From Kordiimonas aquimaris (GTDB lineage Bacteria; Pseudomonadota; Alphaproteobacteria; Sphingomonadales; Kordiimonadaceae): a stretch of DNA of 64,000 nucleotides. Position 1 is the stretch's first letter, and every line of letters begins with the position of its first letter. The translations under genes and the position numbers were made by a program. The notes below the pieces were generated by a model, which saw only the letters and a list, made by a program, of their open reading frames with translations, did no database searches and was not told the origin of the DNA. Positions 1 through 64,000 of the stretch are shown here, piece after piece. The stretch lies in NCBI RefSeq assembly GCF_025574485.1, contig NZ_JAOBPO010000004.1, forward strand, positions 124,001-188,000, in the 5' to 3' direction.

Positions 1-564
1 CTTTGTGAGAATAGGGGTGGCGGCTGTGCCGTCCACAAGAAGAAGGGCACCTACTGATTTTGCACACTTGGATGCAAATACAATATCGGTTGTTTTTAAC
101 CATGGATTTGACGGTGTTTCGATGAGAACTAAAGCGGGCTTGTAGTTTTCACAGGCGTTTTTGAGTTGGCTATTGTCAGGCGTATCCAATTCGTGAAGCT
201 CAATTTCACGGCGCGCGCAGAAAGCTTGAATCCATTTAAGAGTACCCCAATAGATATTTGTTTGCACAACAACGCATGACTTATTGGGTATTGTTCTGAA
301 AACTGCGGCAGTGGCAGCCATGCCGGATGGAAAGAGCAGGCTTTCTTTTGCGTTTTCAAGTTTTGCAAGAATGGTTTCCGCCAGTCGGATGTTGTCTCGG
401 TCGTCTCGCCCATAAGCATTATCTGGATTTATCAGCGCATATTCGCTGTTGCGTGCATATGTGGTGGATAGCTGAATAGATGGAACGACACCGCCAGATG
501 TTTGATCAATAGCACCTGCCGCTCGTGCTGCAATAGTAGCTGGTTTAAGTGTTTTTTTTGTCAT
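1..564 (-). CDS. Cys/Met-metabolism PLP-dependent enzyme, C-terminus outside window
   Basis: Reading leftward from the ATG at 564 the frame stays open to the window edge, giving 188 N-terminal residues. The N-terminus contains TYARNSEY and the YGRDD stretch typical of trans-sulfuration enzymes; LLFPSGMAA is the phosphate-binding SGMAA segment and LLLVDGTAATP matches the VDNTFATP segment whose Asp binds the pyridine nitrogen. The catalytic Lys (SxTK motif) lies beyond the edge. The family includes cystathionine gamma-synthase, cystathionine gamma-lyase and methionine gamma-lyase, and the fragment does not separate them. It starts 22 nt after the stop of the amidohydrolase gene on the same strand, so the two are probably co-transcribed. 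The family is certain; the substrate is not. Confidence 0.88.
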   Translation of the reverse strand, partial: MTKKTLKPATIAARAAGAIDQTSGGVVPSIQLSTTYARNSEYALINPDNAYGRDDRDNIRLAETILAKLENAKESLLFPSGMAATAAVFRTIPNKSCVVVQTNIYWGTLKWIQAFCARREIELHELDTPDNSQLKNACENYKPALVLIETPSNPWLKTTDIVFASKCAKSVGALLLVDGTAATPILTK

Positions 565-586
565 AGTTATCTCAGTTTGTTGTTGG

Positions 587-1816
587 TTATTTAGTCCAGC
601 GAATTTCACCATTAATCATTACAACATCCACATTATTGAGCGCTTCAATGTCTTGATGAGGGTTGCCTTTGATGGCTATTAAATCAGCCAAGTAACCAGG
701 GGCGATTGTACCAATCTGATCGCCCATGTTGAGCGAAGTGGCGGCTAATGAGGTTGCAGACACGAGAGCATCCATTGCAGGCTGCCCGCCAACATTAACG
801 CGGTAAATCAGCTCTTCCATATTGCGGCCATGTGCCCCAGCTACTGCATCTGTTCCAAACAAGATATTCAAGTTTGGTACTGTAAGTGCAGCTTTGAATG
901 CTTCTAATGATTTGGGAATAGCCGCTTGCAAACCTTCAAAGCCAGCCTCATTAAAATTGCCAATGCCTGAGTAACGGTCTTGATTGTCGAAGTAATTTTG
1001 GAAAATCAGATGTGTATGCGGCGCATAGTAGGTACCGTTCTCTGCAAGGCTAACCAAAGTTTTTCGGTCAAGTAGGGCGCCGTGTTCGACAGCATTGCAT
1101 CCTGCTCTGCTGGCTCGCAGCGCCGCTTCAGGGCCGTGAGCATGAACGACAGCACGCAACCCTTGTTGCTTGGCTTCGCCGCAAGCTGCATCAAGTTGTT
1201 CTTGTGATAAGTTTGGTGCGCCACCTGTGCGAATGCTCTCGGAGCCAAATATTTTGATTACGTCAGCACCTTCGGCTTTTAATTCGCGTACCCTCTCGCG
1301 CATGGCATCAGGGTCTCCAGTGCGCTCGAACAGTGCGCCCATTGAGGTGAGTACACGCGGTCCTGGCACTAAGCCGCGGTTAAGCATGTCACGTACCGGA
1401 CCGTCTTCGGGGCCACCCAGTGATTGTACAGTTGTTACGCCTGCTTTCATCATGCTGTATGCGTTTTCAGTTGCATAAAGAACATGATCTTTCGGTTTTG
1501 CATCAATGTCCCAGCGGCCATCAGGGCCAAAGTGCCAACCAAGATGGACATGCGTATCAATAATGCCTGGCATTACAGTATACTCAGACCAATCCAGAAC
1601 ACGACTACCTTCGCCTTTGCCTGCTTCAACTATGTCAATAATCTTGCCATCGCGTACGATGATGTCACGCGCCGCCACCGACTGACCAAGACCATCTAGT
1701 ATAAGCCCGGCTTTGATAACTATGGTTTCAGCGGTATTATTCTGCGCCTGTAATCCTATTGATCCTGCTATTATTGTAACTACAGCAATAATAACCTTGA
1801 ACGTGAAGCCAGCCAT
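587..1816 (-). CDS. Exported metal-dependent amidohydrolase (imidazolonepropionase/Xaa-Pro dipeptidase-like)
   Basis: This is a 409-residue protein of the amidohydrolase superfamily. I chose the ATG at 1816 because AAGGGG sits 7 nt upstream and it begins a clean signal peptide (MAGFTFKVIIAVVTIIAG, cleavage near LQAQ); a longer frame to 1861 has no ribosome site. Metal-site motifs are HVH in DTHVHLGWH, a possible carboxylated Lys in VIKIFGSE, VVHAHG, AVEHG and the Asp of FGTDAVAG. Close relatives act on Xaa-Pro or other dipeptides and carbamoylated or N-acyl amino acids, in the periplasm. Its neighbours (PLP sulfur amino acid enzyme, ornithine-cyclodeaminase relative, POT transporter) fit peptide and amino acid use. 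The exact substrate cannot be read from the sequence. Confidence 0.85.
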   Translation of the reverse strand: MAGFTFKVIIAVVTIIAGSIGLQAQNNTAETIVIKAGLILDGLGQSVAARDIIVRDGKIIDIVEAGKGEGSRVLDWSEYTVMPGIIDTHVHLGWHFGPDGRWDIDAKPKDHVLYATENAYSMMKAGVTTVQSLGGPEDGPVRDMLNRGLVPGPRVLTSMGALFERTGDPDAMRERVRELKAEGADVIKIFGSESIRTGGAPNLSQEQLDAACGEAKQQGLRAVVHAHGPEAALRASRAGCNAVEHGALLDRKTLVSLAENGTYYAPHTHLIFQNYFDNQDRYSGIGNFNEAGFEGLQAAIPKSLEAFKAALTVPNLNILFGTDAVAGAHGRNMEELIYRVNVGGQPAMDALVSATSLAATSLNMGDQIGTIAPGYLADLIAIKGNPHQDIEALNNVDVVMINGEIRWTK

Positions 1817-1943
1817 GGCAAATCCCCTTTGTGCGTCAAACCCATACCAACAGTAACGCAATCACTCAGAATCCCAAACCGTTTCATAGTAGTGTTTTTT
1901 GTTTGCAATGCGCTACATTGAGGTTCTTATCGAAGGAGGCCTG

Positions 1944-2930
1944 ATGTCTGATTTGCTGATTATAGATGCGCCTAGTGTGCGTAAGCTTTTGACCATGCCG
2001 CTTTGTATGGATGCAATGAAAGCTGCTGCCGTCGCTGTTACGCGTAAAGCAGTTACGGTACCGCTACGCCGATCCGTGTCGTTGCATGATGGTTCAGGTA
2101 GTCTCTTGCTTATGCCGGGCTCTAGTCTTGGGCCGGATACATATGGAGCAAAACTGATTAGCCTGCACGCTGCAAACGTAGATAGAGGCCTGCCTGTTAT
2201 TCAGGGTTTTATCAGCCTTTTTGATCATGGAACAGGTGCGCCGATTGCCATTATTCATGGAGCTGCGCTTACAGCTATACGAACTGCTGCAGCATCAGGC
2301 ATGGCTACACAGTTGTTAGCCCGCAAAGATGTCCAAACGCACGGTATATTTGGTGCCGGTGTTCAAGCCAGTACACATGCCGCAGCTGTTCTAGCTGCTC
2401 GCCCGAATGTTAAAGAGACAATTATTTGGGCACGTAATGAAATGAAAGCTGAGGAACTGGCAAACAAACTATCTGATGAGTTCAATACGTATGTCCGCGC
2501 AACCAACGACAAAAAAGAAGCTGCAAGATGCGATGTTGTGACAACTGTTTCTGGAGCAAGTAGTCCGTTGGTCTTTGGCAAGTGGTTAACGGCTGGAGCA
2601 CACCTGAATATTGTTGGTGCACATACAGCGGACGCACGCGAAGTCGACACACAAACGATCTTAAACAGCGCAGTTTATGTGGAAACTGTCGATACAGCTT
2701 TCAAAGAAGCGGGTGATCTTATAATTCCTGAACAAGAAGGTGTTTTTAGCCGCAACGATATCGCTGGTGAAATCGGCGATGTTTTGCTTGGGAATAAATC
2801 GGGTCGAGAAAGCGATGATCAAATCACCTTATACAAGTCTTTGGGCAATGCAGCCCAGGATATACATGCAGGCTGGGCTGTATACCGGGAAGCTTTAGAT
2901 AAAAAAATTGGTGTGTCCGTACCTTTTTAA
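1944..2930 (+). CDS. Ornithine cyclodeaminase/mu-crystallin family protein
   Basis: The 328-residue protein starts at the ATG at 1944, preceded by AAGGAGG at 1933-1939; a longer frame from 1899 lacks such a site. The family has an NAD(P)-binding Rossmann domain, seen here as GIFGAGVQASTH (residues about 134-145), and substrate-binding Lys and Arg in the N-terminal part (YGAKLISLH near residue 70, TAIRTAAASG near 113). Members include ornithine cyclodeaminase, ketimine reductases, alanine dehydrogenase and tauropine-type enzymes. It is divergent from the amidohydrolase at 587-1816 with about 127 bp between the starts, and the POT transporter follows. A role in amino acid or ketimine metabolism is likely; the particular reaction is unassigned. 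Confidence 0.88.
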   Translation: MSDLLIIDAPSVRKLLTMPLCMDAMKAAAVAVTRKAVTVPLRRSVSLHDGSGSLLLMPGSSLGPDTYGAKLISLHAANVDRGLPVIQGFISLFDHGTGAPIAIIHGAALTAIRTAAASGMATQLLARKDVQTHGIFGAGVQASTHAAAVLAARPNVKETIIWARNEMKAEELANKLSDEFNTYVRATNDKKEAARCDVVTTVSGASSPLVFGKWLTAGAHLNIVGAHTADAREVDTQTILNSAVYVETVDTAFKEAGDLIIPEQEGVFSRNDIAGEIGDVLLGNKSGRESDDQITLYKSLGNAAQDIHAGWAVYREALDKKIGVSVPF

Positions 2931-3072
2931 ATTATTGCTGAAGCGTGAGATTATATGCGCATCAATCGCAGCATACAAACGCTTGAGCTCAATGTTCTTT
3001 GACTTTGCTGGTTTAGAACGGTTTCTATCATCACAGATAGGAATACATATATCACTATTGTAAAGAGCGGTT

Positions 3073-4608
3073 ATGAGCGAACAAAACATTGATATTAAAT
3101 CCACCAGCGTTAAGGACGTTGAGCAACTTGGTACTTTTGCTGCCTTAGCCAGTCTTTCCTATGTGTTCTGGATATGCGGCGGTATGGAGATGATCGAGCG
3201 GCTCGCCTTTTATGGTGTTCGTACTGTGGCTGGCCTTTATGGTCGGGACTCTATCGCAGAAGGAGGCTTGGGTCTGGGTGGTGCCGAGCTTGGCATAATA
3301 TTCAGCATTTGGGCGATGGTGCAAGCATGGGTGCCGGTTTTAACAGGTGGTTTGTCCGATCGGTATGGCTACAAGGAAACCATCTTTGCTTCTACCGTGT
3401 TTAAGATACTTGGCTATCTTATTATGGCTTGGTTTGCCTCCTTTTGGGGCTTTCTTATCGGCGCTGTGGTGTTGGCTTTTGGCACAGGTATTTTTAAGCC
3501 GGGTCTTCAGGGAACAATCGTTAAGGCCAGTAATCGCCGTAATAGCTCTGTTGCTTGGGGTGTCTTTTATCAAACCGTCAACATTGGCGGTTTTCTAGGG
3601 CCAATTGTTGCGGGATACATGAGGCAGCTTGCATGGGAGAATGTTTTTTATGCCTGTGCGGCCATAATATCGATCAACTTTTTGTTGCTTGCAACGTACC
3701 GCGAACCAGACAAACAAGCGCGTCTTGATCACCGCGAGCGCGTGAAAAATGGCGAGATTACCGAGGCGCCATTATGGCGAGAAGCTTTGAGCGAACTTAA
3801 GCAACCTTTGCTGATCTGGTACATGGTTTTATTCTCGGGTTGGTGGTTTATGTTTTATCTATACTGGGACGTAGGGCCGCTTTATTTTGATGATTGGGTC
3901 AATACTAAAACCCTTGTTTCCTCTATATGGGGAAGCTCTGAACCATCAGCACTTGCGAAACGTTTCTGGGTTATGGACGATACAGGCACCTATATTTTGC
4001 CTGAAGGCCTGATTAATGTGAACGCACTTTTGATTATGGTTTTTTGCTTTTTGATTGCTGGATTTAGTGCGCGGCTTAGGGCTGCGAATTCGATGGCAAT
4101 AGGTACTTTTCTGGCTGCAGGTGCGTTTATCATTATTGGCGGAACGAATGCTGCCTGGATAACTGTTGCTGCTATTGCAGTTTTCTCTGTTGGTGAGATG
4201 CTGTCCAGTCCGAAGTTGCTGGAATATATGGGCAATATCGCACCGCCTGACAAGAAGGCAATGTATCTTGGTTTTACACAGTTGCCTGTTGGACTGGGGT
4301 GGACACTTGAGGGATTTGTCGGCCAATATTTTTACGGTGAGTATGCTTCTAAGGACCAAGTCGCACGCTTGGCTCTGGCCGAAAAAGGTTGGACACAAGA
4401 GGCTGTGAATGCAGTGCCCGCTGATGAAGCTTTTGGTGCGCTTGTCAAGATTACAGGTACAAGTGCAGATGTTTTAACACAGCAATTATATACTGCGCAT
4501 AATGTTGGCGTGCTGTTTCATTTTATGGCGATTGTCGGGATTGTTGCAGGTGTTGGTCTGTATATATACGGGCGCTGGACATATCAATTAGTGACCGATA
4601 AACCTTAA
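3073..4608 (+). CDS. POT/PTR-family proton-dependent oligopeptide transporter
   Basis: A 511-residue multi-spanning inner membrane protein of the major facilitator superfamily. EMIERLAFYG near residues 38-47 corresponds to the ExxER(F/x)xYYG signature of helix 1 in POT transporters, which couples proton and peptide movement. GGLSDRYGYKE is the loop 2-3 MFS motif and GTGIFKPGLQGTI matches the helix 4 region of POTs (FGTGxxKP). The long central hydrophilic stretch (about residues 215-315) with extra sequence is common in proteobacterial members. Such proteins import di- and tripeptides with protons. The gene follows the ornithine-cyclodeaminase relative by 142 bp and ends 6 bp from the convergent glycosyltransferase gene. 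The ribosome site (AAGAGCGG) is moderate. Confidence 0.87.
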   Translation: MSEQNIDIKSTSVKDVEQLGTFAALASLSYVFWICGGMEMIERLAFYGVRTVAGLYGRDSIAEGGLGLGGAELGIIFSIWAMVQAWVPVLTGGLSDRYGYKETIFASTVFKILGYLIMAWFASFWGFLIGAVVLAFGTGIFKPGLQGTIVKASNRRNSSVAWGVFYQTVNIGGFLGPIVAGYMRQLAWENVFYACAAIISINFLLLATYREPDKQARLDHRERVKNGEITEAPLWREALSELKQPLLIWYMVLFSGWWFMFYLYWDVGPLYFDDWVNTKTLVSSIWGSSEPSALAKRFWVMDDTGTYILPEGLINVNALLIMVFCFLIAGFSARLRAANSMAIGTFLAAGAFIIIGGTNAAWITVAAIAVFSVGEMLSSPKLLEYMGNIAPPDKKAMYLGFTQLPVGLGWTLEGFVGQYFYGEYASKDQVARLALAEKGWTQEAVNAVPADEAFGALVKITGTSADVLTQQLYTAHNVGVLFHFMAIVGIVAGVGLYIYGRWTYQLVTDKP

Positions 4609-4614
4609 GGTTGG

Positions 4615-5832
4615 TTATCCAATATTGTTTAGAACAGTCATGAACTCATCAGATTTTGACTGCCAGCCTTGTGTTTGCGCATGGGAGAGTGCGTTCTTGC
4701 TCATGGTCTTGAGTAGAGCTTCGTCAGATAGGAGCCTGATTAAAGCGTCTGCGATGTCTGCTGGATTGTTGCCGTCCACGAGAAGGCCGGTGACACCGTC
4801 TTGAATAGCATCTGGCACGCCGCCTGCGTCACCACCGATGGATGGTGTTCCAACTGCGGCGGCCTCTAAGAACACAAGGCCAAAGCCTTCGGTGTCACCA
4901 TCTGGCATTGTTCTGTTTGGGGATGCGAACACATCAGCATGTCGGTAAAATTCAGGTAAGTCGCCTGAAGCAACGCGGCCTAGCATTTTGATACTGTGGT
5001 GTAACTCCAACTGACCAATTCTGTCTTCCAATGCTTCACGCATGGGACCATCACCGCCGATGCATAATGTGACATCGGGGCATTCTTTTTTAATAATCGG
5101 CCATGCTTCAACAAGTTTATCGAAACCCTTACGTGCAACAAGACGTCCGCAAGAAAAGACAAAGCGCCCAGCAGGTATGGTTGCAGGTTTTTCGTGTGCT
5201 TGTTGAGCTTGATACTTGAACATTTCCAAGTCAACACCGTTAGTGATGCAACTGATTTTGCCTCTGTCAATACCGTAAAGATTGATTACGGCATTGGCTG
5301 TAAAGCTACTCACCACAACAGTTGCATCTGCAGCCATAAATGCCTGTTTGCGTGCACGGTCGGCTGTTGCAGAGTGGGTTTTTTGGGTTACTTCTTCCCC
5401 GTGTACATAAAGTACAGATTTTAAGGCCGGATGTTTTTTGATGCGGCTTGCCAACCAACCAAGTGCATCAAGTGCGCCGATGCATATATGAGTGATGCCT
5501 TCCTGCGCAGCTATGTCCTGAATTCTTTGCCAGACTTTTCGCTGTATGCTCGTTGCTATAAGCTTGTTTCTGATGCGGGCGGGGATTGAAACATGCCCTG
5601 ATGTCAGATTTGGCCTCAATCTTGGCAATCTGCGAACAGTGTAAGGCGCGCCTGCATCAAACTGACGCCACGCCTCAACTTCCTCGCCAGACGTATAATC
5701 GATGTACGCAGTTAAAACCTGAATTTGCTGTGGTTCACACGTAGCTAATGCGTCGTAAACGGCTAATGCACCACCGATAAGGGGGCGGTAGTGCGGGCAA
5801 ACAAACAAGCATTTTGTCTCTGCATCGGTCAC
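4615..5832 (-). CDS. GT4-family glycosyltransferase
   Basis: A cytoplasmic or membrane-associated GT-B glycosyltransferase of about 405 residues. The N-terminal domain begins CLFVCPHYRPLIGGA, the usual acceptor-side glycine-rich loop. The C-terminal donor domain shows FVFSCGRLVARKGFDKLVEA, GGDGPMRE, and the EGFGLVFLEAAAVGTPSIGG segment with the E-x7-E motif characteristic of GT4 retaining enzymes. I prefer the GTG at 5832, preceded by GGGGGA 6 nt upstream, over the ATG at 5871, which has no ribosome site. It stands alone, convergent with the POT gene and divergent from the histidine kinase. The sugar donor and acceptor (exopolysaccharide, LPS or glycolipid) cannot be inferred from this context. 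Confidence 0.88.
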   Translation of the reverse strand: MTDAETKCLFVCPHYRPLIGGALAVYDALATCEPQQIQVLTAYIDYTSGEEVEAWRQFDAGAPYTVRRLPRLRPNLTSGHVSIPARIRNKLIATSIQRKVWQRIQDIAAQEGITHICIGALDALGWLASRIKKHPALKSVLYVHGEEVTQKTHSATADRARKQAFMAADATVVVSSFTANAVINLYGIDRGKISCITNGVDLEMFKYQAQQAHEKPATIPAGRFVFSCGRLVARKGFDKLVEAWPIIKKECPDVTLCIGGDGPMREALEDRIGQLELHHSIKMLGRVASGDLPEFYRHADVFASPNRTMPDGDTEGFGLVFLEAAAVGTPSIGGDAGGVPDAIQDGVTGLLVDGNNPADIADALIRLLSDEALLKTMSKNALSHAQTQGWQSKSDEFMTVLNNIG

Positions 5833-6023
5833 GTTTGTCCCCCGTTTATTGTTCGAATAGTTACTTAACATGTCATTTTGATATGTATTGCAAGGTAATT
5901 TAACCGGTTATGGTCTGAAATCAGCTATTTATCTTCATATGCCTACTGTTCGTTGTTTTTAATGTTTAGCATGTTGATGATGGTTTAAAGTTTGCGTGTA
6001 GCGAAGTCTAAAAGGTGATTGGT

Positions 6024-7142
6024 ATGTCGAAAGAAAGTGATGCTTTAACTGATGAGATAATATCGGCAGACGTGAACGTTGCCCCACGCTATTTTACCAA
6101 AGCACGCTTTAGCGTTTTGATACCAGTGTGGTTGCTTGTTTTCTTTGGGATAAATGTTTTTTACAAAACCAAGCTTGTCCTTCGAACTGATTATGATTGG
6201 ACCATAGTTTTCGATTTTTTTGGTGCGGATGGTATGTTGGGCCTTGCCATTGCGACCACATTGATCATATCGCATGAACTATCGACCGCTGTACTTCACA
6301 AGATAGTCGGAAGCCTGAGTAACCCATTTTCTCCAAGAGTACTGGCTATCATTCAATATTGTTTTTCTGTGCTTGTTGGAATTCTAGGTGTTTTTGGTAC
6401 GTTGCAACTGTGGTTTCGTGGTTTGTATGGTATGGAGCCAGATACGGGTTTTATGATAGACATGGCCGTTATTGCAACGGGTCTGCCGCTGATCATTATC
6501 GGTGTGCTTGATAGTTTTCATTATCATGGTGCGTGGCAAAAAGAACGTTTGCAACATGAAGAAAGCGCCCGGCATGCTTTGGCAGCCGAACTGGAGGCGC
6601 TGCGTACTCATATCAACCCGCATTTTTTGTTTAATAGTTTTGCAACGCTATCTCAATTTATCAAAGATGATGCGGAAAGTGCGGTTGAGTTTGTTGACGA
6701 CCTTTCGGATGTTTACCGCTATGTGTTACAAAACCGTGAAGAAGAAACGGTGGTATTGGCGGATGAATTGAAGGCGGTTGAAGCGCTGGTGAGAGTGCAA
6801 AAAGCGCGTGTGCCAGGCGGTCTTGTGCTGGATATGGCGATTGATGAAAGAGCACGCCGTGCAAGGATACCAACACTCGCTATATACACATTGATGGAAA
6901 ATGCGTTGAAACATAACATCGTTGCGCCGCAACAACCTTTAACGGTGCGTATAAACATTGATGATGACGGTCACCTTGTTGTTGAAAACAATTTGCAGCC
7001 ACGCCGCACGCGAGCATCGCTTGGCAGCGGCCTTGATAACCTGGATCGGCGTTTCAGGCTGATGTCAGACAAAGGGTTGGAGATAATAAAAAATGATAAA
7101 TTCTTCACTGTAAAAACACCGTTGCTTGGATACTCATCGTGA
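6024..7142 (+). CDS. LytS-like membrane sensor histidine kinase (His_kinase family)
   Basis: A 372-residue kinase. The ATG at 6024 is preceded by AAAGGTGA with 5-nt spacing; a GTG at 6015 lies inside that site and is unlikely. Four hydrophobic segments lie near residues 29-46, 68-85, 108-128 and 145-163, with no large periplasmic sensor domain. The phosphoacceptor box reads THINPHFLFNSF with His200. The ATPase part has LMENALKHN (N box) and GSGLDNLDRRF (G box). This architecture is that of kinases paired with LytTR regulators (AlgZ/LytS/YehU type). Its stop overlaps the start of the response regulator gene, so the two form a classic translationally coupled pair. The signal is unknown. Confidence 0.92.
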   Translation: MSKESDALTDEIISADVNVAPRYFTKARFSVLIPVWLLVFFGINVFYKTKLVLRTDYDWTIVFDFFGADGMLGLAIATTLIISHELSTAVLHKIVGSLSNPFSPRVLAIIQYCFSVLVGILGVFGTLQLWFRGLYGMEPDTGFMIDMAVIATGLPLIIIGVLDSFHYHGAWQKERLQHEESARHALAAELEALRTHINPHFLFNSFATLSQFIKDDAESAVEFVDDLSDVYRYVLQNREEETVVLADELKAVEALVRVQKARVPGGLVLDMAIDERARRARIPTLAIYTLMENALKHNIVAPQQPLTVRINIDDDGHLVVENNLQPRRTRASLGSGLDNLDRRFRLMSDKGLEIIKNDKFFTVKTPLLGYSS

Positions 7143-7876
7143 GAATTCTCGTTGTAGAAGACGAACCTGCCGCTGCTGCAAGACTTGGCGGTTTGATCAA
7201 GGATGAACGCTCTGGCGCTAAAATTGTGCGCACTGAAGCAACCGCTCATGGTGCGGCGAATTTTTTACTTAAGGAAGATGTGGACCTTATTTTTCTGGAT
7301 GTTCAGCTGGCGGATGGCTTGTGCTTTGATATTTTTGAAGCTGTTGAACCTAACTGTCCGGTGATTTTCTGCACAGCATATGATGATTACGCCATCCAGG
7401 CATTTAAAGCGAATGGCATTGAGTATCTTCTAAAACCAATACGTGCAGAAGACATAGCGCGCGCGTTTGCAAGGTATGACAGTTTAGCAGCCCAGTTCAT
7501 AAGCGAGACAAAGCAATTAAGCGATATTGATTATGATGCAGGGTTTAAGAAAAGATTTCTGATACGTGCTGGAGATAGACTTCTGGGTGTTAATGTCGCG
7601 GATATCGCGTTTTTACAATCACTAGACCGCAACGTAATTGTTATGACTCGATCAGGAAAAGACTATTATATTGACGGTACACTCACTGCACATGAAAGCA
7701 AGTTGGATCCGGATGTCTTTTTTCGGGTTAATCGTCAAAGGATAGTTGCCTTTGATGCGATTGAAGATATTCGTATTGAAGACGGTAAATATCAACTCAA
7801 GATTGAGGCAGAACCATCACCTGTTCGGGTCAGCCGTGAAAAAATGGCGTCTTTCCGAAAATGGTTGGATCGTTAG
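7139..7876 (+). CDS. LytTR-family response regulator
   Basis: A 245-residue DNA-binding response regulator starting at a GTG that overlaps the kinase stop by 4 nt. The receiver domain (residues 1-115) has acidic residues in VEDEP, the phosphorylation site Asp54 in LIFLDVQLADG, and the conserved Lys in YLLKPIRAED. The C-terminal LytTR domain (about 135-245) contains the typical segments DIAFLQSLDRNV, VNRQRIVAFDAIEDI and VRVSREKMASFRKWL. It would be phosphorylated by the upstream kinase and bind direct-repeat sites. The genes immediately downstream (two exported beta-propeller proteins) are candidate targets by position only; I could not recognise a direct repeat in front of them. Confidence 0.93.
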   Translation: MRILVVEDEPAAAARLGGLIKDERSGAKIVRTEATAHGAANFLLKEDVDLIFLDVQLADGLCFDIFEAVEPNCPVIFCTAYDDYAIQAFKANGIEYLLKPIRAEDIARAFARYDSLAAQFISETKQLSDIDYDAGFKKRFLIRAGDRLLGVNVADIAFLQSLDRNVIVMTRSGKDYYIDGTLTAHESKLDPDVFFRVNRQRIVAFDAIEDIRIEDGKYQLKIEAEPSPVRVSREKMASFRKWLDR

Positions 7877-8007
7877 ATACCTGTCAGGTTTGTTTTTCGA
7901 CAGTTTATACCAGTTTTACCCACTTCATCACTTTGTAAATTCATAACTAAAATGACGAATTAGAGTGTGCTCATTGATCCAGTATTGGAGTTTTTGGAGC
8001 ACGTTTA

Positions 8008-9000
8008 ATGCTTAGTTATTTGCTATTTCAATGGGCAAGCTGTCTTCGCAGATTTGCCTTATTACTTACTGTGTTGATTATACCTGCTTCTTTCAGTGTT
8101 GCAGCCGATGATGATTATCTCCGAAGTGACTTTGCACCTAGCTTTTCGCCAGATGGTAATCAAGTTGTGTATTACTCATATCGCGGAAGACCAAGTGATT
8201 TCCCCGATCTTTACATATATGACGTACGGACTGGTGTTGAACGACAACTAACCAACACAGCTGATCAATGGGAAATAGAGCCTGTGTGGTTGCCGGATGG
8301 AGATTTAATCCAGTTTGCTGGTGGCCCCTCTATGGCTGAGTTGTCAACGCAAGTCATTAAACCTGATGGTAATGGACGCCGAAGTGTTTCGTATGGTCGC
8401 GGCGAAGGCCCTGCTTATTGGTCGCCTGACGGTCGTTTTCTAACGATGCGTACCCCTTATGGTGACAATGGTGTCTCTCAACTGATGATTTATGATCCTT
8501 CCACTGAAGCAACGCATACCATTGAAACAGGTCTGCCTGGTCAAAACACTATCCCGAGTTGGTCCCCTGACGGGCAGCATCTTGTTTTTTCACACAAACC
8601 TTTGGGGCAGGAACGCGGTGGCGAATTATACCGCATCAACATTAACGGGGGTGAAGCTGACCGCCTTACCCACAACAATATGGAAGAGTATAAAACGTCC
8701 TGGTCACCAGATGGAAAAGCCATCTTCTTTATGGCGAACGAACATAATGGGCCATCGCATATTTACCGTGTGTCTGCTTTTGGCGGCGCAGCCGTCCGTA
8801 TGACATCAGACAATAATAGCCCCGCGTATTTTCCAGAAGTTTCTGCTGATGGAACGACCGTTTATTTCAGCGGCCTGAATGCAAAAGGGGAAACGCGCAT
8901 CATGGCTTTGCCGGCTAATGCGCGCCAGCAACAGGCATTGGAAATCGAAGATATGGTTGAGCAAAGAAGCATTAATGAGGAGCGTTCGAATGATAGGTAA
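8008..9000 (+). CDS. Exported TolB-like PD40 beta-propeller protein A
   Basis: A 330-residue protein with a long signal peptide (hydrophobic part RFALLLTVLIIPASFSV, cleavage about residue 32). The mature part is a run of PD40/WD40-like blades, each with an SPDG-type turn: FSPDGNQVVYYSY, WSPDGRFLTM, WSPDGQHLVFSH, WSPDGKAIFFMAN, VSADGTTVYFSG. This is the propeller fold of TolB and of the N-terminal part of S9 peptidases; no peptidase or other catalytic domain follows. A GGAG site lies about 10 nt upstream. The coding end overlaps the next gene by 11 bp. The role is probably protein or ligand binding in the periplasm; nothing more precise is visible. Confidence 0.82.
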   Translation: MLSYLLFQWASCLRRFALLLTVLIIPASFSVAADDDYLRSDFAPSFSPDGNQVVYYSYRGRPSDFPDLYIYDVRTGVERQLTNTADQWEIEPVWLPDGDLIQFAGGPSMAELSTQVIKPDGNGRRSVSYGRGEGPAYWSPDGRFLTMRTPYGDNGVSQLMIYDPSTEATHTIETGLPGQNTIPSWSPDGQHLVFSHKPLGQERGGELYRININGGEADRLTHNNMEEYKTSWSPDGKAIFFMANEHNGPSHIYRVSAFGGAAVRMTSDNNSPAYFPEVSADGTTVYFSGLNAKGETRIMALPANARQQQALEIEDMVEQRSINEERSNDR

Positions 9001-9967
9001 GTTTAAAACAGTAACCACACCTCTTTTAAGCGCGATGCTGCTGATTGCAATAACGGGAGCGGCGGCTTTAGTACAAGGAAACCCATATGACACGGCACCT
9101 ACCTGGAGCCGAGATGGCCAGTTCATTTATTTTTACACATACCGACACGGCAATGCCGAGTTATATAGGATGACACCAGACGGCGAAAATCAAACCCGTA
9201 TAACCGAGAGCGATTATAGTAATTGGTGGACAGCATCGCTCAGTGACCCAGATAAATTGATTGTTGTGTCTGACCGCGATTCCGGCAGGCTTTTTGGTGG
9301 TTCCAATTTATTTCTTCTGGATATTAAGACTGGTGATTTTGATAATTTAACTAATGTAGCTACCGGGCGCTGGGCTGCGGCGCCAAGTGTTGCGACAGAA
9401 AAGAATATTGTACTTTATGCAGAATCAGAGAAGTTTGGCATGGATATGCCGCGGGAGCTGAAGCTGCTTGATCTCAATACACAAGAGATCACATCTTATC
9501 CTGATGATCCGCGCCATAACAACCTGCATCCAGCCGTTAGTGCTGACGGCACTGTTGTTTCTTATGCCCGCCGGAGTGATAGCGGTGTAACGATTTATCT
9601 AAATGATTTAACAGGTCAACATGAGCGGCCCTTTTTAGATGTACAGGGTGACCCGCCTCTTACTAGTTTGTCTGCCAACGGTGATTGGATTGTTTTCACT
9701 CTTGGTATGTCGGCGAGGACTTTAGGAGAAGACGGGAAAATGATTGCTGAGCGTGAAGTTCTTCTTGCACGCACTGATGGAACAGTTTTGAGGCGCCTAA
9801 CTGTGTCCGCATCATCTGATCATGGCGCGGTGTTTTCACCAGATGGCAAGACGATAACGTTTGCCAGCTATCGTCATGGTCCCTCAGAGATTTTTGCCAT
9901 CGATGTTGAAGGCAATCATGAACGCAATATAACGAGAACGTCCGTAGAGGAAACAGGCGAACATTAA
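8990..9967 (+). CDS. Exported TolB-like PD40 beta-propeller protein B
   Basis: A 325-residue protein starting at the ATG at 8990, inside the end of the previous gene (overlap 11 bp) and preceded by GAGGAG at 8976-8981; a longer frame back to 8879 runs through the coding part of the neighbour and is discarded. It has a signal peptide (TPLLSAMLLIAITGAAALV) and then propeller blades with turns such as WSRDGQFIYFYTY, VSADGTVVSYARR, LSANGDWIVFTLG and FSPDGKTITFASY. It looks like a diverged partner of protein A, and the tight overlap suggests fixed stoichiometry. A periplasmic binding or scaffold role is inferred. It is convergent with the GST gene, with a strong hairpin in the 94-bp gap. Confidence 0.82.
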   Translation: MIGKFKTVTTPLLSAMLLIAITGAAALVQGNPYDTAPTWSRDGQFIYFYTYRHGNAELYRMTPDGENQTRITESDYSNWWTASLSDPDKLIVVSDRDSGRLFGGSNLFLLDIKTGDFDNLTNVATGRWAAAPSVATEKNIVLYAESEKFGMDMPRELKLLDLNTQEITSYPDDPRHNNLHPAVSADGTVVSYARRSDSGVTIYLNDLTGQHERPFLDVQGDPPLTSLSANGDWIVFTLGMSARTLGEDGKMIAEREVLLARTDGTVLRRLTVSASSDHGAVFSPDGKTITFASYRHGPSEIFAIDVEGNHERNITRTSVEETGEH

Positions 9968-10005
9968 TATGCTGCGCATGGTGCAACCCCTATGCCTTTG
10001 CAGCA

Positions 10006-10034
10006 GGAGCGGTTGGTGTATTGCCAGCCGCTCC
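10006..10034. terminator. Stem-loop between convergent genes
   Basis: GGAGCGGTTGG pairs with CCAGCCGCTCC across a 7-nt loop (11 pairs including one G-T). It lies between the stops of the propeller gene and the GST gene. No U-run follows on either strand, so it is a weak or protein-assisted terminator at best. Confidence 0.4.
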
Positions 10035-10061
10035 GACTAATTTAAAATTGTTATCGAACCT

Positions 10062-10835
10062 TTAATCAAATGGCCAGGGGTTGGTTATAAAGGCTTCATC
10101 TACACACCAAGGGTTGCGGGGTAGGTGAGTGCTCACATTTTCAAGCCAAGGGCGCAAGGTGGGGTGCTCACCCAAGGGTAGCACATCGGTTAATCCAACT
10201 TGGTACATAAACATCATTTGTCCATAGACTGCTAAATCAGCCATTGAGGGTGCATCATATCCACCTAAAAACGGTCCATTACCAAGGTGTTGGGCTAGTT
10301 CCCCGATTAAGCGCATTTGCATAACCTGGAACGGCTCATTCATATCAAGGTGTGCGACCAAATCTTTAATAAAGCCTGCATTTTTCAGTATTTCGGGCCA
10401 TGCTTCCTTGATGTGGTCAGGCATTTTGGCGCCGCTGGAAACTATGTCGGCTAAACGCCATGCACGTTTTTTAAATGCATCGTTCATTTCTGCTTCAATT
10501 GCAGACCTAAAGATCATTCCGGGGATGAATTGATCACTCACCCAGTCGTCAATCGCAGTTATTTTCTGACGATCTTTATCATTTTGACTAAGCAGCGGTT
10601 TGGCTGGGAAAAGCTCGTCTAACCATACACCTACCTTTGAGGAATCTCGTCGCCACTCTTCGCCAATTTTTAATACAGGGACTTGTGTGCCACCAGAAAA
10701 AGCGATTGTTTTTTCCGGCTCTACCGGACTTACACCCACAAATTTGAAAGGGAGTTCCTTGTAATAAAGATAACACGAAACTTTTCGGACATAGGGACTG
10801 GTTGTGTAACCATAAAGAGTAATGTCAACAGACAT
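10062..10835 (-). CDS. Glutathione S-transferase family protein
   Basis: A 257-residue protein with the two-domain GST layout: an N-terminal thioredoxin-like half (TLYGYTTSPYVRKVSCYLYY, then VPVLKIGEEWRRDSSKVGVWLDELFP, where VPVL supplies the cis-Pro) and an all-helical C-terminal half containing PSMADLAVYGQMMF, the helix-capping ADLA motif. The start ATG is preceded by AAGGA about 7 nt upstream. GSTs conjugate, reduce or isomerise electrophilic compounds with glutathione in the cytoplasm. This one stands alone on its strand, so the substrate cannot be guessed. Two further GST-fold genes occur at 32633-33325 and 34162-35316. Confidence 0.87.
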   Translation of the reverse strand: MSVDITLYGYTTSPYVRKVSCYLYYKELPFKFVGVSPVEPEKTIAFSGGTQVPVLKIGEEWRRDSSKVGVWLDELFPAKPLLSQNDKDRQKITAIDDWVSDQFIPGMIFRSAIEAEMNDAFKKRAWRLADIVSSGAKMPDHIKEAWPEILKNAGFIKDLVAHLDMNEPFQVMQMRLIGELAQHLGNGPFLGGYDAPSMADLAVYGQMMFMYQVGLTDVLPLGEHPTLRPWLENVSTHLPRNPWCVDEAFITNPWPFD

Positions 10836-10982
10836 GGCGTTCCTTTCTTGTTCTTAATCAGACATAGATGGCTGAACAAAAAAAGACAGGCTGAACAACT
10901 AATCGTGACATAATAATTTGAAACCTCATGCCTTATCTGGCCTGAATACTATCTCCACAAGGTGTGGGTGGCAGTGTTTTTC

Positions 10983-11873
10983 CTATGGCTTCTTCTCTGT
11001 TGCCATCTCTGCCAATCCTAGTTTCCCTGCTTCTTCCCTAATGTAAATGGCTGCGTCTGCAGCAAACAGGGCATTACAGGACAGATAGCGACTTGGTACG
11101 TCAATCACAGGTATGCCAACCAGCAGTTTGCTAACAATAGGATGGTTCGTTAAAGACCAGTTTGAGCGCACAGTGGTTAAATCAAAAAAGCTAGTGATAA
11201 TGACATCAGGCGGCGTTTTTATTATGGCTTCCAGAGGCAAGGGAGACCACCCTGTTTGCCCATATGTATCAGCCATTGTTGTGAAGCCTGCCATATTAAT
11301 TGTGTCGTTTACAAACGTTCCTTTACCAGCTGAAAACCCACCTGCCGTGATGTAAAGAGCTTTGCCTTTATATGGTGGTTCCTCTGAAAGGTGCTCAAGC
11401 ATGTTCTTTCGTTTAGTAACAAAATCACGTGCTTCGGCTTCGCGGTTAATCTTTTTGGAAAAAGAGATCAGGTTGTCGTAGTTGCCTTGTGGTGTGGAAG
11501 CAAAGCCAATAGACACACTACTGATACCAGCGCGCTCGTATAACGTGTCAGTTTGAAAGCTACCAAACCATTGACGTACAGTAATATCCGGTTTTCGTAT
11601 TAGAATTTCTTCTGCAGTCCCACGCGTCTTTGCAATAGCTTGGGCACGGTCAGCATAAAATGAAAAAGGGCTATGTGCATCTTTTGATAATGCATCGATC
11701 TGGTCGGGCTGTGCCAGCGCCAATACAAATTGATCGGCACAATAGTCTACGGATGTTATTATTGGCTCAGCGTTATTTGTTTGAGCGGATATGACAGAAC
11801 TGGATAACAAAGGCGCTAACCAAGAAAATGCTCTTATGTATAAGCGTAGTTTTGTACGTTTTTTCAGTGTCAT
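10983..11873 (-). CDS. Periplasmic substrate-binding protein, helical metal-chelate type (BtuF/FhuD-like)
   Basis: A protein of about 296 residues with a signal peptide (LYIRAFSWLAPLLSSSVISAQ). The mature part follows the TroA/BtuF-like layout: an N-terminal lobe starting with ITSVDYCADQFVLALAQPD, then AEEILIRKPDITV, a long connecting helix (SFSKKINREAEARDFVTKRKN region), and a C-terminal lobe with EAIIKTPPDVIITSF. Such proteins deliver vitamin B12, haem or ferric siderophores to an ABC importer. No permease, ATPase or TonB receptor is next to it, so it must work with genes elsewhere. The start is uncertain: ATG at 11873 fits the signal peptide, ATG at 11909 adds 12 residues, and neither has a good ribosome site. 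Confidence 0.78.
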   Translation of the reverse strand: MTLKKRTKLRLYIRAFSWLAPLLSSSVISAQTNNAEPIITSVDYCADQFVLALAQPDQIDALSKDAHSPFSFYADRAQAIAKTRGTAEEILIRKPDITVRQWFGSFQTDTLYERAGISSVSIGFASTPQGNYDNLISFSKKINREAEARDFVTKRKNMLEHLSEEPPYKGKALYITAGGFSAGKGTFVNDTINMAGFTTMADTYGQTGWSPLPLEAIIKTPPDVIITSFFDLTTVRSNWSLTNHPIVSKLLVGIPVIDVPSRYLSCNALFAADAAIYIREEAGKLGLAEMATEKKP

Positions 11874-12089
11874 AAAAATCTGGTCCAATGTCACCAGAGG
11901 CGAAAACATCTATTGTGCAGCAACTTCTGTTAAATCATAGCGAATACACCGTCAAATACGATAGTTGTTTTGTCGTCTTTGGAGCTGAGAATGGTAATGG
12001 CCTGCGTGAAATATATACTCGAACTTGCCCGATATGATCTGATGACCCGTTTTTTGCGTTTAAAGAGCTGAAATATAAGGAGATAAAGT

Positions 12090-12500
12090 ATGGCGTTTTT
12101 CAAGACATATATTGTGACGTTACTGGCATTTTCAGCCATTGACGCAGTGTGGCTCGGTGTTGTTGCTCCTGATTTTTATGCCACTCATATCGGGCATCTT
12201 ATGGCTGAAAATGTTAATTGGGGTGCGGCAGTTGCTTTCTATCTTTTGTACATTGCCGGTATTGTAAAGTTTGGTATCAATACTGTGGATGCGTCAAAAG
12301 GCTGGAAAGCTGCAGCTCTAAATGGGGCAACATTTGGTTTAATTGCCTATGCTACATATGACCTGACGAACTATGCAACGCTCACGGATTGGCCGCTTAT
12401 AGTTGTGGTTGCTGATATGATTTGGGGTGCGTTTATTACAGGCTCTACTGCAGCTATTGGATACACGTTTCATCAGAGATGGCGCACGGCCGATGAATAG
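12090..12500 (+). CDS. DUF2177 family membrane protein
   Basis: A 136-residue inner membrane protein with four hydrophobic segments. It matches what I know of the DUF2177 family: an N-terminal helix with an internal Asp (FSAIDAVWLGVV), then YLLYIAGIVKFGI and the conserved FGLIAYATYDLTNYATL segment. AAGGAG lies 7 nt before the ATG. No biochemical function is known for the family. It is divergent from the binding-protein gene (216 bp apart) and convergent with the S9 peptidase gene, with a perfect stem-loop in between. Confidence 0.87.
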   Translation: MAFFKTYIVTLLAFSAIDAVWLGVVAPDFYATHIGHLMAENVNWGAAVAFYLLYIAGIVKFGINTVDASKGWKAAALNGATFGLIAYATYDLTNYATLTDWPLIVVVADMIWGAFITGSTAAIGYTFHQRWRTADE

Positions 12501-12508
12501 CTGTTTGT

Positions 12509-12534
12509 GTGGTGATGACCTTGGCCATCACCAC
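12509..12534. terminator. Perfect 9-bp stem-loop between convergent genes
   Basis: GTGGTGATG and CATCACCAC pair perfectly around the loop ACCTTGGC, just after the DUF2177 stop and before the stop of the S9 peptidase. No clear U-run follows on either strand, so termination strength is uncertain. Confidence 0.5.
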
Positions 12535-12548
12535 CATATACTAGCAAG

Positions 12549-14579
12549 CTAGTCTTTCTTCCATTCACCGAACCATTTATCAAGGATAGCAATGGTGCGC
12601 AGCATATTTGATGGAATGCTTGTTGTGCCGTGATACTCGCCGTGGATAACAACCAGTTTGGTTGGGGTGCCCAGCATTTTCAGGGCAGTATACATTTCCT
12701 CGGCTTGCGACAGCGGTGTGCGCAAATCTTTGTCGCCGGTCATAAAGAGTGTTGGCGTTTTGATATGCGGCGCGCGCGTTAATGGGCTGTGTTTGATCCA
12801 AAGTGAAGGGTCTTCCCACCACGGTGTACGGAACCGTTTGTTACCCCATGCAATGATATCAGCTGTGCCTGCAAAGCTGATCCAGTTGATAACAGGGCAC
12901 AATGCAGCAGCACCCGCAAACCGGTCAGTATTACCAACAACCCAGGTTGTCAGTACACCGCCACCGGAACAGCCTGCTACATACATTTGTTTTTCGTCGA
13001 TGTAGCCACGATTAACAACTGTATCGACCCCGGCCATCAGATCATCAAAATCACGGCGGCCCGGATAGCGGTTGTCAATGGCATTAGCAAATTCAGAGCC
13101 GTACCCAACTGATCCGCGCGGATTGGTGTAAACAACCACATAGCCTTTGGCGGCCAATGCTTGCCACATGAAGTTGAAATTCACACCGTACATGCCGTGA
13201 GGACCACCATGGATGTAAAGCAGCATTGGATATTTTTTTGACGGATCAAAGTCCGGCGGTGTGATAACCCATCCTTGTACTTTTGTATTATCACTGCTGT
13301 CGTACCAGATTTCTTCTACAGCGCCAGGTGTGAGGCCTGCCATGACATCAGCGTTTAGTGCGGTTAGCTGTTTCAGTTCACCGTTAGACACGTCGCCGAT
13401 TGCAAGATTGAAGTCAGTCATTGCATCACGGTAACGACCAACAAATTTACCAGCGGCGTTCATGCTATCCAGTGTCATACGGTGGTCGCCTTTTGTAATG
13501 GCTTCCATATTGCCATTAAGGCGTAGTCGCATGATCTGGTTTTCACCCTCTGTTGCAACAGAAAAGTAAACACGGTCATTGCGGCGGCTGAACATAAACC
13601 CGCCAGCACCTGCAGGCAGGTCATTGCTGATCATGCGCTCATTTGCGCCATCAACACCAACTGCGCGAACTTCGTCTGTGCCGTAAGTCGTTATTACATC
13701 TACCTTGCCAGCGTAAACAACGGTTGAGCCATCCGGGCTAACTGCAGGTGATGTCCAGTAACCTTCCTGAGTGGTCAGTTGGGTTATATTACCAGAGCTA
13801 ATATCCAACTTATGGATATGAGAGCTATATTTCGCTTCGTTTGTATTACCAGCAGGACCATTGCCGTCAAAAACAATTGAGCTACTGTCCGGTGTGAAAG
13901 TAAACGGTGTGCCGCTTACCATACCAGAGAAAAGCGAACTTGTTTGCCAGCGCCCTTCAGTGAGTTGCCTGGCTGTTCCACCCTCTGAAGGAACGATGAA
14001 AAGATGGTCATATCCTGTGATCGCTCCGACGCGGTCTTGCCGGTAGTGTAGTGTATCAATGACCGTTGCTGGTTTGGTCCACTTTGCACCTTTTGGCGCT
14101 GCTGCAATCTTGATATCCCAATCAGTTGATGTTGGAACACGTGAGCGGAACGCAATTGATTCTCCGTCTGGAGACCAGCGAATGATTTGAGGTGGGTTTT
14201 GACCGTGCGTTAACTGACTAATGGCACCTTCATCATCCATCCAGCGGACAAATACTTGCCGCGTGTCATCATCAGCAGTTGCAATGTAAGCAACACGATC
14301 GCCGTTTGGTGACCAGCGCATACCGGTTCCTTTTACGAGGAATCTGTTTTTGCTGCCGTCAGCGTTCATCAGCCATATCTCTGATGCCCAGCGGTCGTTC
14401 ATCTCGTCAACGCGTGAGCGAACATAGGCAACCTGATTGCCGTCTGGCGACAGCTGTGCGCCGGTTACGCGTTCCCAATTCATATAAATTTCTGGTGTTA
14501 TCGTTTGTGCGTTTGCTGCAAATCCAATCATGCAAACAAAAGCTAGAGCAGTCGAAACTGCATGCAGTAGCCTGATCAT
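12549..14579 (-). CDS. Exported S9-family prolyl oligopeptidase-type peptidase
   Basis: A 676-residue serine peptidase with an N-terminal signal peptide (AVSTALAFVCMIGFAANAQ). Residues about 30-400 form the propeller (repeated LSPDGNQVAYV, WSPNGDRVAYIA, WSPDGESIAFRS, FTPDSSSIVFDG, VSPDGSTVVYAG). The alpha/beta hydrolase domain follows with YIHGGPHGMYG (oxyanion region), the nucleophile in AGCSGGG (Ser538), the acid in GDKDLRTP (Asp618) and the base in GEYHGTT (His650). The triad is complete, so it should be active on oligopeptides (dipeptidyl or acylaminoacyl peptidase) in the periplasm. It is divergent from the D-aminoacylase-like gene at 14732. Peptide release here could feed the POT transporter, but that is inference from the gene mix. 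Confidence 0.93.
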   Translation of the reverse strand: MIRLLHAVSTALAFVCMIGFAANAQTITPEIYMNWERVTGAQLSPDGNQVAYVRSRVDEMNDRWASEIWLMNADGSKNRFLVKGTGMRWSPNGDRVAYIATADDDTRQVFVRWMDDEGAISQLTHGQNPPQIIRWSPDGESIAFRSRVPTSTDWDIKIAAAPKGAKWTKPATVIDTLHYRQDRVGAITGYDHLFIVPSEGGTARQLTEGRWQTSSLFSGMVSGTPFTFTPDSSSIVFDGNGPAGNTNEAKYSSHIHKLDISSGNITQLTTQEGYWTSPAVSPDGSTVVYAGKVDVITTYGTDEVRAVGVDGANERMISNDLPAGAGGFMFSRRNDRVYFSVATEGENQIMRLRLNGNMEAITKGDHRMTLDSMNAAGKFVGRYRDAMTDFNLAIGDVSNGELKQLTALNADVMAGLTPGAVEEIWYDSSDNTKVQGWVITPPDFDPSKKYPMLLYIHGGPHGMYGVNFNFMWQALAAKGYVVVYTNPRGSVGYGSEFANAIDNRYPGRRDFDDLMAGVDTVVNRGYIDEKQMYVAGCSGGGVLTTWVVGNTDRFAGAAALCPVINWISFAGTADIIAWGNKRFRTPWWEDPSLWIKHSPLTRAPHIKTPTLFMTGDKDLRTPLSQAEEMYTALKMLGTPTKLVVIHGEYHGTTSIPSNMLRTIAILDKWFGEWKKD

Positions 14580-14731
14580 GAAACTCTCCCCTTATTAATC
14601 CCGAAGCACACTATAGTTTAAATTTATAATTTTGTCAGCCAGCTATGAATAACTGAAGGGTTGTTGACGTGAGTGCCGCGTATACGGCAAGCTTGATGGT
14701 GACACTGGAAGCAAACGGAGGGCTGGATAAC

Positions 14732-16435
14732 ATGAATGGTATTGCAAAATTACTGATTGGGTTGATGGTGATTGGCGCTGTCACCTGGTTTATATATGAT
14801 CGTTCTGCACCTACTATCCAGTATGACCTGATCATAGCTAATGGTACTGTTTATGACGGCAGCGGAGGTAGCCCATACACAGCGAATGTCGCTGTCAGTA
14901 AAGATCGTATAGTAGCAATCGGTGATATTGATCCAAAACGCAGCAATCTGGTGATTGATGCAAGTGGTATGGCGGTGGCTCCCGGTTTTATCAATGTTCT
15001 GAGCTGGGCAACGGAATCGTTGTTGGTTGATGGCCGAAGTCAAGGTGATATTCGTCAAGGCGTTACAACCGAGGTATTTGGTGAGGGTAGTACCATGGGC
15101 CCTATCAATGCTGAAATGCGCCGCGAGATGATTGAACGACAAGGTGACCTTAAATTTGATGTTGCCTGGACAAGTTTTGGCGATTATCTGATGCATCTGG
15201 AGCAAAAAGGTATCTCGCCTAACGTAGCGTCATATTTGGGGGCTACTACAGTTCGCATCAATGTTCTCGGTTATGAAGACCGTCACGCAACGCCTGCAGA
15301 GCTATCAAGAATGCAGGAAATTGTCGCCGAGGCGATGGAAGAGGGTGCTCTAGGTATAGGATCGTCGCTCATATATGCGCCAGCAGCTTATGCAAATACA
15401 GAAGAACTGATTGCGTTGATGCAAACTGCGTCCCGTTATGGTGGTGGTTATATTTCACATATGCGGAGCGAAGGTGACAGGTTTGAAGAAGCGGTTGATG
15501 AGCTGATTTCTATTGCGCGGGCGACAGATGCACCGGCCGAGATTTATCACTTAAAAGCAGCAGGTAAAAGCAATTGGCATAAAATGGATCGGGTCATAGA
15601 AAAAGTAGAAGCAGCCCGTGCTGAAGGTCTGAAAATTACTGCTGATATGTATAGCTATGTTGCTGGTGCAACAGGTCTGGATGCAATGATGCCGCCATGG
15701 GTACAGGAAGGTGGCTTTAGCGAATGGTCCAAACGCTTGCAGGATATGTCGCTGCGTCCGCGTTTAATAGAAGAGATGTCATCACCACAAGATTGGGAAA
15801 ACCTCTATCTGGCGGCGGGTAGCGCTGACAAAGTGCTACTAACAGGGTTTAAAAGTGCCACCTTGAAACCATTGACAGGAAAGTCTCTTGCCGAAGTGGC
15901 CCAGATGCGCGGAAAAAGCCCTGAAGAAACGGCGATTGAGCTGGTCATTGAAGATGGAAGTCGTGTTGGAACAGCTTATTTCATTATGTCCGAAGAAAAT
16001 TTGCGAAAGAAAGTGCAACTACCTTGGGTAAGTTTTGGCTCTGATGCAGGTTCATATACTGTTGCTGAGCCATTTACACTCAGCGGAACACATCCGCGTG
16101 CGTATGGTAACTTTGCTCGTGTTTTTGCAAAATATGTGCGCGAAGACCAAGTGTTGTCCGTAGAAGAGGCCGTGCGTAAAATGACGTCATTGCCTGCAGC
16201 CAATATGCAATTGCGTGAGCGCGGTAGTTTGAAAGCTGGGTATTTTGCAGACATTGTGATCTTTGACCCCACCACTATTCAGGATCATGCAACTTTTGAT
16301 GATCCACACCAGTATTCAACTGGCGTGAGCGAGGTTTTCATTAACGGTGTACACGTATTGAAAAATGGTGAGCATACTGGATCAACACCAGGACGCGTGT
16401 TGCGTGGTCCCGGTTGGACTGGTTGGGCTCAATAA
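14732..16435 (+). CDS. Membrane-anchored N-acyl-D-amino-acid deacylase relative lacking the HxH motif
   Basis: A 567-residue amidohydrolase. The ATG at 14732 follows GGAGGG at 14717-14722; a frame from 14669 is longer but has no ribosome site. A single N-terminal hydrophobic segment (IAKLLIGLMVIGAVTWFIY) suggests a signal anchor or uncleaved export. The family layout is present (YDLIIANGTVYDGSG start, GSSLIYAP, ISHMRSEG, EIYHLKAAG, FGSDAGSY, and the C-terminal GYFADIVIFD), but where D-aminoacylases have GFIDVHTH this protein has GFINVLSW, so both first metal ligands are gone. Later ligands (His in HMRSEG and YHLK, Asp in GSDAG) remain. I recall a conserved subfamily with a similar LSWATE segment, so this is probably not a simple loss of function. 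The substrate is unknown. Confidence 0.83.
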   Translation: MNGIAKLLIGLMVIGAVTWFIYDRSAPTIQYDLIIANGTVYDGSGGSPYTANVAVSKDRIVAIGDIDPKRSNLVIDASGMAVAPGFINVLSWATESLLVDGRSQGDIRQGVTTEVFGEGSTMGPINAEMRREMIERQGDLKFDVAWTSFGDYLMHLEQKGISPNVASYLGATTVRINVLGYEDRHATPAELSRMQEIVAEAMEEGALGIGSSLIYAPAAYANTEELIALMQTASRYGGGYISHMRSEGDRFEEAVDELISIARATDAPAEIYHLKAAGKSNWHKMDRVIEKVEAARAEGLKITADMYSYVAGATGLDAMMPPWVQEGGFSEWSKRLQDMSLRPRLIEEMSSPQDWENLYLAAGSADKVLLTGFKSATLKPLTGKSLAEVAQMRGKSPEETAIELVIEDGSRVGTAYFIMSEENLRKKVQLPWVSFGSDAGSYTVAEPFTLSGTHPRAYGNFARVFAKYVREDQVLSVEEAVRKMTSLPAANMQLRERGSLKAGYFADIVIFDPTTIQDHATFDDPHQYSTGVSEVFINGVHVLKNGEHTGSTPGRVLRGPGWTGWAQ

Positions 16436-16559
16436 GTCCAATAACAGAGTTCATAGACAGCGCACAGTAACTCCGCTGTTTATGTGACATTGGCCACATT
16501 CGACATATATCCATACATAAGGCCAATATGAAGCGATCTGTCAGGAAAAGGTGCGCGAT

Positions 16560-17024
16560 ATGAAGTTTACACTCAACGTTAATGATCAAATCCACGATGT
16601 GGATGTTGAGCCGGATACGCCATTGTTGTGGGTTTTGCGCGATGAATTGGGTTTTAAAGGTGTAAAGTTTGGATGCGGTGTTGCGGCATGCGGCGCTTGC
16701 ACCGTGCATCTTGACGGTACGGCAACACGTACATGCGTTTTACCGATTGATGCGATCGATGGTGAGGCTATCACGACGATTGAAGGTTTGGCTGACGCGG
16801 ATGTGCTTAGCGGCGTTCAGCAGGCTTGGATTGATCATCAAGTACCACAGTGCGGCTATTGCCAGTCAGGTATGATTATGGCGGTTAGCGCGCTTCTGGA
16901 TGAAATACCTAATCCAACAGATGATGACATAGATGCATCCATCACCAACATATGCCGTTGTGGTAGTTATCCAAGAGTACGCAAAGCTATTCATGCAATT
17001 GCAGCCAGTAAGGGAGACGCGTAA
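16560..17024 (+). CDS. [2Fe-2S] subunit of a molybdenum hydroxylase (IorA-like)
   Basis: A 154-residue iron-sulfur subunit. The ATG at 16560 has AAAAGGTG upstream; a GTG at 16551 lies within that site. The N-terminal plant-ferredoxin-type domain carries Cys39, Cys44, Cys47 and Cys59 ([14 protein letters not shown], then RTCV), and the helical domain carries Cys98, Cys101, Cys132 and Cys134 ([15 protein letters not shown]), giving two 2Fe-2S clusters. This is the small subunit of xanthine-oxidase-family enzymes; electrons from the Mo site pass through it to an external acceptor. Its stop overlaps the ATG of the large subunit by 1 nt (TAATG), so the two are translationally coupled. No FAD subunit is nearby, as in isoquinoline 1-oxidoreductase-type enzymes. 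Confidence 0.94.
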
Positions 17025-19231
17025 TGTCAAAGAAATTGACGCGCCGTAAATTCCTGATGGGTTCAGGCGCCGTTGTAGGTGGTGGTTTGGTGCTTGGTTA
17101 TGTTGCGCTGCCTAACCAGTTAAATGATTTGGCAAAAGCAAATAAAGGATCAGGCGCGGTTCTTTCGGGCTGGATCAGAATAACACCTGATAACAAAGTA
17201 ACCGTAATGGTGCCTCATTCTGAAATGGGGCAGGGTGTTCATACCGCTTTACCGATGATGGCTGCCGATGAACTGGATGCGGATTGGGATTTGGTTTCCA
17301 TGGAACAAGCACCAGCTTTGTCCGAGTATGCAAATGAGCCTCTCGGTGAAGGTTTTATTGTTGGTGGTAAATCAGTGCCAGATATTCTGGCACCGCTTAT
17401 TAACAAAGCTTTCTATCAAATAGCGCAGGCTATGAATTTGCAGATTACTGGTGGCTCGACCTCAGTGCGATTTACAGGGCATTACGGTATGCGTGTTGCT
17501 GGTGCTGCTGCGCGTGAGATGCTTTTGAGAGCTGCTGCCCAAGAATGGGAGGTTTCGCTCAATTCGCTTTCTGCCAGCAAAGGTGTGGTGACACACCTTC
17601 CAAGTGGCCGGTCGTTGACATACGGCGAACTGGCAGAGGCTGCGTCTACATTTGACCCCAACCCTACGCCCGTTTTGAAAGCAAAGGCGGAGCATACAAT
17701 TGTAGGCACAAAACGGAAACGTTTTGATATCCCGTCCAAGGTGGATGGTAGTGCCAAATACGGTATTGATGCCGAAGTGGATGGTATGCTGTATGCTGCT
17801 ATTGCCCGTGTGCCGGTTCACGGTGGTACGGTCACATCAATTGATGAGGTTGCGGCTGCTGCAATGCCGGGTGTTAAAAAGATTTGTAATCTTGGTTACG
17901 GCGTTGCTGTCGTTGCAGACAAATACTGGCGGGCAAAAAAGGCGCTTGAGGCTGTTAATTTCGAGTTTGACGGCGGCGAAGCCAGTACACTCAACTCATC
18001 GGCTATTTCAGCAAAGTTTGAACGTGATTTGGATACAATGGAGCCTGAATTTGATATCGAAAAAGGTGATGTCAACTTTGAAGGTGTTTCAGGGTCTAAT
18101 ATACATGATGCACAATATGAGGTGCCTTATCAGGCTCATGCCTGTATGGAGCCGCTAAATTGTACAGCATGGGTGCGTGACGGTATGTGTGATGTATGGA
18201 CAGGGTCGCAGGCACCGTTGATGGCACGCGCGACCGCTGCAAATGCGGCTGAGGTCGATGAAGAGAATGTCACTGTTCATGGCTTTATGCTTGGTGGCGG
18301 TTTTGGGCGGCGTATTCATGCAGAAAATGACTATGTTGCTCCCGCTGTTGAAATATCGAAAATGGTTGGTGCACCGGTTAAGACTGTGTGGTCCCGCGAA
18401 GAAGACATGCGGTTTGATGAGTACCGACCAGCCGTTATCAGTAGGTTCCGAGGCGTATTGGACGAGGGTAACAAGCCATCTATGTGGTATAATCGCTATT
18501 CTGATAAGCGTGAGCCAGTTGAGGCACCGTTAGTGCCATACAGTATTCCTGGCCAGTCCATCGGTTATGTTGTCAGTCAAAGCCATTTGAAACTGGGCCC
18601 GTGGCGTAGTGTTGATCATTCACAGCATGCTTTCTTTACCGAAAGTTTCATTGATGAGTTGGCGTACAAGGCAGGTATTGATCCGCTGGAATACCGTTTG
18701 TCATTACTTGGTGATGCTCCGCGCCATGCAGCTGTGCTGCGAGCTGCAGCTGTTAAAGCTGGATGGTATAGTGGCAAGCGCGGCGGGCGTGCAATGGGAG
18801 CTGCTGTTCATGAGAGCTTTGGCTCTATTTGTGCCCATATCGCTGAAGTATCTGTTGATGAGAGCGGACAATTGCGTGTGCACAGAGTATTTAGTGCTGT
18901 TGATTGCGGTGAAGCTATTAATCCTGACAATATCGAATCACAGATTGAAAGCGCTATAATTTACGGTATGACGGCGGCATTATACGGAGAGATAACCGTT
19001 GAAAATGGTGCCGTTGTTCAAGGCAATTTCCCTGACTACGAGATGGTTCGTATGGATGAAGTACCTGAAATTGATGTGCAAATTATCGAGTCTGGTGCAC
19101 CCCTAGGCGGTATGGGCGAGCCTGGTTTGCCGCCTATTGCTCCTGCTATCACTAACGCTATTTTTGCAGCAACGAACATTAGAGTGCGGAAGTTGCCGCT
19201 AATGAATGTTGACCTGAAAGCTGGCGTTTAG
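17024..19231 (+). CDS. Tat-exported molybdopterin-binding large subunit (IorB/aldehyde dehydrogenase-like)
   Basis: A 735-residue catalytic subunit of a xanthine-oxidase-family enzyme. The N-terminus has a twin-arginine signal (TRRKFLMGSGAVVGGG), so the folded heterodimer is probably exported to the periplasm with the small subunit as passenger. Family segments include MVPHSEMGQGVHTALPMM, GGFGRRIHAEND (pterin contact), and near the C-terminus GGMGEPGLPPIAPAI with the catalytic Glu in the GE-PG context. The order fits isoquinoline 1-oxidoreductase beta and related aldehyde or N-heterocycle hydroxylases that pass electrons to cytochrome c. No cofactor-insertion gene or cytochrome is adjacent. 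Substrates could be aldehydes or N-heterocycles including purines; sequence alone does not decide. Confidence 0.92.
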   Translation: MSKKLTRRKFLMGSGAVVGGGLVLGYVALPNQLNDLAKANKGSGAVLSGWIRITPDNKVTVMVPHSEMGQGVHTALPMMAADELDADWDLVSMEQAPALSEYANEPLGEGFIVGGKSVPDILAPLINKAFYQIAQAMNLQITGGSTSVRFTGHYGMRVAGAAAREMLLRAAAQEWEVSLNSLSASKGVVTHLPSGRSLTYGELAEAASTFDPNPTPVLKAKAEHTIVGTKRKRFDIPSKVDGSAKYGIDAEVDGMLYAAIARVPVHGGTVTSIDEVAAAAMPGVKKICNLGYGVAVVADKYWRAKKALEAVNFEFDGGEASTLNSSAISAKFERDLDTMEPEFDIEKGDVNFEGVSGSNIHDAQYEVPYQAHACMEPLNCTAWVRDGMCDVWTGSQAPLMARATAANAAEVDEENVTVHGFMLGGGFGRRIHAENDYVAPAVEISKMVGAPVKTVWSREEDMRFDEYRPAVISRFRGVLDEGNKPSMWYNRYSDKREPVEAPLVPYSIPGQSIGYVVSQSHLKLGPWRSVDHSQHAFFTESFIDELAYKAGIDPLEYRLSLLGDAPRHAAVLRAAAVKAGWYSGKRGGRAMGAAVHESFGSICAHIAEVSVDESGQLRVHRVFSAVDCGEAINPDNIESQIESAIIYGMTAALYGEITVENGAVVQGNFPDYEMVRMDEVPEIDVQIIESGAPLGGMGEPGLPPIAPAITNAIFAATNIRVRKLPLMNVDLKAGV

Positions 19232-19282
19232 TCGACTTGGCTTTTGATCGATTTATATATTGTCAATACTGATGCATGTTGA

Positions 19283-20209
19283 CTAGGAACTGGTTTCAAT
19301 TGGAAACCCGCCTGCCTGGCTAACCATTGCAGGTGGTATTCGGCCCAGCACTGTTTCGGTCCATTTTGCAAGCTTGATCATGTCATTAAGTGATATATCT
19401 GTTTGGATATCTGATTCAGCCAGTAGGTAAAGCAGGTCTTCAGTGCCTATGTTACCTGTGGCCTTTGGAGCAAAAGGGCATCCACCAAGGCCACCAACTG
19501 ATGCGTCCAGTGTTTGTACACCTGCTTGGTATGCTGCCCATGCGTTAGCGAGCCCCGTATTGCGTGTGTTATGGAAATGAGCGCGAAGTGGTATGTTAGG
19601 AATGCGTTCTTTGATCTTATGTATAAGTTCGGTCACACGTATCGGTGAGCCCACACCAATTGTATCTGCAATCGCAATTTCACGTGGCTCCGCTTCAGCA
19701 ATATCTTCTGCCATGGCGACAACTGTTGATTGGTCGATACGTCCTTCAAATGGGCATCCAAAGGATACGGAAATAGTCGCTTGTGCGGACATTCCTTCAG
19801 ATTTTGCAAGCTTGATCATTTCTTTGGTAATTTCAACAGATGACCGCATGGTTTGACCTTGGTTCTTTTCTGCGAATGTGTCGCTGGCGATTGCAACGCA
19901 ACCAGCTTCATCAATGCCGCGATTGCCTGCTTCGCGTGTTGCTATGGCTCTGAGAAGCCCGCGTTTATTAAGCACAAGCCCTATGTAGGTAACATCGGAA
20001 CGATCGCGCAGGCCTGATATCACATCTTCAGCATCGGCCATTTGTGGTACACGCGCAGGGTGAACAAAACTTGCGACCTCGATCCGTTTAACGCCTGCAT
20101 CAATTGCACCATTGATCATGTGCAACTTGTCAGCCGTAGAAAAAACGACCTTCTCATTTTGAAGACCATCGCGTGGCCCTACCTCGAGTACTTCAACACA
20201 TGCAGGCAT
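19283..20209 (-). CDS. mvaB: Hydroxymethylglutaryl-CoA lyase
   Basis: A 308-residue TIM-barrel enzyme of the HMGL-like family that splits 3-hydroxy-3-methylglutaryl-CoA into acetyl-CoA and acetoacetate, the last step of leucine degradation. Signatures seen: EVGPRDGLQNEK at the N-terminus (metal and substrate site, with the Arg-Asp pair), IADTIGVGSP, RAHFHNTRNTG (metal-binding His pair), and GGLGGCPFAPKATGNIGTED, which contains the catalytic loop Cys of HMG-CoA lyase and separates it from isopropylmalate or citramalate synthases. GAGGGT lies just upstream of the ATG. It is convergent with the molybdenum hydroxylase operon. Other leucine-pathway genes are not in the window. Confidence 0.95.
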   Translation of the reverse strand: MPACVEVLEVGPRDGLQNEKVVFSTADKLHMINGAIDAGVKRIEVASFVHPARVPQMADAEDVISGLRDRSDVTYIGLVLNKRGLLRAIATREAGNRGIDEAGCVAIASDTFAEKNQGQTMRSSVEITKEMIKLAKSEGMSAQATISVSFGCPFEGRIDQSTVVAMAEDIAEAEPREIAIADTIGVGSPIRVTELIHKIKERIPNIPLRAHFHNTRNTGLANAWAAYQAGVQTLDASVGGLGGCPFAPKATGNIGTEDLLYLLAESDIQTDISLNDMIKLAKWTETVLGRIPPAMVSQAGGFPIETSS

Positions 20210-20288
20210 ATTACCCTCTTAAAAATATCGCGAACAGAGATTATCAGATTTAAGTTGATTATTATGTCGAAACGCAATGCATTCATAC

Positions 20289-20319
20289 AAAAAAAATAGG
20301 CATCTTTAAGATGCCTATT
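20289..20319 (-). terminator. Rho-independent terminator after the NUDIX gene
   Basis: AATAGGCATCTT and AAGATGCCTATT form a 12-bp perfect inverted repeat with a central T, which in practice folds as 9 to 10 pairs with a short loop. On the minus strand it is followed by a run of 8 T, about 32 nt after the stop of the NUDIX regulator gene. Confidence 0.88.
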
Positions 20320-20350
20320 TTCATTCAGTCTTATAACTGTACTGATCAAG

Positions 20351-21019
20351 CTACCGAATGTTTTCAACTTTTTCAGGCGCTATTACACGGTACAGCATTG
20401 CAGGCCTATGTGGCCCTGAAGCATATTTTTTACCTGTCGCTTCAATGACGTTCAAAGAGAATATCCATTTGCGGAAATTGCGCTTATCACGAGGTTTGTC
20501 TGTCGCTTTCTCATAAACATCTTGCAGGTAAGATAATGTGAACTCTTGCGGCATTAACTTTAGACCAACTGTTGAGTAATCCATCTTTGCCGCCAAACGC
20601 TCACGTGCAACCTTTATGATTTCGCTGTGATCAAAAGATAGTTTAGGAAGTTCATCTACTTTGAACCATGCTGCATCATCTGCATCGGTGCCTGCTTTAA
20701 GTTCTACACTGCCTGCAGGAATAAGCGCATAGTAGGCAACGCTGATTACCCGTTCACGCGGGTCTCTATCTACGCTACCAAAGCTGTATAGCTGTTCAAG
20801 GTAAATACCTTCGATGCCAGCTTCTTCAGACAATTCACGAAGAGCGCATTCTTCGAGACTTTCGTCCATCTTGATGAAGCCACCAGGAAGTGCCCATTTC
20901 CCTTTGAAGGGCTCCATGCCGCGTTTTATTAGCAAAACTTTCAGTGCGCCGTCCTCAACAGTAAAGATGACAATGTCAGTCGTTACTGCAGGATGAGGAT
21001 ACTCATATGTATAAGCCAT
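20351..21019 (-). CDS. NUDIX-domain transcriptional regulator/hydrolase (NrtR-like architecture)
   Basis: A 222-residue protein starting at the ATG at 21019, preceded by AAGGA; a frame from 21067 lacks support. Residues 1-135 are a NUDIX domain with an intact box: G47 to E53, then RELSEEAGI at 61-69 (G-x5-E-x7-REU-xEE-x-GU satisfied), so hydrolase activity is possible. The C-terminal part (about 145-222: TVGLKLMPQEFTLSYLQDVYE, DKRNFRKWIFSLNVIEATG) is the winged-helix segment of NrtR/AraQ-type regulators that respond to ADP-ribose or sugars. The upstream region carries a 20-bp inverted repeat (21130-21149), a likely autoregulatory operator. No NAD or pentose genes are adjacent, so the regulon is open. 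Confidence 0.88.
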   Translation of the reverse strand: MAYTYEYPHPAVTTDIVIFTVEDGALKVLLIKRGMEPFKGKWALPGGFIKMDESLEECALRELSEEAGIEGIYLEQLYSFGSVDRDPRERVISVAYYALIPAGSVELKAGTDADDAAWFKVDELPKLSFDHSEIIKVARERLAAKMDYSTVGLKLMPQEFTLSYLQDVYEKATDKPRDKRNFRKWIFSLNVIEATGKKYASGPHRPAMLYRVIAPEKVENIR

Positions 21020-21129
21020 ATTTCTTTTATCCTTCAGATGCGTATACGGTATTTCCCTACCTTGCATCTAAAACTATCATGGCAAAAAGCCAAATTTTGT
21101 TACCACCCACAACCATAAGAATGGTTGAA

Positions 21130-21149
21130 TACATCTTATTGTAGATGTA
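21130..21149. promoter_or_regulatory. Perfect 7-6-7 inverted repeat, candidate operator
   Basis: TACATCT-TATTGT-AGATGTA lies about 110 bp upstream of the NUDIX regulator start. A further TACATCT half-site follows at 21171-21177. The size and symmetry fit an operator for a dimeric winged-helix regulator, most simply the NUDIX regulator itself. Assignment is by position. Confidence 0.6.
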
Positions 21150-21211
21150 CACTAATTACGTTATTTTTGATACATCTTTACGGCGGGAAAGCAACCTTAA
21201 ATATCGAAATT

Positions 21212-21778
21212 TTAATTGCTATTCGCGCCAAATATGTTTTTGGCAGTCGCTAATAAGGCAACATATTTTTTAAAATGCTCATCGGCGATTGTAGCGCAAA
21301 AAGACTGATTTGTCTGTTCAGATGCTGTTATTGTTGCACGCAGTTCGGCAATGCGATGACCGTACTCAAACGCATAAATGTCGCCTGCAATGTCGTCCAT
21401 TAAAGTGGCTTGTGCGGGCCTGTCCAGGGCTTCAATTACGGCATATTCAGGTTCTTCATAGTGAGCCAAAATGATTTGCTGTAAATTTCTGGCTGACAAC
21501 TTGTTGATAGGACGTAAGTTTACGTTTAGGTCGTGGCGCTTACATACATGAAGATAAGCTCTGAATTCTGCGGCTTCACGAATGTAATTGTATAGACGTT
21601 GATTGGTTCGCTGAAATTTTAGCCATAGTTCCAGTGATACAACACGCAGATCTTCAGTATTTTCTGGAATCATCAGGCCACCTCTGTCATCCAGTGGATT
21701 AACACCTTCGCGTGGTTGTGCGGTTAAGCTGGGTGTCACGATGAACATAGCCAAAGAAACAATAAGCGCGCGGAGCAT
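21212..21778 (-). CDS. Exported hypothetical protein
   Basis: A 188-residue protein that I do not recognise. It begins with a signal peptide (ALIVSLAMFIVTPSLTAQ, cleavage near residue 21). The mature part is mostly helical in composition, rich in Ala, Glu, Leu and Arg, and contains two Cys (HVCKRHDL and SFCATIAD) that could form a disulfide in the periplasm. There are no repeats, lipobox or further membrane segments. The ribosome site is weak (GGAA). The gene lies upstream of the NUDIX regulator on the same strand, but the operator candidate lies between them, so they are probably separate units. Codon use looks like that of the neighbours. Confidence 0.72.
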   Translation of the reverse strand: MLRALIVSLAMFIVTPSLTAQPREGVNPLDDRGGLMIPENTEDLRVVSLELWLKFQRTNQRLYNYIREAAEFRAYLHVCKRHDLNVNLRPINKLSARNLQQIILAHYEEPEYAVIEALDRPAQATLMDDIAGDIYAFEYGHRIAELRATITASEQTNQSFCATIADEHFKKYVALLATAKNIFGANSN

Positions 21779-21906
21779 GACAAAATTCCGATGATGATTA
21801 TAATATGATGCAAGCAGTAGAAGTTTTTATGGCTTCTATAATTTTGTCAACTAGTGGTTTGTCTTAAAGTGTATCTATTTCTCAAGGACGGTATAGGGTA
21901 ACGCGT

Positions 21907-22383
21907 ATGTTTGCATGGATGATCTTAGTATTGATCTCGCTTAATACCATGACTGACGATTGTGTGCGCGTTAATACAACAGTTAGCGGCGACTCTCTTC
22001 AAGGGCAACTATGGGAAGGGCAGGATATTGAAGTGCTTGGCTTCGGTTGCGGCGTTCCTGAAAGATATGACTATATTGTCTTTCGTGTTAACGGCAACAC
22101 ACAGCCTATCATAAAGCAATTGTGGGGTATGCCGGGTGACATGGTTGAAGTGTCTCGAAAGGGGCGTTTGCACATAAACGGTGAAGAAGCCAAAACACCG
22201 TTCGGGCGACCATACGGATTGCTGGGTTCTGCCCGGACTCGTATGAAAAAGCTCACCAAACCTCTGGACGGCTATCTGGTTCTTGGTCATCCAGGTAGTA
22301 TCGATTCAGCTAAAATTGGGCTTCTCACAAAACGTGATCTTCTCGGATACGTGCCAGCAGATAGCGTGCAGCAAGCCGAGTAA
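21907..22383 (+). CDS. S26-family signal peptidase-like protein
   Basis: A 158-residue protein with one N-terminal hydrophobic segment (MFAWMILVLISL). It carries both elements of the S26 Ser/Lys dyad: SGDSLQGQL with Ser30 (family GxSMxPTL) and IIKQLWGMPGD with Lys70 (family KRVvGlPGD). The final segment GYLVLGHPGSIDSAKIG matches the region with the SxDSR(x)WG motif, here SIDSAKIG, in LepB and TraF. It is shorter than the housekeeping LepB and closest in size to TraF-like or accessory S26 peptidases. AGGGTAA precedes the ATG. It is convergent with the deacylase gene, whose stop begins 4 bp beyond its own. A dedicated substrate is not apparent. Confidence 0.8.
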   Translation: MFAWMILVLISLNTMTDDCVRVNTTVSGDSLQGQLWEGQDIEVLGFGCGVPERYDYIVFRVNGNTQPIIKQLWGMPGDMVEVSRKGRLHINGEEAKTPFGRPYGLLGSARTRMKKLTKPLDGYLVLGHPGSIDSAKIGLLTKRDLLGYVPADSVQQAE

Positions 22384-22386
22384 GTT

Positions 22387-24156
22387 CTATGCTCGATCTC
22401 CTAGTCTTACCAACCTGCCTGGCAACTCACCTGTTAACTGATCATTTCTCACCACGGGTATCCCATTAACGATAGTTGCTACGTATCCTTCTGCGTTTTG
22501 AAGCAGGCGTTGTCCTCCTGCAGGCAGGTCCTGCACCATACGAGGCGGGTGTAGCCTGAGTTTGCTGTGGTCGATTACATTGATGTTAGCTTTGAGGCCT
22601 ACTTTGATACGGCCACGATCCTGAAAGCCCATATAGTCAGCAAGTTGGCCTGTCAGTTTATAGACAGCTTCTTCCAGTGGGATGGTTTCATCGCTTTTGC
22701 GATCCCGTGCCCAGTAATGCATGAGATAGCTCGGAAAACTTGCATCGCATATGGTGCCCACATGCGCGCCGCCGTCAGATAGACCCATAATTGACTGCGG
22801 GTGCTGCATCATCTCATACACAGCATTATAATTCAGGTCTGTGTAGTTATAGATAGGGAAGTAAAGAAACTCGCGGCCATCTTTTTCCAGTAAAATGTTG
22901 TAGATCATCTCGAGTGGAGTGACCCCCGCTTTTTCTGCAGCTTTATATACTGAATTTTCAATTGGTTGTTCATAGTCTGGATTTGCGCCCAGCCGGAACA
23001 TCTTGCATGAAACAAAGGCTATTTGAGATAACAGCTGATCAGCTATTGGTGGAATAGGTGTACCGTCACCAGCTAGTTTTTCCGATGATTCTGACAGAAG
23101 TTGCTGCTTAAAAGCGGGGTCACGCATAGTGGAAACGCGCTCATCAAATGGCAGGTGACTTATCTTTTTATAACTTGGGAAGCCGATGAACGGATGGAAT
23201 GTGCATTGTAACCCCAGAATAACACCAATGCCACGCGGGGCAACCTGAAGGCTTATATTGATACCCTTTGCTTTGGCTTGTTCAGTATTTTCCATAATGC
23301 GGCGCCATTGCTTTGGCGCAAAATCACGTTGCATAAGTGACAATGACAAAGGTCTTCCGCCAGCACTTTCGGCAAATTTCTCAAGTAATGCCCATTCACG
23401 GTCAAATGCTTCATCGTCACCGCGCTCCAGATCAAAATCATTCACTGCTTGCAGGACGCCGTGGTCTAAACCGTCAAATGCTTTAGCAATTCCAGTAAGC
23501 TCTTCGATCGTTGCTTCGGAAGATGGGGTCCATTCACCATCAGCAGACCGGTGAACGTCTGACCTGCCAGTTGAAAAGCCAACAGCGCCGGCTTCCAGAG
23601 CTTCACGTGTTAGTGTGCGCATTTTCTCAATGTCTTCTGTGGTTGCTTCTTCATTAAAAACGGCACGTTCACCCATGACAAAAACACGTAGTGGATCATG
23701 TACAACCTGAGCTGCAAAATCGATAGTATGCGGCACATCAATGGCATCCATATAATCTGTGAAGCTTTTCCACTGCCAAGTTAACCCTTCGGACAGAGCT
23801 GAGCCAGGGATGTCTTCAACGCCTTCCATTAACCGTATCAACTTTTCATGGTCTGTTTCGTGAACCGGTGCAAATCCGACACCACAACTGCCCATCACGA
23901 CAGTTGTTACGCCGTGGTATACACTGGGTTCAAATTTTGTATCCCAGGATACCTGACCATCATAATGTGTGTGCACATCGATGAAGCCGGGGGTAACGAT
24001 TTTGCCTGCTGCATCAATAGTTTCTTTTGCCGCAGCGTTTGATAGAGGGCCAATTTCAGTAATTAAACCATCAGTAATGCCAATATCAGCTTCAAACGCG
24101 TCTGATCCATCACCGTCATGGATTGAACCATTTTTAATTAGCAGATCAAATGTCAT
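22387..24156 (-). CDS. N-acyl-D-amino-acid deacylase-like amidohydrolase
   Basis: A 589-residue cytoplasmic amidohydrolase. The ATG at 24156 is preceded by AGGGGA with 8-nt spacing and gives MTFDLLIKNGSIHDGDG; the longer frame to 24207 overlaps the upstream gene and is rejected. It has HTH (His62, His64) in FIDVHTHYDG, Cys91 in MGSCGVGF (the metal-bridging Cys of D-aminoacylases) and Asp in LSDGGAHVG. The usual later ligands (HMRSEG and HLK type) are not recognisable: the matching region reads GVLQAVNDF and SLSLMQRD. The metal centre must therefore differ from the archetype. The gene follows the BASS transporter by 23 nt and is probably co-transcribed, which suggests that the transporter imports its substrate. 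Confidence 0.86.
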   Translation of the reverse strand: MTFDLLIKNGSIHDGDGSDAFEADIGITDGLITEIGPLSNAAAKETIDAAGKIVTPGFIDVHTHYDGQVSWDTKFEPSVYHGVTTVVMGSCGVGFAPVHETDHEKLIRLMEGVEDIPGSALSEGLTWQWKSFTDYMDAIDVPHTIDFAAQVVHDPLRVFVMGERAVFNEEATTEDIEKMRTLTREALEAGAVGFSTGRSDVHRSADGEWTPSSEATIEELTGIAKAFDGLDHGVLQAVNDFDLERGDDEAFDREWALLEKFAESAGGRPLSLSLMQRDFAPKQWRRIMENTEQAKAKGINISLQVAPRGIGVILGLQCTFHPFIGFPSYKKISHLPFDERVSTMRDPAFKQQLLSESSEKLAGDGTPIPPIADQLLSQIAFVSCKMFRLGANPDYEQPIENSVYKAAEKAGVTPLEMIYNILLEKDGREFLYFPIYNYTDLNYNAVYEMMQHPQSIMGLSDGGAHVGTICDASFPSYLMHYWARDRKSDETIPLEEAVYKLTGQLADYMGFQDRGRIKVGLKANINVIDHSKLRLHPPRMVQDLPAGGQRLLQNAEGYVATIVNGIPVVRNDQLTGELPGRLVRLGDRA

Positions 24157-24179
24157 TTCTGTTCCCCTACGAGAGTATT

Positions 24180-25109
24180 TCAAACTGATAGTTGTTTTTT
24201 GCGCCAATCAATGAACCTAAAGGTATTGGCAAGAATAAAGCCGCCGATGAGATGCCAGATACCCCACATACCAACCAATATGACCGCTTCGCCGTACCCG
24301 CCGAGTTCAGCAAGGACAATTATCAAGCCAAGACCGGCGTTTTGGATACCTACTTCAAATACTAAGGCACGTGATTTCTTACGATCTTTTATAAATGTGT
24401 AGCCAAATAAAGCGCCGACAAGAAATGCAGCGCTGTTGTGCAAAATAACGAGCGGAACCATAACGGCACCGTATGCAATCAGCACACCGTAATTTGTTAT
24501 AAGTCCACTAATTATCAGAATTATAAGGATGGCCAGAGAGGCAGGCATAGAGCGCCGATGAAGTTTGGTTGCCAGATTTGGTTTTTTGCTTGCCAGTGAA
24601 AGTCCAATAATAAGCGGAATTACCAAAATAAGGCATGTTCTGACAATAAAGCCCGCTCGGTCAATGTTAACTTGCTCGATTAGTGTGTCAGATGGTGCAT
24701 GCATGCCAACCCAAAACAGTATTGAGAACGGCAAAAACGCAGCCGAAAATATCGATGATAGCATCGTCAAGGACACAGAATATGCCGTATCGCCGCCAGC
24801 TATTTTAGTAATGAGGTTTGACATGGAACCACCGGGGCAACAGCTCACGATAATCATTCCTAATGCCAGTGCCGGTGAGATCGAGAGGGTCTTCACAAGA
24901 GCTAAGGTTGCAAGAGGTAGGGCAATAATTTGAGCAAAGAAGCCAACCATAACGGACAGGGGGTTTTCGCGAACAAATTTGAAATCACCGGGCTTTAAAC
25001 CTGTGGCAACAGCGAACATAATGAATGCAAGTGATATAGAGAGAAATAATTGCACTAGCGGGTCTACATCCAGCATTACCGGTTCTGCGACAGATGTATC
25101 GGCTAGCAT
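24180..25109 (-). CDS. Bile acid:sodium symporter (BASS) family transporter
   Basis: A 309-residue inner membrane protein with about 9-10 hydrophobic helices. Family signatures include the N-terminal LFLSISLAFIMFAVATGLKPGDF, SCCPGGSMSNLITKIAGGD (the unwound-helix Na-binding region, family xxCPGGxxSN), and EVGIQNAGLGLII (family ExGxQNxxLA). BASS proteins import organic anions such as bile acids, pantoate or 2-keto acids together with Na+. GGGGAG precedes the ATG. The downstream gene, 23 nt away, is the N-acyl-amino-acid deacylase relative, so an N-acylated amino acid or similar carboxylate is a reasonable guess for the cargo. This is inference from context only. Confidence 0.92.
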   Translation of the reverse strand: MLADTSVAEPVMLDVDPLVQLFLSISLAFIMFAVATGLKPGDFKFVRENPLSVMVGFFAQIIALPLATLALVKTLSISPALALGMIIVSCCPGGSMSNLITKIAGGDTAYSVSLTMLSSIFSAAFLPFSILFWVGMHAPSDTLIEQVNIDRAGFIVRTCLILVIPLIIGLSLASKKPNLATKLHRRSMPASLAILIILIISGLITNYGVLIAYGAVMVPLVILHNSAAFLVGALFGYTFIKDRKKSRALVFEVGIQNAGLGLIIVLAELGGYGEAVILVGMWGIWHLIGGFILANTFRFIDWRKKQLSV

Positions 25110-25247
25110 ATACTCATTCTCCCCACTTTAAGTTTCTTTATAATGACCTTCATTAGAAATCAAAAGCAATTGCTTACTAAATACAGAAGATGCTACCTGC
25201 TGTTACATATTTTGTGGTCACGAAACGATAGTTATTAAGGGTGTTAA

Positions 25248-26648
25248 ATGGCGTTTTTAAAAGGATTTGCTGGGTTTGCTTCGTTTGTTGCTGTTTTAAC
25301 AATGGATTTGCAGGCGCAAGAAAAACAAGCGATCGACATGATTGTATACGGTGATCACGTCGTTACCATGCAGGCGGATGATGCGCCAATTCAAGACGGT
25401 GCCGTAGCGGTTCATGACGGTGAAATTATAGCCGTTGGCAAGGCTGGCATGATTGATGCTGCTTATAACGCAGAGCGATCAATTAACGGTAAGGGCAAGG
25501 TGGTACTGCCTGGTCTTGTAAATGGGCACACACATTCTGCCATGGTTTTATTTCGTGGTATGGCGGATGACTTGCCGTTAATGACATGGCTGCAAGACTA
25601 TATATTCCCAATGGAAGGCCGATATGTCGACGCGTCGCTTGTTGAGGCAGGCTCTGAGCTTGCTTGTTGGGAAATGATTAAATCCGGTGTGACCAGTTTT
25701 GTCGATATGTATTTCTATCCGGACACAATTTCTGATGTTGTTGTACGATGCGGCATGCGTGCTGTTGTTGCTGCGCCTATGATTGATTATCCCAGTCCTG
25801 GGTTTGAAGGCTGGAGTGATAGCTTTGATGCGGGCGTTGCATTTGTGAAACGCTGGAAAGGGAAGCATCCACGCATCATTCCAGCCCTTGCACCACATGC
25901 GCCCTATACAGTTTCTAAAGAGCATTTGGATAGTGCGTTTAAGGCTGCGCGCGATTTAGCTGTCCCTGTTTCTATTCACGTTGCCGAAGATCTTGCAGAA
26001 GTCGAGTTTGTCAATGAACGATACGGCAAAAGTTCGATAGAACTGTTGTCCGAGCTTGGTATGTTGACGCAGTCAACCATTGCGGCACATGTCGTTTGGC
26101 CTTCAGACAGTGATATTGTTAAACTAGCTGGCTCGAAAGCAGGCGCTATTCACAACCCGACATCAAATATGAAGGCGGCGGCAGGTATTTCTCCTGTCCC
26201 CAAAATGTTGGAAGCTGGTGTTACAGTGGGATTGGGCACGGATGGTGCCGCTTCTAATAATGACTTGAACCTATGGCAGGAAATGAGGTTTGCAGCTTTG
26301 TTGCACAAAGGTGTTAACCGCGACGCGACGCTGGTTTCATCTTATCAAGCACTTGATATGGCAACCCGCATGGGCGCACGTGCAGCTGGTTTTGGTGATA
26401 ATATTGGTTCGCTTAAGCCCGGTTCGCGTGCAGACATAATACAAGTCTCTTTTGAGAGCCCACGCTTTGAGCCTACATATAATGTTGTGTCGCATTTGGT
26501 TTATGTTGCAACAGCTGCTGATGTGAAAACTTCAATTATAGACGGTCAGCTTGTTATGTTGAATGGCAAGGTGATGACAATAGATATTGAGCAGGTGAGG
26601 CAGAAAATCGAATTGATTGCTGATAAGGTACGTGCTGATATCAAGTAA
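25248..26648 (+). CDS. Exported MTA/SAH deaminase-like amidohydrolase
   Basis: A 466-residue metal-dependent deaminase of the ATZ/TRZ branch. Motifs: NGHTHSAMVLFRGMADDLPL (His94, His96; typical of 5-methylthioadenosine/S-adenosylhomocysteine deaminases), APHAPYTVS, SIHVAE, and GLGTDGAASNNDLNLW with the catalytic Asp. Unlike the usual cytoplasmic enzymes it starts with a hydrophobic leader (LKGFAGFASFVAVLTMDLQAQ), so I infer periplasmic location. AAGGG is 6 nt upstream of the ATG. It could deaminate adenosine, methylthioadenosine or related purines (or guanine or cytosine analogues) outside the cytoplasm, echoing the exported ADGF-type deaminase at 40295. It is divergent from the BASS transporter gene with 138 bp between the starts. 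Confidence 0.87.
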   Translation: MAFLKGFAGFASFVAVLTMDLQAQEKQAIDMIVYGDHVVTMQADDAPIQDGAVAVHDGEIIAVGKAGMIDAAYNAERSINGKGKVVLPGLVNGHTHSAMVLFRGMADDLPLMTWLQDYIFPMEGRYVDASLVEAGSELACWEMIKSGVTSFVDMYFYPDTISDVVVRCGMRAVVAAPMIDYPSPGFEGWSDSFDAGVAFVKRWKGKHPRIIPALAPHAPYTVSKEHLDSAFKAARDLAVPVSIHVAEDLAEVEFVNERYGKSSIELLSELGMLTQSTIAAHVVWPSDSDIVKLAGSKAGAIHNPTSNMKAAAGISPVPKMLEAGVTVGLGTDGAASNNDLNLWQEMRFAALLHKGVNRDATLVSSYQALDMATRMGARAAGFGDNIGSLKPGSRADIIQVSFESPRFEPTYNVVSHLVYVATAADVKTSIIDGQLVMLNGKVMTIDIEQVRQKIELIADKVRADIK

Positions 26649-26752
26649 TTGTTTCTTGGTCTTTTTTTTTAATAAGTTTGTGTCTATAGTGCTTAAACAG
26701 GCATTACTGCCTGTGGGGGTCCATGGTGTTTCTGGGTGGAAGCGGTGGTCGT

Positions 26753-27709
26753 ATGGAATGGAAAATATCGAAGCGGCGTTATCGTCGCTTTCTTACGTGT
26801 ATAGTAGCCTCTGGGCTTTATGCAACTACAGCAGTTGTAGCGGATGATGCTGTTGCTCAATCTGATGTCGTACCGGTCGCTGTACAGCTAACTGGCCCTG
26901 CGGCTGAAGTTGAAGTGTTTATGAACGGGTTCTTTGAGCGGTTTGCTAAATTCTCCAAAGCCCGCCGTGGCAGCTCTCAAGATCGTGCAATGATACCGTT
27001 GCTGCGTCACACAAAATCTAATTTTGATTCAACGCCTGCGATTGCCACCAAAGATGTACCGGTTGATCCGTCTCTAGGGTTGATTTCGAAGTTGTGGATT
27101 CATGGTCCTGAATCATGGCAAATTGCCGAAATGGAAGTGGAAGGAAACACAGCTTATGCAAAAGTGTTTTTCCAATCTATTCAATCTGGCAGGCCTGATC
27201 CTATTCCTTTTGGGCTAAAATTTTACAGAGCACAAAACGATTGGAAAATTGTTGGTTACGTTGATATGCGGGCTGTACCATCAGAAGGGCTTGCTTGGCA
27301 GCAACTATTTGTTGTGAAAAATGATGTTAGCCCTGAAGCTGTGTTCTCTGACTATATGGAGAAAATTGAGCATTATTATGCGCCGAGTAAAGCGCGTGAA
27401 AGTATGAAGATTACACCGCAAGTACAGCAAAACCTTTCCCCGCTTTGGGCGCCTACACAAGATGCTCTCAAGTCTTCATCCCGTGCAATTATGGCTTTCT
27501 CTCAAATTCAACCGCGTAACTGGCAGTTTGTTTCATCTGACTTGGTTGATGAGAACGCGGAGCTTGTTATCAAAGCAAGTGCAGGAAACCCTGTTATGCG
27601 CCGTAACATGGGTATGGCTGCCATGATGGGTAGTGGTTTGAAGTTCACGCTTGAGAAAGCAGAAGAACGCTGGTTACTGATGAAGTATAGTCGTGCTCGT
27701 TCAAAGTAA
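26753..27709 (+). CDS. Exported hypothetical protein
   Basis: I do not recognise this 318-residue protein. It has a basic N-terminus and a hydrophobic leader (WKISKRRYRRFLTCIVASGL, then ATTAVVADDAVAQ), so it should be exported. The mature part alternates charged helices with short beta-like stretches such as WQIAEMEVEGNTAYAKVFFQ and WKIVGYVDMRAVP, the latter with the feel of NTF2-like or lumazine-binding folds, but this is not a firm match. There is no lipobox and no Cys pair. The start is uncertain: the ATG at 26753 gives a normal-length leader, while one at 26723 adds 10 residues and sits too close to a G-rich stretch. A strong hairpin follows its stop. Confidence 0.72.
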   Translation: MEWKISKRRYRRFLTCIVASGLYATTAVVADDAVAQSDVVPVAVQLTGPAAEVEVFMNGFFERFAKFSKARRGSSQDRAMIPLLRHTKSNFDSTPAIATKDVPVDPSLGLISKLWIHGPESWQIAEMEVEGNTAYAKVFFQSIQSGRPDPIPFGLKFYRAQNDWKIVGYVDMRAVPSEGLAWQQLFVVKNDVSPEAVFSDYMEKIEHYYAPSKARESMKITPQVQQNLSPLWAPTQDALKSSSRAIMAFSQIQPRNWQFVSSDLVDENAELVIKASAGNPVMRRNMGMAAMMGSGLKFTLEKAEERWLLMKYSRARSK

Positions 27710-27742
27710 GCGGTTAGTTTTTCTTTTAGCAGCGAACAATAC

Positions 27743-27773
27743 AACACTCACATCATGTTATGATGTGAGTGTT
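27743..27773 (+). terminator. 14-bp perfect hairpin terminator overlapping the phoD stop
   Basis: AACACTCACATCAT and ATGATGTGAGTGTT pair perfectly over a 3-nt loop (GTT), followed on the plus strand by TGCTTTT. It lies 33 nt after the stop of the plus-strand hypothetical gene. On the minus strand one arm and the loop encode the last residues and stop codon of phoD, so the hairpin is partly coding. Confidence 0.82.
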
Positions 27774-29636
27774 TGCTTTTGTGGTTAGTGTCACAGGTTC
27801 TAACAAGTGGTAATTCTCGTCGTGAACTGTAGATACGAATTGCCATGTCGCCTCTATTTCACTTTTTGTGATGCTTAGTTCAAGCCAGCCGCGATTTTCA
27901 GCGTTAATATACTTTAGTTCTGGACTTGCTTCGTGAAGCGCTTTTGCCGTGACGCTTGGGTCTACCGGCAAATAGTTTTCGAGACCAGGTGATGAGACAC
28001 CGGCGGTTGCAAATTCAACGGCAACGGCGTCACCAGCATTATCTTTCATGTTAAACGCCCACGCATTGTGTGTATCACCAGCGAGAGTAACAGCATTGTT
28101 GGCGTTACTCTTGAGTGTAGCAAATAATTTTTCACGAGCTATTGGGTAACCATCCCATGCATCCAGATTCAGAGGCAAACCGAGCTGCCCTAATGCACGA
28201 AAACGGGCTACTTGCTCAGGAGTTATGTATGTTGCAGAGTCAAAATCAATGTCCTCATCTGCAATGATTGGAAACCCGACTTTACCAGCTAGAACTTGTT
28301 GGCCAAGAATCTGCCACGGCGTGTTTTGAGCTGCAGATTCTTTAAGCGTTTTTTCCAGCCAAGCTTCTTGGACGTCACCCAGCATTGTACGTGTGTCGTC
28401 ATTTAATATGGCGGTGCGAAATTTTTCAATATCCGGCATATAGGTCATGCCTTGAGGTAATTGTTTGGGGTCTATTGTTTTAATCGTTTCCCAATCAGTT
28501 ACAGGGCTTGATTTGCCGTCCTTTATTTCAAAGGGAACAGGGATAGGCTTAAGGTATTTCGCTGTCTCAGGGTTGCTTTTGAGCCTTTCTAGTTCGTCAG
28601 TGCCTGTAATGGCGACAGGTTCCTGACCTGGTGACATATTGAACACCATGGTGCGAGGTGGCAGGTCTTCGCTATAGTCCAACCCTTTTGAGCGACCTGT
28701 AATGCGAGTATCCAACATGATTAATGTTGCGAGGTCGCCTATCTGAAATGCTCTGTATATATCTGTTTGACCAGTTTTGCTTTCCCTGATTGGTAACCAT
28801 TCGTGATAAGCGCGCAGAGCTGCTGCTTTTCGGTCATCAAACGACCCTTCACCTTCATTATGGTTCTGTGCACCCGCTTGCCATGTGTCATTCGCTACTT
28901 CATGATCGTCCCACACGCAAATGAATGGATGAGCCGCATGCACGGCTTGCAGATCAGGGTCGCTGCGATACAAACCGTAACGAATTCTATAATCCTCAAG
29001 GGCAAGGACTTCACCTTTTGGTGCAACTGCACGGCCATGTTCTTTAACCATTGTTTCATTGCTGTATTCACCATCAGGGTATTCATAGATGTAGTCACCA
29101 AGATGCAATACAGCACTAACATCTCTATTGGCGATTTCGCGGTATACGTGAAAATATCCTTGTGGATAATTTGAGCAGGAAACCACTGCCACATCAAAGG
29201 TATCAACTTTGCCGGTGGGTATGGTTTTTGTGCGTCCAACAGGACTAGTGTTACCTTCGCACATGAAGCGGTAGTAATATGTTTGCCCAGCTTCCAGGCC
29301 CGGTGCATCTACTTTTACGGTGAAGTCCGTTTTGGGGCCTGTGGATGTCGTGCCGTGACTAATAATAGTGTCAAAATGTTCGGAAAGTGAAACTTCCCAC
29401 GTCAATTTTATGTTCTTTGCTGATTGGTTCGCAGGAACGACGCGTGTCCATATAATAACACGATCATACAGCGGATCGCCACTGGCCACACCGTGGGTAA
29501 AGATAACGGTCTCATCTTCTTGAGCATTTGCCGTGCCGAAGTTGTGTAACAATGCCGTGCCGACAATACTGCTTGCGCCGCCAATGATTTGTCGTCGATT
29601 GATATTGAGTGAGCCAGCTTTTCGTGCCTTTGACAT
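27753..29636 (-). CDS. phoD: Alkaline phosphatase D family protein
   Basis: A 627-residue PhoD-type phosphatase/phosphodiesterase. It has a twin-arginine signal (INRRQIIGGASSIVGTALL), consistent with Tat export of a folded metalloenzyme. After the Fn3-like N-terminal domain (GVASGDPLYDRVIIWTRV) come the metal-site motifs: VVSCSNYPQGYFHVYR, LHLGDYIYEYPDG, WDDHEVANDTWQ and LAGDTHNAWAFN. PhoD enzymes use Fe3+ and Ca2+ and release phosphate from diesters including teichoic acids and nucleotides. A weak Pho-box-like stretch lies upstream but is not convincing. It could contribute phosphate release from nucleic acid fragments. The C-terminal codons lie inside a terminator hairpin. Confidence 0.93.
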   Translation of the reverse strand: MSKARKAGSLNINRRQIIGGASSIVGTALLHNFGTANAQEDETVIFTHGVASGDPLYDRVIIWTRVVPANQSAKNIKLTWEVSLSEHFDTIISHGTTSTGPKTDFTVKVDAPGLEAGQTYYYRFMCEGNTSPVGRTKTIPTGKVDTFDVAVVSCSNYPQGYFHVYREIANRDVSAVLHLGDYIYEYPDGEYSNETMVKEHGRAVAPKGEVLALEDYRIRYGLYRSDPDLQAVHAAHPFICVWDDHEVANDTWQAGAQNHNEGEGSFDDRKAAALRAYHEWLPIRESKTGQTDIYRAFQIGDLATLIMLDTRITGRSKGLDYSEDLPPRTMVFNMSPGQEPVAITGTDELERLKSNPETAKYLKPIPVPFEIKDGKSSPVTDWETIKTIDPKQLPQGMTYMPDIEKFRTAILNDDTRTMLGDVQEAWLEKTLKESAAQNTPWQILGQQVLAGKVGFPIIADEDIDFDSATYITPEQVARFRALGQLGLPLNLDAWDGYPIAREKLFATLKSNANNAVTLAGDTHNAWAFNMKDNAGDAVAVEFATAGVSSPGLENYLPVDPSVTAKALHEASPELKYINAENRGWLELSITKSEIEATWQFVSTVHDENYHLLEPVTLTTKANTHIIT

Positions 29637-29926
29637 GTGATAAATGATCCCATTACGTATTAATGTATGCTGAAGTAATGCATGCTTATTTACGATAAAA
29701 GCACTAAAGCTTTAACATGACAAATAGATGTCTTTAAAAGCTTATTCTTTTACCACCTAATCGGTATCGGCGACTATAAGCAATCAGAGGTCGTATTTTA
29801 GGTTTTTTGTATTAGATTTACTATTTGCTAACCCTGTTTGTGTCACAAAAGCGTTATCAAACGCCTTAAACGCTTTGTCTGCGTTCACCTAGGTAAAGTT
29901 TGTGTTTGCGGTGGGATAGTTAGTTC

Positions 29927-31513
29927 ATGTCAGTTAAGGTGCCAAACAGGTTTCTGGGGTATGCATTTTGCGTAGGCGACCTTCTCATTGAAGCAGACAC
30001 GTCTTTTGACATCAAGAATGCTGATGGTGCCGTTAAAAGCACGCTTGGTATTAATGTAACGCCGGGTGTTAACGCTAATTTTCTTGATTTACTGGATACA
30101 AAAGGACGCGGCCTTATAAAAAGGTCAGTCGTAAAATTGACCGGCTCTAATCGTGTTGGCCCGCTGATGATCAATGTCGGACACGCCGCACATGAAAAAG
30201 AGCTTTTTGGCGCATTTTTGGCCAAATTACCAGCAGATGATGAGGCGATTTACATCGTTCTGTCACGACCTGCCCGCTTAGGCCTAAAAGAACAGCTCGA
30301 CCAAGAAAGGCCTACAGTCGAAAAAAAGAGAGAGTTCTTTCAGTCTCTGGAGGACTTGTTTGAACAAGACCCCAGTGCAGAAGATAAAGTTCAGGTCACT
30401 GTTGTAGATGCCGGACACGGTGAAGAATTAAGCCGGAAACAACAGTCTTCCATTGAGAGATTGCTTAAGTCTGTTTCATATGGCGGGCAAGCCGCGTCAC
30501 AAGTTGGTGATGACAAGTTTGCGGTTGTCCACGAACGTTCAAACGATAATGCAAGTGCGGATGCTATTAGTCAGTCAATTTCACAGTCAGCAGGTGTTGA
30601 AGTTAAAACTGCAACCATTGATGCGGCCCAGGCGAAGTTGAGCGAAAAAGATAATATGCGGGCGCTGGTCTTCAGTTTACAGCAGTTTACGGAAGACGGT
30701 GAAGGTTTTGACATAGACAGTATTGACGAAAATTGCACGGCTCTCATCTGTGAAACGACGGAACGCGTGGCAGCATTTCGCAAGGTTTTGGATGAAGGTG
30801 CATTTACACTTGTTTACCAACCCATTGTTGATATGAGACGCGGCACGACACATCATTTTGAAGCTCTTACCCGTTTTGACTTGCCGCCGCTGATGAAGTC
30901 GCAGTGGGAGATGATCAGGTTTGCTGAAGATGTTGGTCTAATCGACGATTTTGACCGTGCTGTTATTAATCGTGCGATGCGAAAAATCAGAGACTTGATG
31001 CAACAAGGTGGCGCTCCCGGCATTGCTGTCAATGTTTCAGGTCGGTCGTTATCAGATCCAGAATTTATCCTGGACTTGATTTCAACATTGAAAGGAAACC
31101 TTGATCTCAAGAACTATCTGTCTATTGAAATTACTGAAAGTGCCAGAATCCATGACTTGGAGGCGCTGGGTGAAGTTGTTGATGAGATTAGAAGTGTTGG
31201 GTTTAAGGTTTATCTGGACGATTTTGGGGCAGGGGCTGCAGGTTTTCAATATCTGAAAAGCATGCGGGTTGATGCAGTTAAAATTGATGGTTCCTACATA
31301 AAAGACGCTCTGACGAGCCGTGAAGATCGGGCTTTCTTGCGTTCTATTGTGACACTTTGCCAAGACTTGGGTATCACAACAGTTGGTGAATGGATTGAAA
31401 CTAAAGAACACGCCGAATTGCTGAAGGAAATTGGCGTCGATTATGGCCAGGGTTATTATTACGGCAAGCCAACAAATGGATTGATGGCAGCAAGAAAGGC
31501 AGCTGTTGGTTAA
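29927..31513 (+). CDS. Cyclic-di-GMP phosphodiesterase-type protein with degenerate GGDEF and EAL domains
   Basis: A 528-residue cytoplasmic protein without membrane segments. Residues 1-130 look PAS-like; residues about 160-235 resemble a GGDEF domain whose signature has decayed to VGDDKF (193-198), so no cyclase activity is expected. Residues about 290-525 are an EAL domain with the catalytic elements kept: VYQPIVD, FEALTRF (Glu312), NVSGRSL, IEITES, YLDDFGAG, VKIDGSYIKD and VGEWIET, then GQGYYYGKP. It probably hydrolyses c-di-GMP, with the degenerate GGDEF as a possible GTP sensor. The 290-bp region before it (29637-29926) is AT-rich, non-coding and shared with the divergent phoD promoter. 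Its stop codon abuts that of the convergent next gene with no gap. Confidence 0.88.
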   Translation: MSVKVPNRFLGYAFCVGDLLIEADTSFDIKNADGAVKSTLGINVTPGVNANFLDLLDTKGRGLIKRSVVKLTGSNRVGPLMINVGHAAHEKELFGAFLAKLPADDEAIYIVLSRPARLGLKEQLDQERPTVEKKREFFQSLEDLFEQDPSAEDKVQVTVVDAGHGEELSRKQQSSIERLLKSVSYGGQAASQVGDDKFAVVHERSNDNASADAISQSISQSAGVEVKTATIDAAQAKLSEKDNMRALVFSLQQFTEDGEGFDIDSIDENCTALICETTERVAAFRKVLDEGAFTLVYQPIVDMRRGTTHHFEALTRFDLPPLMKSQWEMIRFAEDVGLIDDFDRAVINRAMRKIRDLMQQGGAPGIAVNVSGRSLSDPEFILDLISTLKGNLDLKNYLSIEITESARIHDLEALGEVVDEIRSVGFKVYLDDFGAGAAGFQYLKSMRVDAVKIDGSYIKDALTSREDRAFLRSIVTLCQDLGITTVGEWIETKEHAELLKEIGVDYGQGYYYGKPTNGLMAARKAAVG

Positions 31514-32566
31514 TTAGATATCTTCTAGTTTACATCCGTCTAGTTCAGAGTAATAACTGGCGCCGAATGCTAAAGACGGCGTTTGGAACCCAGCATTGAT
31601 GTTACCTTCCATTATTTTTAATACAGATTTTACAGCTGAATCGGCCGTAAGCGTATAGCCGTTTGGCGCATGAAGTATGCTGCGATATTCGGTGCCATCT
31701 GCATCAATAACTTCTGCTAGTAAGGTTGATGTATCCTTGATGCGTTGTTCTTCGGTGGGGCCTGCAGGCATTTTATCGATTTGTTTTTTGAAAAACGATT
31801 GTACGCTGTTTAATTTTAGTATGGGGCCAATAAAACGACTAAGTGTTGTCATTGTTTTAATTGGACCTTCAGCAGGAAAATATACTTGAATGTTATTAAT
31901 GCCTGTACTGTAAAACGCTGTAGAAACGTCCCCCCATGATACAGCCAAGTAGTTACTTTCAATATCGTTTAAGGTGAAAACGCGCTTAAGACTGCCTGCT
32001 GGTTTCGTTATTATTGTACCGCCTTCACGAACCATCGTGCCATTACCGAGCGACTCAACAGCCGTTTTGGCCGTGCCTTGCGATGGACCGCCCAAACCAT
32101 GGATAGCAATGACCAGTGATTTTGGCGCCTTTGCACGTTTGGCCGTGTGAGCTGCCAAACAGTCACTCGGTACAACATCAAAGCCAACACCGGGCAGCAA
32201 AGTTACGCCTGCTTTTTCAGCATTGGTGCCGTATCTGGCAGCACATTCGAAAACAGCTATTTCACCAGTTACATCAAGATAATGAGTGTTCGTGTCGATA
32301 CAGGCGCGCATCATATGCTCTGCTGTTGCTGAAAAAGGGCCTGCAACAGAGAGTACAGCAGAACAGTTTTTTAGCGCAGCACGTACTGCATTTGGATCAT
32401 CGACAGAAAATGCCGACCAAGGCAATTCTAACTCAGTTGCAAGTTTGCGCACTTTTTCTGCGTTTCGGCCGGCAATAATGGGCGTATGGCCCATGACTTT
32501 TGCTTTTTGTGCGATCAGCTGACCGGTGTAACCGGTTGCGCCGTATATCATCCATTTTGCCGTCAT
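31514..32566 (-). CDS. Saccharopine dehydrogenase-like NAD(P)-binding oxidoreductase
   Basis: A 350-residue protein with an N-terminal Rossmann fold (WMIYGATGYTGQLIAQKA, GxxGxxG) followed by IIAGRNAEKVRKLATEL. The layout is that of the saccharopine dehydrogenase-like/trans-acting enoyl reductase group: NTHYLDVTGE, and LLPGVGFDVVPSDCLA in the middle. These proteins are mostly uncharacterised in bacteria; mycobacterial members act as enoyl reductases with polyketide synthases. The gene follows a GST gene by 66 nt on the same strand, and behind that lie a TetR regulator and another GST, so a detoxification or catabolic operon is plausible. The ribosome site is weak. The family is likely; the reaction is unknown. 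Confidence 0.83.
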   Translation of the reverse strand: MTAKWMIYGATGYTGQLIAQKAKVMGHTPIIAGRNAEKVRKLATELELPWSAFSVDDPNAVRAALKNCSAVLSVAGPFSATAEHMMRACIDTNTHYLDVTGEIAVFECAARYGTNAEKAGVTLLPGVGFDVVPSDCLAAHTAKRAKAPKSLVIAIHGLGGPSQGTAKTAVESLGNGTMVREGGTIITKPAGSLKRVFTLNDIESNYLAVSWGDVSTAFYSTGINNIQVYFPAEGPIKTMTTLSRFIGPILKLNSVQSFFKKQIDKMPAGPTEEQRIKDTSTLLAEVIDADGTEYRSILHAPNGYTLTADSAVKSVLKIMEGNINAGFQTPSLAFGASYYSELDGCKLEDI

Positions 32567-32595
32567 AGCTGCATACTCATTGTTTTATTGTTTGA

Positions 32596-32621
32596 ATCTG
32601 CGAGCACCTTTGGGCGCAGAT
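32596..32621. repeat. 7-bp inverted repeat between GST and reductase genes
   Basis: ATCTGCG and CGCAGAT are separated by 12 nt in the 66-nt gap between two genes read on the minus strand. There is no U-run. It may modulate readthrough or mRNA stability. Confidence 0.3.
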
Positions 32622-32632
32622 GGTGACTATAA

Positions 32633-33325
32633 TTAGAGGTTTTCCACCGGATCAATTTCTAATTGCTGCATGGATGCAAACAAAGTCATGGCCTTGATAT
32701 GTGGTTTTGCAAAGCTTTCTTTTTCACCAACGCGTTTCATAAATGCGGTAATATTTGGCCAGCGTTTGGCGGAAGGGGAATATCCAGTGAAAGCGAGGTT
32801 GCCGTATTGTACAGCCACTGAAATATCTGCAACCGAGAATGCATCACCAGCCAGCCATTTTTTGCCTTCAAGCGCTTCTTCAATATAGTCATGAACAGTG
32901 ATTAATTTTCCTCGGATTACTTCCATTGCACCGTCAATATCAGGAGCTTGCCCATTCATTTGCGGGAAAACCATCTTACGGAACACACCGAGCCCGATTG
33001 TGCCTGCCATTTCAGTATCTGCGTACTCTTCAAACCATAAGGCACGGCCGTATTCACTAACATCAGCGGGTGTTAGTGAAGGCGTCGGGTATTTGCGTTC
33101 AATATAGTGAAAAATTGCGCTTGAATCCGGCAGCAAAAAACCTTCGCCGGCATCGGTGTCTTTTAATAGCGGAATACGCCTAAGCGGGTTTTGCTTGGTA
33201 AAAGCATCATCGGCTTGAAATGGACTAAGGTTTTCTGTTTCAAACGGCAAACCTTTTTCTGCCAATTGTGTCATGATTTTACGGTAAAAGGGTGAGCCAA
33301 TAAGGCCACATAGTGTCAGTGTCAT
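32633..33325 (-). CDS. Glutathione S-transferase family protein
   Basis: A 230-residue GST. The N-terminal thioredoxin-like half begins LTLCGLIGSPFYRKIMTQLA and contains RRIPLLKD (cis-Pro) and LPDSSAIFHYIERKYP, the glutathione gamma-glutamyl binding DSSAI segment. The C-terminal helical half has WLAGDAFSVADISVAVQY with the helix-capping ADI motif. It acts in the cytoplasm on electrophiles. It lies 109 nt downstream of the TetR gene and upstream of the saccharopine-dehydrogenase-like gene. Together with the 384-residue GST-fold protein upstream it suggests a glutathione-linked step in the metabolism of the compound sensed by the TetR protein. The substrate is not known. Confidence 0.88.
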   Translation of the reverse strand: MTLTLCGLIGSPFYRKIMTQLAEKGLPFETENLSPFQADDAFTKQNPLRRIPLLKDTDAGEGFLLPDSSAIFHYIERKYPTPSLTPADVSEYGRALWFEEYADTEMAGTIGLGVFRKMVFPQMNGQAPDIDGAMEVIRGKLITVHDYIEEALEGKKWLAGDAFSVADISVAVQYGNLAFTGYSPSAKRWPNITAFMKRVGEKESFAKPHIKAMTLFASMQQLEIDPVENL

Positions 33326-33434
33326 TTAAATTCTCTCAAGAATGGTTATTGAAGTAAGATGGCGCGATGATTTAAAAATCAACACCAGACTACCCAAAAA
33401 GGCATGTCTGTCCTTGGGATGTGATATCAATAAC

Positions 33435-34058
33435 CTATTTCAAGCCAGCAAGAGCAATCGAGCCTTCGATCGTAAACTCAAAAACTTCATCCAGTGATCG
33501 TTTAGGTTCATCCTCAAGACACCAGCGTTTTAGTGTAAGTATTGTAAAATCAAAAATAACATACTGGCGCATCAAACGCTCTTTTTCAGGCATATGCACA
33601 AGCTTTTTATCAAATAGTTCATACGCTCTCATCATACCGATAACATTAAATTCTTCGATAACCTTGCGCAGTTCCCAGTTGGGTTGTGTTATGGCCTGAC
33701 TCAAGAAATTTAGATAGTTTGATCCTGCAGGAGGATCAACCAGCAAATCGCCAAGAGGTACAATCAAAGCTTCAAATATTTGCCGTAATGTCGGTTTGTC
33801 GCCAAATTCAGCAAGCATGGCTTGACGCTTTTGGTCAATTTGAGTGGTGCGTTCGTTGATTGTTGCACTAATTAAACCATTTTTGGAACCAAAGTGATAT
33901 TGAAGTGCAGATTGGTTTCGTTGTCCTGCTTCTTGTAAAATTTCACGTGTTGAAACATCCGCCAGACCTTTTTTAGCGATCAGACGTTCTGCAGCTTGTA
34001 TAAGTGCTGTGCGCGTTGCATCTGCGCGCTTGGCTTTACCATTGATCTGAGCGTCCAA
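33435..34058 (-). CDS. TetR-family transcriptional regulator
   Basis: A regulator of about 207 residues. Several in-frame starts exist; I chose the TTG at 34058 because GGGGAG lies 6 nt upstream and the protein then has normal TetR length. ATG at 34103 adds 15 residues without a ribosome site, and longer versions would overlap the upstream GST gene. The helix-turn-helix region is ALIQAAERLIAKKGLADVST, then REILQEAGQRNQSALQYHFG, the usual YxHFG end of the DNA-binding domain. The C-terminal ligand domain (TLRQIFEALIVPLGDLLVD onward) is family-typical in spacing. It probably controls the flanking GST genes and the divergent esterase/SDR operon. A 15-bp inverted repeat in that divergent promoter is a candidate operator. 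Confidence 0.87.
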   Translation of the reverse strand: MDAQINGKAKRADATRTALIQAAERLIAKKGLADVSTREILQEAGQRNQSALQYHFGSKNGLISATINERTTQIDQKRQAMLAEFGDKPTLRQIFEALIVPLGDLLVDPPAGSNYLNFLSQAITQPNWELRKVIEEFNVIGMMRAYELFDKKLVHMPEKERLMRQYVIFDFTILTLKRWCLEDEPKRSLDEVFEFTIEGSIALAGLK

Positions 34059-34161
34059 ATTATGCTCCCCGGATATGCATTTGGCATCTACAGTTTCGCC
34101 CATTAAACATTTATGACACTGCTTAGTAAAGTACTTGTAATCATATGTGAGGTATGAGGGC

Positions 34162-35316
34162 TTACTCCCATACTTCTTTATAGCCGCGTCTTGCGATGCG
34201 GCGTGATGTGCGGCATGTGACAAACATGTCCAGATTAACTGATTTTAACAGTGTGTCGGTCTCAGCTTTGTCATGTGCTGACAAAGCGTCATAAGCGTCA
34301 TGAATACGTTGCAGCATCCACAATGAATAGTGTCTTGCGCCAACGCTCATTTGTGTGTCGCGTAGTTTGAAGCTACACCCTCCAAGAACACGTTTGTTGG
34401 TATCTGCTATAACAGGTTTGCCGCTTTCGATATCAGAGTTCTGATCTAGGTAATCATTAATAAAGCTTGTAAGTGCCTCGACCTCTGGGCCGTAATCCTG
34501 ACCGATCAATTGTAGCACAGGTAGCAACGTTTCCGGAATTGTATCGTCTTGTGTTGTCGTGTCCGGGAGGTCTGGGAATTCCGGTTTATCCATGTCAGAT
34601 GCTGTCATACGTTCGACCCAGCGCCAAACGCGGTTAGCTGTTGTTTTCATGAGCATTTCAGGTGCCGGGTCACGCGCCAGATGAGCATACATGGGTCCAT
34701 ATAGGCCGAAGTCTCCAATCGTTGGTTTTCCGCCTAATAGGTAAGGGTGTGTTAGCAAGTGACCATCAAGTGCGGCTAGTAGGTCAGTGTAGCTTTGCTC
34801 AATAGCAGGAATGGTTTCTGGCGTTACACCAAGACCTGGCAAGTAAGCTTGCATTTTCGTCATGCCGGGTGTTGCAAACTCGAGCGCCTCTGCTGTTGTT
34901 GCTGTCGGGTTGGCGGTGCGTCCAAATTCCATCGCAATAAAGTGTTTGTTTTGCTCAGGGAAATTCCAACGATAGTGCATGGCCGCGCGCAACAAGCCTT
35001 CATCACCAAAAGCCTCAAGAATAAGGGCAATAATTCTTTGTTTTGCGCCTTCAGGGTAGACACTGAAAGGTTTAGCGGCACGGTTTTCAAGAAAATCAAT
35101 GATTTCGGTTGTATCTTGTATGATATCGCCAGCGGCGGTTTCAATCACAGGGATGACGAAGCGACCAACGGTTGGCATAATACGGCCTAAATAATCAGGG
35201 TGACTTTGCAGGCGTTCTGAATAAGGGGTGCCTGATTTACGCAGGAAGCTGCGTACCTTACCCGAGTACAAGCTAACGGGGCAGCCATAAAACGTGATTG
35301 GTTCCTGCGATGTCAT
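34162..35316 (-). CDS. Large GST-fold protein (N-terminal thioredoxin-like domain, extended C-terminal part)
   Basis: A 384-residue protein, longer than typical GSTs (200-260). Residues 1-90 are a thioredoxin-like GST domain: ITFYGCPVSLYSGKVRSFL, FVIPVIETAAGDIIQDTTEI (cis-Pro and acidic site). A helical domain follows with LLGGKPTIGDFGLYGPMYAH (GDF capping box). The last 120 or so residues (LTSFINDYLDQNSDIESGKP onward) go beyond the standard fold and contain SFKLRDTQMSVGARHYSLWM. GGAA precedes the ATG. It heads the minus-strand cluster with TetR and the smaller GST, and is divergent from the esterase gene. The extra C-terminal region is seen in some uncharacterised alphaproteobacterial GST homologues; the function is unknown. 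Confidence 0.82.
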   Translation of the reverse strand: MTSQEPITFYGCPVSLYSGKVRSFLRKSGTPYSERLQSHPDYLGRIMPTVGRFVIPVIETAAGDIIQDTTEIIDFLENRAAKPFSVYPEGAKQRIIALILEAFGDEGLLRAAMHYRWNFPEQNKHFIAMEFGRTANPTATTAEALEFATPGMTKMQAYLPGLGVTPETIPAIEQSYTDLLAALDGHLLTHPYLLGGKPTIGDFGLYGPMYAHLARDPAPEMLMKTTANRVWRWVERMTASDMDKPEFPDLPDTTTQDDTIPETLLPVLQLIGQDYGPEVEALTSFINDYLDQNSDIESGKPVIADTNKRVLGGCSFKLRDTQMSVGARHYSLWMLQRIHDAYDALSAHDKAETDTLLKSVNLDMFVTCRTSRRIARRGYKEVWE

Positions 35317-35341
35317 TCTCTGTTCCGATCAATTGACTATA

Positions 35342-35356
35342 TAATGAATGTCATTA
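35342..35356. promoter_or_regulatory. TAATGA-ATG-TCATTA inverted repeat in a divergent promoter region
   Basis: A perfect 6-3-6 inverted repeat lies 26 bp from the start of the large GST gene and 85 bp from the start of the divergent esterase gene. Its place and symmetry fit a TetR-family operator. The assignment is positional and the half-sites are short. Confidence 0.45.
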
Positions 35357-35440
35357 CTATGTCGTGCGAGCAATGTGTCAAGCATATCGCGCATATGCAT
35401 GTTCAAGCTTGCGTGAAATATGATGAGGTGAATAAAGTCT

Positions 35441-36400
35441 ATGTCGATAAGAGCATGGTTGGTCAGGAAAAAAATCCGCAAAACTTTCCGTCCTAAGGCA
35501 CTGAAAAACGCGCCGATAGAGGAGCGTTTAAAAAGTATTCTGGCAGGCTTTAGGGGCTCTGAGGCGCTGTTGCCGCAACCACCAAAGCACATCAAGGCTG
35601 TACCTGTTTCAGCCAATTTTGATGGTATGCCTTTTAAAGGGGAATGGGTGGTAGACCCTTCGGCGCATAATAATCGCATTATTTTTTATACACACGGCGG
35701 CGCCTATGTTTGGGGTCGTCCGAAAGAATACCGCTACCTAGCGTGGCAACTTTCTAGGCAATGTAAAGCGCGTGTATTCTTGCTGGATTATACGCTGGCA
35801 CCAAAAGCCAAATGCCCAACGCAAATAAATGAAGGGCTTGCGGCATATGATTATATTCGGACCAACAACCCTGAAGCAGCCATTGCTATGGCAGGGGATA
35901 GTGCGGGTGGTAGCTTGACTGTTGCCATGGCGGTCACCATTAGAGACAGCAACCGCTCAACACCTGTGGCACTTAGCCTGATTGCCCCGGGCGTTGACCT
36001 GACGGGGTCAGGCGACAGTGTCCGTAAAAATGCAGATAAAGATGTCATGTTGGACCCTGAAGCAATCAATTTTGTCATCAAAGATTATATTGGTGATTTG
36101 CCTGCGGATGATCCGCGTTGTTCGCCGCTGTTTGCTTCGCATGAAAACCTGCCACCTATGATGGCACAAGTTGGTAGTGATGAGATATTGCTTGATGACT
36201 CAGTTCGCCTCGAACAAAGCGTTACCGCTAGTGGCGGCGCGTTCACACTAAAGATATGGCAAAAAATGCATCATGTTTGGCATATGAGCGCCAATATGGT
36301 GCCAGAGGCTCGTGCTGCAATTAAAGAAATGGCTACATTTATGGAAGACCACTGGGACATTGGAGTTGAAGAAAACGTTAAAAAGGGTGTGGCAAAATGA
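35441..36400 (+). CDS. Alpha/beta hydrolase, hormone-sensitive lipase-type esterase
   Basis: A 319-residue esterase of the HSL (family IV) group. It shows the oxyanion motif YTHGGAYVWG (HGGA at residues 85-88), the nucleophile elbow AGDSAGGSL (Ser154), the acid in VGSDEILLDDS and the base in MHHVWHMSA. The N-terminal cap region is basic and without a signal peptide, so the enzyme is cytoplasmic. GAGGTG lies upstream with long spacing. Its stop overlaps the SDR start by 4 nt (ATGA), and an aldehyde dehydrogenase follows, which together suggest ester hydrolysis to an alcohol, oxidation to aldehyde or ketone, then to acid. The natural ester is unknown. Confidence 0.92.
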   Translation: MSIRAWLVRKKIRKTFRPKALKNAPIEERLKSILAGFRGSEALLPQPPKHIKAVPVSANFDGMPFKGEWVVDPSAHNNRIIFYTHGGAYVWGRPKEYRYLAWQLSRQCKARVFLLDYTLAPKAKCPTQINEGLAAYDYIRTNNPEAAIAMAGDSAGGSLTVAMAVTIRDSNRSTPVALSLIAPGVDLTGSGDSVRKNADKDVMLDPEAINFVIKDYIGDLPADDPRCSPLFASHENLPPMMAQVGSDEILLDDSVRLEQSVTASGGAFTLKIWQKMHHVWHMSANMVPEARAAIKEMATFMEDHWDIGVEENVKKGVAK

Positions 36401-37236
36401 GTGCGAAAACGTTAATGGAAACAGCTTTTATAACTGGCGCAGGCTCAGGTATTGGACGCTCACTTGCCCATGCCTTAGTGGCACAAGGGTGTGCTATATA
36501 TATAGCAGACAATAATGCCGAAAACCTTGCCAAGGTTGAAACGGAGTTGAAGCAAAAGCAAGCTAATGTTCACGCTCGTGTGCTTGATGTTTCAAACCGT
36601 GATGATGTCATTGCTGCAGTTGAAGATGCTACCGCGAAAATGGGTAGCATTGATGGTATGTTTAATAACGCAGGTATATCATTTTCAGATATGGTTGAAA
36701 GCATGAGCATTCAAGATTTTAAAAAAGTCATGGATGTTGATTTTTGGGGTGTTGTGCACGGAACCCAGGCAGTTTTGCCGCGTATGCTGGAACGCGGTAA
36801 AGGACATATTGTCAATGTTTCCAGTATTTTTGGCATTATTGGTGTGCCTAGTCAGTCAGCTTATTGTGCAGCAAAACATGCCGTAAAAGGGTTTAACGAA
36901 TCGCTGTTCCATGAGTTGAAAGATACAGATGTACAAGTGCACTCTGTTCATCCGGGTGGTGTTAAAACCGGTATTATGAAAAACGGAACCCACATACGTA
37001 ATGCGCAGGGCGAAGAAGTAGCAAACGAATCTGACCGGCAAGAAATGGTCAAAAACTTTGATGAAAATATGGCCAAGACAACGCCAGATGAAGCAGCAAA
37101 CGTTATCCTTAATGGTGTTGCAAAGTCGCAGTACCGTATATTGGTTGGCGGGGATGCCCGTTTTATAGACCGTATGCAGCGATGGTTTCCCAATTGGTGG
37201 CGCAGTTTGTTACCGCGTTTGCTAAACCGTAATTAA
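36397..37236 (+). CDS. Short-chain dehydrogenase/reductase
   Basis: A 279-residue classical SDR. It has the TGAGSGIGRSLA cofactor motif (TGxxxGIG, residues about 13-20), NNAGIS, a Ser in NVSSIFG, and the catalytic YxxxK in SAYCAAKHAVKG; HPGGVKTGI follows. The Asp in IYIADNN at the end of the second strand favours NAD(H). It is translationally coupled to the upstream esterase gene by a 4-nt overlap and lies 104 nt before the aldehyde dehydrogenase gene. It probably oxidises the alcohol released by the esterase, though a reductive role is equally possible from sequence. Confidence 0.94.
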   Translation: MSAKTLMETAFITGAGSGIGRSLAHALVAQGCAIYIADNNAENLAKVETELKQKQANVHARVLDVSNRDDVIAAVEDATAKMGSIDGMFNNAGISFSDMVESMSIQDFKKVMDVDFWGVVHGTQAVLPRMLERGKGHIVNVSSIFGIIGVPSQSAYCAAKHAVKGFNESLFHELKDTDVQVHSVHPGGVKTGIMKNGTHIRNAQGEEVANESDRQEMVKNFDENMAKTTPDEAANVILNGVAKSQYRILVGGDARFIDRMQRWFPNWWRSLLPRLLNRN

Positions 37237-37340
37237 GGCCATTGTGATTGATATGGGTGATTTCCCTCTAGCGTAAATGCTGTTGGCCCACTACATACAG
37301 TGCATGAATTGATATTTCGGGGATTTGAAGGAGCACTGAC

Positions 37341-38774
37341 ATGCATAACTTAGATAAGCATTATATCAACGGCGAATGGGTTGCGTCTGGTGCGGCCTCT
37401 TTTCGTGATTTAATTAATCCTGCAACAGAAGAAAAATCGGGTCAGATGATTTTGGGTACAGCTGCTGATGTTGATGCTGCTGTTGCCGCTGCGAAAGAAG
37501 CGTTTGTGAGCTTTTCGCAAACAACCCGCGAGGAACGTATTGATTTGCTGAATAGAATTATCAGTGAATACAAAAAGCGCTCTGCTGAAATGGCATCTGT
37601 CATCACCGAAGAAATGGGTGCGCCAACTACTTGGTCTACGAATGCACATGCACCTTCAGGTATTGGTCACTTGATTACAGCGCGCAAAGTGCTGGAAAAT
37701 TTTGACTTTGAAGAAGACAGAGGCCCAACGCGTATCGCCAAAGAGCCGATCGGTGTTGTTGGCATGATCACACCGTGGAATTGGCCGATCAATCAAATCA
37801 CTTGTAAAGTGGCACCTGCGATAGCAACTGGCTGTACAATGGTACTGAAACCAAGTGAGATCGCGCCTTATAGTTGCCAGTTATTTACAGAAATTATGGA
37901 AGCGGCTGATGTACCTAAAGGCGTTTACAACGTTGTTTACGGTGAAGGTGCAGATGTAGGTGAAGCAATGTCGGGCCACCCTGATATTGATATGATTTCA
38001 GTTACAGGTTCAACCCGTATGGGTGCAGCGGTACAGGCAAATGCAGCGAAAACAATTAAACGCGTGACACAGGAACTCGGTGGCAAGTCGGCCAATATTG
38101 TTTTAGACGATGCTGACTTTGAAAAAGTAGTGAAACGTGAAGCTCTCAAAGTGATGAGCAACACAGGCCAAACCTGTACAGCACTTACACGCATGCTGGT
38201 ACCAATGGACCGTATGGATGAAGCAGCAGAAATTGCTGCCAAGGCAGTGGAGCGTGTTGTTGTTGGTGATCCACAAGATACTACAACGACAATGGGCCCC
38301 ATCTCAAACGAAACACAGCACGGTAAAGTTGGTGCACTTATCCAAAAAGGTATTGATGAAGGCGCGCGCCTTGTTGCGGGCGGCGTTGGCCGACCTGATG
38401 GTTTGGAAAAAGGATACTTTGTCAAACCGACTGTGTTTGCAAATGTGACACCGGATATGACTATTGCGCGTGAAGAAATTTTTGGCCCAGTGCTTTCAAT
38501 CATTGGTTACAAAGATGAAGATGATGCCATTCGTATAGCAAACGACAGCTTGTATGGTTTGTCTGGTGCTGTCCAAAGCGGTGATCCGGAGCGTGCGAAA
38601 CGTGTTGCATCACGTATGCGCACCGGCATGGTTTACATTAATGGTGCGGATGGTGACTTGAACGCACCATTTGGTGGTTACAAGCAATCAGGGAATGGCA
38701 GGGAATGGGGCGCACATGCGTTTAACGACTTCCTTGAGTTGAAATCTGTTCTTGGCTACAACGCGGCAGAGTAA
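37341..38774 (+). CDS. NAD(P)-dependent aldehyde dehydrogenase
   Basis: A 477-residue ALDH superfamily enzyme of standard length. Signatures: GMITPWNWPINQI (cofactor domain), VLKPSEIAP, VTGSTRMGAAV, the catalytic Glu in TQELGGKSANIVL, the catalytic Cys in NTGQTCTALTRM, and EEIFGPVLSII. The ribosome site AAGGAG is about 9 nt upstream. It oxidises an aldehyde to a carboxylic acid. It is the last gene of the esterase/SDR cluster, and a good terminator follows 25 nt after its stop. The substrate is probably the aldehyde made by the upstream SDR; family members with this TCTA context act on a wide range of aliphatic and aromatic aldehydes. Confidence 0.94.
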   Translation: MHNLDKHYINGEWVASGAASFRDLINPATEEKSGQMILGTAADVDAAVAAAKEAFVSFSQTTREERIDLLNRIISEYKKRSAEMASVITEEMGAPTTWSTNAHAPSGIGHLITARKVLENFDFEEDRGPTRIAKEPIGVVGMITPWNWPINQITCKVAPAIATGCTMVLKPSEIAPYSCQLFTEIMEAADVPKGVYNVVYGEGADVGEAMSGHPDIDMISVTGSTRMGAAVQANAAKTIKRVTQELGGKSANIVLDDADFEKVVKREALKVMSNTGQTCTALTRMLVPMDRMDEAAEIAAKAVERVVVGDPQDTTTTMGPISNETQHGKVGALIQKGIDEGARLVAGGVGRPDGLEKGYFVKPTVFANVTPDMTIAREEIFGPVLSIIGYKDEDDAIRIANDSLYGLSGAVQSGDPERAKRVASRMRTGMVYINGADGDLNAPFGGYKQSGNGREWGAHAFNDFLELKSVLGYNAAE

Positions 38775-38798
38775 ATTAGCTTTTAAATAATACGTTTA

Positions 38799-38833
38799 TG
38801 CGAAGGGCGTTTTCGCCGCTCTTCGTATTTTTT
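38799..38833 (+). terminator. Rho-independent terminator after the aldehyde dehydrogenase gene
   Basis: CGAAG-GGCG-TTTT-CGCC-(GCT)-CTTCG forms a GC-rich stem of 9 pairs with a 3-nt bulge, then TATTTTTTC. Confidence 0.85.
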
Positions 38834-38853
38834 CAGGTCGATGGTCATATTAT

Positions 38854-39597
38854 ATGATTAATTCTCTTCGGGTGCGTCGAGTTTCGCTCAGTATCCACAA
38901 TTGGGTGGGGCTTATCATTGCCATTCAGTTTCTATTTTGGTGCGTGGGCGGCGTTATAATGAGCGTTATCCCAATTGAAGTTGTGCGCGGTGAGGTCAAC
39001 ATTGCGGATCGCAAAATGACACCATTGAGTAGTACTGAAGTGGCAAGAGTACTGGAGAAAGTTGGTGCTGTAGACCTGCAGCGTGTGTCTATTAAAGACT
39101 TGGCTGGTCAGGCGGCAATTGTGTTGGAACAAACCGACGGGATGAAGCGCCTTTATGACGCGAAAACGAGTGTGCTTTTAACACCTATCAATGAAATAAT
39201 GGCAACGCAAATTGCTGTATATGATTATCAGCATTCCTCCGCGAAAACGCATGTTCCTGTGGCTGTACTGTCGGCATATCTTCTAACAGAAGAGCCCGGT
39301 GATTTTCGCCGTAAATTACCAGTGTGGCAAATTACATTGGACGACCCTGATGGCACACGTATTTATGTATCACCGGATACTGGAGATGTGCTGGCGCGGC
39401 GTAATGATTACTGGCGCTTATACGATTTCTTCTGGATGCTACATATCATGGACTATGAAACACGTGATGATTTCAATAACCCACTAATCATTGTTGCCTC
39501 AATCACGGCATCCCTCTTTGTGATTAGCGGTGTTATACTGCTGTACTTCCGGTTCGGGCCTCAAGTACAGCGTATGCGAGCACGAAAAACTAATTAA
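38854..39597 (+). CDS. PepSY-associated membrane protein
   Basis: A 247-residue protein with an N-terminal membrane helix ([20 protein letters not shown], with the preceding HNWVG typical of PepSY-TM proteins) and a C-terminal helix ([21 protein letters not shown]). The periplasmic part between them contains PepSY-like stretches, for example [23 protein letters not shown] (position about residue 168-190), and the segment [13 protein letters not shown] often seen in these proteins. Related proteins are linked to ferric-siderophore reduction or serve as PepSY-type modulators. It stands alone after a terminator and its stop overlaps that of the convergent tdk gene by 4 bp. The function is not established. 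Confidence 0.83.
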
Positions 39598-40178
39598 GAC
39601 ACTGCATTTAGTTTTTCCATGAAGTGCTTGCGACACAGTGCAATGTAGCGGTCGTTACCACCGATTTCGATAGACGCACCTTCCTTTACGGCATTCCCAT
39701 TTGCGTCAATACGTAAATTCATGCTCGCTTTACTGCCGCATGTGCAAATAGTTTTCAGCTCCAACAATTCATCAGCAACGGCTAGTAGCCATTGGCTGCC
39801 TTCAAACAGGTTGGCCTGAAAGTCTGTCCGTAAGCCATAACATAAAACAGGCACACCGAGTTCATCAGCAACCGCAGCAAGCTGAAAAACATGATCGCGT
39901 GTGAGGAACTGGGCTTCATCAATCAAAACACAATTAACCGTGCGGTATTTTAGCTCGCTTTCAATAACTTCACGAAGGTTAATATCAGGTTCAAACAGGT
40001 GAGCTTCGGCTTCAAGGCCAATACGTGATGAAATCGTCCCGATTCCGTGCCTGTTATCAATGGCTGCAGTGAACAGCATGGTTGCCATGCCGCGCTCCTG
40101 ATAATTGAAGCTGGATTGAAGCAAGGTCGTTGTTTTACCTGCGTTCATTGCAGAATAGTAGAAATACAGCTTCGCCAT
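39594..40178 (-). CDS. tdk: Thymidine kinase (type II)
   Basis: A 194-residue enzyme that phosphorylates thymidine (and deoxyuridine) to the monophosphate. The P-loop region reads [18 protein letters not shown], strikingly like the E. coli enzyme (SAMNAGKSTALLQSS). [13 protein letters not shown] carries the Walker B Asp and the catalytic Glu region, [12 protein letters not shown] follows, and the zinc lasso has Cys in CTCGSKASM and CRKHF near the C-terminus. It is the only nucleoside kinase I see. It is divergent from the exported adenosine deaminase gene (116 bp apart) and marks the left border of the nucleoside island. It would recapture thymidine before DeoA degrades it. Confidence 0.96.
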
Positions 40179-40294
40179 ATTGATTTTGCCCTATATTCTT
40201 TTTGTTACAGCTCGGTTAGGCTGTGTCTGGTTTCGTTAAGTTGGTTGAACCTAAAAAAGACCAGCAATGAACGCAAGCTTTCATGGAGAGATAA

Positions 40295-41842
40295 ATGCGC
40301 GGGTTTATATTTGTTTTGTCTTTTGTCTTAAGTGGTTTTGTGTCTTTACCGCTGTTTGCGCAGGATCAGGCAAGACTGGCGCGGGTAGCAGGACAGGCTC
40401 TTGACTGGCATATGGAGAACGGTCGCGCACGCCAGGCATTTGAGAAATTACCCAAAGGCGGCGATATTCACACACATTTGCGCGGTGCAATTTATGCGGA
40501 AACTTGGCTTGACTGGGCCGCAGAAGACGGATTGTGCGTTGACACTACTGTGCCCGCGATTGTTTTCAAGCAGGCCAACACATGTGAAGCAAGTGGTTGG
40601 ATTACGGCTGAGGCGGCTCGGCTTGACCCTTATTATAGACGCAGCATCATTGACGCCTTGAGCACGCGCAGCTATGTGCCAACCAATGGCTGGACAGGCC
40701 ATGACCAGTTTTTTGAAACGTTTAACCGTATTAACGTGGCGCCGCACCGCTTGGGTGATCAGCTAGCAGCTGTCGCAGAGCGAGCAGGAAAACAGAATAT
40801 CCTGTACCTTGAGCTGATGGAAACACTGGTTTTACCGGAACTGTTCCCTCTGGTTGCAGGCATCAATATGTCGGGTGATGTGGCGACTGATTATCAATCT
40901 TTATCTGAAAGTGCTTTTGGTCGTGAAATTGACAAGCTGGCTGCATCGATTGGCCGGCAAATCGCGGACGCTCGGACCAAGAAAGACAAATTGCTTCTTT
41001 GCGGTACACCAAACGCTAAAGCTGGTTGTGATGTTGAGATAAGGTTCCTTCATCAGGTTATACGTGAATTTGACCCATCGATGGTTTATGCCCAAATCAT
41101 GCTCGGGTGGGCCGTGATGGAACAAAATCCGCTGGTCGTTGGTCTTAATCTTGTCGCACCTGAAGACGGTTATGTGGCACTTCGAGACTATACATATCAC
41201 ATGGAGATGATTGATCATCTATACAGAACACGTGGTCCGCAAAACATAACATTGCATGCAGGCGAGCTGGCGCTTGGTTTGGTGCGTCCAAAGCAATTGA
41301 GGTTTCATATTCGGGAGGCGATTGAAATCGGACACGCCAAGCGCATAGGGCACGGTGTTGCTATTGCCTATGAAGATGATCATGAGGCCTTATTGCAAAA
41401 GATGGTAGATGACGACATCTTGGTTGAAATCAATCTCACAAGTAATGCGGTTATTCTCGGCGTTGAAGGTCAAAACCACCCACTTGTATTATACCGTGAT
41501 TTACGCGTGCCATATACTGTAAGCACTGATGATGAAGGTGTATCGCGTATTGACCTGACGCATGAATATATACGTTTGGCACAAACGTTCGGCGTAAGCT
41601 ATTTCGAACTTCGGTATGTTTCGCGCAACTCACTATCTTATAGCTTTCTTGACGGCGAAAGTCTCTGGACTTCCGATGACTGTTCACATGACGTAATTGA
41701 AGCAAAAGCACCTAGTGTTACTTGTCAGCAATTGCTTGATCAGAGCGAAAAAGCGCGCCTGCAATGGAAGCTGGAAGAGAAGCTGCGTGTGTTTGAAGCT
41801 AATTTAAAGATACCAAAAAGAGAAAGAACTTCTTTTGAATAG
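40295..41842 (+). CDS. Exported ADGF-type adenosine deaminase
   Basis: A 515-residue protein with a clear signal peptide (FIFVLSFVLSGFVSLPLFAQ). The catalytic domain is that of the adenosine deaminase family: GGDIHTHLRGA (His59 and His61 as metal ligands), LHAGELALG (His and catalytic Glu), KRIGHGVAIAYE (catalytic His) and VSTDDEGVSR (metal Asp plus the adjacent Asp). The length, the KLPKGGDIHTH start and extra N-terminal helices resemble the secreted ADGF/CECR1 group more than cytoplasmic Add. It should convert adenosine or deoxyadenosine to (deoxy)inosine in the periplasm or outside. It is followed 100 nt later by an NCS2-like permease. GGAGAG lies upstream of the ATG. Confidence 0.92.
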   Translation: MRGFIFVLSFVLSGFVSLPLFAQDQARLARVAGQALDWHMENGRARQAFEKLPKGGDIHTHLRGAIYAETWLDWAAEDGLCVDTTVPAIVFKQANTCEASGWITAEAARLDPYYRRSIIDALSTRSYVPTNGWTGHDQFFETFNRINVAPHRLGDQLAAVAERAGKQNILYLELMETLVLPELFPLVAGINMSGDVATDYQSLSESAFGREIDKLAASIGRQIADARTKKDKLLLCGTPNAKAGCDVEIRFLHQVIREFDPSMVYAQIMLGWAVMEQNPLVVGLNLVAPEDGYVALRDYTYHMEMIDHLYRTRGPQNITLHAGELALGLVRPKQLRFHIREAIEIGHAKRIGHGVAIAYEDDHEALLQKMVDDDILVEINLTSNAVILGVEGQNHPLVLYRDLRVPYTVSTDDEGVSRIDLTHEYIRLAQTFGVSYFELRYVSRNSLSYSFLDGESLWTSDDCSHDVIEAKAPSVTCQQLLDQSEKARLQWKLEEKLRVFEANLKIPKRERTSFE

Positions 41843-41911
41843 TGATTTGTTCGCTTACTAAGTATGAAAATATTTCAGCGTTGCTTGCGTGCGCTAAATA
41901 CTGATGACGAT

Positions 41912-41928
41912 GGATCAGAATCTGATCC
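41912..41928 (+). promoter_or_regulatory. Perfect 17-bp inverted repeat next to the permease ribosome site
   Basis: GGATCAGA-A-TCTGATCC is an 8-1-8 palindrome ending 3 nt before the AGGGGAG ribosome site of the permease gene. It could be a repressor operator, or an RNA hairpin next to the ribosome site that modulates initiation. Confidence 0.6.
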
Positions 41929-41942
41929 TCAGGGGAGAGTAT

Positions 41943-43559
41943 ATGTCTGACAATAAAACACCAACAGCGTTTGCTGTTGCATCGCCTTCTTCACAAACGT
42001 CTGCAGATATTAATGCAGGGTTTGCATTTTTTCTGGATGCGGTGGTCAATATGTTTGTGCTGGCGGGTGTGCTTTTGGGGGCGTTTAGTTTCCCTTCAGA
42101 ATATGTATTTGGCCGTATCTTGCCGGGTGCTATTGTCGGAATCTTGTTTGGTAACATGGCCTATATCTGGTTTGCCAAACGTACGGCAAAAGAAATTGGA
42201 AATGACGCACTAACCAGTATCCCGCTTGGGATTGATCTCCCCACAATTTTTGGTATGTGCTTCTTCATTATCGGCCCGATTTATACTTTCAACCTGGAAG
42301 CTCTAGGCCCTGATGCTGCAGCGGAAAAGGCTTGGATCGTTGGTATGGCATGCACGCTATGGATGGCGCTTATTAAGTTTGGCCTGTCCTTCTTTGGTCG
42401 GGCAATGCAAACAGAATTGCCGCAAATGGCTCTCATTGGTGCGATGGCAGGTATTGCGACAGTATGGCTTGGTGCTGAAGCAATCTTTGGTATTTTTGAA
42501 TTGCCGGAAGTTGGTATTGTTTCCCTCATAATTATGGCCTTTGCTCTTATCGCAGGCCACAGATTACCGTTTAATATGCCCGGTGCGGTTATCGCAATTT
42601 TTGCAGGAACGGTATTTTACTACATTCTCGCTTATGCTGGTGCAGGCGAGAACTATGTAGTGAGAGAAGCACCTGAACTTATTGCTGCGCTGCCAAAACC
42701 TGCACTTGGTGGTTTGTTTGCTCTATTTGGGGATGCAACCAATTACTTGGGCATTGTGCTACCGTTTGCTTTGTTGATTGCGGCAAGCAGTGTCAATGTT
42801 GTGACGGGTGCGCGGGTTATTGGCGATAATTACGATGCGGGTAAAGTTGTACGTATTGATGCACTGACAACCGCTATAAGTGCTTTGTTTGGCGGTGTTG
42901 TGCAAACCACACCTTATTTTGGCCATGCGACATACAAACGTATGGGTGCCCGCACTAATTATGCCATTGGCGCTGTCAGTGTTATTGCTGTTGGTGGCTT
43001 TCTTGGTGTTATTGCGTTGGCATCGCAGATGATTCCTGCTGGCGTTTTGAAACCAATTCTGGTTGTTGTTGCGTGCGATATCATGCGACTTGCTTTTACA
43101 GGCGGAGATGTGCGCCACGCACCTGCGCTATTGTTTGCAATTGTGCCGGGTGTATTGAACTATACATACACAAAGGTTTCAGATCTTTACGGCAGGATTG
43201 ATAACACGGTTCAACAAGCGCTGGGAGCAGATTGGACAGCGGGTTACCACTTGCTTGGTGTGATGTCGCGAGGCTACATTTTAACCAGTATTATATGGGC
43301 AGCTTTGATTGTCTGGATTATTGACAAGCGGTTGGAACGTGCTGCATTCGCGGCTATCACCGCTGCAATATTCACTGAGTTTGGGTTAATCCACTCAGCA
43401 CTTCCATCAGCCGGTATGTATCTGCCGTGGGCTATTCCTGATCTTGGTGGTCTTGAGGTGCTGCCGCACCGGTTGGCTGCTGGATATTTAATTGCTGGTT
43501 TGTTGTTACTGGGTTTTGGGCGAATGAAAAATTTACCTGAGGCTGAAAACAAATCTTGA
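41943..43559 (+). CDS. NCS2-like (xanthine/uracil/vitamin C) permease family transporter
   Basis: A 538-residue inner membrane protein with about 13-14 hydrophobic segments. The ATG at 41943 has GGGGAG about 6 nt upstream; a longer frame from 41904 runs through the palindrome and is unlikely. Visible family-like elements are the N-terminal INAGFAFFLDAVVNMFVLAG, the ALTSIPLGIDLPTIFGM segment, a GARVIGDNYDAG loop and QTTPYFGHATYKRMGAR, which matches the PxTxYxxNxG-type region of the xanthine/uracil permease superfamily in position rather than residue by residue. Its place in the nucleoside island suggests import of nucleobases for Upp and the Hpt-like PRT. A hairpin with a U-run follows its stop. 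Specificity is inferred from context. Confidence 0.84.
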   Translation: MSDNKTPTAFAVASPSSQTSADINAGFAFFLDAVVNMFVLAGVLLGAFSFPSEYVFGRILPGAIVGILFGNMAYIWFAKRTAKEIGNDALTSIPLGIDLPTIFGMCFFIIGPIYTFNLEALGPDAAAEKAWIVGMACTLWMALIKFGLSFFGRAMQTELPQMALIGAMAGIATVWLGAEAIFGIFELPEVGIVSLIIMAFALIAGHRLPFNMPGAVIAIFAGTVFYYILAYAGAGENYVVREAPELIAALPKPALGGLFALFGDATNYLGIVLPFALLIAASSVNVVTGARVIGDNYDAGKVVRIDALTTAISALFGGVVQTTPYFGHATYKRMGARTNYAIGAVSVIAVGGFLGVIALASQMIPAGVLKPILVVVACDIMRLAFTGGDVRHAPALLFAIVPGVLNYTYTKVSDLYGRIDNTVQQALGADWTAGYHLLGVMSRGYILTSIIWAALIVWIIDKRLERAAFAAITAAIFTEFGLIHSALPSAGMYLPWAIPDLGGLEVLPHRLAAGYLIAGLLLLGFGRMKNLPEAENKS

Positions 43560-43571
43560 CCAAACAGTCAG
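43556..43571. promoter_or_regulatory. TTGAC-N6-GTCAG, one-mismatch copy of the island operator candidate
   Basis: The stretch AATCTTGAC-CAAACA-GTCAG lies at the end of the permease gene, 44 bp before deoC. It shares AATCTTGAC exactly with the sites at 52919 and 61743. Part of it encodes the last Ser and stop of the permease, so coding constraint could explain some of the match. Confidence 0.45.
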
Positions 43572-43602
43572 TATTAGCGTTTAACCATGCTAATACTGTT
43601 TT
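43569..43602 (+). terminator. 10-bp perfect hairpin with U-run between permease and deoC
   Basis: CAGTATTAGC and GCTAATACTG pair perfectly around a 10-nt loop and are followed by TTTT. It would end permease transcripts, but it lies only 12 nt before the deoC start, so it may work as an attenuator for readthrough into deoC. Confidence 0.82.
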
Positions 43603-43614
43603 GGGACGAATGAT

Positions 43615-44571
43615 GTGACTGAGAATTTTGTAAATCAAGGAACCGCATTTCACGCTGATTGGCTGGATGGTATCCGGGTTAATAAAAGTGCGGTTGAGCG
43701 GCGTACGAATACGCTAGCTGGTCGCCGGGCTGTAAAAAAAGAAGCGCAGGTTGCCTTCATGTTGAAGGCGGTAAGTTGCATTGATCTGACAACCCTTGCT
43801 GGCGATGACACGCCGGGCCGTGTTCGCCGCCTTTGTGGTAAAGCTATGCATCCGGTACGTAGCGATGTCCTTGTTGCCTTTGGCGCGCAGGATATGCGTC
43901 TAACTACAGGCGCAGTTTGTGTTTACCATGAAATGGTCGAAGAGGCTGTGAAAGCACTTGGTAGCTCAGGGGTGCCTGTCGCGGCTGTTTCTACCGGGTT
44001 TCCAGCTGGTCTTGCACCAATGGAGACACGTCTTGAAGAAATTCGCCGTTCGGTTGCTGCCGGTGCTCGCGAGATAGATATTGTTGTGACGCGAGCTCAT
44101 GTACTTAACGGCAATTGGCAAGCACTTTACGATGAAGTTAAGGCCTTCAAGGAAGCTTGTGGCCACGCACACATGAAAACCATTCTGGCAACAGGTGAAC
44201 ATGGGAACCTGACACAGGTTGGTAAAGCGTCAATGACAGCCATGATGGCAGGCTCTGACTTCATCAAGACATCCACAGGGATGGAAGGTATCAATGCTAC
44301 ATTGCCGGTGTCCCTTGTGATGATCCGCCAGATCAGAGACTTTTATGAACGCACCGGTATCAAGGTGGGATACAAGCCAGCTGGTGGCATTAAAACTGCG
44401 AAGCAAGCTGTGTTATACTTGTCTCTTATCAAAGAAGAGTTGGGGCGTGCGTGGATGGAGCCGGAGTTATTTCGGTTTGGTGCATCCAGCTTGCTAGGCG
44501 ATCTGGAACGACAATTAGAATATCATGCAACAGGCGGCTATTCCGTCGCGTATCGGCATCCGATGGGCTAG
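43615..44571 (+). CDS. deoC: Deoxyribose-phosphate aldolase, long eukaryote-like type
   Basis: A 318-residue TIM-barrel aldolase that splits 2-deoxyribose-5-phosphate into glyceraldehyde-3-phosphate and acetaldehyde. It is longer than the roughly 220-260 residue bacterial DeoC and, as far as I remember the human sequence, has the same length and layout as animal DERA: AGRRAVKKEAQVAFMLKAV, IDLTTLAGDDTPGRVRRLC, VSTGFPAGLAPMETRLEEIR, the Schiff-base Lys in GSDFIKTSTG and the second Lys in VGYKPAGGIKT. The start is a GTG at 43615 with a weak GGGA site, directly behind a terminator-like hairpin. It is followed after 9 nt by the two-domain aldehyde dehydrogenase, which can remove the acetaldehyde. 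Confidence 0.96.
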   Translation: MTENFVNQGTAFHADWLDGIRVNKSAVERRTNTLAGRRAVKKEAQVAFMLKAVSCIDLTTLAGDDTPGRVRRLCGKAMHPVRSDVLVAFGAQDMRLTTGAVCVYHEMVEEAVKALGSSGVPVAAVSTGFPAGLAPMETRLEEIRRSVAAGAREIDIVVTRAHVLNGNWQALYDEVKAFKEACGHAHMKTILATGEHGNLTQVGKASMTAMMAGSDFIKTSTGMEGINATLPVSLVMIRQIRDFYERTGIKVGYKPAGGIKTAKQAVLYLSLIKEELGRAWMEPELFRFGASSLLGDLERQLEYHATGGYSVAYRHPMG

Positions 44572-44580
44572 GGGGCAATC

Positions 44581-46986
44581 ATGAGTGTTACTGAAAAGTT
44601 TGAAACTATGGACTATAGCCCAGCATTGGAAAGTCGCGCGAACGCAGATGCGTGGTTGACGTCAAATGATCATGCCTTCGGCATGTTTATTGATGGTAAA
44701 TGGGTAAAGCCAGAAGGTGCTAAGTCTTTTGATACTTACGCTCCGTCAACAGGTGAGAAGCTGGCAACAATTACAGCCGCACGCCAAGAAGATGTTGATG
44801 CGGCTGTTAAAGCTGCGCGCGAGGCGCAGCCGATATGGGCAAAGTCAGGCGGGCATACCCGGGCACGCTACCTGTATGCATTGGCGCGTTTGGTGCAAAA
44901 GCATTCACGTGTGCTTTCTGTTTTAGAATCGCTTGATAACGGCAAGCCAATCCGAGAAAGCCGAGACATTGATATCCCACTTGTTGCGCGTCATTTCTAT
45001 CATCATGCGGGATGGGCGCAGCTTCTAGGTGAAGAATTTCCGGCACACGAGGCAATAGGTGTTGCAGGTCAGGTTATTCCGTGGAACTTCCCGCTTCTAA
45101 TGTTGGCATGGAAGGTGGCTCCAGCGCTTGCTGCCGGTAACACAGTTGTATTGAAGCCGGCTGAATTTACTTCGCTAACGGCATTGATGTTTGCCGAGCT
45201 TTGTGAAGAGGCTGGCTTGCCTGCTGGTGTTGTTAACATTGTTACCGGTGCTGGTGATGTTGGTGCCATGATCGTTGATGCTGATGTGGACAAGGTTGCC
45301 TTTACGGGCTCCACCGGTGTGGGTAAAGCCATTCGCCGCGCTATTGCAGGCAGTGGTAAAAAATTGACGCTGGAGCTTGGTGGCAAGTCGCCTTTCATCG
45401 TTTTTGAAGATGCTGACATAGACGGTGCAGTTGAAGGTTTGGTCGATGCTATCTGGTTCAATCAAGGTGAAGTATGCTGTGCAGGGTCACGCCTGCTGGT
45501 TCAGGAAGGCATTGCTGAACGTTTCTTTGCGAAGTTGAAGGCCCGTATGGGCAAGCTGCGCATTGGTGACAGCCTTGATAAATGTATCGACGTTGGTGCC
45601 GTTGTTGACAGTGTACAGAAAAAACGCATTGAAGAATTGATTGCTAAAGGCGTTGATGAAGGTGCTGAAATTTTTCAGGCAGACTGTCCAATGCCATCTG
45701 CTGGCTCTTTCTATCCACCAACACTGGTTACAGGTGTGGGTACGGATAACATTCTGTTCAAAGAAGAAGTGTTTGGTCCGGTTCTGACAGCAATTACTTT
45801 CCGAACCCAAGGTGAAGCAGTTGGCTTGGCTAACAACACACGTTATGGCCTCGCCGCGACAGTGTGGTCTGAAAGCATAAGTCGTGCGCTTGAAGTTGCG
45901 CCTGCGTTAAAGGCAGGCATTGTATGGATAAACGGAACCAACATGTTTGATGCCGCTGCAGGCTTTGGTGGCTACCGTGAGAGTGGATTCGGCCGCGAAG
46001 GTGGCCGCGAAGGCATGCTTGCATATTTGAAACCACGCTATGAAGCTTCGCTTAAAGATATGAAATCAACTCTAATGCCAAGTGCCGTTAAAAAGCCCAA
46101 GGCAAGTGGTGAGCCAGGCATTGATAAAACAGCGAAGTTTTACATTGGTGGCAAGCAAGCGCGGCCTGATGGCGGCGACTCTGTTGTAGTAGCTGACCAT
46201 AAAGGTGATTTTGCAGGCTTGATTGGCGCAGGTAATTACAAAGATATTCGAAATGCAGTTGAAGCAGCGAACGGTGCTGCAAAGTGGGCTGCAACTTCAG
46301 GGCATCTGAAGGCGCAAATTCTATATTATATCGCTGAAAATCTTGGTTATCGTGCAGAAGAATTTGAAAAACGCCTTGTTTCATTGACGGGAGCCAGCAA
46401 AAAGGCAGCCGCGCAGGAAGTCGCGGTTTCGATCGAGCGTTTGTTTACAGCTGCTGCAATGGCAGACAAGCATGACGGTGCTGTACACCAGCCACCCATA
46501 CGCGGTGTTGCGCTCGCTATGAATGAAGCGGTTGGCACCATTGGTATTGTATGCCCTGACGAAGCACCGTTGCTTGCGCTAGTAACGCTTGCCGCATACG
46601 CAATTGCTGCCGGAAACACAACAGTGGTTATACCGAGTGAGCGATATCCCCTACTTGCAACAGATTTCTATCAAATTCTTGAAACATCTGATCTGCCCGG
46701 CGGTGTGATTAACATTGTTGCAGGTGAACGCGGGGCAATGACACTACCGCTTGCCAAGCATTACGGTGTTGATGGACTGTGGTATTTTGGAACAAAAGAC
46801 GGTAGCACAATGGTTGAACGCGAAGCTGCCGAGAACATGAAACGCACATGGGTTAACTATGGGAAAACTTATGATTTCATGGATGCGACGCAATTTAGTG
46901 CCCGTACTATGATGGAGCGTGCGTCAGAAGTGAAAAACATATGGGTGCCATACGGTGATGCCAACGAGGGTGGTAAACCGTATTAA
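44581..46986 (+). CDS. Two-domain aldehyde dehydrogenase (ALDH16-type)
   Basis: An 801-residue protein. Residues about 1-490 form a complete ALDH domain: AGQVIPWNFPLLM, VLKPAEFTS, FTGSTGVGKAI, the catalytic Glu in LTLELGGKSPFIV, the catalytic Cys in QGEVCCAGSRL and EEVFGPVLTAI. Residues about 515-801 repeat part of an ALDH fold (KFYIGGKQARPDGGDSVVV, IGIVCPDEAPLLALVTLAAY, IPSERYPLLA, GVINIVAGERG) but lack the catalytic Cys/Glu segments. This is the layout of ALDH16, where the C-terminal domain serves structure and dimerisation; bacterial members keep an active N-terminal site. GGGGG precedes the ATG. Next to DeoC it most likely oxidises acetaldehyde to acetate. Its stop overlaps the next ATG (TAATG). 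Confidence 0.93.
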   Translation: MSVTEKFETMDYSPALESRANADAWLTSNDHAFGMFIDGKWVKPEGAKSFDTYAPSTGEKLATITAARQEDVDAAVKAAREAQPIWAKSGGHTRARYLYALARLVQKHSRVLSVLESLDNGKPIRESRDIDIPLVARHFYHHAGWAQLLGEEFPAHEAIGVAGQVIPWNFPLLMLAWKVAPALAAGNTVVLKPAEFTSLTALMFAELCEEAGLPAGVVNIVTGAGDVGAMIVDADVDKVAFTGSTGVGKAIRRAIAGSGKKLTLELGGKSPFIVFEDADIDGAVEGLVDAIWFNQGEVCCAGSRLLVQEGIAERFFAKLKARMGKLRIGDSLDKCIDVGAVVDSVQKKRIEELIAKGVDEGAEIFQADCPMPSAGSFYPPTLVTGVGTDNILFKEEVFGPVLTAITFRTQGEAVGLANNTRYGLAATVWSESISRALEVAPALKAGIVWINGTNMFDAAAGFGGYRESGFGREGGREGMLAYLKPRYEASLKDMKSTLMPSAVKKPKASGEPGIDKTAKFYIGGKQARPDGGDSVVVADHKGDFAGLIGAGNYKDIRNAVEAANGAAKWAATSGHLKAQILYYIAENLGYRAEEFEKRLVSLTGASKKAAAQEVAVSIERLFTAAAMADKHDGAVHQPPIRGVALAMNEAVGTIGIVCPDEAPLLALVTLAAYAIAAGNTTVVIPSERYPLLATDFYQILETSDLPGGVINIVAGERGAMTLPLAKHYGVDGLWYFGTKDGSTMVEREAAENMKRTWVNYGKTYDFMDATQFSARTMMERASEVKNIWVPYGDANEGGKPY

Positions 46987-48254
46987 TGAAGCCTTTCTAT
47001 AAAGCTTTATGTTTAGTCCTTTTTGCTTATGTGTGCACTTCAAACGCGAGCTATGCAAAAGACAAACTTGCGGTGGTTATACTTGTTGATGGGCTCGCAC
47101 CGGCATTCGTTGATAAAGTCGACACTCCAACGTTTGACCGGTTAGCTCGTGAAGGTGTTAAAAGCGATCATTTGATCCCTGTTTATCCAACTGTATCCAT
47201 GTCTAACCATACTAGTTTCACGACTGGGTGCTGGCCAGAAAATCACGGGATACTATCAAATAGATTTATCGACCCTGAGCGTGGTTTGTATGATAGCTCG
47301 CTCGATGCTGATTGGCGAACCGGCTGTGAGAGCATTTTTGAAGCTGCCGAACGTCAAGGTGTTACCTCGGCTGCAATTGGTATTACGGGTTTTGCTTCTT
47401 CTAGTAAGGGTAAGCGAGCAACTTTTGTATCAAAAGAAACAAAATGGTCTGACTACCCAAGCGATACGGAGCGCGCAAATGAAGTTGTGCGTTTACTGAG
47501 GAAACCAAAAGAAGAGCGGCCATCACTGATTGTTGTATATTTTCAGGAGCCGGATCATTCAATCCACTATGATACCTCTATCGTCAGGACTTTGATGTCT
47601 AATCTAGATGCTGCGATTGGAAAGGTGTTGAATGCGCTAGGTGGGTTACCAGATGATGTTGAAAAGGCGTTGTTCATAGGAGCTGATCACGGTCATAAGC
47701 CTGTTGAACAATATGTAAATATCAAAAGGATACTAAATAAACACGATATTGAAGCTGATTACGCTTCCTCTGGCGCCAGCAGTTTTTTATATTTCAAGAA
47801 TGAAGCAGCAATAGATGCTGCGTTTACGGCTCTTTCAGATTATGAATTTTTGAATGTGTACCGCTCGAACGAGCTCCCTTCATATGCTCGGATTGGCAAG
47901 GGTAGCCGTGTAGGTGATTTATTAGTGCAGGCGAAACCGCCGTATTGGTTGGAAGACCCTGATCAGTTTCCCGATATCGTTCACTGGTTAGGTATGACAC
48001 ACATCTGGCCCGTTGCGTTTCAGGTCCCGACAGGTGGATTGCAATCCACACATGGTTATCCGCCGGATGTAGTTGAAATGCATGGCGCTTTTTATGCTTG
48101 GGGTGACGGTATTAAGCGTGCAATTACCATTGATACGCTCAATCAAGTTGATGTTCACCCAACCGTTGCCTCGTGGTTGGGCATTGATCCAGGAACTCCC
48201 GTAGACGGAACTGTGATAGAGTCGTTGTTTAGCTCGCAAGAGAAAATTGAGTGA
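46986..48254 (+). CDS. Exported NPP-type nucleotide pyrophosphatase/phosphodiesterase
   Basis: A 422-residue alkaline-phosphatase-superfamily enzyme with a signal peptide (ALCLVLFAYVCTSNASYA). It follows the ectonucleotide pyrophosphatase/phosphodiesterase pattern: VILVDGLAPAFVD (metal Asp35), TPTFDRLAREGV, PVYPTVSMSNHTSFTTG, CWPENHGI, EPDHSIHYD, GADHGHKPV and QSTHGYPP (metal ligands). NPPs have a nucleophilic Thr in PTxTFPNH; here that position is Ser71 (PTVSMSNH). It should cleave nucleotides or nucleotide esters to nucleoside monophosphates or nucleosides outside the cytoplasm. It is translationally coupled to the ALDH16 gene (1-nt overlap), which places a periplasmic nucleotide hydrolase inside the deoC operon. 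Confidence 0.9.
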   Translation: MKPFYKALCLVLFAYVCTSNASYAKDKLAVVILVDGLAPAFVDKVDTPTFDRLAREGVKSDHLIPVYPTVSMSNHTSFTTGCWPENHGILSNRFIDPERGLYDSSLDADWRTGCESIFEAAERQGVTSAAIGITGFASSSKGKRATFVSKETKWSDYPSDTERANEVVRLLRKPKEERPSLIVVYFQEPDHSIHYDTSIVRTLMSNLDAAIGKVLNALGGLPDDVEKALFIGADHGHKPVEQYVNIKRILNKHDIEADYASSGASSFLYFKNEAAIDAAFTALSDYEFLNVYRSNELPSYARIGKGSRVGDLLVQAKPPYWLEDPDQFPDIVHWLGMTHIWPVAFQVPTGGLQSTHGYPPDVVEMHGAFYAWGDGIKRAITIDTLNQVDVHPTVASWLGIDPGTPVDGTVIESLFSSQEKIE

Positions 48255-48257
48255 TAT

Positions 48258-48878
48258 ATGCCTGATGTTTCTGCGATTGTTGTGTTTGTGGTCGCACTTT
48301 TGATAAGTGCGGGTTCACCTGGGCCTAGCATTGCTGCAATGGTGTCTCGCGTTGTGACTAAGGGCTGGCAAGACGTTGTGCCCTTTGTGGCTGCCATGTG
48401 GATTGGTGAAGTAATATGGATGACACTGGCTGTCGCTGGTCTAGCGGCTGTCGCTGACATATACGCATGGGCATTTACGTTGATCAAATATTGCGGCGTC
48501 GCTTACTTGGTATATTTGGCTTGGCAAATGTGGACGGCACCAACATCTGGCACCGCAGAATTGCAAGCGCCCGAAGCGAAGAATAATTTTAAAATGTTTC
48601 TTGCCGGTTTTGCCGTAACAATGGGTAACCCCAAGATTGTTATTTTCTATATGGCGCTTTTGCCCACACTCATTGACCTGAAAAATATCACGATTGCGGG
48701 GTGGCTTATACTGTCCGTTGTAACACTTGTTACTTTGGCATGTATTGATATTGCCTACATTATGTTGGCAAGCAGGGCCCGGCGCTATTTGCAAAGCCCG
48801 AGAGCGCTGCGCTTATCTAATCGTATCGGCGCAACTGCAATGGGCGGCGCTGCAGCGTTTATTACCGCAAAATCATAA
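48258..48878 (+). CDS. LysE-family translocator
   Basis: A 206-residue inner membrane protein with about 6 hydrophobic helices. The N-terminal GSPGPSIAAMVSRVVTKGW is the conserved (G)xPGPxxxxv region of the LysE/RhtB family, followed by KYCGVAYLVYLAWQMW and FLAGFAVTMGNPKIVIFYMA, with the family NPK motif. Members export amino acids (Lys, Thr, homoserine) and, in some cases, purine bases or nucleosides. It begins 3 nt after the stop of the NPP gene and so belongs to the deoC operon, which makes overflow export of a base or nucleoside product plausible. It is convergent with the EamA transporter gene, 3 nt away. Confidence 0.92.
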   Translation: MPDVSAIVVFVVALLISAGSPGPSIAAMVSRVVTKGWQDVVPFVAAMWIGEVIWMTLAVAGLAAVADIYAWAFTLIKYCGVAYLVYLAWQMWTAPTSGTAELQAPEAKNNFKMFLAGFAVTMGNPKIVIFYMALLPTLIDLKNITIAGWLILSVVTLVTLACIDIAYIMLASRARRYLQSPRALRLSNRIGATAMGGAAAFITAKS

Positions 48879-48881
48879 TGC

Positions 48882-49781
48882 TTAAAGACTTGGCCGGGTA
48901 TTCCTGACTGACCAACTGCTTGCAGTGCGTTCACGCAGTAATGAGTACAGGCCTGTTGTAACCACAATAGTACTGCCTATTAGAACAGCTGTGTCAGGTA
49001 TGTGATTAAACATAACGACACCAATAATCATTGCCCAAATTAAAGCTGTATAACGAAATGGTGCAGCAAAGCTAATTTCGCCAACCCGCACTGTCATAAT
49101 GGTGAAAAGATAACCAAAGAATATAAAGATAGCCGCCCCTGCCAGCACACTTATGTTTTTGGTAGAGACTTGCTGCCAACCATCAAAGGGAATCATTGCG
49201 GCACTCGCTAGTGTCATCAATGTTGAGGTTGTAAAGGCGATGAATAGCGACGGCATTTCAGGGTCAAAACGGCGTGTGCATAAGTCACGTAAAACCATGA
49301 AAAATACGGTACCTAATGCAAATAAATAAAAGGTGTTTATGCCGTCTGCGCTTGGTCGTAAAATAACGACAACGCCAATGAAGCCGATGGCAATGGCGAT
49401 GTATCGACGCCAGCCAACACGTTCTCTCAAAAATAAAGACGCTGCTAATGTTACGGCAAGCGGGGAAGCCATCAAAATGGCCGTTGCGTCTGCTAGAGGA
49501 ATGTTGAACAGAGCCGTTAGGTAGCAAAAAGTGCCTCCCATTTCTGCGAGCATTCGCACAATGAGCAAGCGACTCATTTTGGCTTTTGGGTGCAACAAAG
49601 CCCCGTTCCGCCAAGCCAAAATGCCAATGAGCGTAGTTGCCATGACACCGCGAATGAAGATGGATTGAAACAAATGCAAATCCGAAGAGATCAGCTTCAT
49701 CAAGCCGTCATTGAAGGTAAAGCCCATCATGCCAAGCACCATAAAAAGTGCGCCGCGCATATTGTCAGATAGTTTTGTCAC
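48882..49781 (-). CDS. EamA/DMT-family transporter
   Basis: A 299-residue inner membrane protein with ten hydrophobic segments forming two EamA repeats (residues about 10-142 and 153-287). The first starts GALFMVLGMMGFTFNDGLMK, contains IPLADATAILMASPLAVTLAA, and continues RYIAIAIGFIGVVVILRP, all standard drug/metabolite transporter stretches; the second repeat has FAAPFRYTALIWAMIIGVVMFNH. Members move amino acids, nucleobases and other metabolites, often as exporters. It lies 83 nt downstream of the MBL gene on the same strand, so it may be the last member of the upp operon or a separate unit. The cargo is unknown. Confidence 0.92.
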   Translation of the reverse strand: MTKLSDNMRGALFMVLGMMGFTFNDGLMKLISSDLHLFQSIFIRGVMATTLIGILAWRNGALLHPKAKMSRLLIVRMLAEMGGTFCYLTALFNIPLADATAILMASPLAVTLAASLFLRERVGWRRYIAIAIGFIGVVVILRPSADGINTFYLFALGTVFFMVLRDLCTRRFDPEMPSLFIAFTTSTLMTLASAAMIPFDGWQQVSTKNISVLAGAAIFIFFGYLFTIMTVRVGEISFAAPFRYTALIWAMIIGVVMFNHIPDTAVLIGSTIVVTTGLYSLLRERTASSWSVRNTRPSL

Positions 49782-49864
49782 TCAATGTTACCCTCGTTTC
49801 ATCAACCACGACCTCTGTGTCATGGATAAGATTGAGCATCAAGGGGGTTTAAGTTCTAGCAGTG

Positions 49865-50761
49865 TTACTCAACATCAATCACCATGAGGTCATCGCCCCA
49901 TGTAATTGGACCTGTGTAGGTAGAGCCAATTTGTTTCAACATGGCTTGTTTGCTGCCACTGAATGGGAGTTGATGATAAAGCACTACCGACTTTACACCA
50001 GCATTTGTAGCAAGCTTGCCAACATCTTTGGCAGAAGTATGCGCTTTACTGTGATAGTTTTGCCATTCTGGTTTTCGTTTTTTAAGCGCCGCGCCATCGT
50101 AGGCTTCATGAACAAGAATATCCGCATTTTTTGCCGCTGCTTCAAGCGCCGGGCAATATGTTGTGTCACCTGAAATAACGACGGCCTTGTTGTTGTGGGT
50201 GAATTTATACCCGAATGCTAATTCCCAATCACCGTGGCAAACAGGAATTGCTTCTATGGTTACGTTGTCATCATTAAAAATTATGCCGCCAGTGCTTTCA
50301 TTCACAACTGTTTTCCAACCTGTTGCGTTTGCTGGCTCAGCACCTTCAAGTCTCATTTGCAAGTCAACGGCATAGGCGGTCTCGATACCGTTGACCATTT
50401 CCTTGATGCCTGTTGGGCCCCAAATTTGAACCGGATCAACGCGGTTTAATGTCCACGGAGAATACATGATGTCAGGCAGGCCAAGTGTATGGTCTGAATG
50501 TAAATGCGTGATCAAAACGCGAGAAAGGTTTGGTTGGGTCAAAGCCTTTTCACCAGCAATATGTGCGGCTGATGCGCGGCGCACAACACCGGGCCCAGCG
50601 TCAACAATCCATGCTTTGTCATTAATTATAACAGCTGTCGCTGGCCCCGATTTCTCAGGATCAGCAAAGGGAGTACCAGTACCAAGCAATATAATTTTCA
50701 TATCCGCAAAAGCGGAAGATGAAATCAGTATAATTGCGATGATACTGGCGATTAATCTCAA
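49865..50761 (-). CDS. Exported MBL-fold hydrolase (RNase Z/arylsulfatase-like branch)
   Basis: A 298-residue metallo-beta-lactamase-fold protein. The start appears to be a TTG, preceded by AGTAGG, and yields a signal peptide (LIASIIAIILISSSAFA); an internal ATG at residue 21 would make it cytoplasmic. The zinc site is intact: ITHLHSDHTLGLPD (HxHxDH), ISGDTTYC, LVHEAYD and a C-terminal YHQLPFSG. The N-terminal IILLGTGTPFADPEKSGP is that of the RNase Z-like branch, which includes cyclic nucleotide phosphodiesterases, tRNase Z and arylsulfatases. It starts 23 nt after the PNP gene in the upp-PRT-PNP operon. A periplasmic nucleotide or cyclic-nucleotide hydrolase would fit; this is inference. 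Confidence 0.85.
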   Translation of the reverse strand: MRLIASIIAIILISSSAFADMKIILLGTGTPFADPEKSGPATAVIINDKAWIVDAGPGVVRRASAAHIAGEKALTQPNLSRVLITHLHSDHTLGLPDIMYSPWTLNRVDPVQIWGPTGIKEMVNGIETAYAVDLQMRLEGAEPANATGWKTVVNESTGGIIFNDDNVTIEAIPVCHGDWELAFGYKFTHNNKAVVISGDTTYCPALEAAAKNADILVHEAYDGAALKKRKPEWQNYHSKAHTSAKDVGKLATNAGVKSVVLYHQLPFSGSKQAMLKQIGSTYTGPITWGDDLMVIDVE

Positions 50762-50784
50762 GTGTTTACCTACTAAATTATTAT

Positions 50785-51609
50785 CTAAGCGGCGATTTGC
50801 TCTACGAAAGCACGTAGCAGCTTTTCAAGGTTCACTGCAGCAATTGCACCGAATTCCATTGTCTCGTGATGCGTTAGCTCATCACCTGTCATACCTGCGG
50901 CATAATTGGTGATAGAACTTACACCGCATACGCGCATGCCAACATGGCGCGCGGTTAAGCACTCAGGCACCGTAGACATGCCTACAGCATTTGCGCCCAT
51001 TACACGAAAAGCCTGAATTTCGGCAGGTGTTTCGAAGTTAGGGCCCATTGCCATCAAATATGTACCTTTATGCAGTGGAAATCCGAGTTTATCAGCGCAT
51101 TTTTCGAAGGTACTTGTTAGTTCTTTATCCCAGGCATTGGTTACATCTGGAAACCGAGGGCCAAAGCGGTCGTCATTTACACCAACAAGAGGGTTAATGC
51201 CTGAGAAATTGATATGGTCTGTGATGGCCATCAAGCTGCCGGGGCCTGCGTCTTTCATGAGACTGCCTGCCGCGTTAGTAAGCACCAGAATTTCAACACC
51301 CAGTGCCCATAAAACGCGTGTGGAAAACGCAAGTTTTTCCGGTGAATTACCTTCATATGCATGTGCGCGGCCCTGCATACAAATAACGGGCTTTCCTTCC
51401 AGCGTGCCAATCAGCATGCGGCCAGCATGGCCCTCAACGGTTGGTTTGGGAAAACCTGGTAGATCAAGAAATGAAAATACCGTTGCGTTCTTAACTGCAT
51501 CAGCAAGGCTGTTCAATCCACTGCCCAATACCATTGCGATGCTTGGTATGTCGCCGTCAAAACGTTCTTTGATGTATGCTGCGCATGATTGTACATCTTT
51601 ATATGTCAT
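50785..51609 (-). CDS. Purine-nucleoside phosphorylase (trimeric PNP-I family)
   Basis: A 274-residue enzyme that splits inosine, guanosine and their deoxy forms with phosphate into base plus (deoxy)ribose-1-phosphate. Motifs: AMVLGSGLNSLAD (phosphate loop), VEGHAGRMLIG (His of the phosphate site), CMQGRAHAYEG (family GRxHxYEG), VLTNAAGSL, GPNFETPAEI with the base-site Glu, GANAVGMSTVPE and SITNYAAG, the Asn typical of 6-oxopurine specificity. AAGGGG lies upstream of the ATG. It is the third gene of the upp-PRT-PNP-MBL operon. With the exported adenosine deaminase producing inosine, a 6-oxopurine-specific PNP is just what is needed. A name such as punA would depend on orthology. Confidence 0.96.
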   Translation of the reverse strand: MTYKDVQSCAAYIKERFDGDIPSIAMVLGSGLNSLADAVKNATVFSFLDLPGFPKPTVEGHAGRMLIGTLEGKPVICMQGRAHAYEGNSPEKLAFSTRVLWALGVEILVLTNAAGSLMKDAGPGSLMAITDHINFSGINPLVGVNDDRFGPRFPDVTNAWDKELTSTFEKCADKLGFPLHKGTYLMAMGPNFETPAEIQAFRVMGANAVGMSTVPECLTARHVGMRVCGVSSITNYAAGMTGDELTHHETMEFGAIAAVNLEKLLRAFVEQIAA

Positions 51610-51650
51610 GGCGGTGCCCCTTAATACTTGTGTTGGAATGTTTGGCCGAA

Positions 51651-52205
51651 TTAAATTTCTATTTCCGGCAGGTCCAGATTTTTGTGCTTTTTGATTTCTT
51701 CACGTGACATATCAGACAATTCGTGTGGGAAGACCAACCAATCATCAGTTTCATGGCAATAGAAATCTGGCGCAAAATCAGTGACATTGCGTGTGGGTTT
51801 ATAGAAAACCGTAGCAATTTTGATGATTTCAGGCGTGTTTCGACGACATTTTGCCCGGATATGGTCAATTGTTGCTGCGATTGAGCGACCTGAATCGAAA
51901 ACATCATCAACTATTAACAAGCTGTCTTCAGCATTAATGTTGTTCACGATGTACTCTAAGCCATGAACCTTGACTTCTTTTTGCTGCTGCATGCCAACAT
52001 AGCTTGATGTACGGATTGCGATATGATCAGTATCTACGCCGTAATAGTCGAGGATTTCCTGAACAGCGATGCCGGTTGGTGTGCCGCCGCGCCATACACC
52101 AACGATGAACTTGGGGCGAAATCCGCTTTTAAGGATCTGAATACCTAGATCAAACGAATCATCCAGGAGTTCTTGCGCTGTTACATATTTCTTTTCAACG
52201 GACAT
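51651..52205 (-). CDS. Purine-type phosphoribosyltransferase (Hpt-like)
   Basis: A 184-residue type I phosphoribosyltransferase. The PRPP-binding motif is SLLIVDDVFDSGRSIAATI; VGVWRGGTPTGIAVQE forms the pyrophosphate loop, and the C-terminal DDWLVFPHELSD resembles the VFPWE segment of xanthine-guanine and hypoxanthine PRTs. The flexible loop region holds IRTSSYVGMQQQKEV. It most likely makes IMP or GMP/XMP from the bases released by the adjacent purine-nucleoside phosphorylase. It begins 5 nt after the upp stop, with AAGGG as ribosome site, and is followed 41 nt later by the PNP gene. Assignment as hypoxanthine versus xanthine-guanine PRT is open. Confidence 0.9.
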   Translation of the reverse strand: MSVEKKYVTAQELLDDSFDLGIQILKSGFRPKFIVGVWRGGTPTGIAVQEILDYYGVDTDHIAIRTSSYVGMQQQKEVKVHGLEYIVNNINAEDSLLIVDDVFDSGRSIAATIDHIRAKCRRNTPEIIKIATVFYKPTRNVTDFAPDFYCHETDDWLVFPHELSDMSREEIKKHKNLDLPEIEI

Positions 52206-52210
52206 ATAGC

Positions 52211-52849
52211 TTACCCTTCTTTCGTACCAAATAGCCGATCACCGGCATCACCTAGACCTGGCACAATGTAAGCCTTGTCATTCAATTTCTCGTCAATAGA
52301 CGCTGTTACTACCTGTACATCGGGGTGTGCTTCCGTGAAGGCCTTAATTCCCTCAGGTGCGGCCAGCAAACATACAAACCGCAAATCTTTTGCACCGGCG
52401 TCTTTAAGTTCTTGTACAGCGCGTATGGCTGAATGGCCTGTGGCAAGCATGGGGTCCAGCACAACAGTTAACCGTTTATCTATACCTTTAGGCACCTTGA
52501 AAAAATACCGCGTGGGCTGAAGCGTTTCTTCATCACGGGCAAGTCCAACCTGGCCAACGCGTGCGGAAGGCACCAAATCCAGCATTGGCCCAAGCAGGCC
52601 ATCCCCTGCGCGCAGGACTGAAATGAATGCTAACTTCTTTCCAGCCAAAACAGGTGATTTGGTTGGGCAAACGGGCGTTTCTATCTGTACATCAGATAAG
52701 GGCAAGTCGCGTAAAACTTCATAGCCCAGAAATAGACCTATCTCTCGTAGCAATTTACGAAATTCCGCAGTACTTGCTTCCTTTCGGCGCATTAAGGTGA
52801 GTTTATGTTGAACCAACGGATGGTCAACAACGGTTACTGATGTGTTCAT
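52211..52849 (-). CDS. upp: Uracil phosphoribosyltransferase
   Basis: A 212-residue enzyme that converts uracil and PRPP to UMP. It has the full family pattern: [20 protein letters not shown] at the start, the FRKLLREIG segment, [19 protein letters not shown], the PRPP loop [17 protein letters not shown], and the C-terminal [17 protein letters not shown] that binds uracil. AGGAG precedes the ATG. It is the first gene of the minus-strand salvage operon, divergent from the nucleoside ABC operon across 189 bp that carry the TTGAC-N6-GTCAA palindrome. It salvages the uracil released when deoxyuridine or uridine is phosphorolysed. Confidence 0.97.
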
Positions 52850-52918
52850 GCGTTTGCTCTCCTTGTGCCGAACGAGAAGATTAAATAGTCAATTTTACCA
52901 TGCAATGTCGACTCAATC

Positions 52919-52934
52919 TTGACTAGTTTGTCAA
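52919..52934. promoter_or_regulatory. TTGAC-N6-GTCAA palindrome in the upp/BMP divergent promoter region
   Basis: TTGACTAGTTTGTCAA is a perfect 5-6-5 inverted repeat 69 bp before upp and 104 bp before the BMP gene. It is flanked by AATC on the left and AAA on the right, as is the copy at 61743-61758. I infer a regulator-binding site controlling both divergent operons. Confidence 0.65.
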
Positions 52935-53038
52935 AAATGGTTGACCGTTGATGTCTGCTCTGGTTCCCTTGCGCCCGCACCCCTATTCGATGCATAAGAG
53001 AGCATAGGCATTTTTACGCCATTGAGGAGTATAAATTA

Positions 53039-54040
53039 GTGAAACTTTCGATAAGCAAAATATTAGCTGTATTTGTATCTTTAATTGCTTACGCAAGTGC
53101 TGCCACTGCGCAAGACTTCAAGCCAGTACTGCTCTATGATATTGGCGGAAAATTTGACAAATCCTTTAACGAGGCTGCTTACCGCGGTGTTGAACGGTTT
53201 AACCAGGAAACGGGTATTGCGTTTCGGGATTTTGAGCCAAATAGCGAAACACAATACGAACAGGCATTGAAGCGATTCGCACGCCGCAAGGCGGATATCA
53301 TTGTAGCCGTCGGTGTTGGATACTCTGTTGCTGTGCGTAATGCTGCGCAGCGTTTCCCGGATATCAAATTTACTATCATTGACGGTATTGTGGACCTGCC
53401 GAACGTGCAGTCGATCACTTTCAAAGAAAACGAAGGATCGTTTTTGGTTGGAATGATTGCTGGAATGACAACTAAAACCGGTAAGGTTGGCTTTATTGGT
53501 GGTATGGACATTCCACTTATTCGTCGCTTTCAGGCGGGGTACCAGCAAGGGGTAACCTTTACAAACGCAGATGTTGATTTCATTGAAAATTATGTTGGAA
53601 CAACACCTGCAGCGTGGAATGACCCTATTAAGGCTGCCGAAATGGCGAAGTCTCAATATGCGCGCGGCGTTGATGTTATCTTCTCTGCTGCAGGCCCCTC
53701 TGGTCTTGGCGTTATTAATGCCGCAAAAGATGACGGCAAACTGGCAATCGGTGTTGATAGTAATCAGAACCATGTACAGCCCGGGTCGGTGCTGACCAGC
53801 ATGCTAAAACGCGTTGATCTTGCTGTATATCAAGCGATGCAGGAAGCCAGAGATGGCACATGGGCACCGGGCCACCGTATACTTGGTTTACCTGAAGGCG
53901 GTGTTGACTATGCTCTTGATGAGCACAATGCGTCACTCATCACTGACGAGATGAAAGCGCGACTTGATGATGCGCGTGCCAAGATTATCGCAGGTGAGAT
54001 CATTGTTTCAGATGTTGCGGGTAGTAACGCGGGGCATTAA
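53039..54040 (+). CDS. BMP-family nucleoside-binding protein of an ABC importer
   Basis: A 333-residue periplasmic binding protein. The start is a GTG at 53039 with GAGGAG 9 nt upstream, followed by a signal peptide (ISKILAVFVSLIAYASAATAQ). The mature start LLYDIGGKFDKSFNEAAYRG is the family signature of BmpA/Med-type basic membrane proteins (D-xG-x-FDxSFNxAAxxG), which bind purine or pyrimidine nucleosides. SAAGPSGLGVI and IGVDSNQNHVQPGSVLTSM form the second-lobe contacts. No lipobox is seen, so it is a soluble periplasmic protein. It heads the eight-gene plus-strand operon that runs through the ABC transporter to cdd, deoA, deoB and the nuclease. Confidence 0.95.
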   Translation: MKLSISKILAVFVSLIAYASAATAQDFKPVLLYDIGGKFDKSFNEAAYRGVERFNQETGIAFRDFEPNSETQYEQALKRFARRKADIIVAVGVGYSVAVRNAAQRFPDIKFTIIDGIVDLPNVQSITFKENEGSFLVGMIAGMTTKTGKVGFIGGMDIPLIRRFQAGYQQGVTFTNADVDFIENYVGTTPAAWNDPIKAAEMAKSQYARGVDVIFSAAGPSGLGVINAAKDDGKLAIGVDSNQNHVQPGSVLTSMLKRVDLAVYQAMQEARDGTWAPGHRILGLPEGGVDYALDEHNASLITDEMKARLDDARAKIIAGEIIVSDVAGSNAGH

Positions 54041-54078
54041 GCATTCGCGTTGACGATAACGGAAGTATAGAGACTGAC

Positions 54079-55632
54079 ATGAAGCCAGCAATTGAGACGC
54101 GAGAGATATCAAAACGTTTCGGCGCTGTGCAAGCGAATGACCAGATATCTCTGGTCGTTGATAAGGGGTCTGTTCACGGCATTGTTGGTGAAAATGGTGC
54201 TGGAAAATCTACCCTTCTGAAGATGTTGTTTGGTTTTTATACACCAAATAGCGGCGATATTTTAGTTGATGGTGAGCATTGCAGGTTTTCCAATCCTACC
54301 GATGCAATGAGTGCTGGCATCGCAATGGTGCACCAACATTTTATGCTGGTTGAACCTTTCACGGTATTAGAAAACATTATTCTTGGTGCTGAAGGTGCAG
54401 GCTTGCTTAAACGTGCGTGCGCCGAAGCATCAGTAAAAATCAAAAAGTTAGAAGAAGAGTTTGGTTTTAATCTGCCTTTAGATACACCTGTGTCACATCT
54501 TTCTGTCGGCGAACGACAACGCGTTGAAATACTTAAGGCATTATACCGCGGTGCGGAAACGTTGATCCTTGATGAACCAACGGCTGTGTTAACGCCTCAG
54601 GAATGTGATCAGCTTTTTGCGCTGATTAATGTGCTGAAGAGTCAGGGCAAAACGGTGTTGTTTGTAACGCACAAATTGCATGAAATTATTGCTGTTACGG
54701 ATGCTGTAACCGTTATCCGTGGTGGTAAAGTGATCACGCGTATGGCGACGAGTGAAACCACGCCTGATCAACTGGCAGAGGCAATGGTTGGTGCGAAAAT
54801 CACGCGTGCTGTGGAAGCAGAAGATAGGGGCGGAGCAGCGCAGGCACGCCTGAGGCTTACCAATGTTTGTGCTTTGTCGGATATGGGTCATGCTGCGCTG
54901 GATAGTATCAGCTTTGAACTATACGACGGTGAAGTATTAGGTGTTGCGGGCGTTGCGGGTAACGGTCAGACAGAACTTCTGGAAGTATTATCCGGTATGC
55001 GCCGTGTCACTGATGGTGAAGTTACCATTTCAGGAAAAGTAACGAATACATCGGATCATATGTATGATCCAATAATGTTACGTGACATGGGCTTGGCGCA
55101 CATCGCAGAAGACCGTTTAAAAACTGGCGTTGTATCAAGCATGACTGGTAGGGAAAATGCGGTCCTGGGCTATCAAAGGACAAATGATTTCAGTAAAGGC
55201 GGGCTACTCAAGCTAAATGCAATAGCTGATGCCGCTGATACTTACTATGAAACGCAGGATGTAAGACCACGTGATCCGGATTTGCCGCTGGAGGCCCTGT
55301 CAGGAGGTAATCAACAAAAGTTGGTGATTGCACGCGAAATTGCGCGTGACCCTGAGATTATGGTTATAGGGCAGCCAACGCGGGGTGTCGATATTGGCGC
55401 CGTTACAAAAATACATGACCAAATCATAGCTCTTCGTAATCAAGGCAAAGCTTTATTGGTTGTCTCGGCTGATTTGGATGAATTAATGGTGGTGAGTGAC
55501 CGTATAGCGGTGATGTGTGATGGGAAATTAGCAGGGATTGTTCCTGTTGATCAAGCAGATGAACGCACACTTGGCCTGATGATGGCCGGAGATGCCAGTA
55601 CTGCTGAACAGCAAACTCAGGCGTCCGTGTAA
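54079..55632 (+). CDS. Nucleoside ABC importer, duplicated ATP-binding subunit
   Basis: A 517-residue ATPase with two nucleotide-binding domains. Domain 1: Walker A GENGAGKSTLLKML, signature LSVGERQRVEILKAL, Walker B ETLILDEPTAVLT and His in VTHKLHE. Domain 2: the degenerate Walker A GVAGNGQTELLEVLSG, signature LSGGNQQKLVIAREI and IMVIGQPTRGVDIGA. This is the arrangement of sugar/nucleoside (CUT2/BMP-type) ATPases, where the second site is less active. It starts 38 nt after the binding protein gene and its stop overlaps the ATG of the first permease (TAATG). It powers nucleoside uptake. Confidence 0.96.
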   Translation: MKPAIETREISKRFGAVQANDQISLVVDKGSVHGIVGENGAGKSTLLKMLFGFYTPNSGDILVDGEHCRFSNPTDAMSAGIAMVHQHFMLVEPFTVLENIILGAEGAGLLKRACAEASVKIKKLEEEFGFNLPLDTPVSHLSVGERQRVEILKALYRGAETLILDEPTAVLTPQECDQLFALINVLKSQGKTVLFVTHKLHEIIAVTDAVTVIRGGKVITRMATSETTPDQLAEAMVGAKITRAVEAEDRGGAAQARLRLTNVCALSDMGHAALDSISFELYDGEVLGVAGVAGNGQTELLEVLSGMRRVTDGEVTISGKVTNTSDHMYDPIMLRDMGLAHIAEDRLKTGVVSSMTGRENAVLGYQRTNDFSKGGLLKLNAIADAADTYYETQDVRPRDPDLPLEALSGGNQQKLVIAREIARDPEIMVIGQPTRGVDIGAVTKIHDQIIALRNQGKALLVVSADLDELMVVSDRIAVMCDGKLAGIVPVDQADERTLGLMMAGDASTAEQQTQASV

Positions 55633-56738
55633 TGAATGCTGCACCTAAAATATCAGGGGTTGTTTCCGCGATTGTATTGCCGCTAATTAACCTTGTTGTG
55701 GCACTGTTGCTATCTGGTTTTGTGGTGTGGTTAATCGGTGAAGATCCTGTTGCTGCGCTTGGTTTTCTTATCGAAGGTGCTTTTGGTTATGAAGAAGCAA
55801 TCGGATATACCTTCTATTATGCTACGAACTTTATCTTCACAGGCCTCGCCGTATCTGTCGCGTTTCATGCTGGCCATTTCAACATTGGCGGTGAAGGACA
55901 AGCAATGCTTGGTGGGCTCGGGCTTACACTCGCCGTGTTTTGGTTGGGTGATGTATCGCCCCTGCTTGCTATCATTGGGGCGATTGTAGGTGCCGCACTT
56001 TTTGGTGCCGGGTGGGCCTATATTCCTGCAGTATTACAAGCTAAGCGCGGCAGTCATATTGTTATAACGACGATCATGTTCAACTTTATCGCTTCAGCAT
56101 TGTTGGCTTATTTGTTGGTGGGGCCATTACAACGGCCTGGTGGTCAAATGCCTGAAAGCAGTGATTATCCAGATGGTATAGCCCTAACGAAGGCTGATGA
56201 ATTACTTGAGTTGGTCGGTATCAGTTTTGAACAAAGTCCACTGAATGTTTCGTTTCTAATAGCTTTATTTGCGGCATTCGCTGTTTGGTTTTTATTGCGC
56301 CGGACGCGATTTGGTTACGAAATGCGTGTGGTTGGCCAAAACGCGGAAGCAGCAAAATACGCGGGAATTTCAGTGCCGAAAGTAACCGTTATAGCCCTTA
56401 TGTTGTCTGGCGCTCTTGCAGGCATGATGGGGTTGAATGAATTACTGGGTGAGCAATTGCGGCTGATTGGTAATTTTACTCTTGGCTATGGTTTCGTTGG
56501 TATTGCTGTGGCGTTTATGGGGCGTAACCATCCTTTTGGTATTGTGCTCGCCGCCATATTGTTTGGTGCAATTTATCAAGGCGGTGCAGAGCTTGGCTTT
56601 GAGATGAGCAAAATCACACGAGACATGAGTGTTGTAATTCAAGGCTTGGTCATCCTGTTCGCCGGCGCGATGCCGCACTTGTTCAAACGACCTATTGATG
56701 CATTGTCAGCGCGGTTTAAAACGCGAGGTAATGTGTGA
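55632..56738 (+). CDS. Nucleoside ABC importer permease 1
   Basis: A 368-residue inner membrane protein with about 10 hydrophobic helices. The GHFNIGGEGQAMLGGLG segment is the conserved FNIGxEGQ motif of BMP-associated permeases (BPD_transp_2 family), and RTRFGYEMRVVGQNAEAAKYAGI is the cytoplasmic coupling loop that meets the ATPase. It overlaps the ATPase gene by 1 nt and the second permease gene by 1 nt, so all are translated as a unit. With permease 2 it forms the heterodimeric channel. Confidence 0.95.
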   Translation: MNAAPKISGVVSAIVLPLINLVVALLLSGFVVWLIGEDPVAALGFLIEGAFGYEEAIGYTFYYATNFIFTGLAVSVAFHAGHFNIGGEGQAMLGGLGLTLAVFWLGDVSPLLAIIGAIVGAALFGAGWAYIPAVLQAKRGSHIVITTIMFNFIASALLAYLLVGPLQRPGGQMPESSDYPDGIALTKADELLELVGISFEQSPLNVSFLIALFAAFAVWFLLRRTRFGYEMRVVGQNAEAAKYAGISVPKVTVIALMLSGALAGMMGLNELLGEQLRLIGNFTLGYGFVGIAVAFMGRNHPFGIVLAAILFGAIYQGGAELGFEMSKITRDMSVVIQGLVILFAGAMPHLFKRPIDALSARFKTRGNV

Positions 56739-57709
56739 TGGAGTTCCTCACTGACCTTGTCTTGCTTTCGAATTCTACGCTGCGTGTAGCAACGCCGTTA
56801 TTACTTGCTGCTTTGGCGGGACTATGTTCCGAGCGCGCGGGAATTGTCGATATTGGCCTTGAGGGTAAAATGCTGGCGGCTGCATTTGCTGCTGCAAGCG
56901 CTGCTGCTGTAACCGGCTCACCATGGGCCGGGTTGCTGGCGGGCATAATGGCATCTGTACTGTTGGCGCTTATTCATGGGTATGTTTCCATCAACCAGCG
57001 TGGCAATCAGATTGTATCAGGTATGGCAATTAACATTCTTGTGGCAGGGCTTGCACCAACACTAGCAAATGCCTGGTTTTCCAGGGGTGGCCAAACACCG
57101 TTGCTGGGAAATGAGGCACGCTTTACCGAAATTACATTACCGCTTGCGGATACATTAAGCTCGGTGCCAGTAATCGGTGATGTATATAGTAATGTATTAT
57201 CCGGTCACTCTATGCTGACATATGTAGCCTTTGCGTCCGTACCTGTGGTGGCGTGGGTACTATATAAAACACGTTTTGGCTTGCGTTTGCGTGCTGTTGG
57301 TGAAAACCCGGAGGCTGTCGAAACAGCCGGTATTTCAGTTGTTCTGTTACGGTATCAAGCCATGATAATTGCGGGTATTTTATGCGGTATTGCGGGCAGT
57401 TCTTTGTCCACAGCTCTTGGAGCTGGGTTCATACGAGACATGTCTGCTGGCAAAGGGTATCTCGCGTTGGCTGCGATGATTTTTGGCCGCTGGAAGCCCG
57501 TACCAACGCTGCTGGCTTGCCTCTTGTTTGCTTTTGTTGATGCGCTTCAAGGACGATTGCAAGGTGTTGAGTTGCCGCTTATCGGTGAAATTCCTGTACA
57601 GTTTACCATTATGTTGCCGTACATTCTTACAGTAGTGATTTTAGCTGGATTTGCAGGTAAAATGGATGCGCCGAAAGCCAGCGGCATTCCTTATGAAAAG
57701 AATCGATGA
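56738..57709 (+). CDS. Nucleoside ABC importer permease 2
   Basis: A 323-residue inner membrane protein with about 8-9 hydrophobic helices. The ATG at 56738 overlaps the previous TGA and has GAGGTAA upstream; a GTG 3 nt earlier is less likely. SERAGIVDIGLEGKMLAAAF is the ExxGxxNIGLEG-type motif of the second permease of this system, and KTRFGLRLRAVGENPEAVETAGI is its coupling loop. It pairs with permease 1. The cytidine deaminase gene begins 1 nt after its stop, so uptake and the first catabolic step are transcribed together. Confidence 0.95.
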   Translation: MEFLTDLVLLSNSTLRVATPLLLAALAGLCSERAGIVDIGLEGKMLAAAFAAASAAAVTGSPWAGLLAGIMASVLLALIHGYVSINQRGNQIVSGMAINILVAGLAPTLANAWFSRGGQTPLLGNEARFTEITLPLADTLSSVPVIGDVYSNVLSGHSMLTYVAFASVPVVAWVLYKTRFGLRLRAVGENPEAVETAGISVVLLRYQAMIIAGILCGIAGSSLSTALGAGFIRDMSAGKGYLALAAMIFGRWKPVPTLLACLLFAFVDALQGRLQGVELPLIGEIPVQFTIMLPYILTVVILAGFAGKMDAPKASGIPYEKNR

Positions 57710-57710
57710 C

Positions 57711-58142
57711 ATGAAACAGGATCAGTTGATTGCAGCAGCGATTGAAGCAAGAGCGAAAGCTTATGCACCGTACTCTAATCATCCAGTTGGTGTGGCACTG
57801 CTTGCTGATGACGGCAACATATATAGCGGCTGTAACGTTGAAAACGCTGCGTACCCACTCGGGTTTTGTGGTGAACCAAACGCCATTGGTAATATGATTA
57901 TGGGGGGCGGTAAAACCATCCGGCATTTGGTGGTCGCAGGCCCGGGGTATCATGTGTGTACACCGTGTGGGGGCTGCCGGCAGCAATTGCGTGAATTTAC
58001 AGGTGCGGACGATATTAGGATAACGGTTTGCGATGTAACCGGCGCAATTGTGAGCGAAACAACTTTGTCGGCTTTGTTGCCGCATTCATTTGCTCCGGAA
58101 AATGTAGCTGAAGTATCGAGTATGGAAAGTAATAAGTCATGA
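57711..58142 (+). CDS. cdd: Cytidine deaminase
   Basis: A 143-residue homotetramer-type cytidine deaminase that converts (deoxy)cytidine to (deoxy)uridine. The ATG at 57711 gives MKQDQLIAAAIEARAKAYAP, the usual N-terminal helix; longer frames overlap the permease. The zinc site is GFCGEPNAI (Cys ligand and catalytic Glu; most enzymes have CAER here, so CGEP is unusual) and PCGGCRQQL (family PCGACRQ). GCNVENAAYPLGFCGE supplies the nucleoside contacts. It lies between the permease and deoA genes; its stop overlaps deoA by 4 nt. The key residues are present, so activity is expected. Confidence 0.94.
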   Translation: MKQDQLIAAAIEARAKAYAPYSNHPVGVALLADDGNIYSGCNVENAAYPLGFCGEPNAIGNMIMGGGKTIRHLVVAGPGYHVCTPCGGCRQQLREFTGADDIRITVCDVTGAIVSETTLSALLPHSFAPENVAEVSSMESNKS

Positions 58143-59482
58143 GTATGGGTGCTTTTATACCGCAAGAAATTATACGCCAGAAGCGTGACGGCCAGACAGT
58201 CAGCGATGCTGATATCGAACGATTTGTTGCAGGCATCACTAGCGGTGAAGTTGCCGATGCGCAAATCTCAGCTTTTGCTATGGCTGTGTTTTTCAATGGT
58301 ATGTCAGCAGAGGAGGGTGCTGCCCTCACGCTTGCGATGCGCGATTCCGGGGATGTGATGAATTGGCAATCGCTTGGCTTTGACGCAGGTGCACCGATTG
58401 TTGATAAACATTCTACAGGCGGTGTGGGTGACAAGGTAAGCTTGATGCTTGCGCCGATTGTTGCAGCGTGTGGTGGTTTGGTGCCGATGATTTCAGGTCG
58501 CGGGCTTGGTCATACAGGTGGCACGTTGGATAAGTTTGAAGCGATAGAAGGCTACGACCCATATCCCAGCATTGATAGGTTCGCGGAGATTGTCAGAACA
58601 ATTGGTTGCTCCATTATTGGCCAAACGGGGGAACTAGCACCTGCTGACAAGCGCTTTTACGGCGTGCGGGATGTCACGGCGACTGTAGAATCAATACCAC
58701 TGATTACTGCCTCTATTTTGTCCAAAAAGCTTTCGGCTGGATTGGGGTCATTGGTGATGGATGTAAAGTTCGGAACCGGCGCATTCATGCCGAACTATGC
58801 AGCATCCAAGGAATTGGCTGAAAACATTGTGCGGGTAGCCTGTGCGGCGGGCACGCCTACTCGGGCACTGTTAACTGATATGAACCAAGTTTTAGGGCGA
58901 ACAGCTGGTAATGCAGTTGAAGTTGTTGAGGCAATTGAATTCCTTGTAAATCCTGCTACTGCCGATGCACGTTTGATGGAAGTAACGCTAGCGCTGGCAG
59001 CGCATATGTTGGTGATAGCGGGCATTGAGTACAGTGTTGAGATAGCTACAGAAAAAGCGCGGCAGTCCCTTGCTTCAGGGAAAGCGGCGGAATTGTTTGA
59101 GCAGATGGTGACCGCGCAAGGCGGAACACCAAATATTCTGTCAAACTATCAAGCAACGCTGAAAGTCGCGGCGAAAGCATATGCCATTAAACCAAAACAA
59201 GCTGGAATAGTGACTGGCATGGATACACGCAGCATTGGAATGGCGGTTGTTGCGATGAAGGGTGGGCGTATCGACCCGAAAGCATCCATTGATCATAGCG
59301 TCGGGTTCACCGATATATGCCAGATTGGTGATAAAGTTGATGCGGATGCACCTTTGGCAATTGTGCGTTGCCATTCTGATGAGCAAGCACGTGAGGCCAT
59401 AAAGGCGGTTCAGTCGGCAGTTGTTGTCGCTGATATAAAAGAGGCACCTTTGCCTGTTATTTCTGAAGTGATTGAAGGTTAA
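58139..59482 (+). CDS. deoA: Thymidine phosphorylase
   Basis: A 447-residue enzyme that splits thymidine and deoxyuridine with phosphate to base and 2-deoxyribose-1-phosphate. The family signature is intact: AFAMAVFFNGMSAEE, DKHSTGGVGDKVSLMLAP (phosphate and base loop), MISGRGLGHTGGTLDKFEAI, and the substrate segment VRDVTATVESIPLITASILSKK. Length matches the proteobacterial enzyme (about 440). It overlaps cdd by 4 nt and is followed 3 nt later by deoB, the enzyme using its product. Together with upp it splits deoxyuridine into usable parts. Confidence 0.97.
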   Translation: MSMGAFIPQEIIRQKRDGQTVSDADIERFVAGITSGEVADAQISAFAMAVFFNGMSAEEGAALTLAMRDSGDVMNWQSLGFDAGAPIVDKHSTGGVGDKVSLMLAPIVAACGGLVPMISGRGLGHTGGTLDKFEAIEGYDPYPSIDRFAEIVRTIGCSIIGQTGELAPADKRFYGVRDVTATVESIPLITASILSKKLSAGLGSLVMDVKFGTGAFMPNYAASKELAENIVRVACAAGTPTRALLTDMNQVLGRTAGNAVEVVEAIEFLVNPATADARLMEVTLALAAHMLVIAGIEYSVEIATEKARQSLASGKAAELFEQMVTAQGGTPNILSNYQATLKVAAKAYAIKPKQAGIVTGMDTRSIGMAVVAMKGGRIDPKASIDHSVGFTDICQIGDKVDADAPLAIVRCHSDEQAREAIKAVQSAVVVADIKEAPLPVISEVIEG

Positions 59483-59485
59483 GTT

Positions 59486-60703
59486 ATGGCGCGTGCATTT
59501 ATAATGGTTCTGGACAGTTTCGGTATAGGCGCAGCTCCGGACGCTGAAAAGTTTGGCGACGTTGGCTCTGATACATTTGGTCATATTGCGGAATGGTGTG
59601 CTGCTGGCAATACTGCCGAAGACCGTCCAAATGCTGGTCCGATTAATGTGCCTAATATGGTGAAACTTGGTCTTGGTAAAGCAGCTGAGATTGCAACGGG
59701 AAAAGTTCATGCTGGAACTGAATATGACGGTCAGGTTAGCGGCTTTTATGCTGCATGTGCTGAGCGATCGTATGGTAAAGACACACCTTCCGGTCATTGG
59801 GAGATGGCAGGTCTACCAGTTGAATATGATTGGGGTTATTTCCCAGCAGAATTTCCGAGTTTTCCGGACGATTTAATAGCCAAACTGATCAAAAAAACCG
59901 GCATTCCCGGCGTTATTGGTAACAAAGCCGCTTCTGGCACCGTGATTTTGGATGAATTAGGTGCAGAGCATGTGCGCAACGGTATGCCGATTGTATATAC
60001 ATCAGCGGACAGTGTTTTTCAGATTGCTGCGCACGAAGAACATTTTGGGTTAGAGCGCTTGTATGAGGTTTGTGAAGCCGCACGTGTTTTGGTTGATGAC
60101 TATAATATCGGGCGTGTGATTGCCCGGCCGTTTGTTGGTGATGAAGGTGATTATGCCAGAACCGGAAATCGCCGTGATTATGCGACACCACCGCACGAAG
60201 AAACATTGTTAGACAAGCTAAAAGCAGCGGGTCGGGAAGTTATATCTGTTGGCAAAATTGCTGATATTTTCGCACATAGTGGATTAACCAAAAAAGTTAA
60301 AGCCAACGGTTTGGATGGATTGTTTGACTTAAGTTTGAAAATGCAAAACGAAGCCGAGGATGGCTCGCTTACGTTTATCAACTTTGTTGATTTTGACCAA
60401 ACATATGGTCATCGCCGTAATGTGGCGGGATATGCAGCTGCATTGGAATATTTCGATGCACGCCTTCCTGAGTTTACAGATAAAATGCGTGACGATGATG
60501 TTGTTATATTAACGGCAGATCATGGCTGTGACCCGACTTGGCCCGGCAGTGATCATACACGCGAACATGTACCATTTGTTGCATATGGCCCGTCATTTAA
60601 GGTTGGTAGTGGCGGCGTACGTAAAAGCTTTGCTGATATTGGGCAAACGGTTGCAAGTCATTTGGGAATCGCTCCTCTGAGTGAAGGCGAAAGCGTAATT
60701 TAA
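59486..60703 (+). CDS. deoB: Phosphopentomutase
   Basis: A 405-residue alkaline-phosphatase-superfamily enzyme that converts (deoxy)ribose-1-phosphate to the 5-phosphate. Signatures: the N-terminal [19 protein letters not shown] (metal Asp and start of the family), [12 protein letters not shown] with the phosphorylated Thr, [35 protein letters not shown], and [13 protein letters not shown] with [19 protein letters not shown] (metal ligands). It links DeoA and PNP to DeoC. Spacing of 3 nt from deoA supports a polycistronic unit. The S1/P1 nuclease gene follows after 52 nt. Confidence 0.97.
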
Positions 60704-60755
60704 AGTACGTCAATTCAAGAAACTTTCGGGGTTTCATTTAACAAGGAAATTCATC

Positions 60756-61532
60756 GTGCGGAAATTTGCATTTCTATTATTCGCTGTCACATTGGCTACA
60801 AGCAACGTAAGCGCATACGGCCCAACAGGGCACCGTGTCATTGCGGAGTTGGCATCATTGCACCTAACACCAGAAGCACGGGCAGCAGTTGAGCGCATTC
60901 TTGGTGACGAGTTTATGGCTGAGGCTTCCACCATGCCTGATGAAATGCGTTCCAACCCGGATGAATTTTGGCAGCGAGAAGCTGGCCCATACCATTATAT
61001 TAATGTTTCGCCAGGGCAAACATACGAAGAAAGTGAGAAAAATCCGGCAGGAGATGCACTCACGGCCCTTGAGAAATTTACTGCAGTTTTGAAAGATGAT
61101 GCTGCCAGTGTAGAAGACAAGCGCCGTGCTATCTGGTTTGTGATTCATATCGTTGGAGATTTGCATCAGCCGCTTCATGTCGGCCATCCGGAAGATCGGG
61201 GCGGTAACCGGGTTGATGTTGTTTGGATGGAAGAGCTAACAAATCTACACCGTGTTTGGGACGAGCATATTATTGATCATCGTGATTTGTCTTTTACGGA
61301 ATGGACCCGCTTTCTCAATCGCAAGATCAAACCTGAAATGATCACTAGGTGGCAAGAAGCCAAGCCGATTGACTGGGTGCATGAAGATATTGTTCTGCGT
61401 GATGACATCTACGCAAATAGCCATGGTATCCTGTCATGGGATTATGCCTACAAATATATGCCGCTGATTAAAAGCCAATTGTCAAAGGGCGGTGTGCGTT
61501 TAGCTGGTTATCTCAACGAAGTTTTTAAATAG
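60756..61532 (+). CDS. Exported S1/P1-type nuclease
   Basis: A 258-residue zinc nuclease/3'-nucleotidase. The GTG start has AAGGA 9 nt upstream, followed by a signal peptide (FAFLLFAVTLATSNVSA). The trinuclear zinc site is recognisable: GHRVIAELA near the mature start, PYHYINV, VHIVGDLHQPLHVG, DRGGNRVDV and NLHRVWDEHII. In the characterised enzymes the first mature residue is Trp, whose main chain binds zinc; here predicted cleavage after VSA leaves Tyr21. It should degrade single-stranded DNA/RNA or 3'-nucleotides in the periplasm or medium, feeding the importer encoded upstream. A weak hairpin follows its stop. Confidence 0.92.
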   Translation: MRKFAFLLFAVTLATSNVSAYGPTGHRVIAELASLHLTPEARAAVERILGDEFMAEASTMPDEMRSNPDEFWQREAGPYHYINVSPGQTYEESEKNPAGDALTALEKFTAVLKDDAASVEDKRRAIWFVIHIVGDLHQPLHVGHPEDRGGNRVDVVWMEELTNLHRVWDEHIIDHRDLSFTEWTRFLNRKIKPEMITRWQEAKPIDWVHEDIVLRDDIYANSHGILSWDYAYKYMPLIKSQLSKGGVRLAGYLNEVFK

Positions 61533-61547
61533 ATTGGCGTGTGAGCT

Positions 61548-61568
61548 AGGCTAACCATAGCCTTTCTC
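61548..61568 (+). terminator. Weak hairpin after the nuclease gene
   Basis: AGGCTA-ACCA-TAGCCT forms a 6-bp stem followed by TTCTC, about 16 nt after the nuclease stop. The U-run is poor. Confidence 0.4.
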
Positions 61569-61742
61569 AACTATAGTTCGATTTTGCGTCGATTCGGGCG
61601 GATTTAGCTAGATAATGCGAATTTTGATGCGTGCACACATACATGTGGCATGTTGATGTATTCCTTGAGCGGCAACTATGTCGCATTTTGGCAACAGTTT
61701 AGAACTTGATGTGCCCAGAACTGATCATTGGTTTAACGAATC

Positions 61743-61758
61743 TTGACACTTTCGTCAA
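61743..61758. promoter_or_regulatory. TTGAC-N6-GTCAA palindrome, distal copy before the TonB receptor
   Basis: TTGACACTTTCGTCAA is a perfect 5-6-5 repeat whose flanks (AATC left, AAA right) match the copy at 52919. It ends 210 bp before the receptor start. Confidence 0.62.
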
Positions 61759-61825
61759 AAAACTGAAATGAAACGCTCCTAGAAGGGTGCGACACACCAG
61801 CTTTTGTGCCGGTTTCTGGATGGAC

Positions 61826-61841
61826 TTGACCTTTGGGTCAA
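61826..61841. promoter_or_regulatory. TTGAC-N6-GTCAA palindrome, proximal copy before the TonB receptor
   Basis: TTGACCTTTGGGTCAA, extended by one more pair (C left, G right), lies 127 bp before the receptor start and 83 bp centre to centre from the distal copy, close to eight helical turns. Confidence 0.62.
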
Positions 61842-61889
61842 GATTTGATCAGCTACAGGTCGGGGTTATGTGTACATCTTTTTTTAGAG

Positions 61890-61905
61890 ACCTCTCGTGA
61901 GAGGT
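61890..61905 (+). repeat. 7-bp hairpin in the receptor leader
   Basis: ACCTCTC-GT-GAGAGGT is a perfect inverted repeat 63 bp before the receptor start. It has no U-run and may be a leader RNA structure or another protein site. Confidence 0.45.
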
Positions 61906-61968
61906 TAGTTGGTCGCTTTCAAAACGTCCTGTGGTTTGAATGCAACCATTCATAAACGGAGCTTGGGA

Positions 61969-64000
61969 ATGAATCGCCTATTTAGAACGACGCTATGCAG
62001 TAGTGTAGCGCTTGCTGCTATGGCAGCATCCGTGCCAGCAATATCGCAAGAAATTACAACATCCATCCGTGGTACAGTGACAACACCAGCAGGTAATCCT
62101 GCAAGTGGTTATGCTGTGGTTGTAACTGACACGCGTACTGGTGCTCGCCAAACAACGACAACAAATGCTAGTGGTAACTTCAGTGTTCGCTCATTGACAG
62201 TTGGTGGCCCATACACAATTCGTGTAAGCGGTGGCCAATATGAAGATATCCTGGTTACAGACGTTAGTACGTCTCTTGGTAATACAGCAAGTTTCAACCT
62301 TGCTCTATCTGATGCGCAATCAGGTATTGAGGAAATCGTTGTTGTTGCTTCTGCAGCGTCTATCACAAACCTTGCGATTGGCCCTGGTACATCGTTCAAC
62401 CTGACTGATATTGAAGCTGTTCCATCTGTTAGCCGTCAAATTCGTGACGTTATCCGTATTGATCCACGCGTAAACATTGACCGTGGTAGCGGGGGACAAG
62501 GTTTTGGTATTTCATGTCTTGGTGGCAGTAACCGGGTTAACTCTTTCACAATTGACGGTGTGCGTGCAGCAGACCCATTTGGTTTGAATTCATCTGGTAA
62601 CCTGGCGCGTAATACATTCCCAATTCCATTCGACACGATTGCTGCAACATCTGTTGAGTTCTCGCCTGTTGATGTTGAATATGGTCAGTTCACCGGTTGT
62701 AACATTAACGTTGTTACAAAATCCGGTACGAACGACTTCACGGGTTCTGCATTCTTCCTATACACTGGTGATAACTTCACGGGTGACCAGATTGAAGACA
62801 CCACTATTGCCTCTGACTTCAATAACTATAACTGGGGCGCTGAACTTGGTGGCCCGATTATCGAAGACAAATTGTTCTTCTATGGTTCATATGAAGAAAC
62901 AAGCTCTGGCGGCATTCAGGATGAAGGCCCAATTGGTGGTGGTTTTGCAAACGAAAGCGGCGTAACTGTTGCTGAAGCAGAACGTATTCGTAACATCTTG
63001 ATCAATAGCTATGGTCGTGATCCGGGCGGTATCATTCGTACATTGCCACAAACGAGCCGTCGTTTCTTCGGTCGTTTGGATTGGCAGATCAATGATCAGC
63101 ACCGTCTGGAAGCGTCATACTCACGCCTTGAAGAAAATGCACTACTTGGTGATGATATTAGCAGTGGCCGCGGTGAGTTTACGTTCGAAGACAACTTCCA
63201 GGATCGTGGTTCTGTTTCTGACACGTATGCGGTTCGCTTGTTCTCAAACTGGACAGATAACTTCTCGACTGAAATTCGCGCATCTCGTAACACAGTTGGT
63301 GATATTCAAAGTCCAACACTTGGTGGTGAAGCACAAGAAGCTAATCCAATTCCAAGGATTGCTATTGGACCATTCGGCAACGAATTCTTTGGTCAGGACT
63401 TTGCTTCTGGCCCGGGTGTTTTCCGTAGTGCGAACCAACTAGATACTGAAGTTGATCAGATCAAGCTGAAAGCTGACTATGTAACGGGTAACCACACTAT
63501 CACTGCTGGTTACGAGCTTGATAGCCTTGACGTGTTTAACCTGTTCATTATCAACGCAACAGGCACAATCCTGTTTGATGATATTGATGCACTTGAAGCT
63601 GGTTTGGCCCGTGAAATTACTGGCAATGGTTCTTTCACCGGTAATGCTGCTGATGGGGCTGCTGAATTTTCTCGTGATATCCACTCTATCTATTTACAAG
63701 ACGAGTGGCAGGCAACAGACAGCTTAAACATTGTTGCTGGTCTGCGTTACGATTTCTATAAATCAAGCGATAGCCCAATCAATAACCCAGTGTTCCAAAA
63801 CCGTTTCGGTTTTGCCAATACGCAAGCATTCGATGGTTTGGATGTGTTCCAGCCACGCATCGGCTTCAGCTGGGAATTGCCTGAAAACTTTGGTGATACA
63901 TCGATAACTGGTGGCTTTGCTCGCTTCTCAGGTGGTGATCCAACAGTTTGGTTTGCGAACTCATTCCAGAACTTTGGCGGTGCCATTGGTTTTGGTAATG
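61969..64000 (+). CDS. TonB-dependent outer membrane receptor with N-terminal carboxypeptidase-regulatory-like domain, C-terminus outside window
   Basis: The frame is open from the ATG at 61969 (GGAG 7 nt upstream) to the window edge: 677 residues. After the signal peptide (TTLCSSVALAAMAASVPAISQ) comes a CarboxypepD_reg-like domain (SIRGTVTTPAGNPASGY, residues about 25-110), then a TonB-box-like stretch EEIVVVAS, a plug (IRDVIRIDPRVNID, NSFTIDGVRAADPFGL, VEYGQFTGCNINVVTKSG) and the beginning of the barrel (AELGGPIIEDKLFFYGSYEE, YLQDEWQATDSLNIVAGLRYD). Two Cys, in ISCLGG and FTGCNI, may pair. This is the OAR-like receptor group. Its place behind the nuclease gene and its two copies of the shared palindrome suggest uptake of nucleic acid products, but the cargo is unproven. 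Confidence 0.93.
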   Translation, partial: MNRLFRTTLCSSVALAAMAASVPAISQEITTSIRGTVTTPAGNPASGYAVVVTDTRTGARQTTTTNASGNFSVRSLTVGGPYTIRVSGGQYEDILVTDVSTSLGNTASFNLALSDAQSGIEEIVVVASAASITNLAIGPGTSFNLTDIEAVPSVSRQIRDVIRIDPRVNIDRGSGGQGFGISCLGGSNRVNSFTIDGVRAADPFGLNSSGNLARNTFPIPFDTIAATSVEFSPVDVEYGQFTGCNINVVTKSGTNDFTGSAFFLYTGDNFTGDQIEDTTIASDFNNYNWGAELGGPIIEDKLFFYGSYEETSSGGIQDEGPIGGGFANESGVTVAEAERIRNILINSYGRDPGGIIRTLPQTSRRFFGRLDWQINDQHRLEASYSRLEENALLGDDISSGRGEFTFEDNFQDRGSVSDTYAVRLFSNWTDNFSTEIRASRNTVGDIQSPTLGGEAQEANPIPRIAIGPFGNEFFGQDFASGPGVFRSANQLDTEVDQIKLKADYVTGNHTITAGYELDSLDVFNLFIINATGTILFDDIDALEAGLAREITGNGSFTGNAADGAAEFSRDIHSIYLQDEWQATDSLNIVAGLRYDFYKSSDSPINNPVFQNRFGFANTQAFDGLDVFQPRIGFSWELPENFGDTSITGGFARFSGGDPTVWFANSFQNFGGAIGFGN

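Follow-up and report, generated by a model that had tools for sequence, protein, structure and literature searches.

A conserved palindrome as the likely operator of a RutR-like regulator of nucleoside scavenging genes in Kordiimonas

The window analysed here, a 64-kb stretch of the genome of the marine bacterium Kordiimonas aquimaris, contains a nucleoside scavenging cluster that ends in a TonB-dependent receptor with a carboxypeptidase-regulatory-like N-terminus. The genes, in window numbering and with the family models behind each name, are as follows:

43615–44571, + strand: deoC, deoxyribose-phosphate aldolase (TIGR00126, 138.3 bits, over cut-off)
50785–51609, − strand: purine-nucleoside phosphorylase (NF006054, 351.7 bits, over cut-off)
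51651–52205, − strand: phosphoribosyltransferase domain protein (PF00156)
52211–52849, − strand: upp, uracil phosphoribosyltransferase (TIGR01091, 261.8 bits, over cut-off)
53039–54040, + strand: BMP/PnrA-type substrate-binding protein of an ABC transporter (PF02608, 215.9 bits)
54079–57709, + strand: ABC ATPase and two permeases of the BMP transporter (PF00005, and PF02653 twice)
57651–58142, + strand: cytidine deaminase (TIGR01354, 129.3 bits, over cut-off)
58139–59482, + strand: deoA, thymidine phosphorylase (TIGR02643, 600.1 bits, over cut-off)
59486–60703, + strand: deoB, phosphopentomutase (TIGR01696, 516.1 bits, over cut-off)
60756–61532, + strand: S1/P1 nuclease (PF02265, 187 bits)
61969–64000, + strand, extending beyond the window to 65295: TonB-dependent receptor (PF13620, PF25183, PF00593)

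The 16-bp palindrome TTGAC-N6-GTCAA occurs in exactly three perfect copies in the window (52919–52934, 61743–61758 and 61826–61841); dinucleotide shuffles of the window give a chance expectation of 0.08, and none of 100 shuffles contained three or more. An earlier note on this DNA had reported these three copies and no others, with an expectation of about 0.06, and our counts agree on both points. It had also described a one-mismatch copy ahead of deoC (43556–43571) and shared flanks, which are real: AATC precedes the copies at 52919, 61743 and 43556. The copy at 61826 has the same flank on the opposite strand, so the two copies ahead of the receptor face each other as an inverted repeat. When up to one mismatch is allowed, the window total of five is unexceptional (shuffle mean 2.2; 6 of 100 shuffles reach five). 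An additional one-mismatch copy, at 3887–3902, lies within an ORF. The putative operators, and a conserved block that adjoins one of them, are:

43556–43571, + strand: putative operator before deoC, TTGACCAAACAGTCAG, one mismatch, starting 59 bp 5′ of the deoC GTG
52919–52934, + strand: putative operator between the divergent upp and BMP operons, TTGACTAGTTTGTCAA (pattern search and genus conservation)
52941–52971, + strand: conserved block 3′ of the upp/BMP operator, TTGACC followed by GCTCTGGTTCCCTTG (genus genome alignment)
61743–61758, + strand: putative distal operator of the TonB receptor, TTGACACTTTCGTCAA (pattern search; kept upstream of receptors)
61826–61841, − strand: putative proximal operator of the TonB receptor, 83 bp from the distal operator

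The conserved TTGACC at upp/BMP, 6 bp after the operator, is possibly a −35 element, and its block a candidate promoter; for deoC and the receptor, the −35 element could be the operator's first arm itself.

The earlier note had proposed that the nucleoside operons, deoC and the receptor share a site, and had named absence from orthologous promoters as the observation that would count against it. In 19 Kordiimonas genomes, the genus of the window's own genome, the orthologous promoters do carry sites with up to one mismatch: at upp/BMP in 19/19, at deoC in 19/19, and at least one at the receptor in all 18 genomes examined (G007, in which the receptor is cut by a contig end, was left out). The upp/BMP sites fall in the same alignment columns (12 exact, 7 with one mismatch), and those upstream of BMP have 12 different spacers, mostly within the form AATC(T/C)TGAC-N6-GTCAAAAATGGTTGACC. 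Nine of the deoC sites are exact and 17 of the 19 have the form TTGACCnnnnGGTCA. At least two sites are present at 14 of the 18 receptor promoters, spaced 79–83 bp apart save for a third site in G008. Four receptors (G001, G005, G011 and G012) are just 39–43% identical to the window receptor, yet the site pair is present. For a further copy of the receptor family, present in five genus genomes, all 5/5 upstreams fetched show a site; a sixth such copy (G015) is cut. By contrast, the reversed-pattern control, at up to one mismatch, was absent from the tabulated BMP and receptor upstreams and occurred once, as an exact copy, in the deoC upstreams (G002). Few alignment offsets are conserved as highly as the site arms (7/248 for BMP, 2/148 for deoC and, with 14 receptor promoters used, 2/288 for the distal receptor site), although the proximal receptor site is not singled out by this measure (16/288). 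Both arms are kept, with mean arm conservation of 0.88–0.96 against region means of 0.61–0.71, and their spacing is constant. Judging from these alignments, we take the palindrome to be a real, conserved operator.

The genome-wide search that the earlier note had suggested as a check gave 13 exact copies of TTGAC-N6-GTCAA in the 3.81-Mb genome and 6 of the reversed control pattern; the bare ten-base pattern is thus enriched only about twofold and is unspecific alone, so the argument rests on conservation and flanks. Judged solely by ORF reading, six copies are within likely genes, three are those in the window and one is unclear; the remaining three are in promoters beside other regulator genes, two TetR-like and one GntR/FCD-like (classes assigned by eye). 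The strong genome hits include a perfect palindrome beside an aminotransferase gene (C20:664035). A 24-position profile built from 38 sites ranks the four window sites at the top of the genome with 17.7–18.8 bits, the next distinct place scoring 15.5. After the profile was rebuilt from 34 sites, each taken from a related genome, with the window's own 24-mers left out, the four sites were still at the top with 15.8–18.4 bits, and a site upstream of purF (C20:100940) scored 15.5 bits, 0.3 bits under the fourth-ranked upp/BMP site; each profile search scored 150 of approximately 2,100 first-look candidates. No site with up to one mismatch lies upstream of purF in 17 of the 18 other genus genomes; G002 has a perfect palindrome there, but at a different position, and in G009 the contig is cut such that the position of the upstream region is not assignable. 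Similarly, a site before a second TonB receptor (C11:224060) is absent from 13/13 related upstreams (14 of 20 loci were analysed, its own included). Since neither is conserved in relatives, the purF and second-receptor sites are probably chance occurrences.

The gene next after the receptor (65467–66114 in window numbering; C21:189467–190114) encodes a 215-aa TetR-family protein with a TetR_N domain (PF00440, 55.3 bits) and a YcdC-like C-terminal domain (TetR_C_3, PF08362, 145.8 bits); a G+C-rich hairpin and a T run lie between the two genes. The top solved-structure match of this protein is E. coli RutR (E 1.7e-39, residues 21–207, gapless). It keeps W77, Y97, W167, Q171 and Q179 at the same numbers, residues that are described as uracil contacts in E. 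coli RutR (PMC10891134), and none of these five, nor K52, varies among 16 aligned relatives. It falls below the RutR equivalog cut-off (TIGR03613, 176.6 versus 368 bits) and that of a second RutR model (156.4 versus 230), and we therefore call it RutR-like rather than assign it as RutR; no genome in either of two sets (0/31 and 0/19) has a gene over the TIGR03613 cut-off. Searched with the RutR family model, every one of the 19 genus genomes yielded a single strong RutR-like gene. In 18 it stands by the end of the receptor, 1.3–1.6 kb away from the receptor match; in G007 the two are on different contigs. No rutA was detected in any of the 19 (E 1e-20; the E. coli control was detected), and no site with up to one mismatch precedes the regulator gene here or at four of four Kordiimonas or Kordiimonadales loci. 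The likely regulator belongs to an established type; what differs is its target set and the absence of a self-regulation site. The earlier note had looked to a LacI, DeoR or GntR regulator encoded elsewhere, having seen no such gene in the window. That absence holds, with no LacI, DeoR or GntR domain among the 53 window ORFs scanned (52 with Pfam, one with NCBIfam; the other 18 of the 71 ORFs of at least 120 aa overlap scanned ones). The best candidate is indeed outside the window, but far from being distant it starts about 1.5 kb past the window's end, and it belongs to the TetR family instead. On the strength of these scans we rejected LacI, DeoR and GntR genes at this locus.

Outside the genus, G020 and G027, two genomes of the same family that lack a BMP match, carry both sites and encode the regulator close to the receptor. 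In five genomes of the family no RutR-like gene is found (E 1e-20), and their related receptors, just 41–42% identical, have no site (0/5). Receptors of G042, G052, G050 and G054 have no site with up to one mismatch, despite a RutR-like gene in these genomes.

A second line of evidence comes from preT. A strong preT match is present in 10 of the 19 genus genomes; the window's own genome has none at E 1e-40. A palindrome with up to one mismatch is found at 16 of 19 preT promoters across the genus and order, including 10/10 within the genus; the promoters of G026, G050 and G054 lack it. These genes have no curated NCBIfam match over cut-off, the best matches being glutamate-synthase-type; we use the name preT because of solved-structure matches (4ylf, which is dihydropyrimidine dehydrogenase subunit A, and animal dihydropyrimidine dehydrogenase) and because preA is adjacent in both operons checked (G006 and G052; 667.9 and 700.8 bits versus a cut-off of 335). 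In G006, preT-preA is followed by genes matching models for omega-aminotransferase AptA and methylmalonate-semialdehyde dehydrogenase, and in G052 by genes for a hydantoinase/carbamoylase-family amidase and an NCS1 nucleobase transporter. Two relatives from the order, G042 and G052, have preT and the RutR-like gene in divergent orientation on either side of a perfect palindrome.

The same pairing appears in more distant relatives of the regulator. Among the best 80 of at least 557 confirmed relatives, 52 have the palindrome within 500 bp before the regulator gene, compared with 0/80 for the reversed control, and 51 have a preT match in flanking DNA. Among the 28 without the palindrome are all 17 of the relatives that we take, from their named taxa, to be Betaproteobacteria, as well as the four loci from Kordiimonas or Kordiimonadales; the motif is thus an alphaproteobacterial form. 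Within these 80, a receptor flanks the regulator only at the four Kordiimonas or Kordiimonadales loci; deoA does so also in Leeia oryzae and at two Burkholderia loci. In L. oryzae, a betaproteobacterium, upp is directly 5′ of the RutR-like gene (179.9 bits, below cut-off), with no such palindrome upstream of it, and a BMP/deo cluster is close by. This is a second association of a RutR-like gene with nucleoside genes.

We consider it quite probable that the palindrome is the operator of the RutR-like regulator encoded directly downstream of the receptor, and that the regulator is a uracil-responsive repressor; binding, repression, uracil as the ligand and the receptor's cargo are what we infer from sequence. 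With no ligand bound, a dimer of the regulator would occupy the 16-bp palindrome and most likely repress the upp and BMP operons, deoC and the receptor. The palindrome adjoins or overlaps the likely −35 region of each of these; this placement favours repression and is no proof of it. Phosphorolysis of imported pyrimidine nucleosides would free uracil, which would bind the regulator and cause it to leave the DNA. Because phosphorolysis of pyrimidine nucleosides yields uracil, a repressor released by uracil would provide substrate induction. Release would jointly switch on uptake across the outer membrane and through the ABC transporter, phosphorolysis of nucleosides, breakdown of deoxyribose phosphate and salvage of uracil. 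By gene content, the line starts with the S1/P1 nuclease and the receptor, continues through the BMP/ABC importer and, after cytidine deaminase, thymidine phosphorylase and phosphopentomutase, ends at deoC; upp, the phosphoribosyltransferase and purine-nucleoside phosphorylase stand on the other side of the divergent pair. It is likely that a RutR-type regulon has been extended to nucleoside scavenging. More tentatively, and with slightly less than even confidence, we suggest that the Kordiimonas RutR-type uracil sensor commands an entire nucleic-acid scavenging line (nuclease, a TonB receptor importing nucleosides or oligonucleotides, ABC importer, phosphorylases, uracil salvage and, in some species, preT-preA), and that the nucleoside part persists in species that, like this one, show no rutA and no strong match to preT.

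An alternative that shares the operator claim is that the same regulator and sites respond to another effector, such as thymine, a nucleoside or deoxyribose phosphate, or that the regulator activates rather than represses. The regulator does belong to a diverged group under the RutR cut-offs, its putative targets are nucleoside genes, and E. coli RutR is described as an activator of carAB P1 (PMC6245113). However, all five named uracil-contact residues are retained, and the single RutR-like gene of the genus genomes evidently also serves preT, and hence uracil breakdown, in relatives. These points make a different effector, or activation, rather improbable. In another reading, the RutR-like gene is a bystander and the sites are bound by a LacI, DeoR, GntR or other TetR regulator from a different locus. 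This would fit the exact copies that adjoin other regulator genes in this genome; we regard it as very unlikely, given that the palindrome accompanies RutR-type genes across the Alphaproteobacteria, at 52 of 80 regulator genes and at preT, and that in 18 of the 19 genomes of the genus the RutR-like gene adjoins the receptor. TTGAC is a −35 consensus, and the upp/BMP pair is divergent, such that two facing −35 boxes could by chance resemble a palindrome with no operator there. The deoC and receptor promoters are not divergent, however, and both arms are kept at the same spacing, leaving this explanation a negligible likelihood.

Under the uracil-repressor model, an otherwise anonymous TonB-dependent receptor acquires a cargo class as well as a likely regulator and a likely signal, and nucleoside import via a TonB receptor becomes directly testable. 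The RutR-like sensor here appears to control nucleoside import and breakdown rather than base breakdown only, and would be an example of a catabolic sensor that retains its operator and probable ligand while its target set changes.

E. coli RutR (b1013) and the Kordiimonas regulator share a TetR_N domain, a YcdC-type C-terminal domain and the uracil-contact residues, and both appear to use a 16-bp palindromic box at target promoters, the published consensus for the E. coli RUT box being TTGACCAnnTGGTCAA. A one-mismatch copy of the palindrome is present in the E. coli rutA-rutR gap and another 277 bp before carA; these are not beyond chance by count, though correctly placed. Indeed, a RUT box has been located in the carA control region (PMC6245113). 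Unlike E. coli RutR, the Kordiimonas regulator is below the model cut-offs, has no rutA match in any of the 19 genus genomes to go with it and lacks an own-promoter site; its putative sites lie at genes for nucleoside uptake and phosphorolysis, at upp and deoC, and at a TonB receptor. In RegPrecise, proteobacterial RutR regulons are described as those of a pyrimidine-catabolism regulator with a mosaic distribution and taxon-specific motif changes (PMC5343134); that description names pyrimidine catabolism only, whereas the Kordiimonas sites are at nucleoside genes, although the RegPrecise target lists may already include nucleoside targets. A literature search of titles and abstract openings found no paper on RutR control of a TonB receptor; one article contains the words RutR, TonB-dependent receptor and uracil (PMC9736018). 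A further comparison is within the order: in G042 and G052 the RutR-like gene stands at a dihydropyrimidine dehydrogenase operon, whereas in Kordiimonas it stands at the receptor and deo cluster, with the same palindrome in both settings.

A perfect copy of the palindrome, TTGACCTTTTGGTCAA, is found at G000:C20:664035-664050 (contig C20 of the window's own genome; fetched loci L008 and L153), between genes that we assigned by eye to the GntR/FCD-like regulator and aminotransferase-like classes. This site could be an extra target of the regulon, or could be the neighbouring GntR/FCD-like regulator's own site. Paired palindromes of the TTGAC/GTCAA type adjoin two further TetR-like genes (L001:1501-1560 and L009:1480-1516, each in its locus's own numbering); hence, several operators of this genome have arm sequences in common.

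Within the window, an alignment of the genus genomes shows that GCTCTGGTTCCCTTG, at 52957-52971, past the upp/BMP operator, is strongly kept across Kordiimonas. The window also contains genes for the following:

20351-21067, Nudix protein that carries a winged helix of the NrtR type
33435-34223, TetR-domain protein, distinct from the RutR-like one, among glutathione S-transferase genes
39594-40178, thymidine kinase
40295-41842, adenosine deaminase-like protein

The last two adjoin each other upstream of the deoC group, and we did not detect the palindrome, at up to one mismatch, in the interval between them.

In the betaproteobacterium Leeia oryzae (L271:9254-20539), a BMP/ABC/deo cluster lies close to a RutR-like gene that is immediately preceded by upp.
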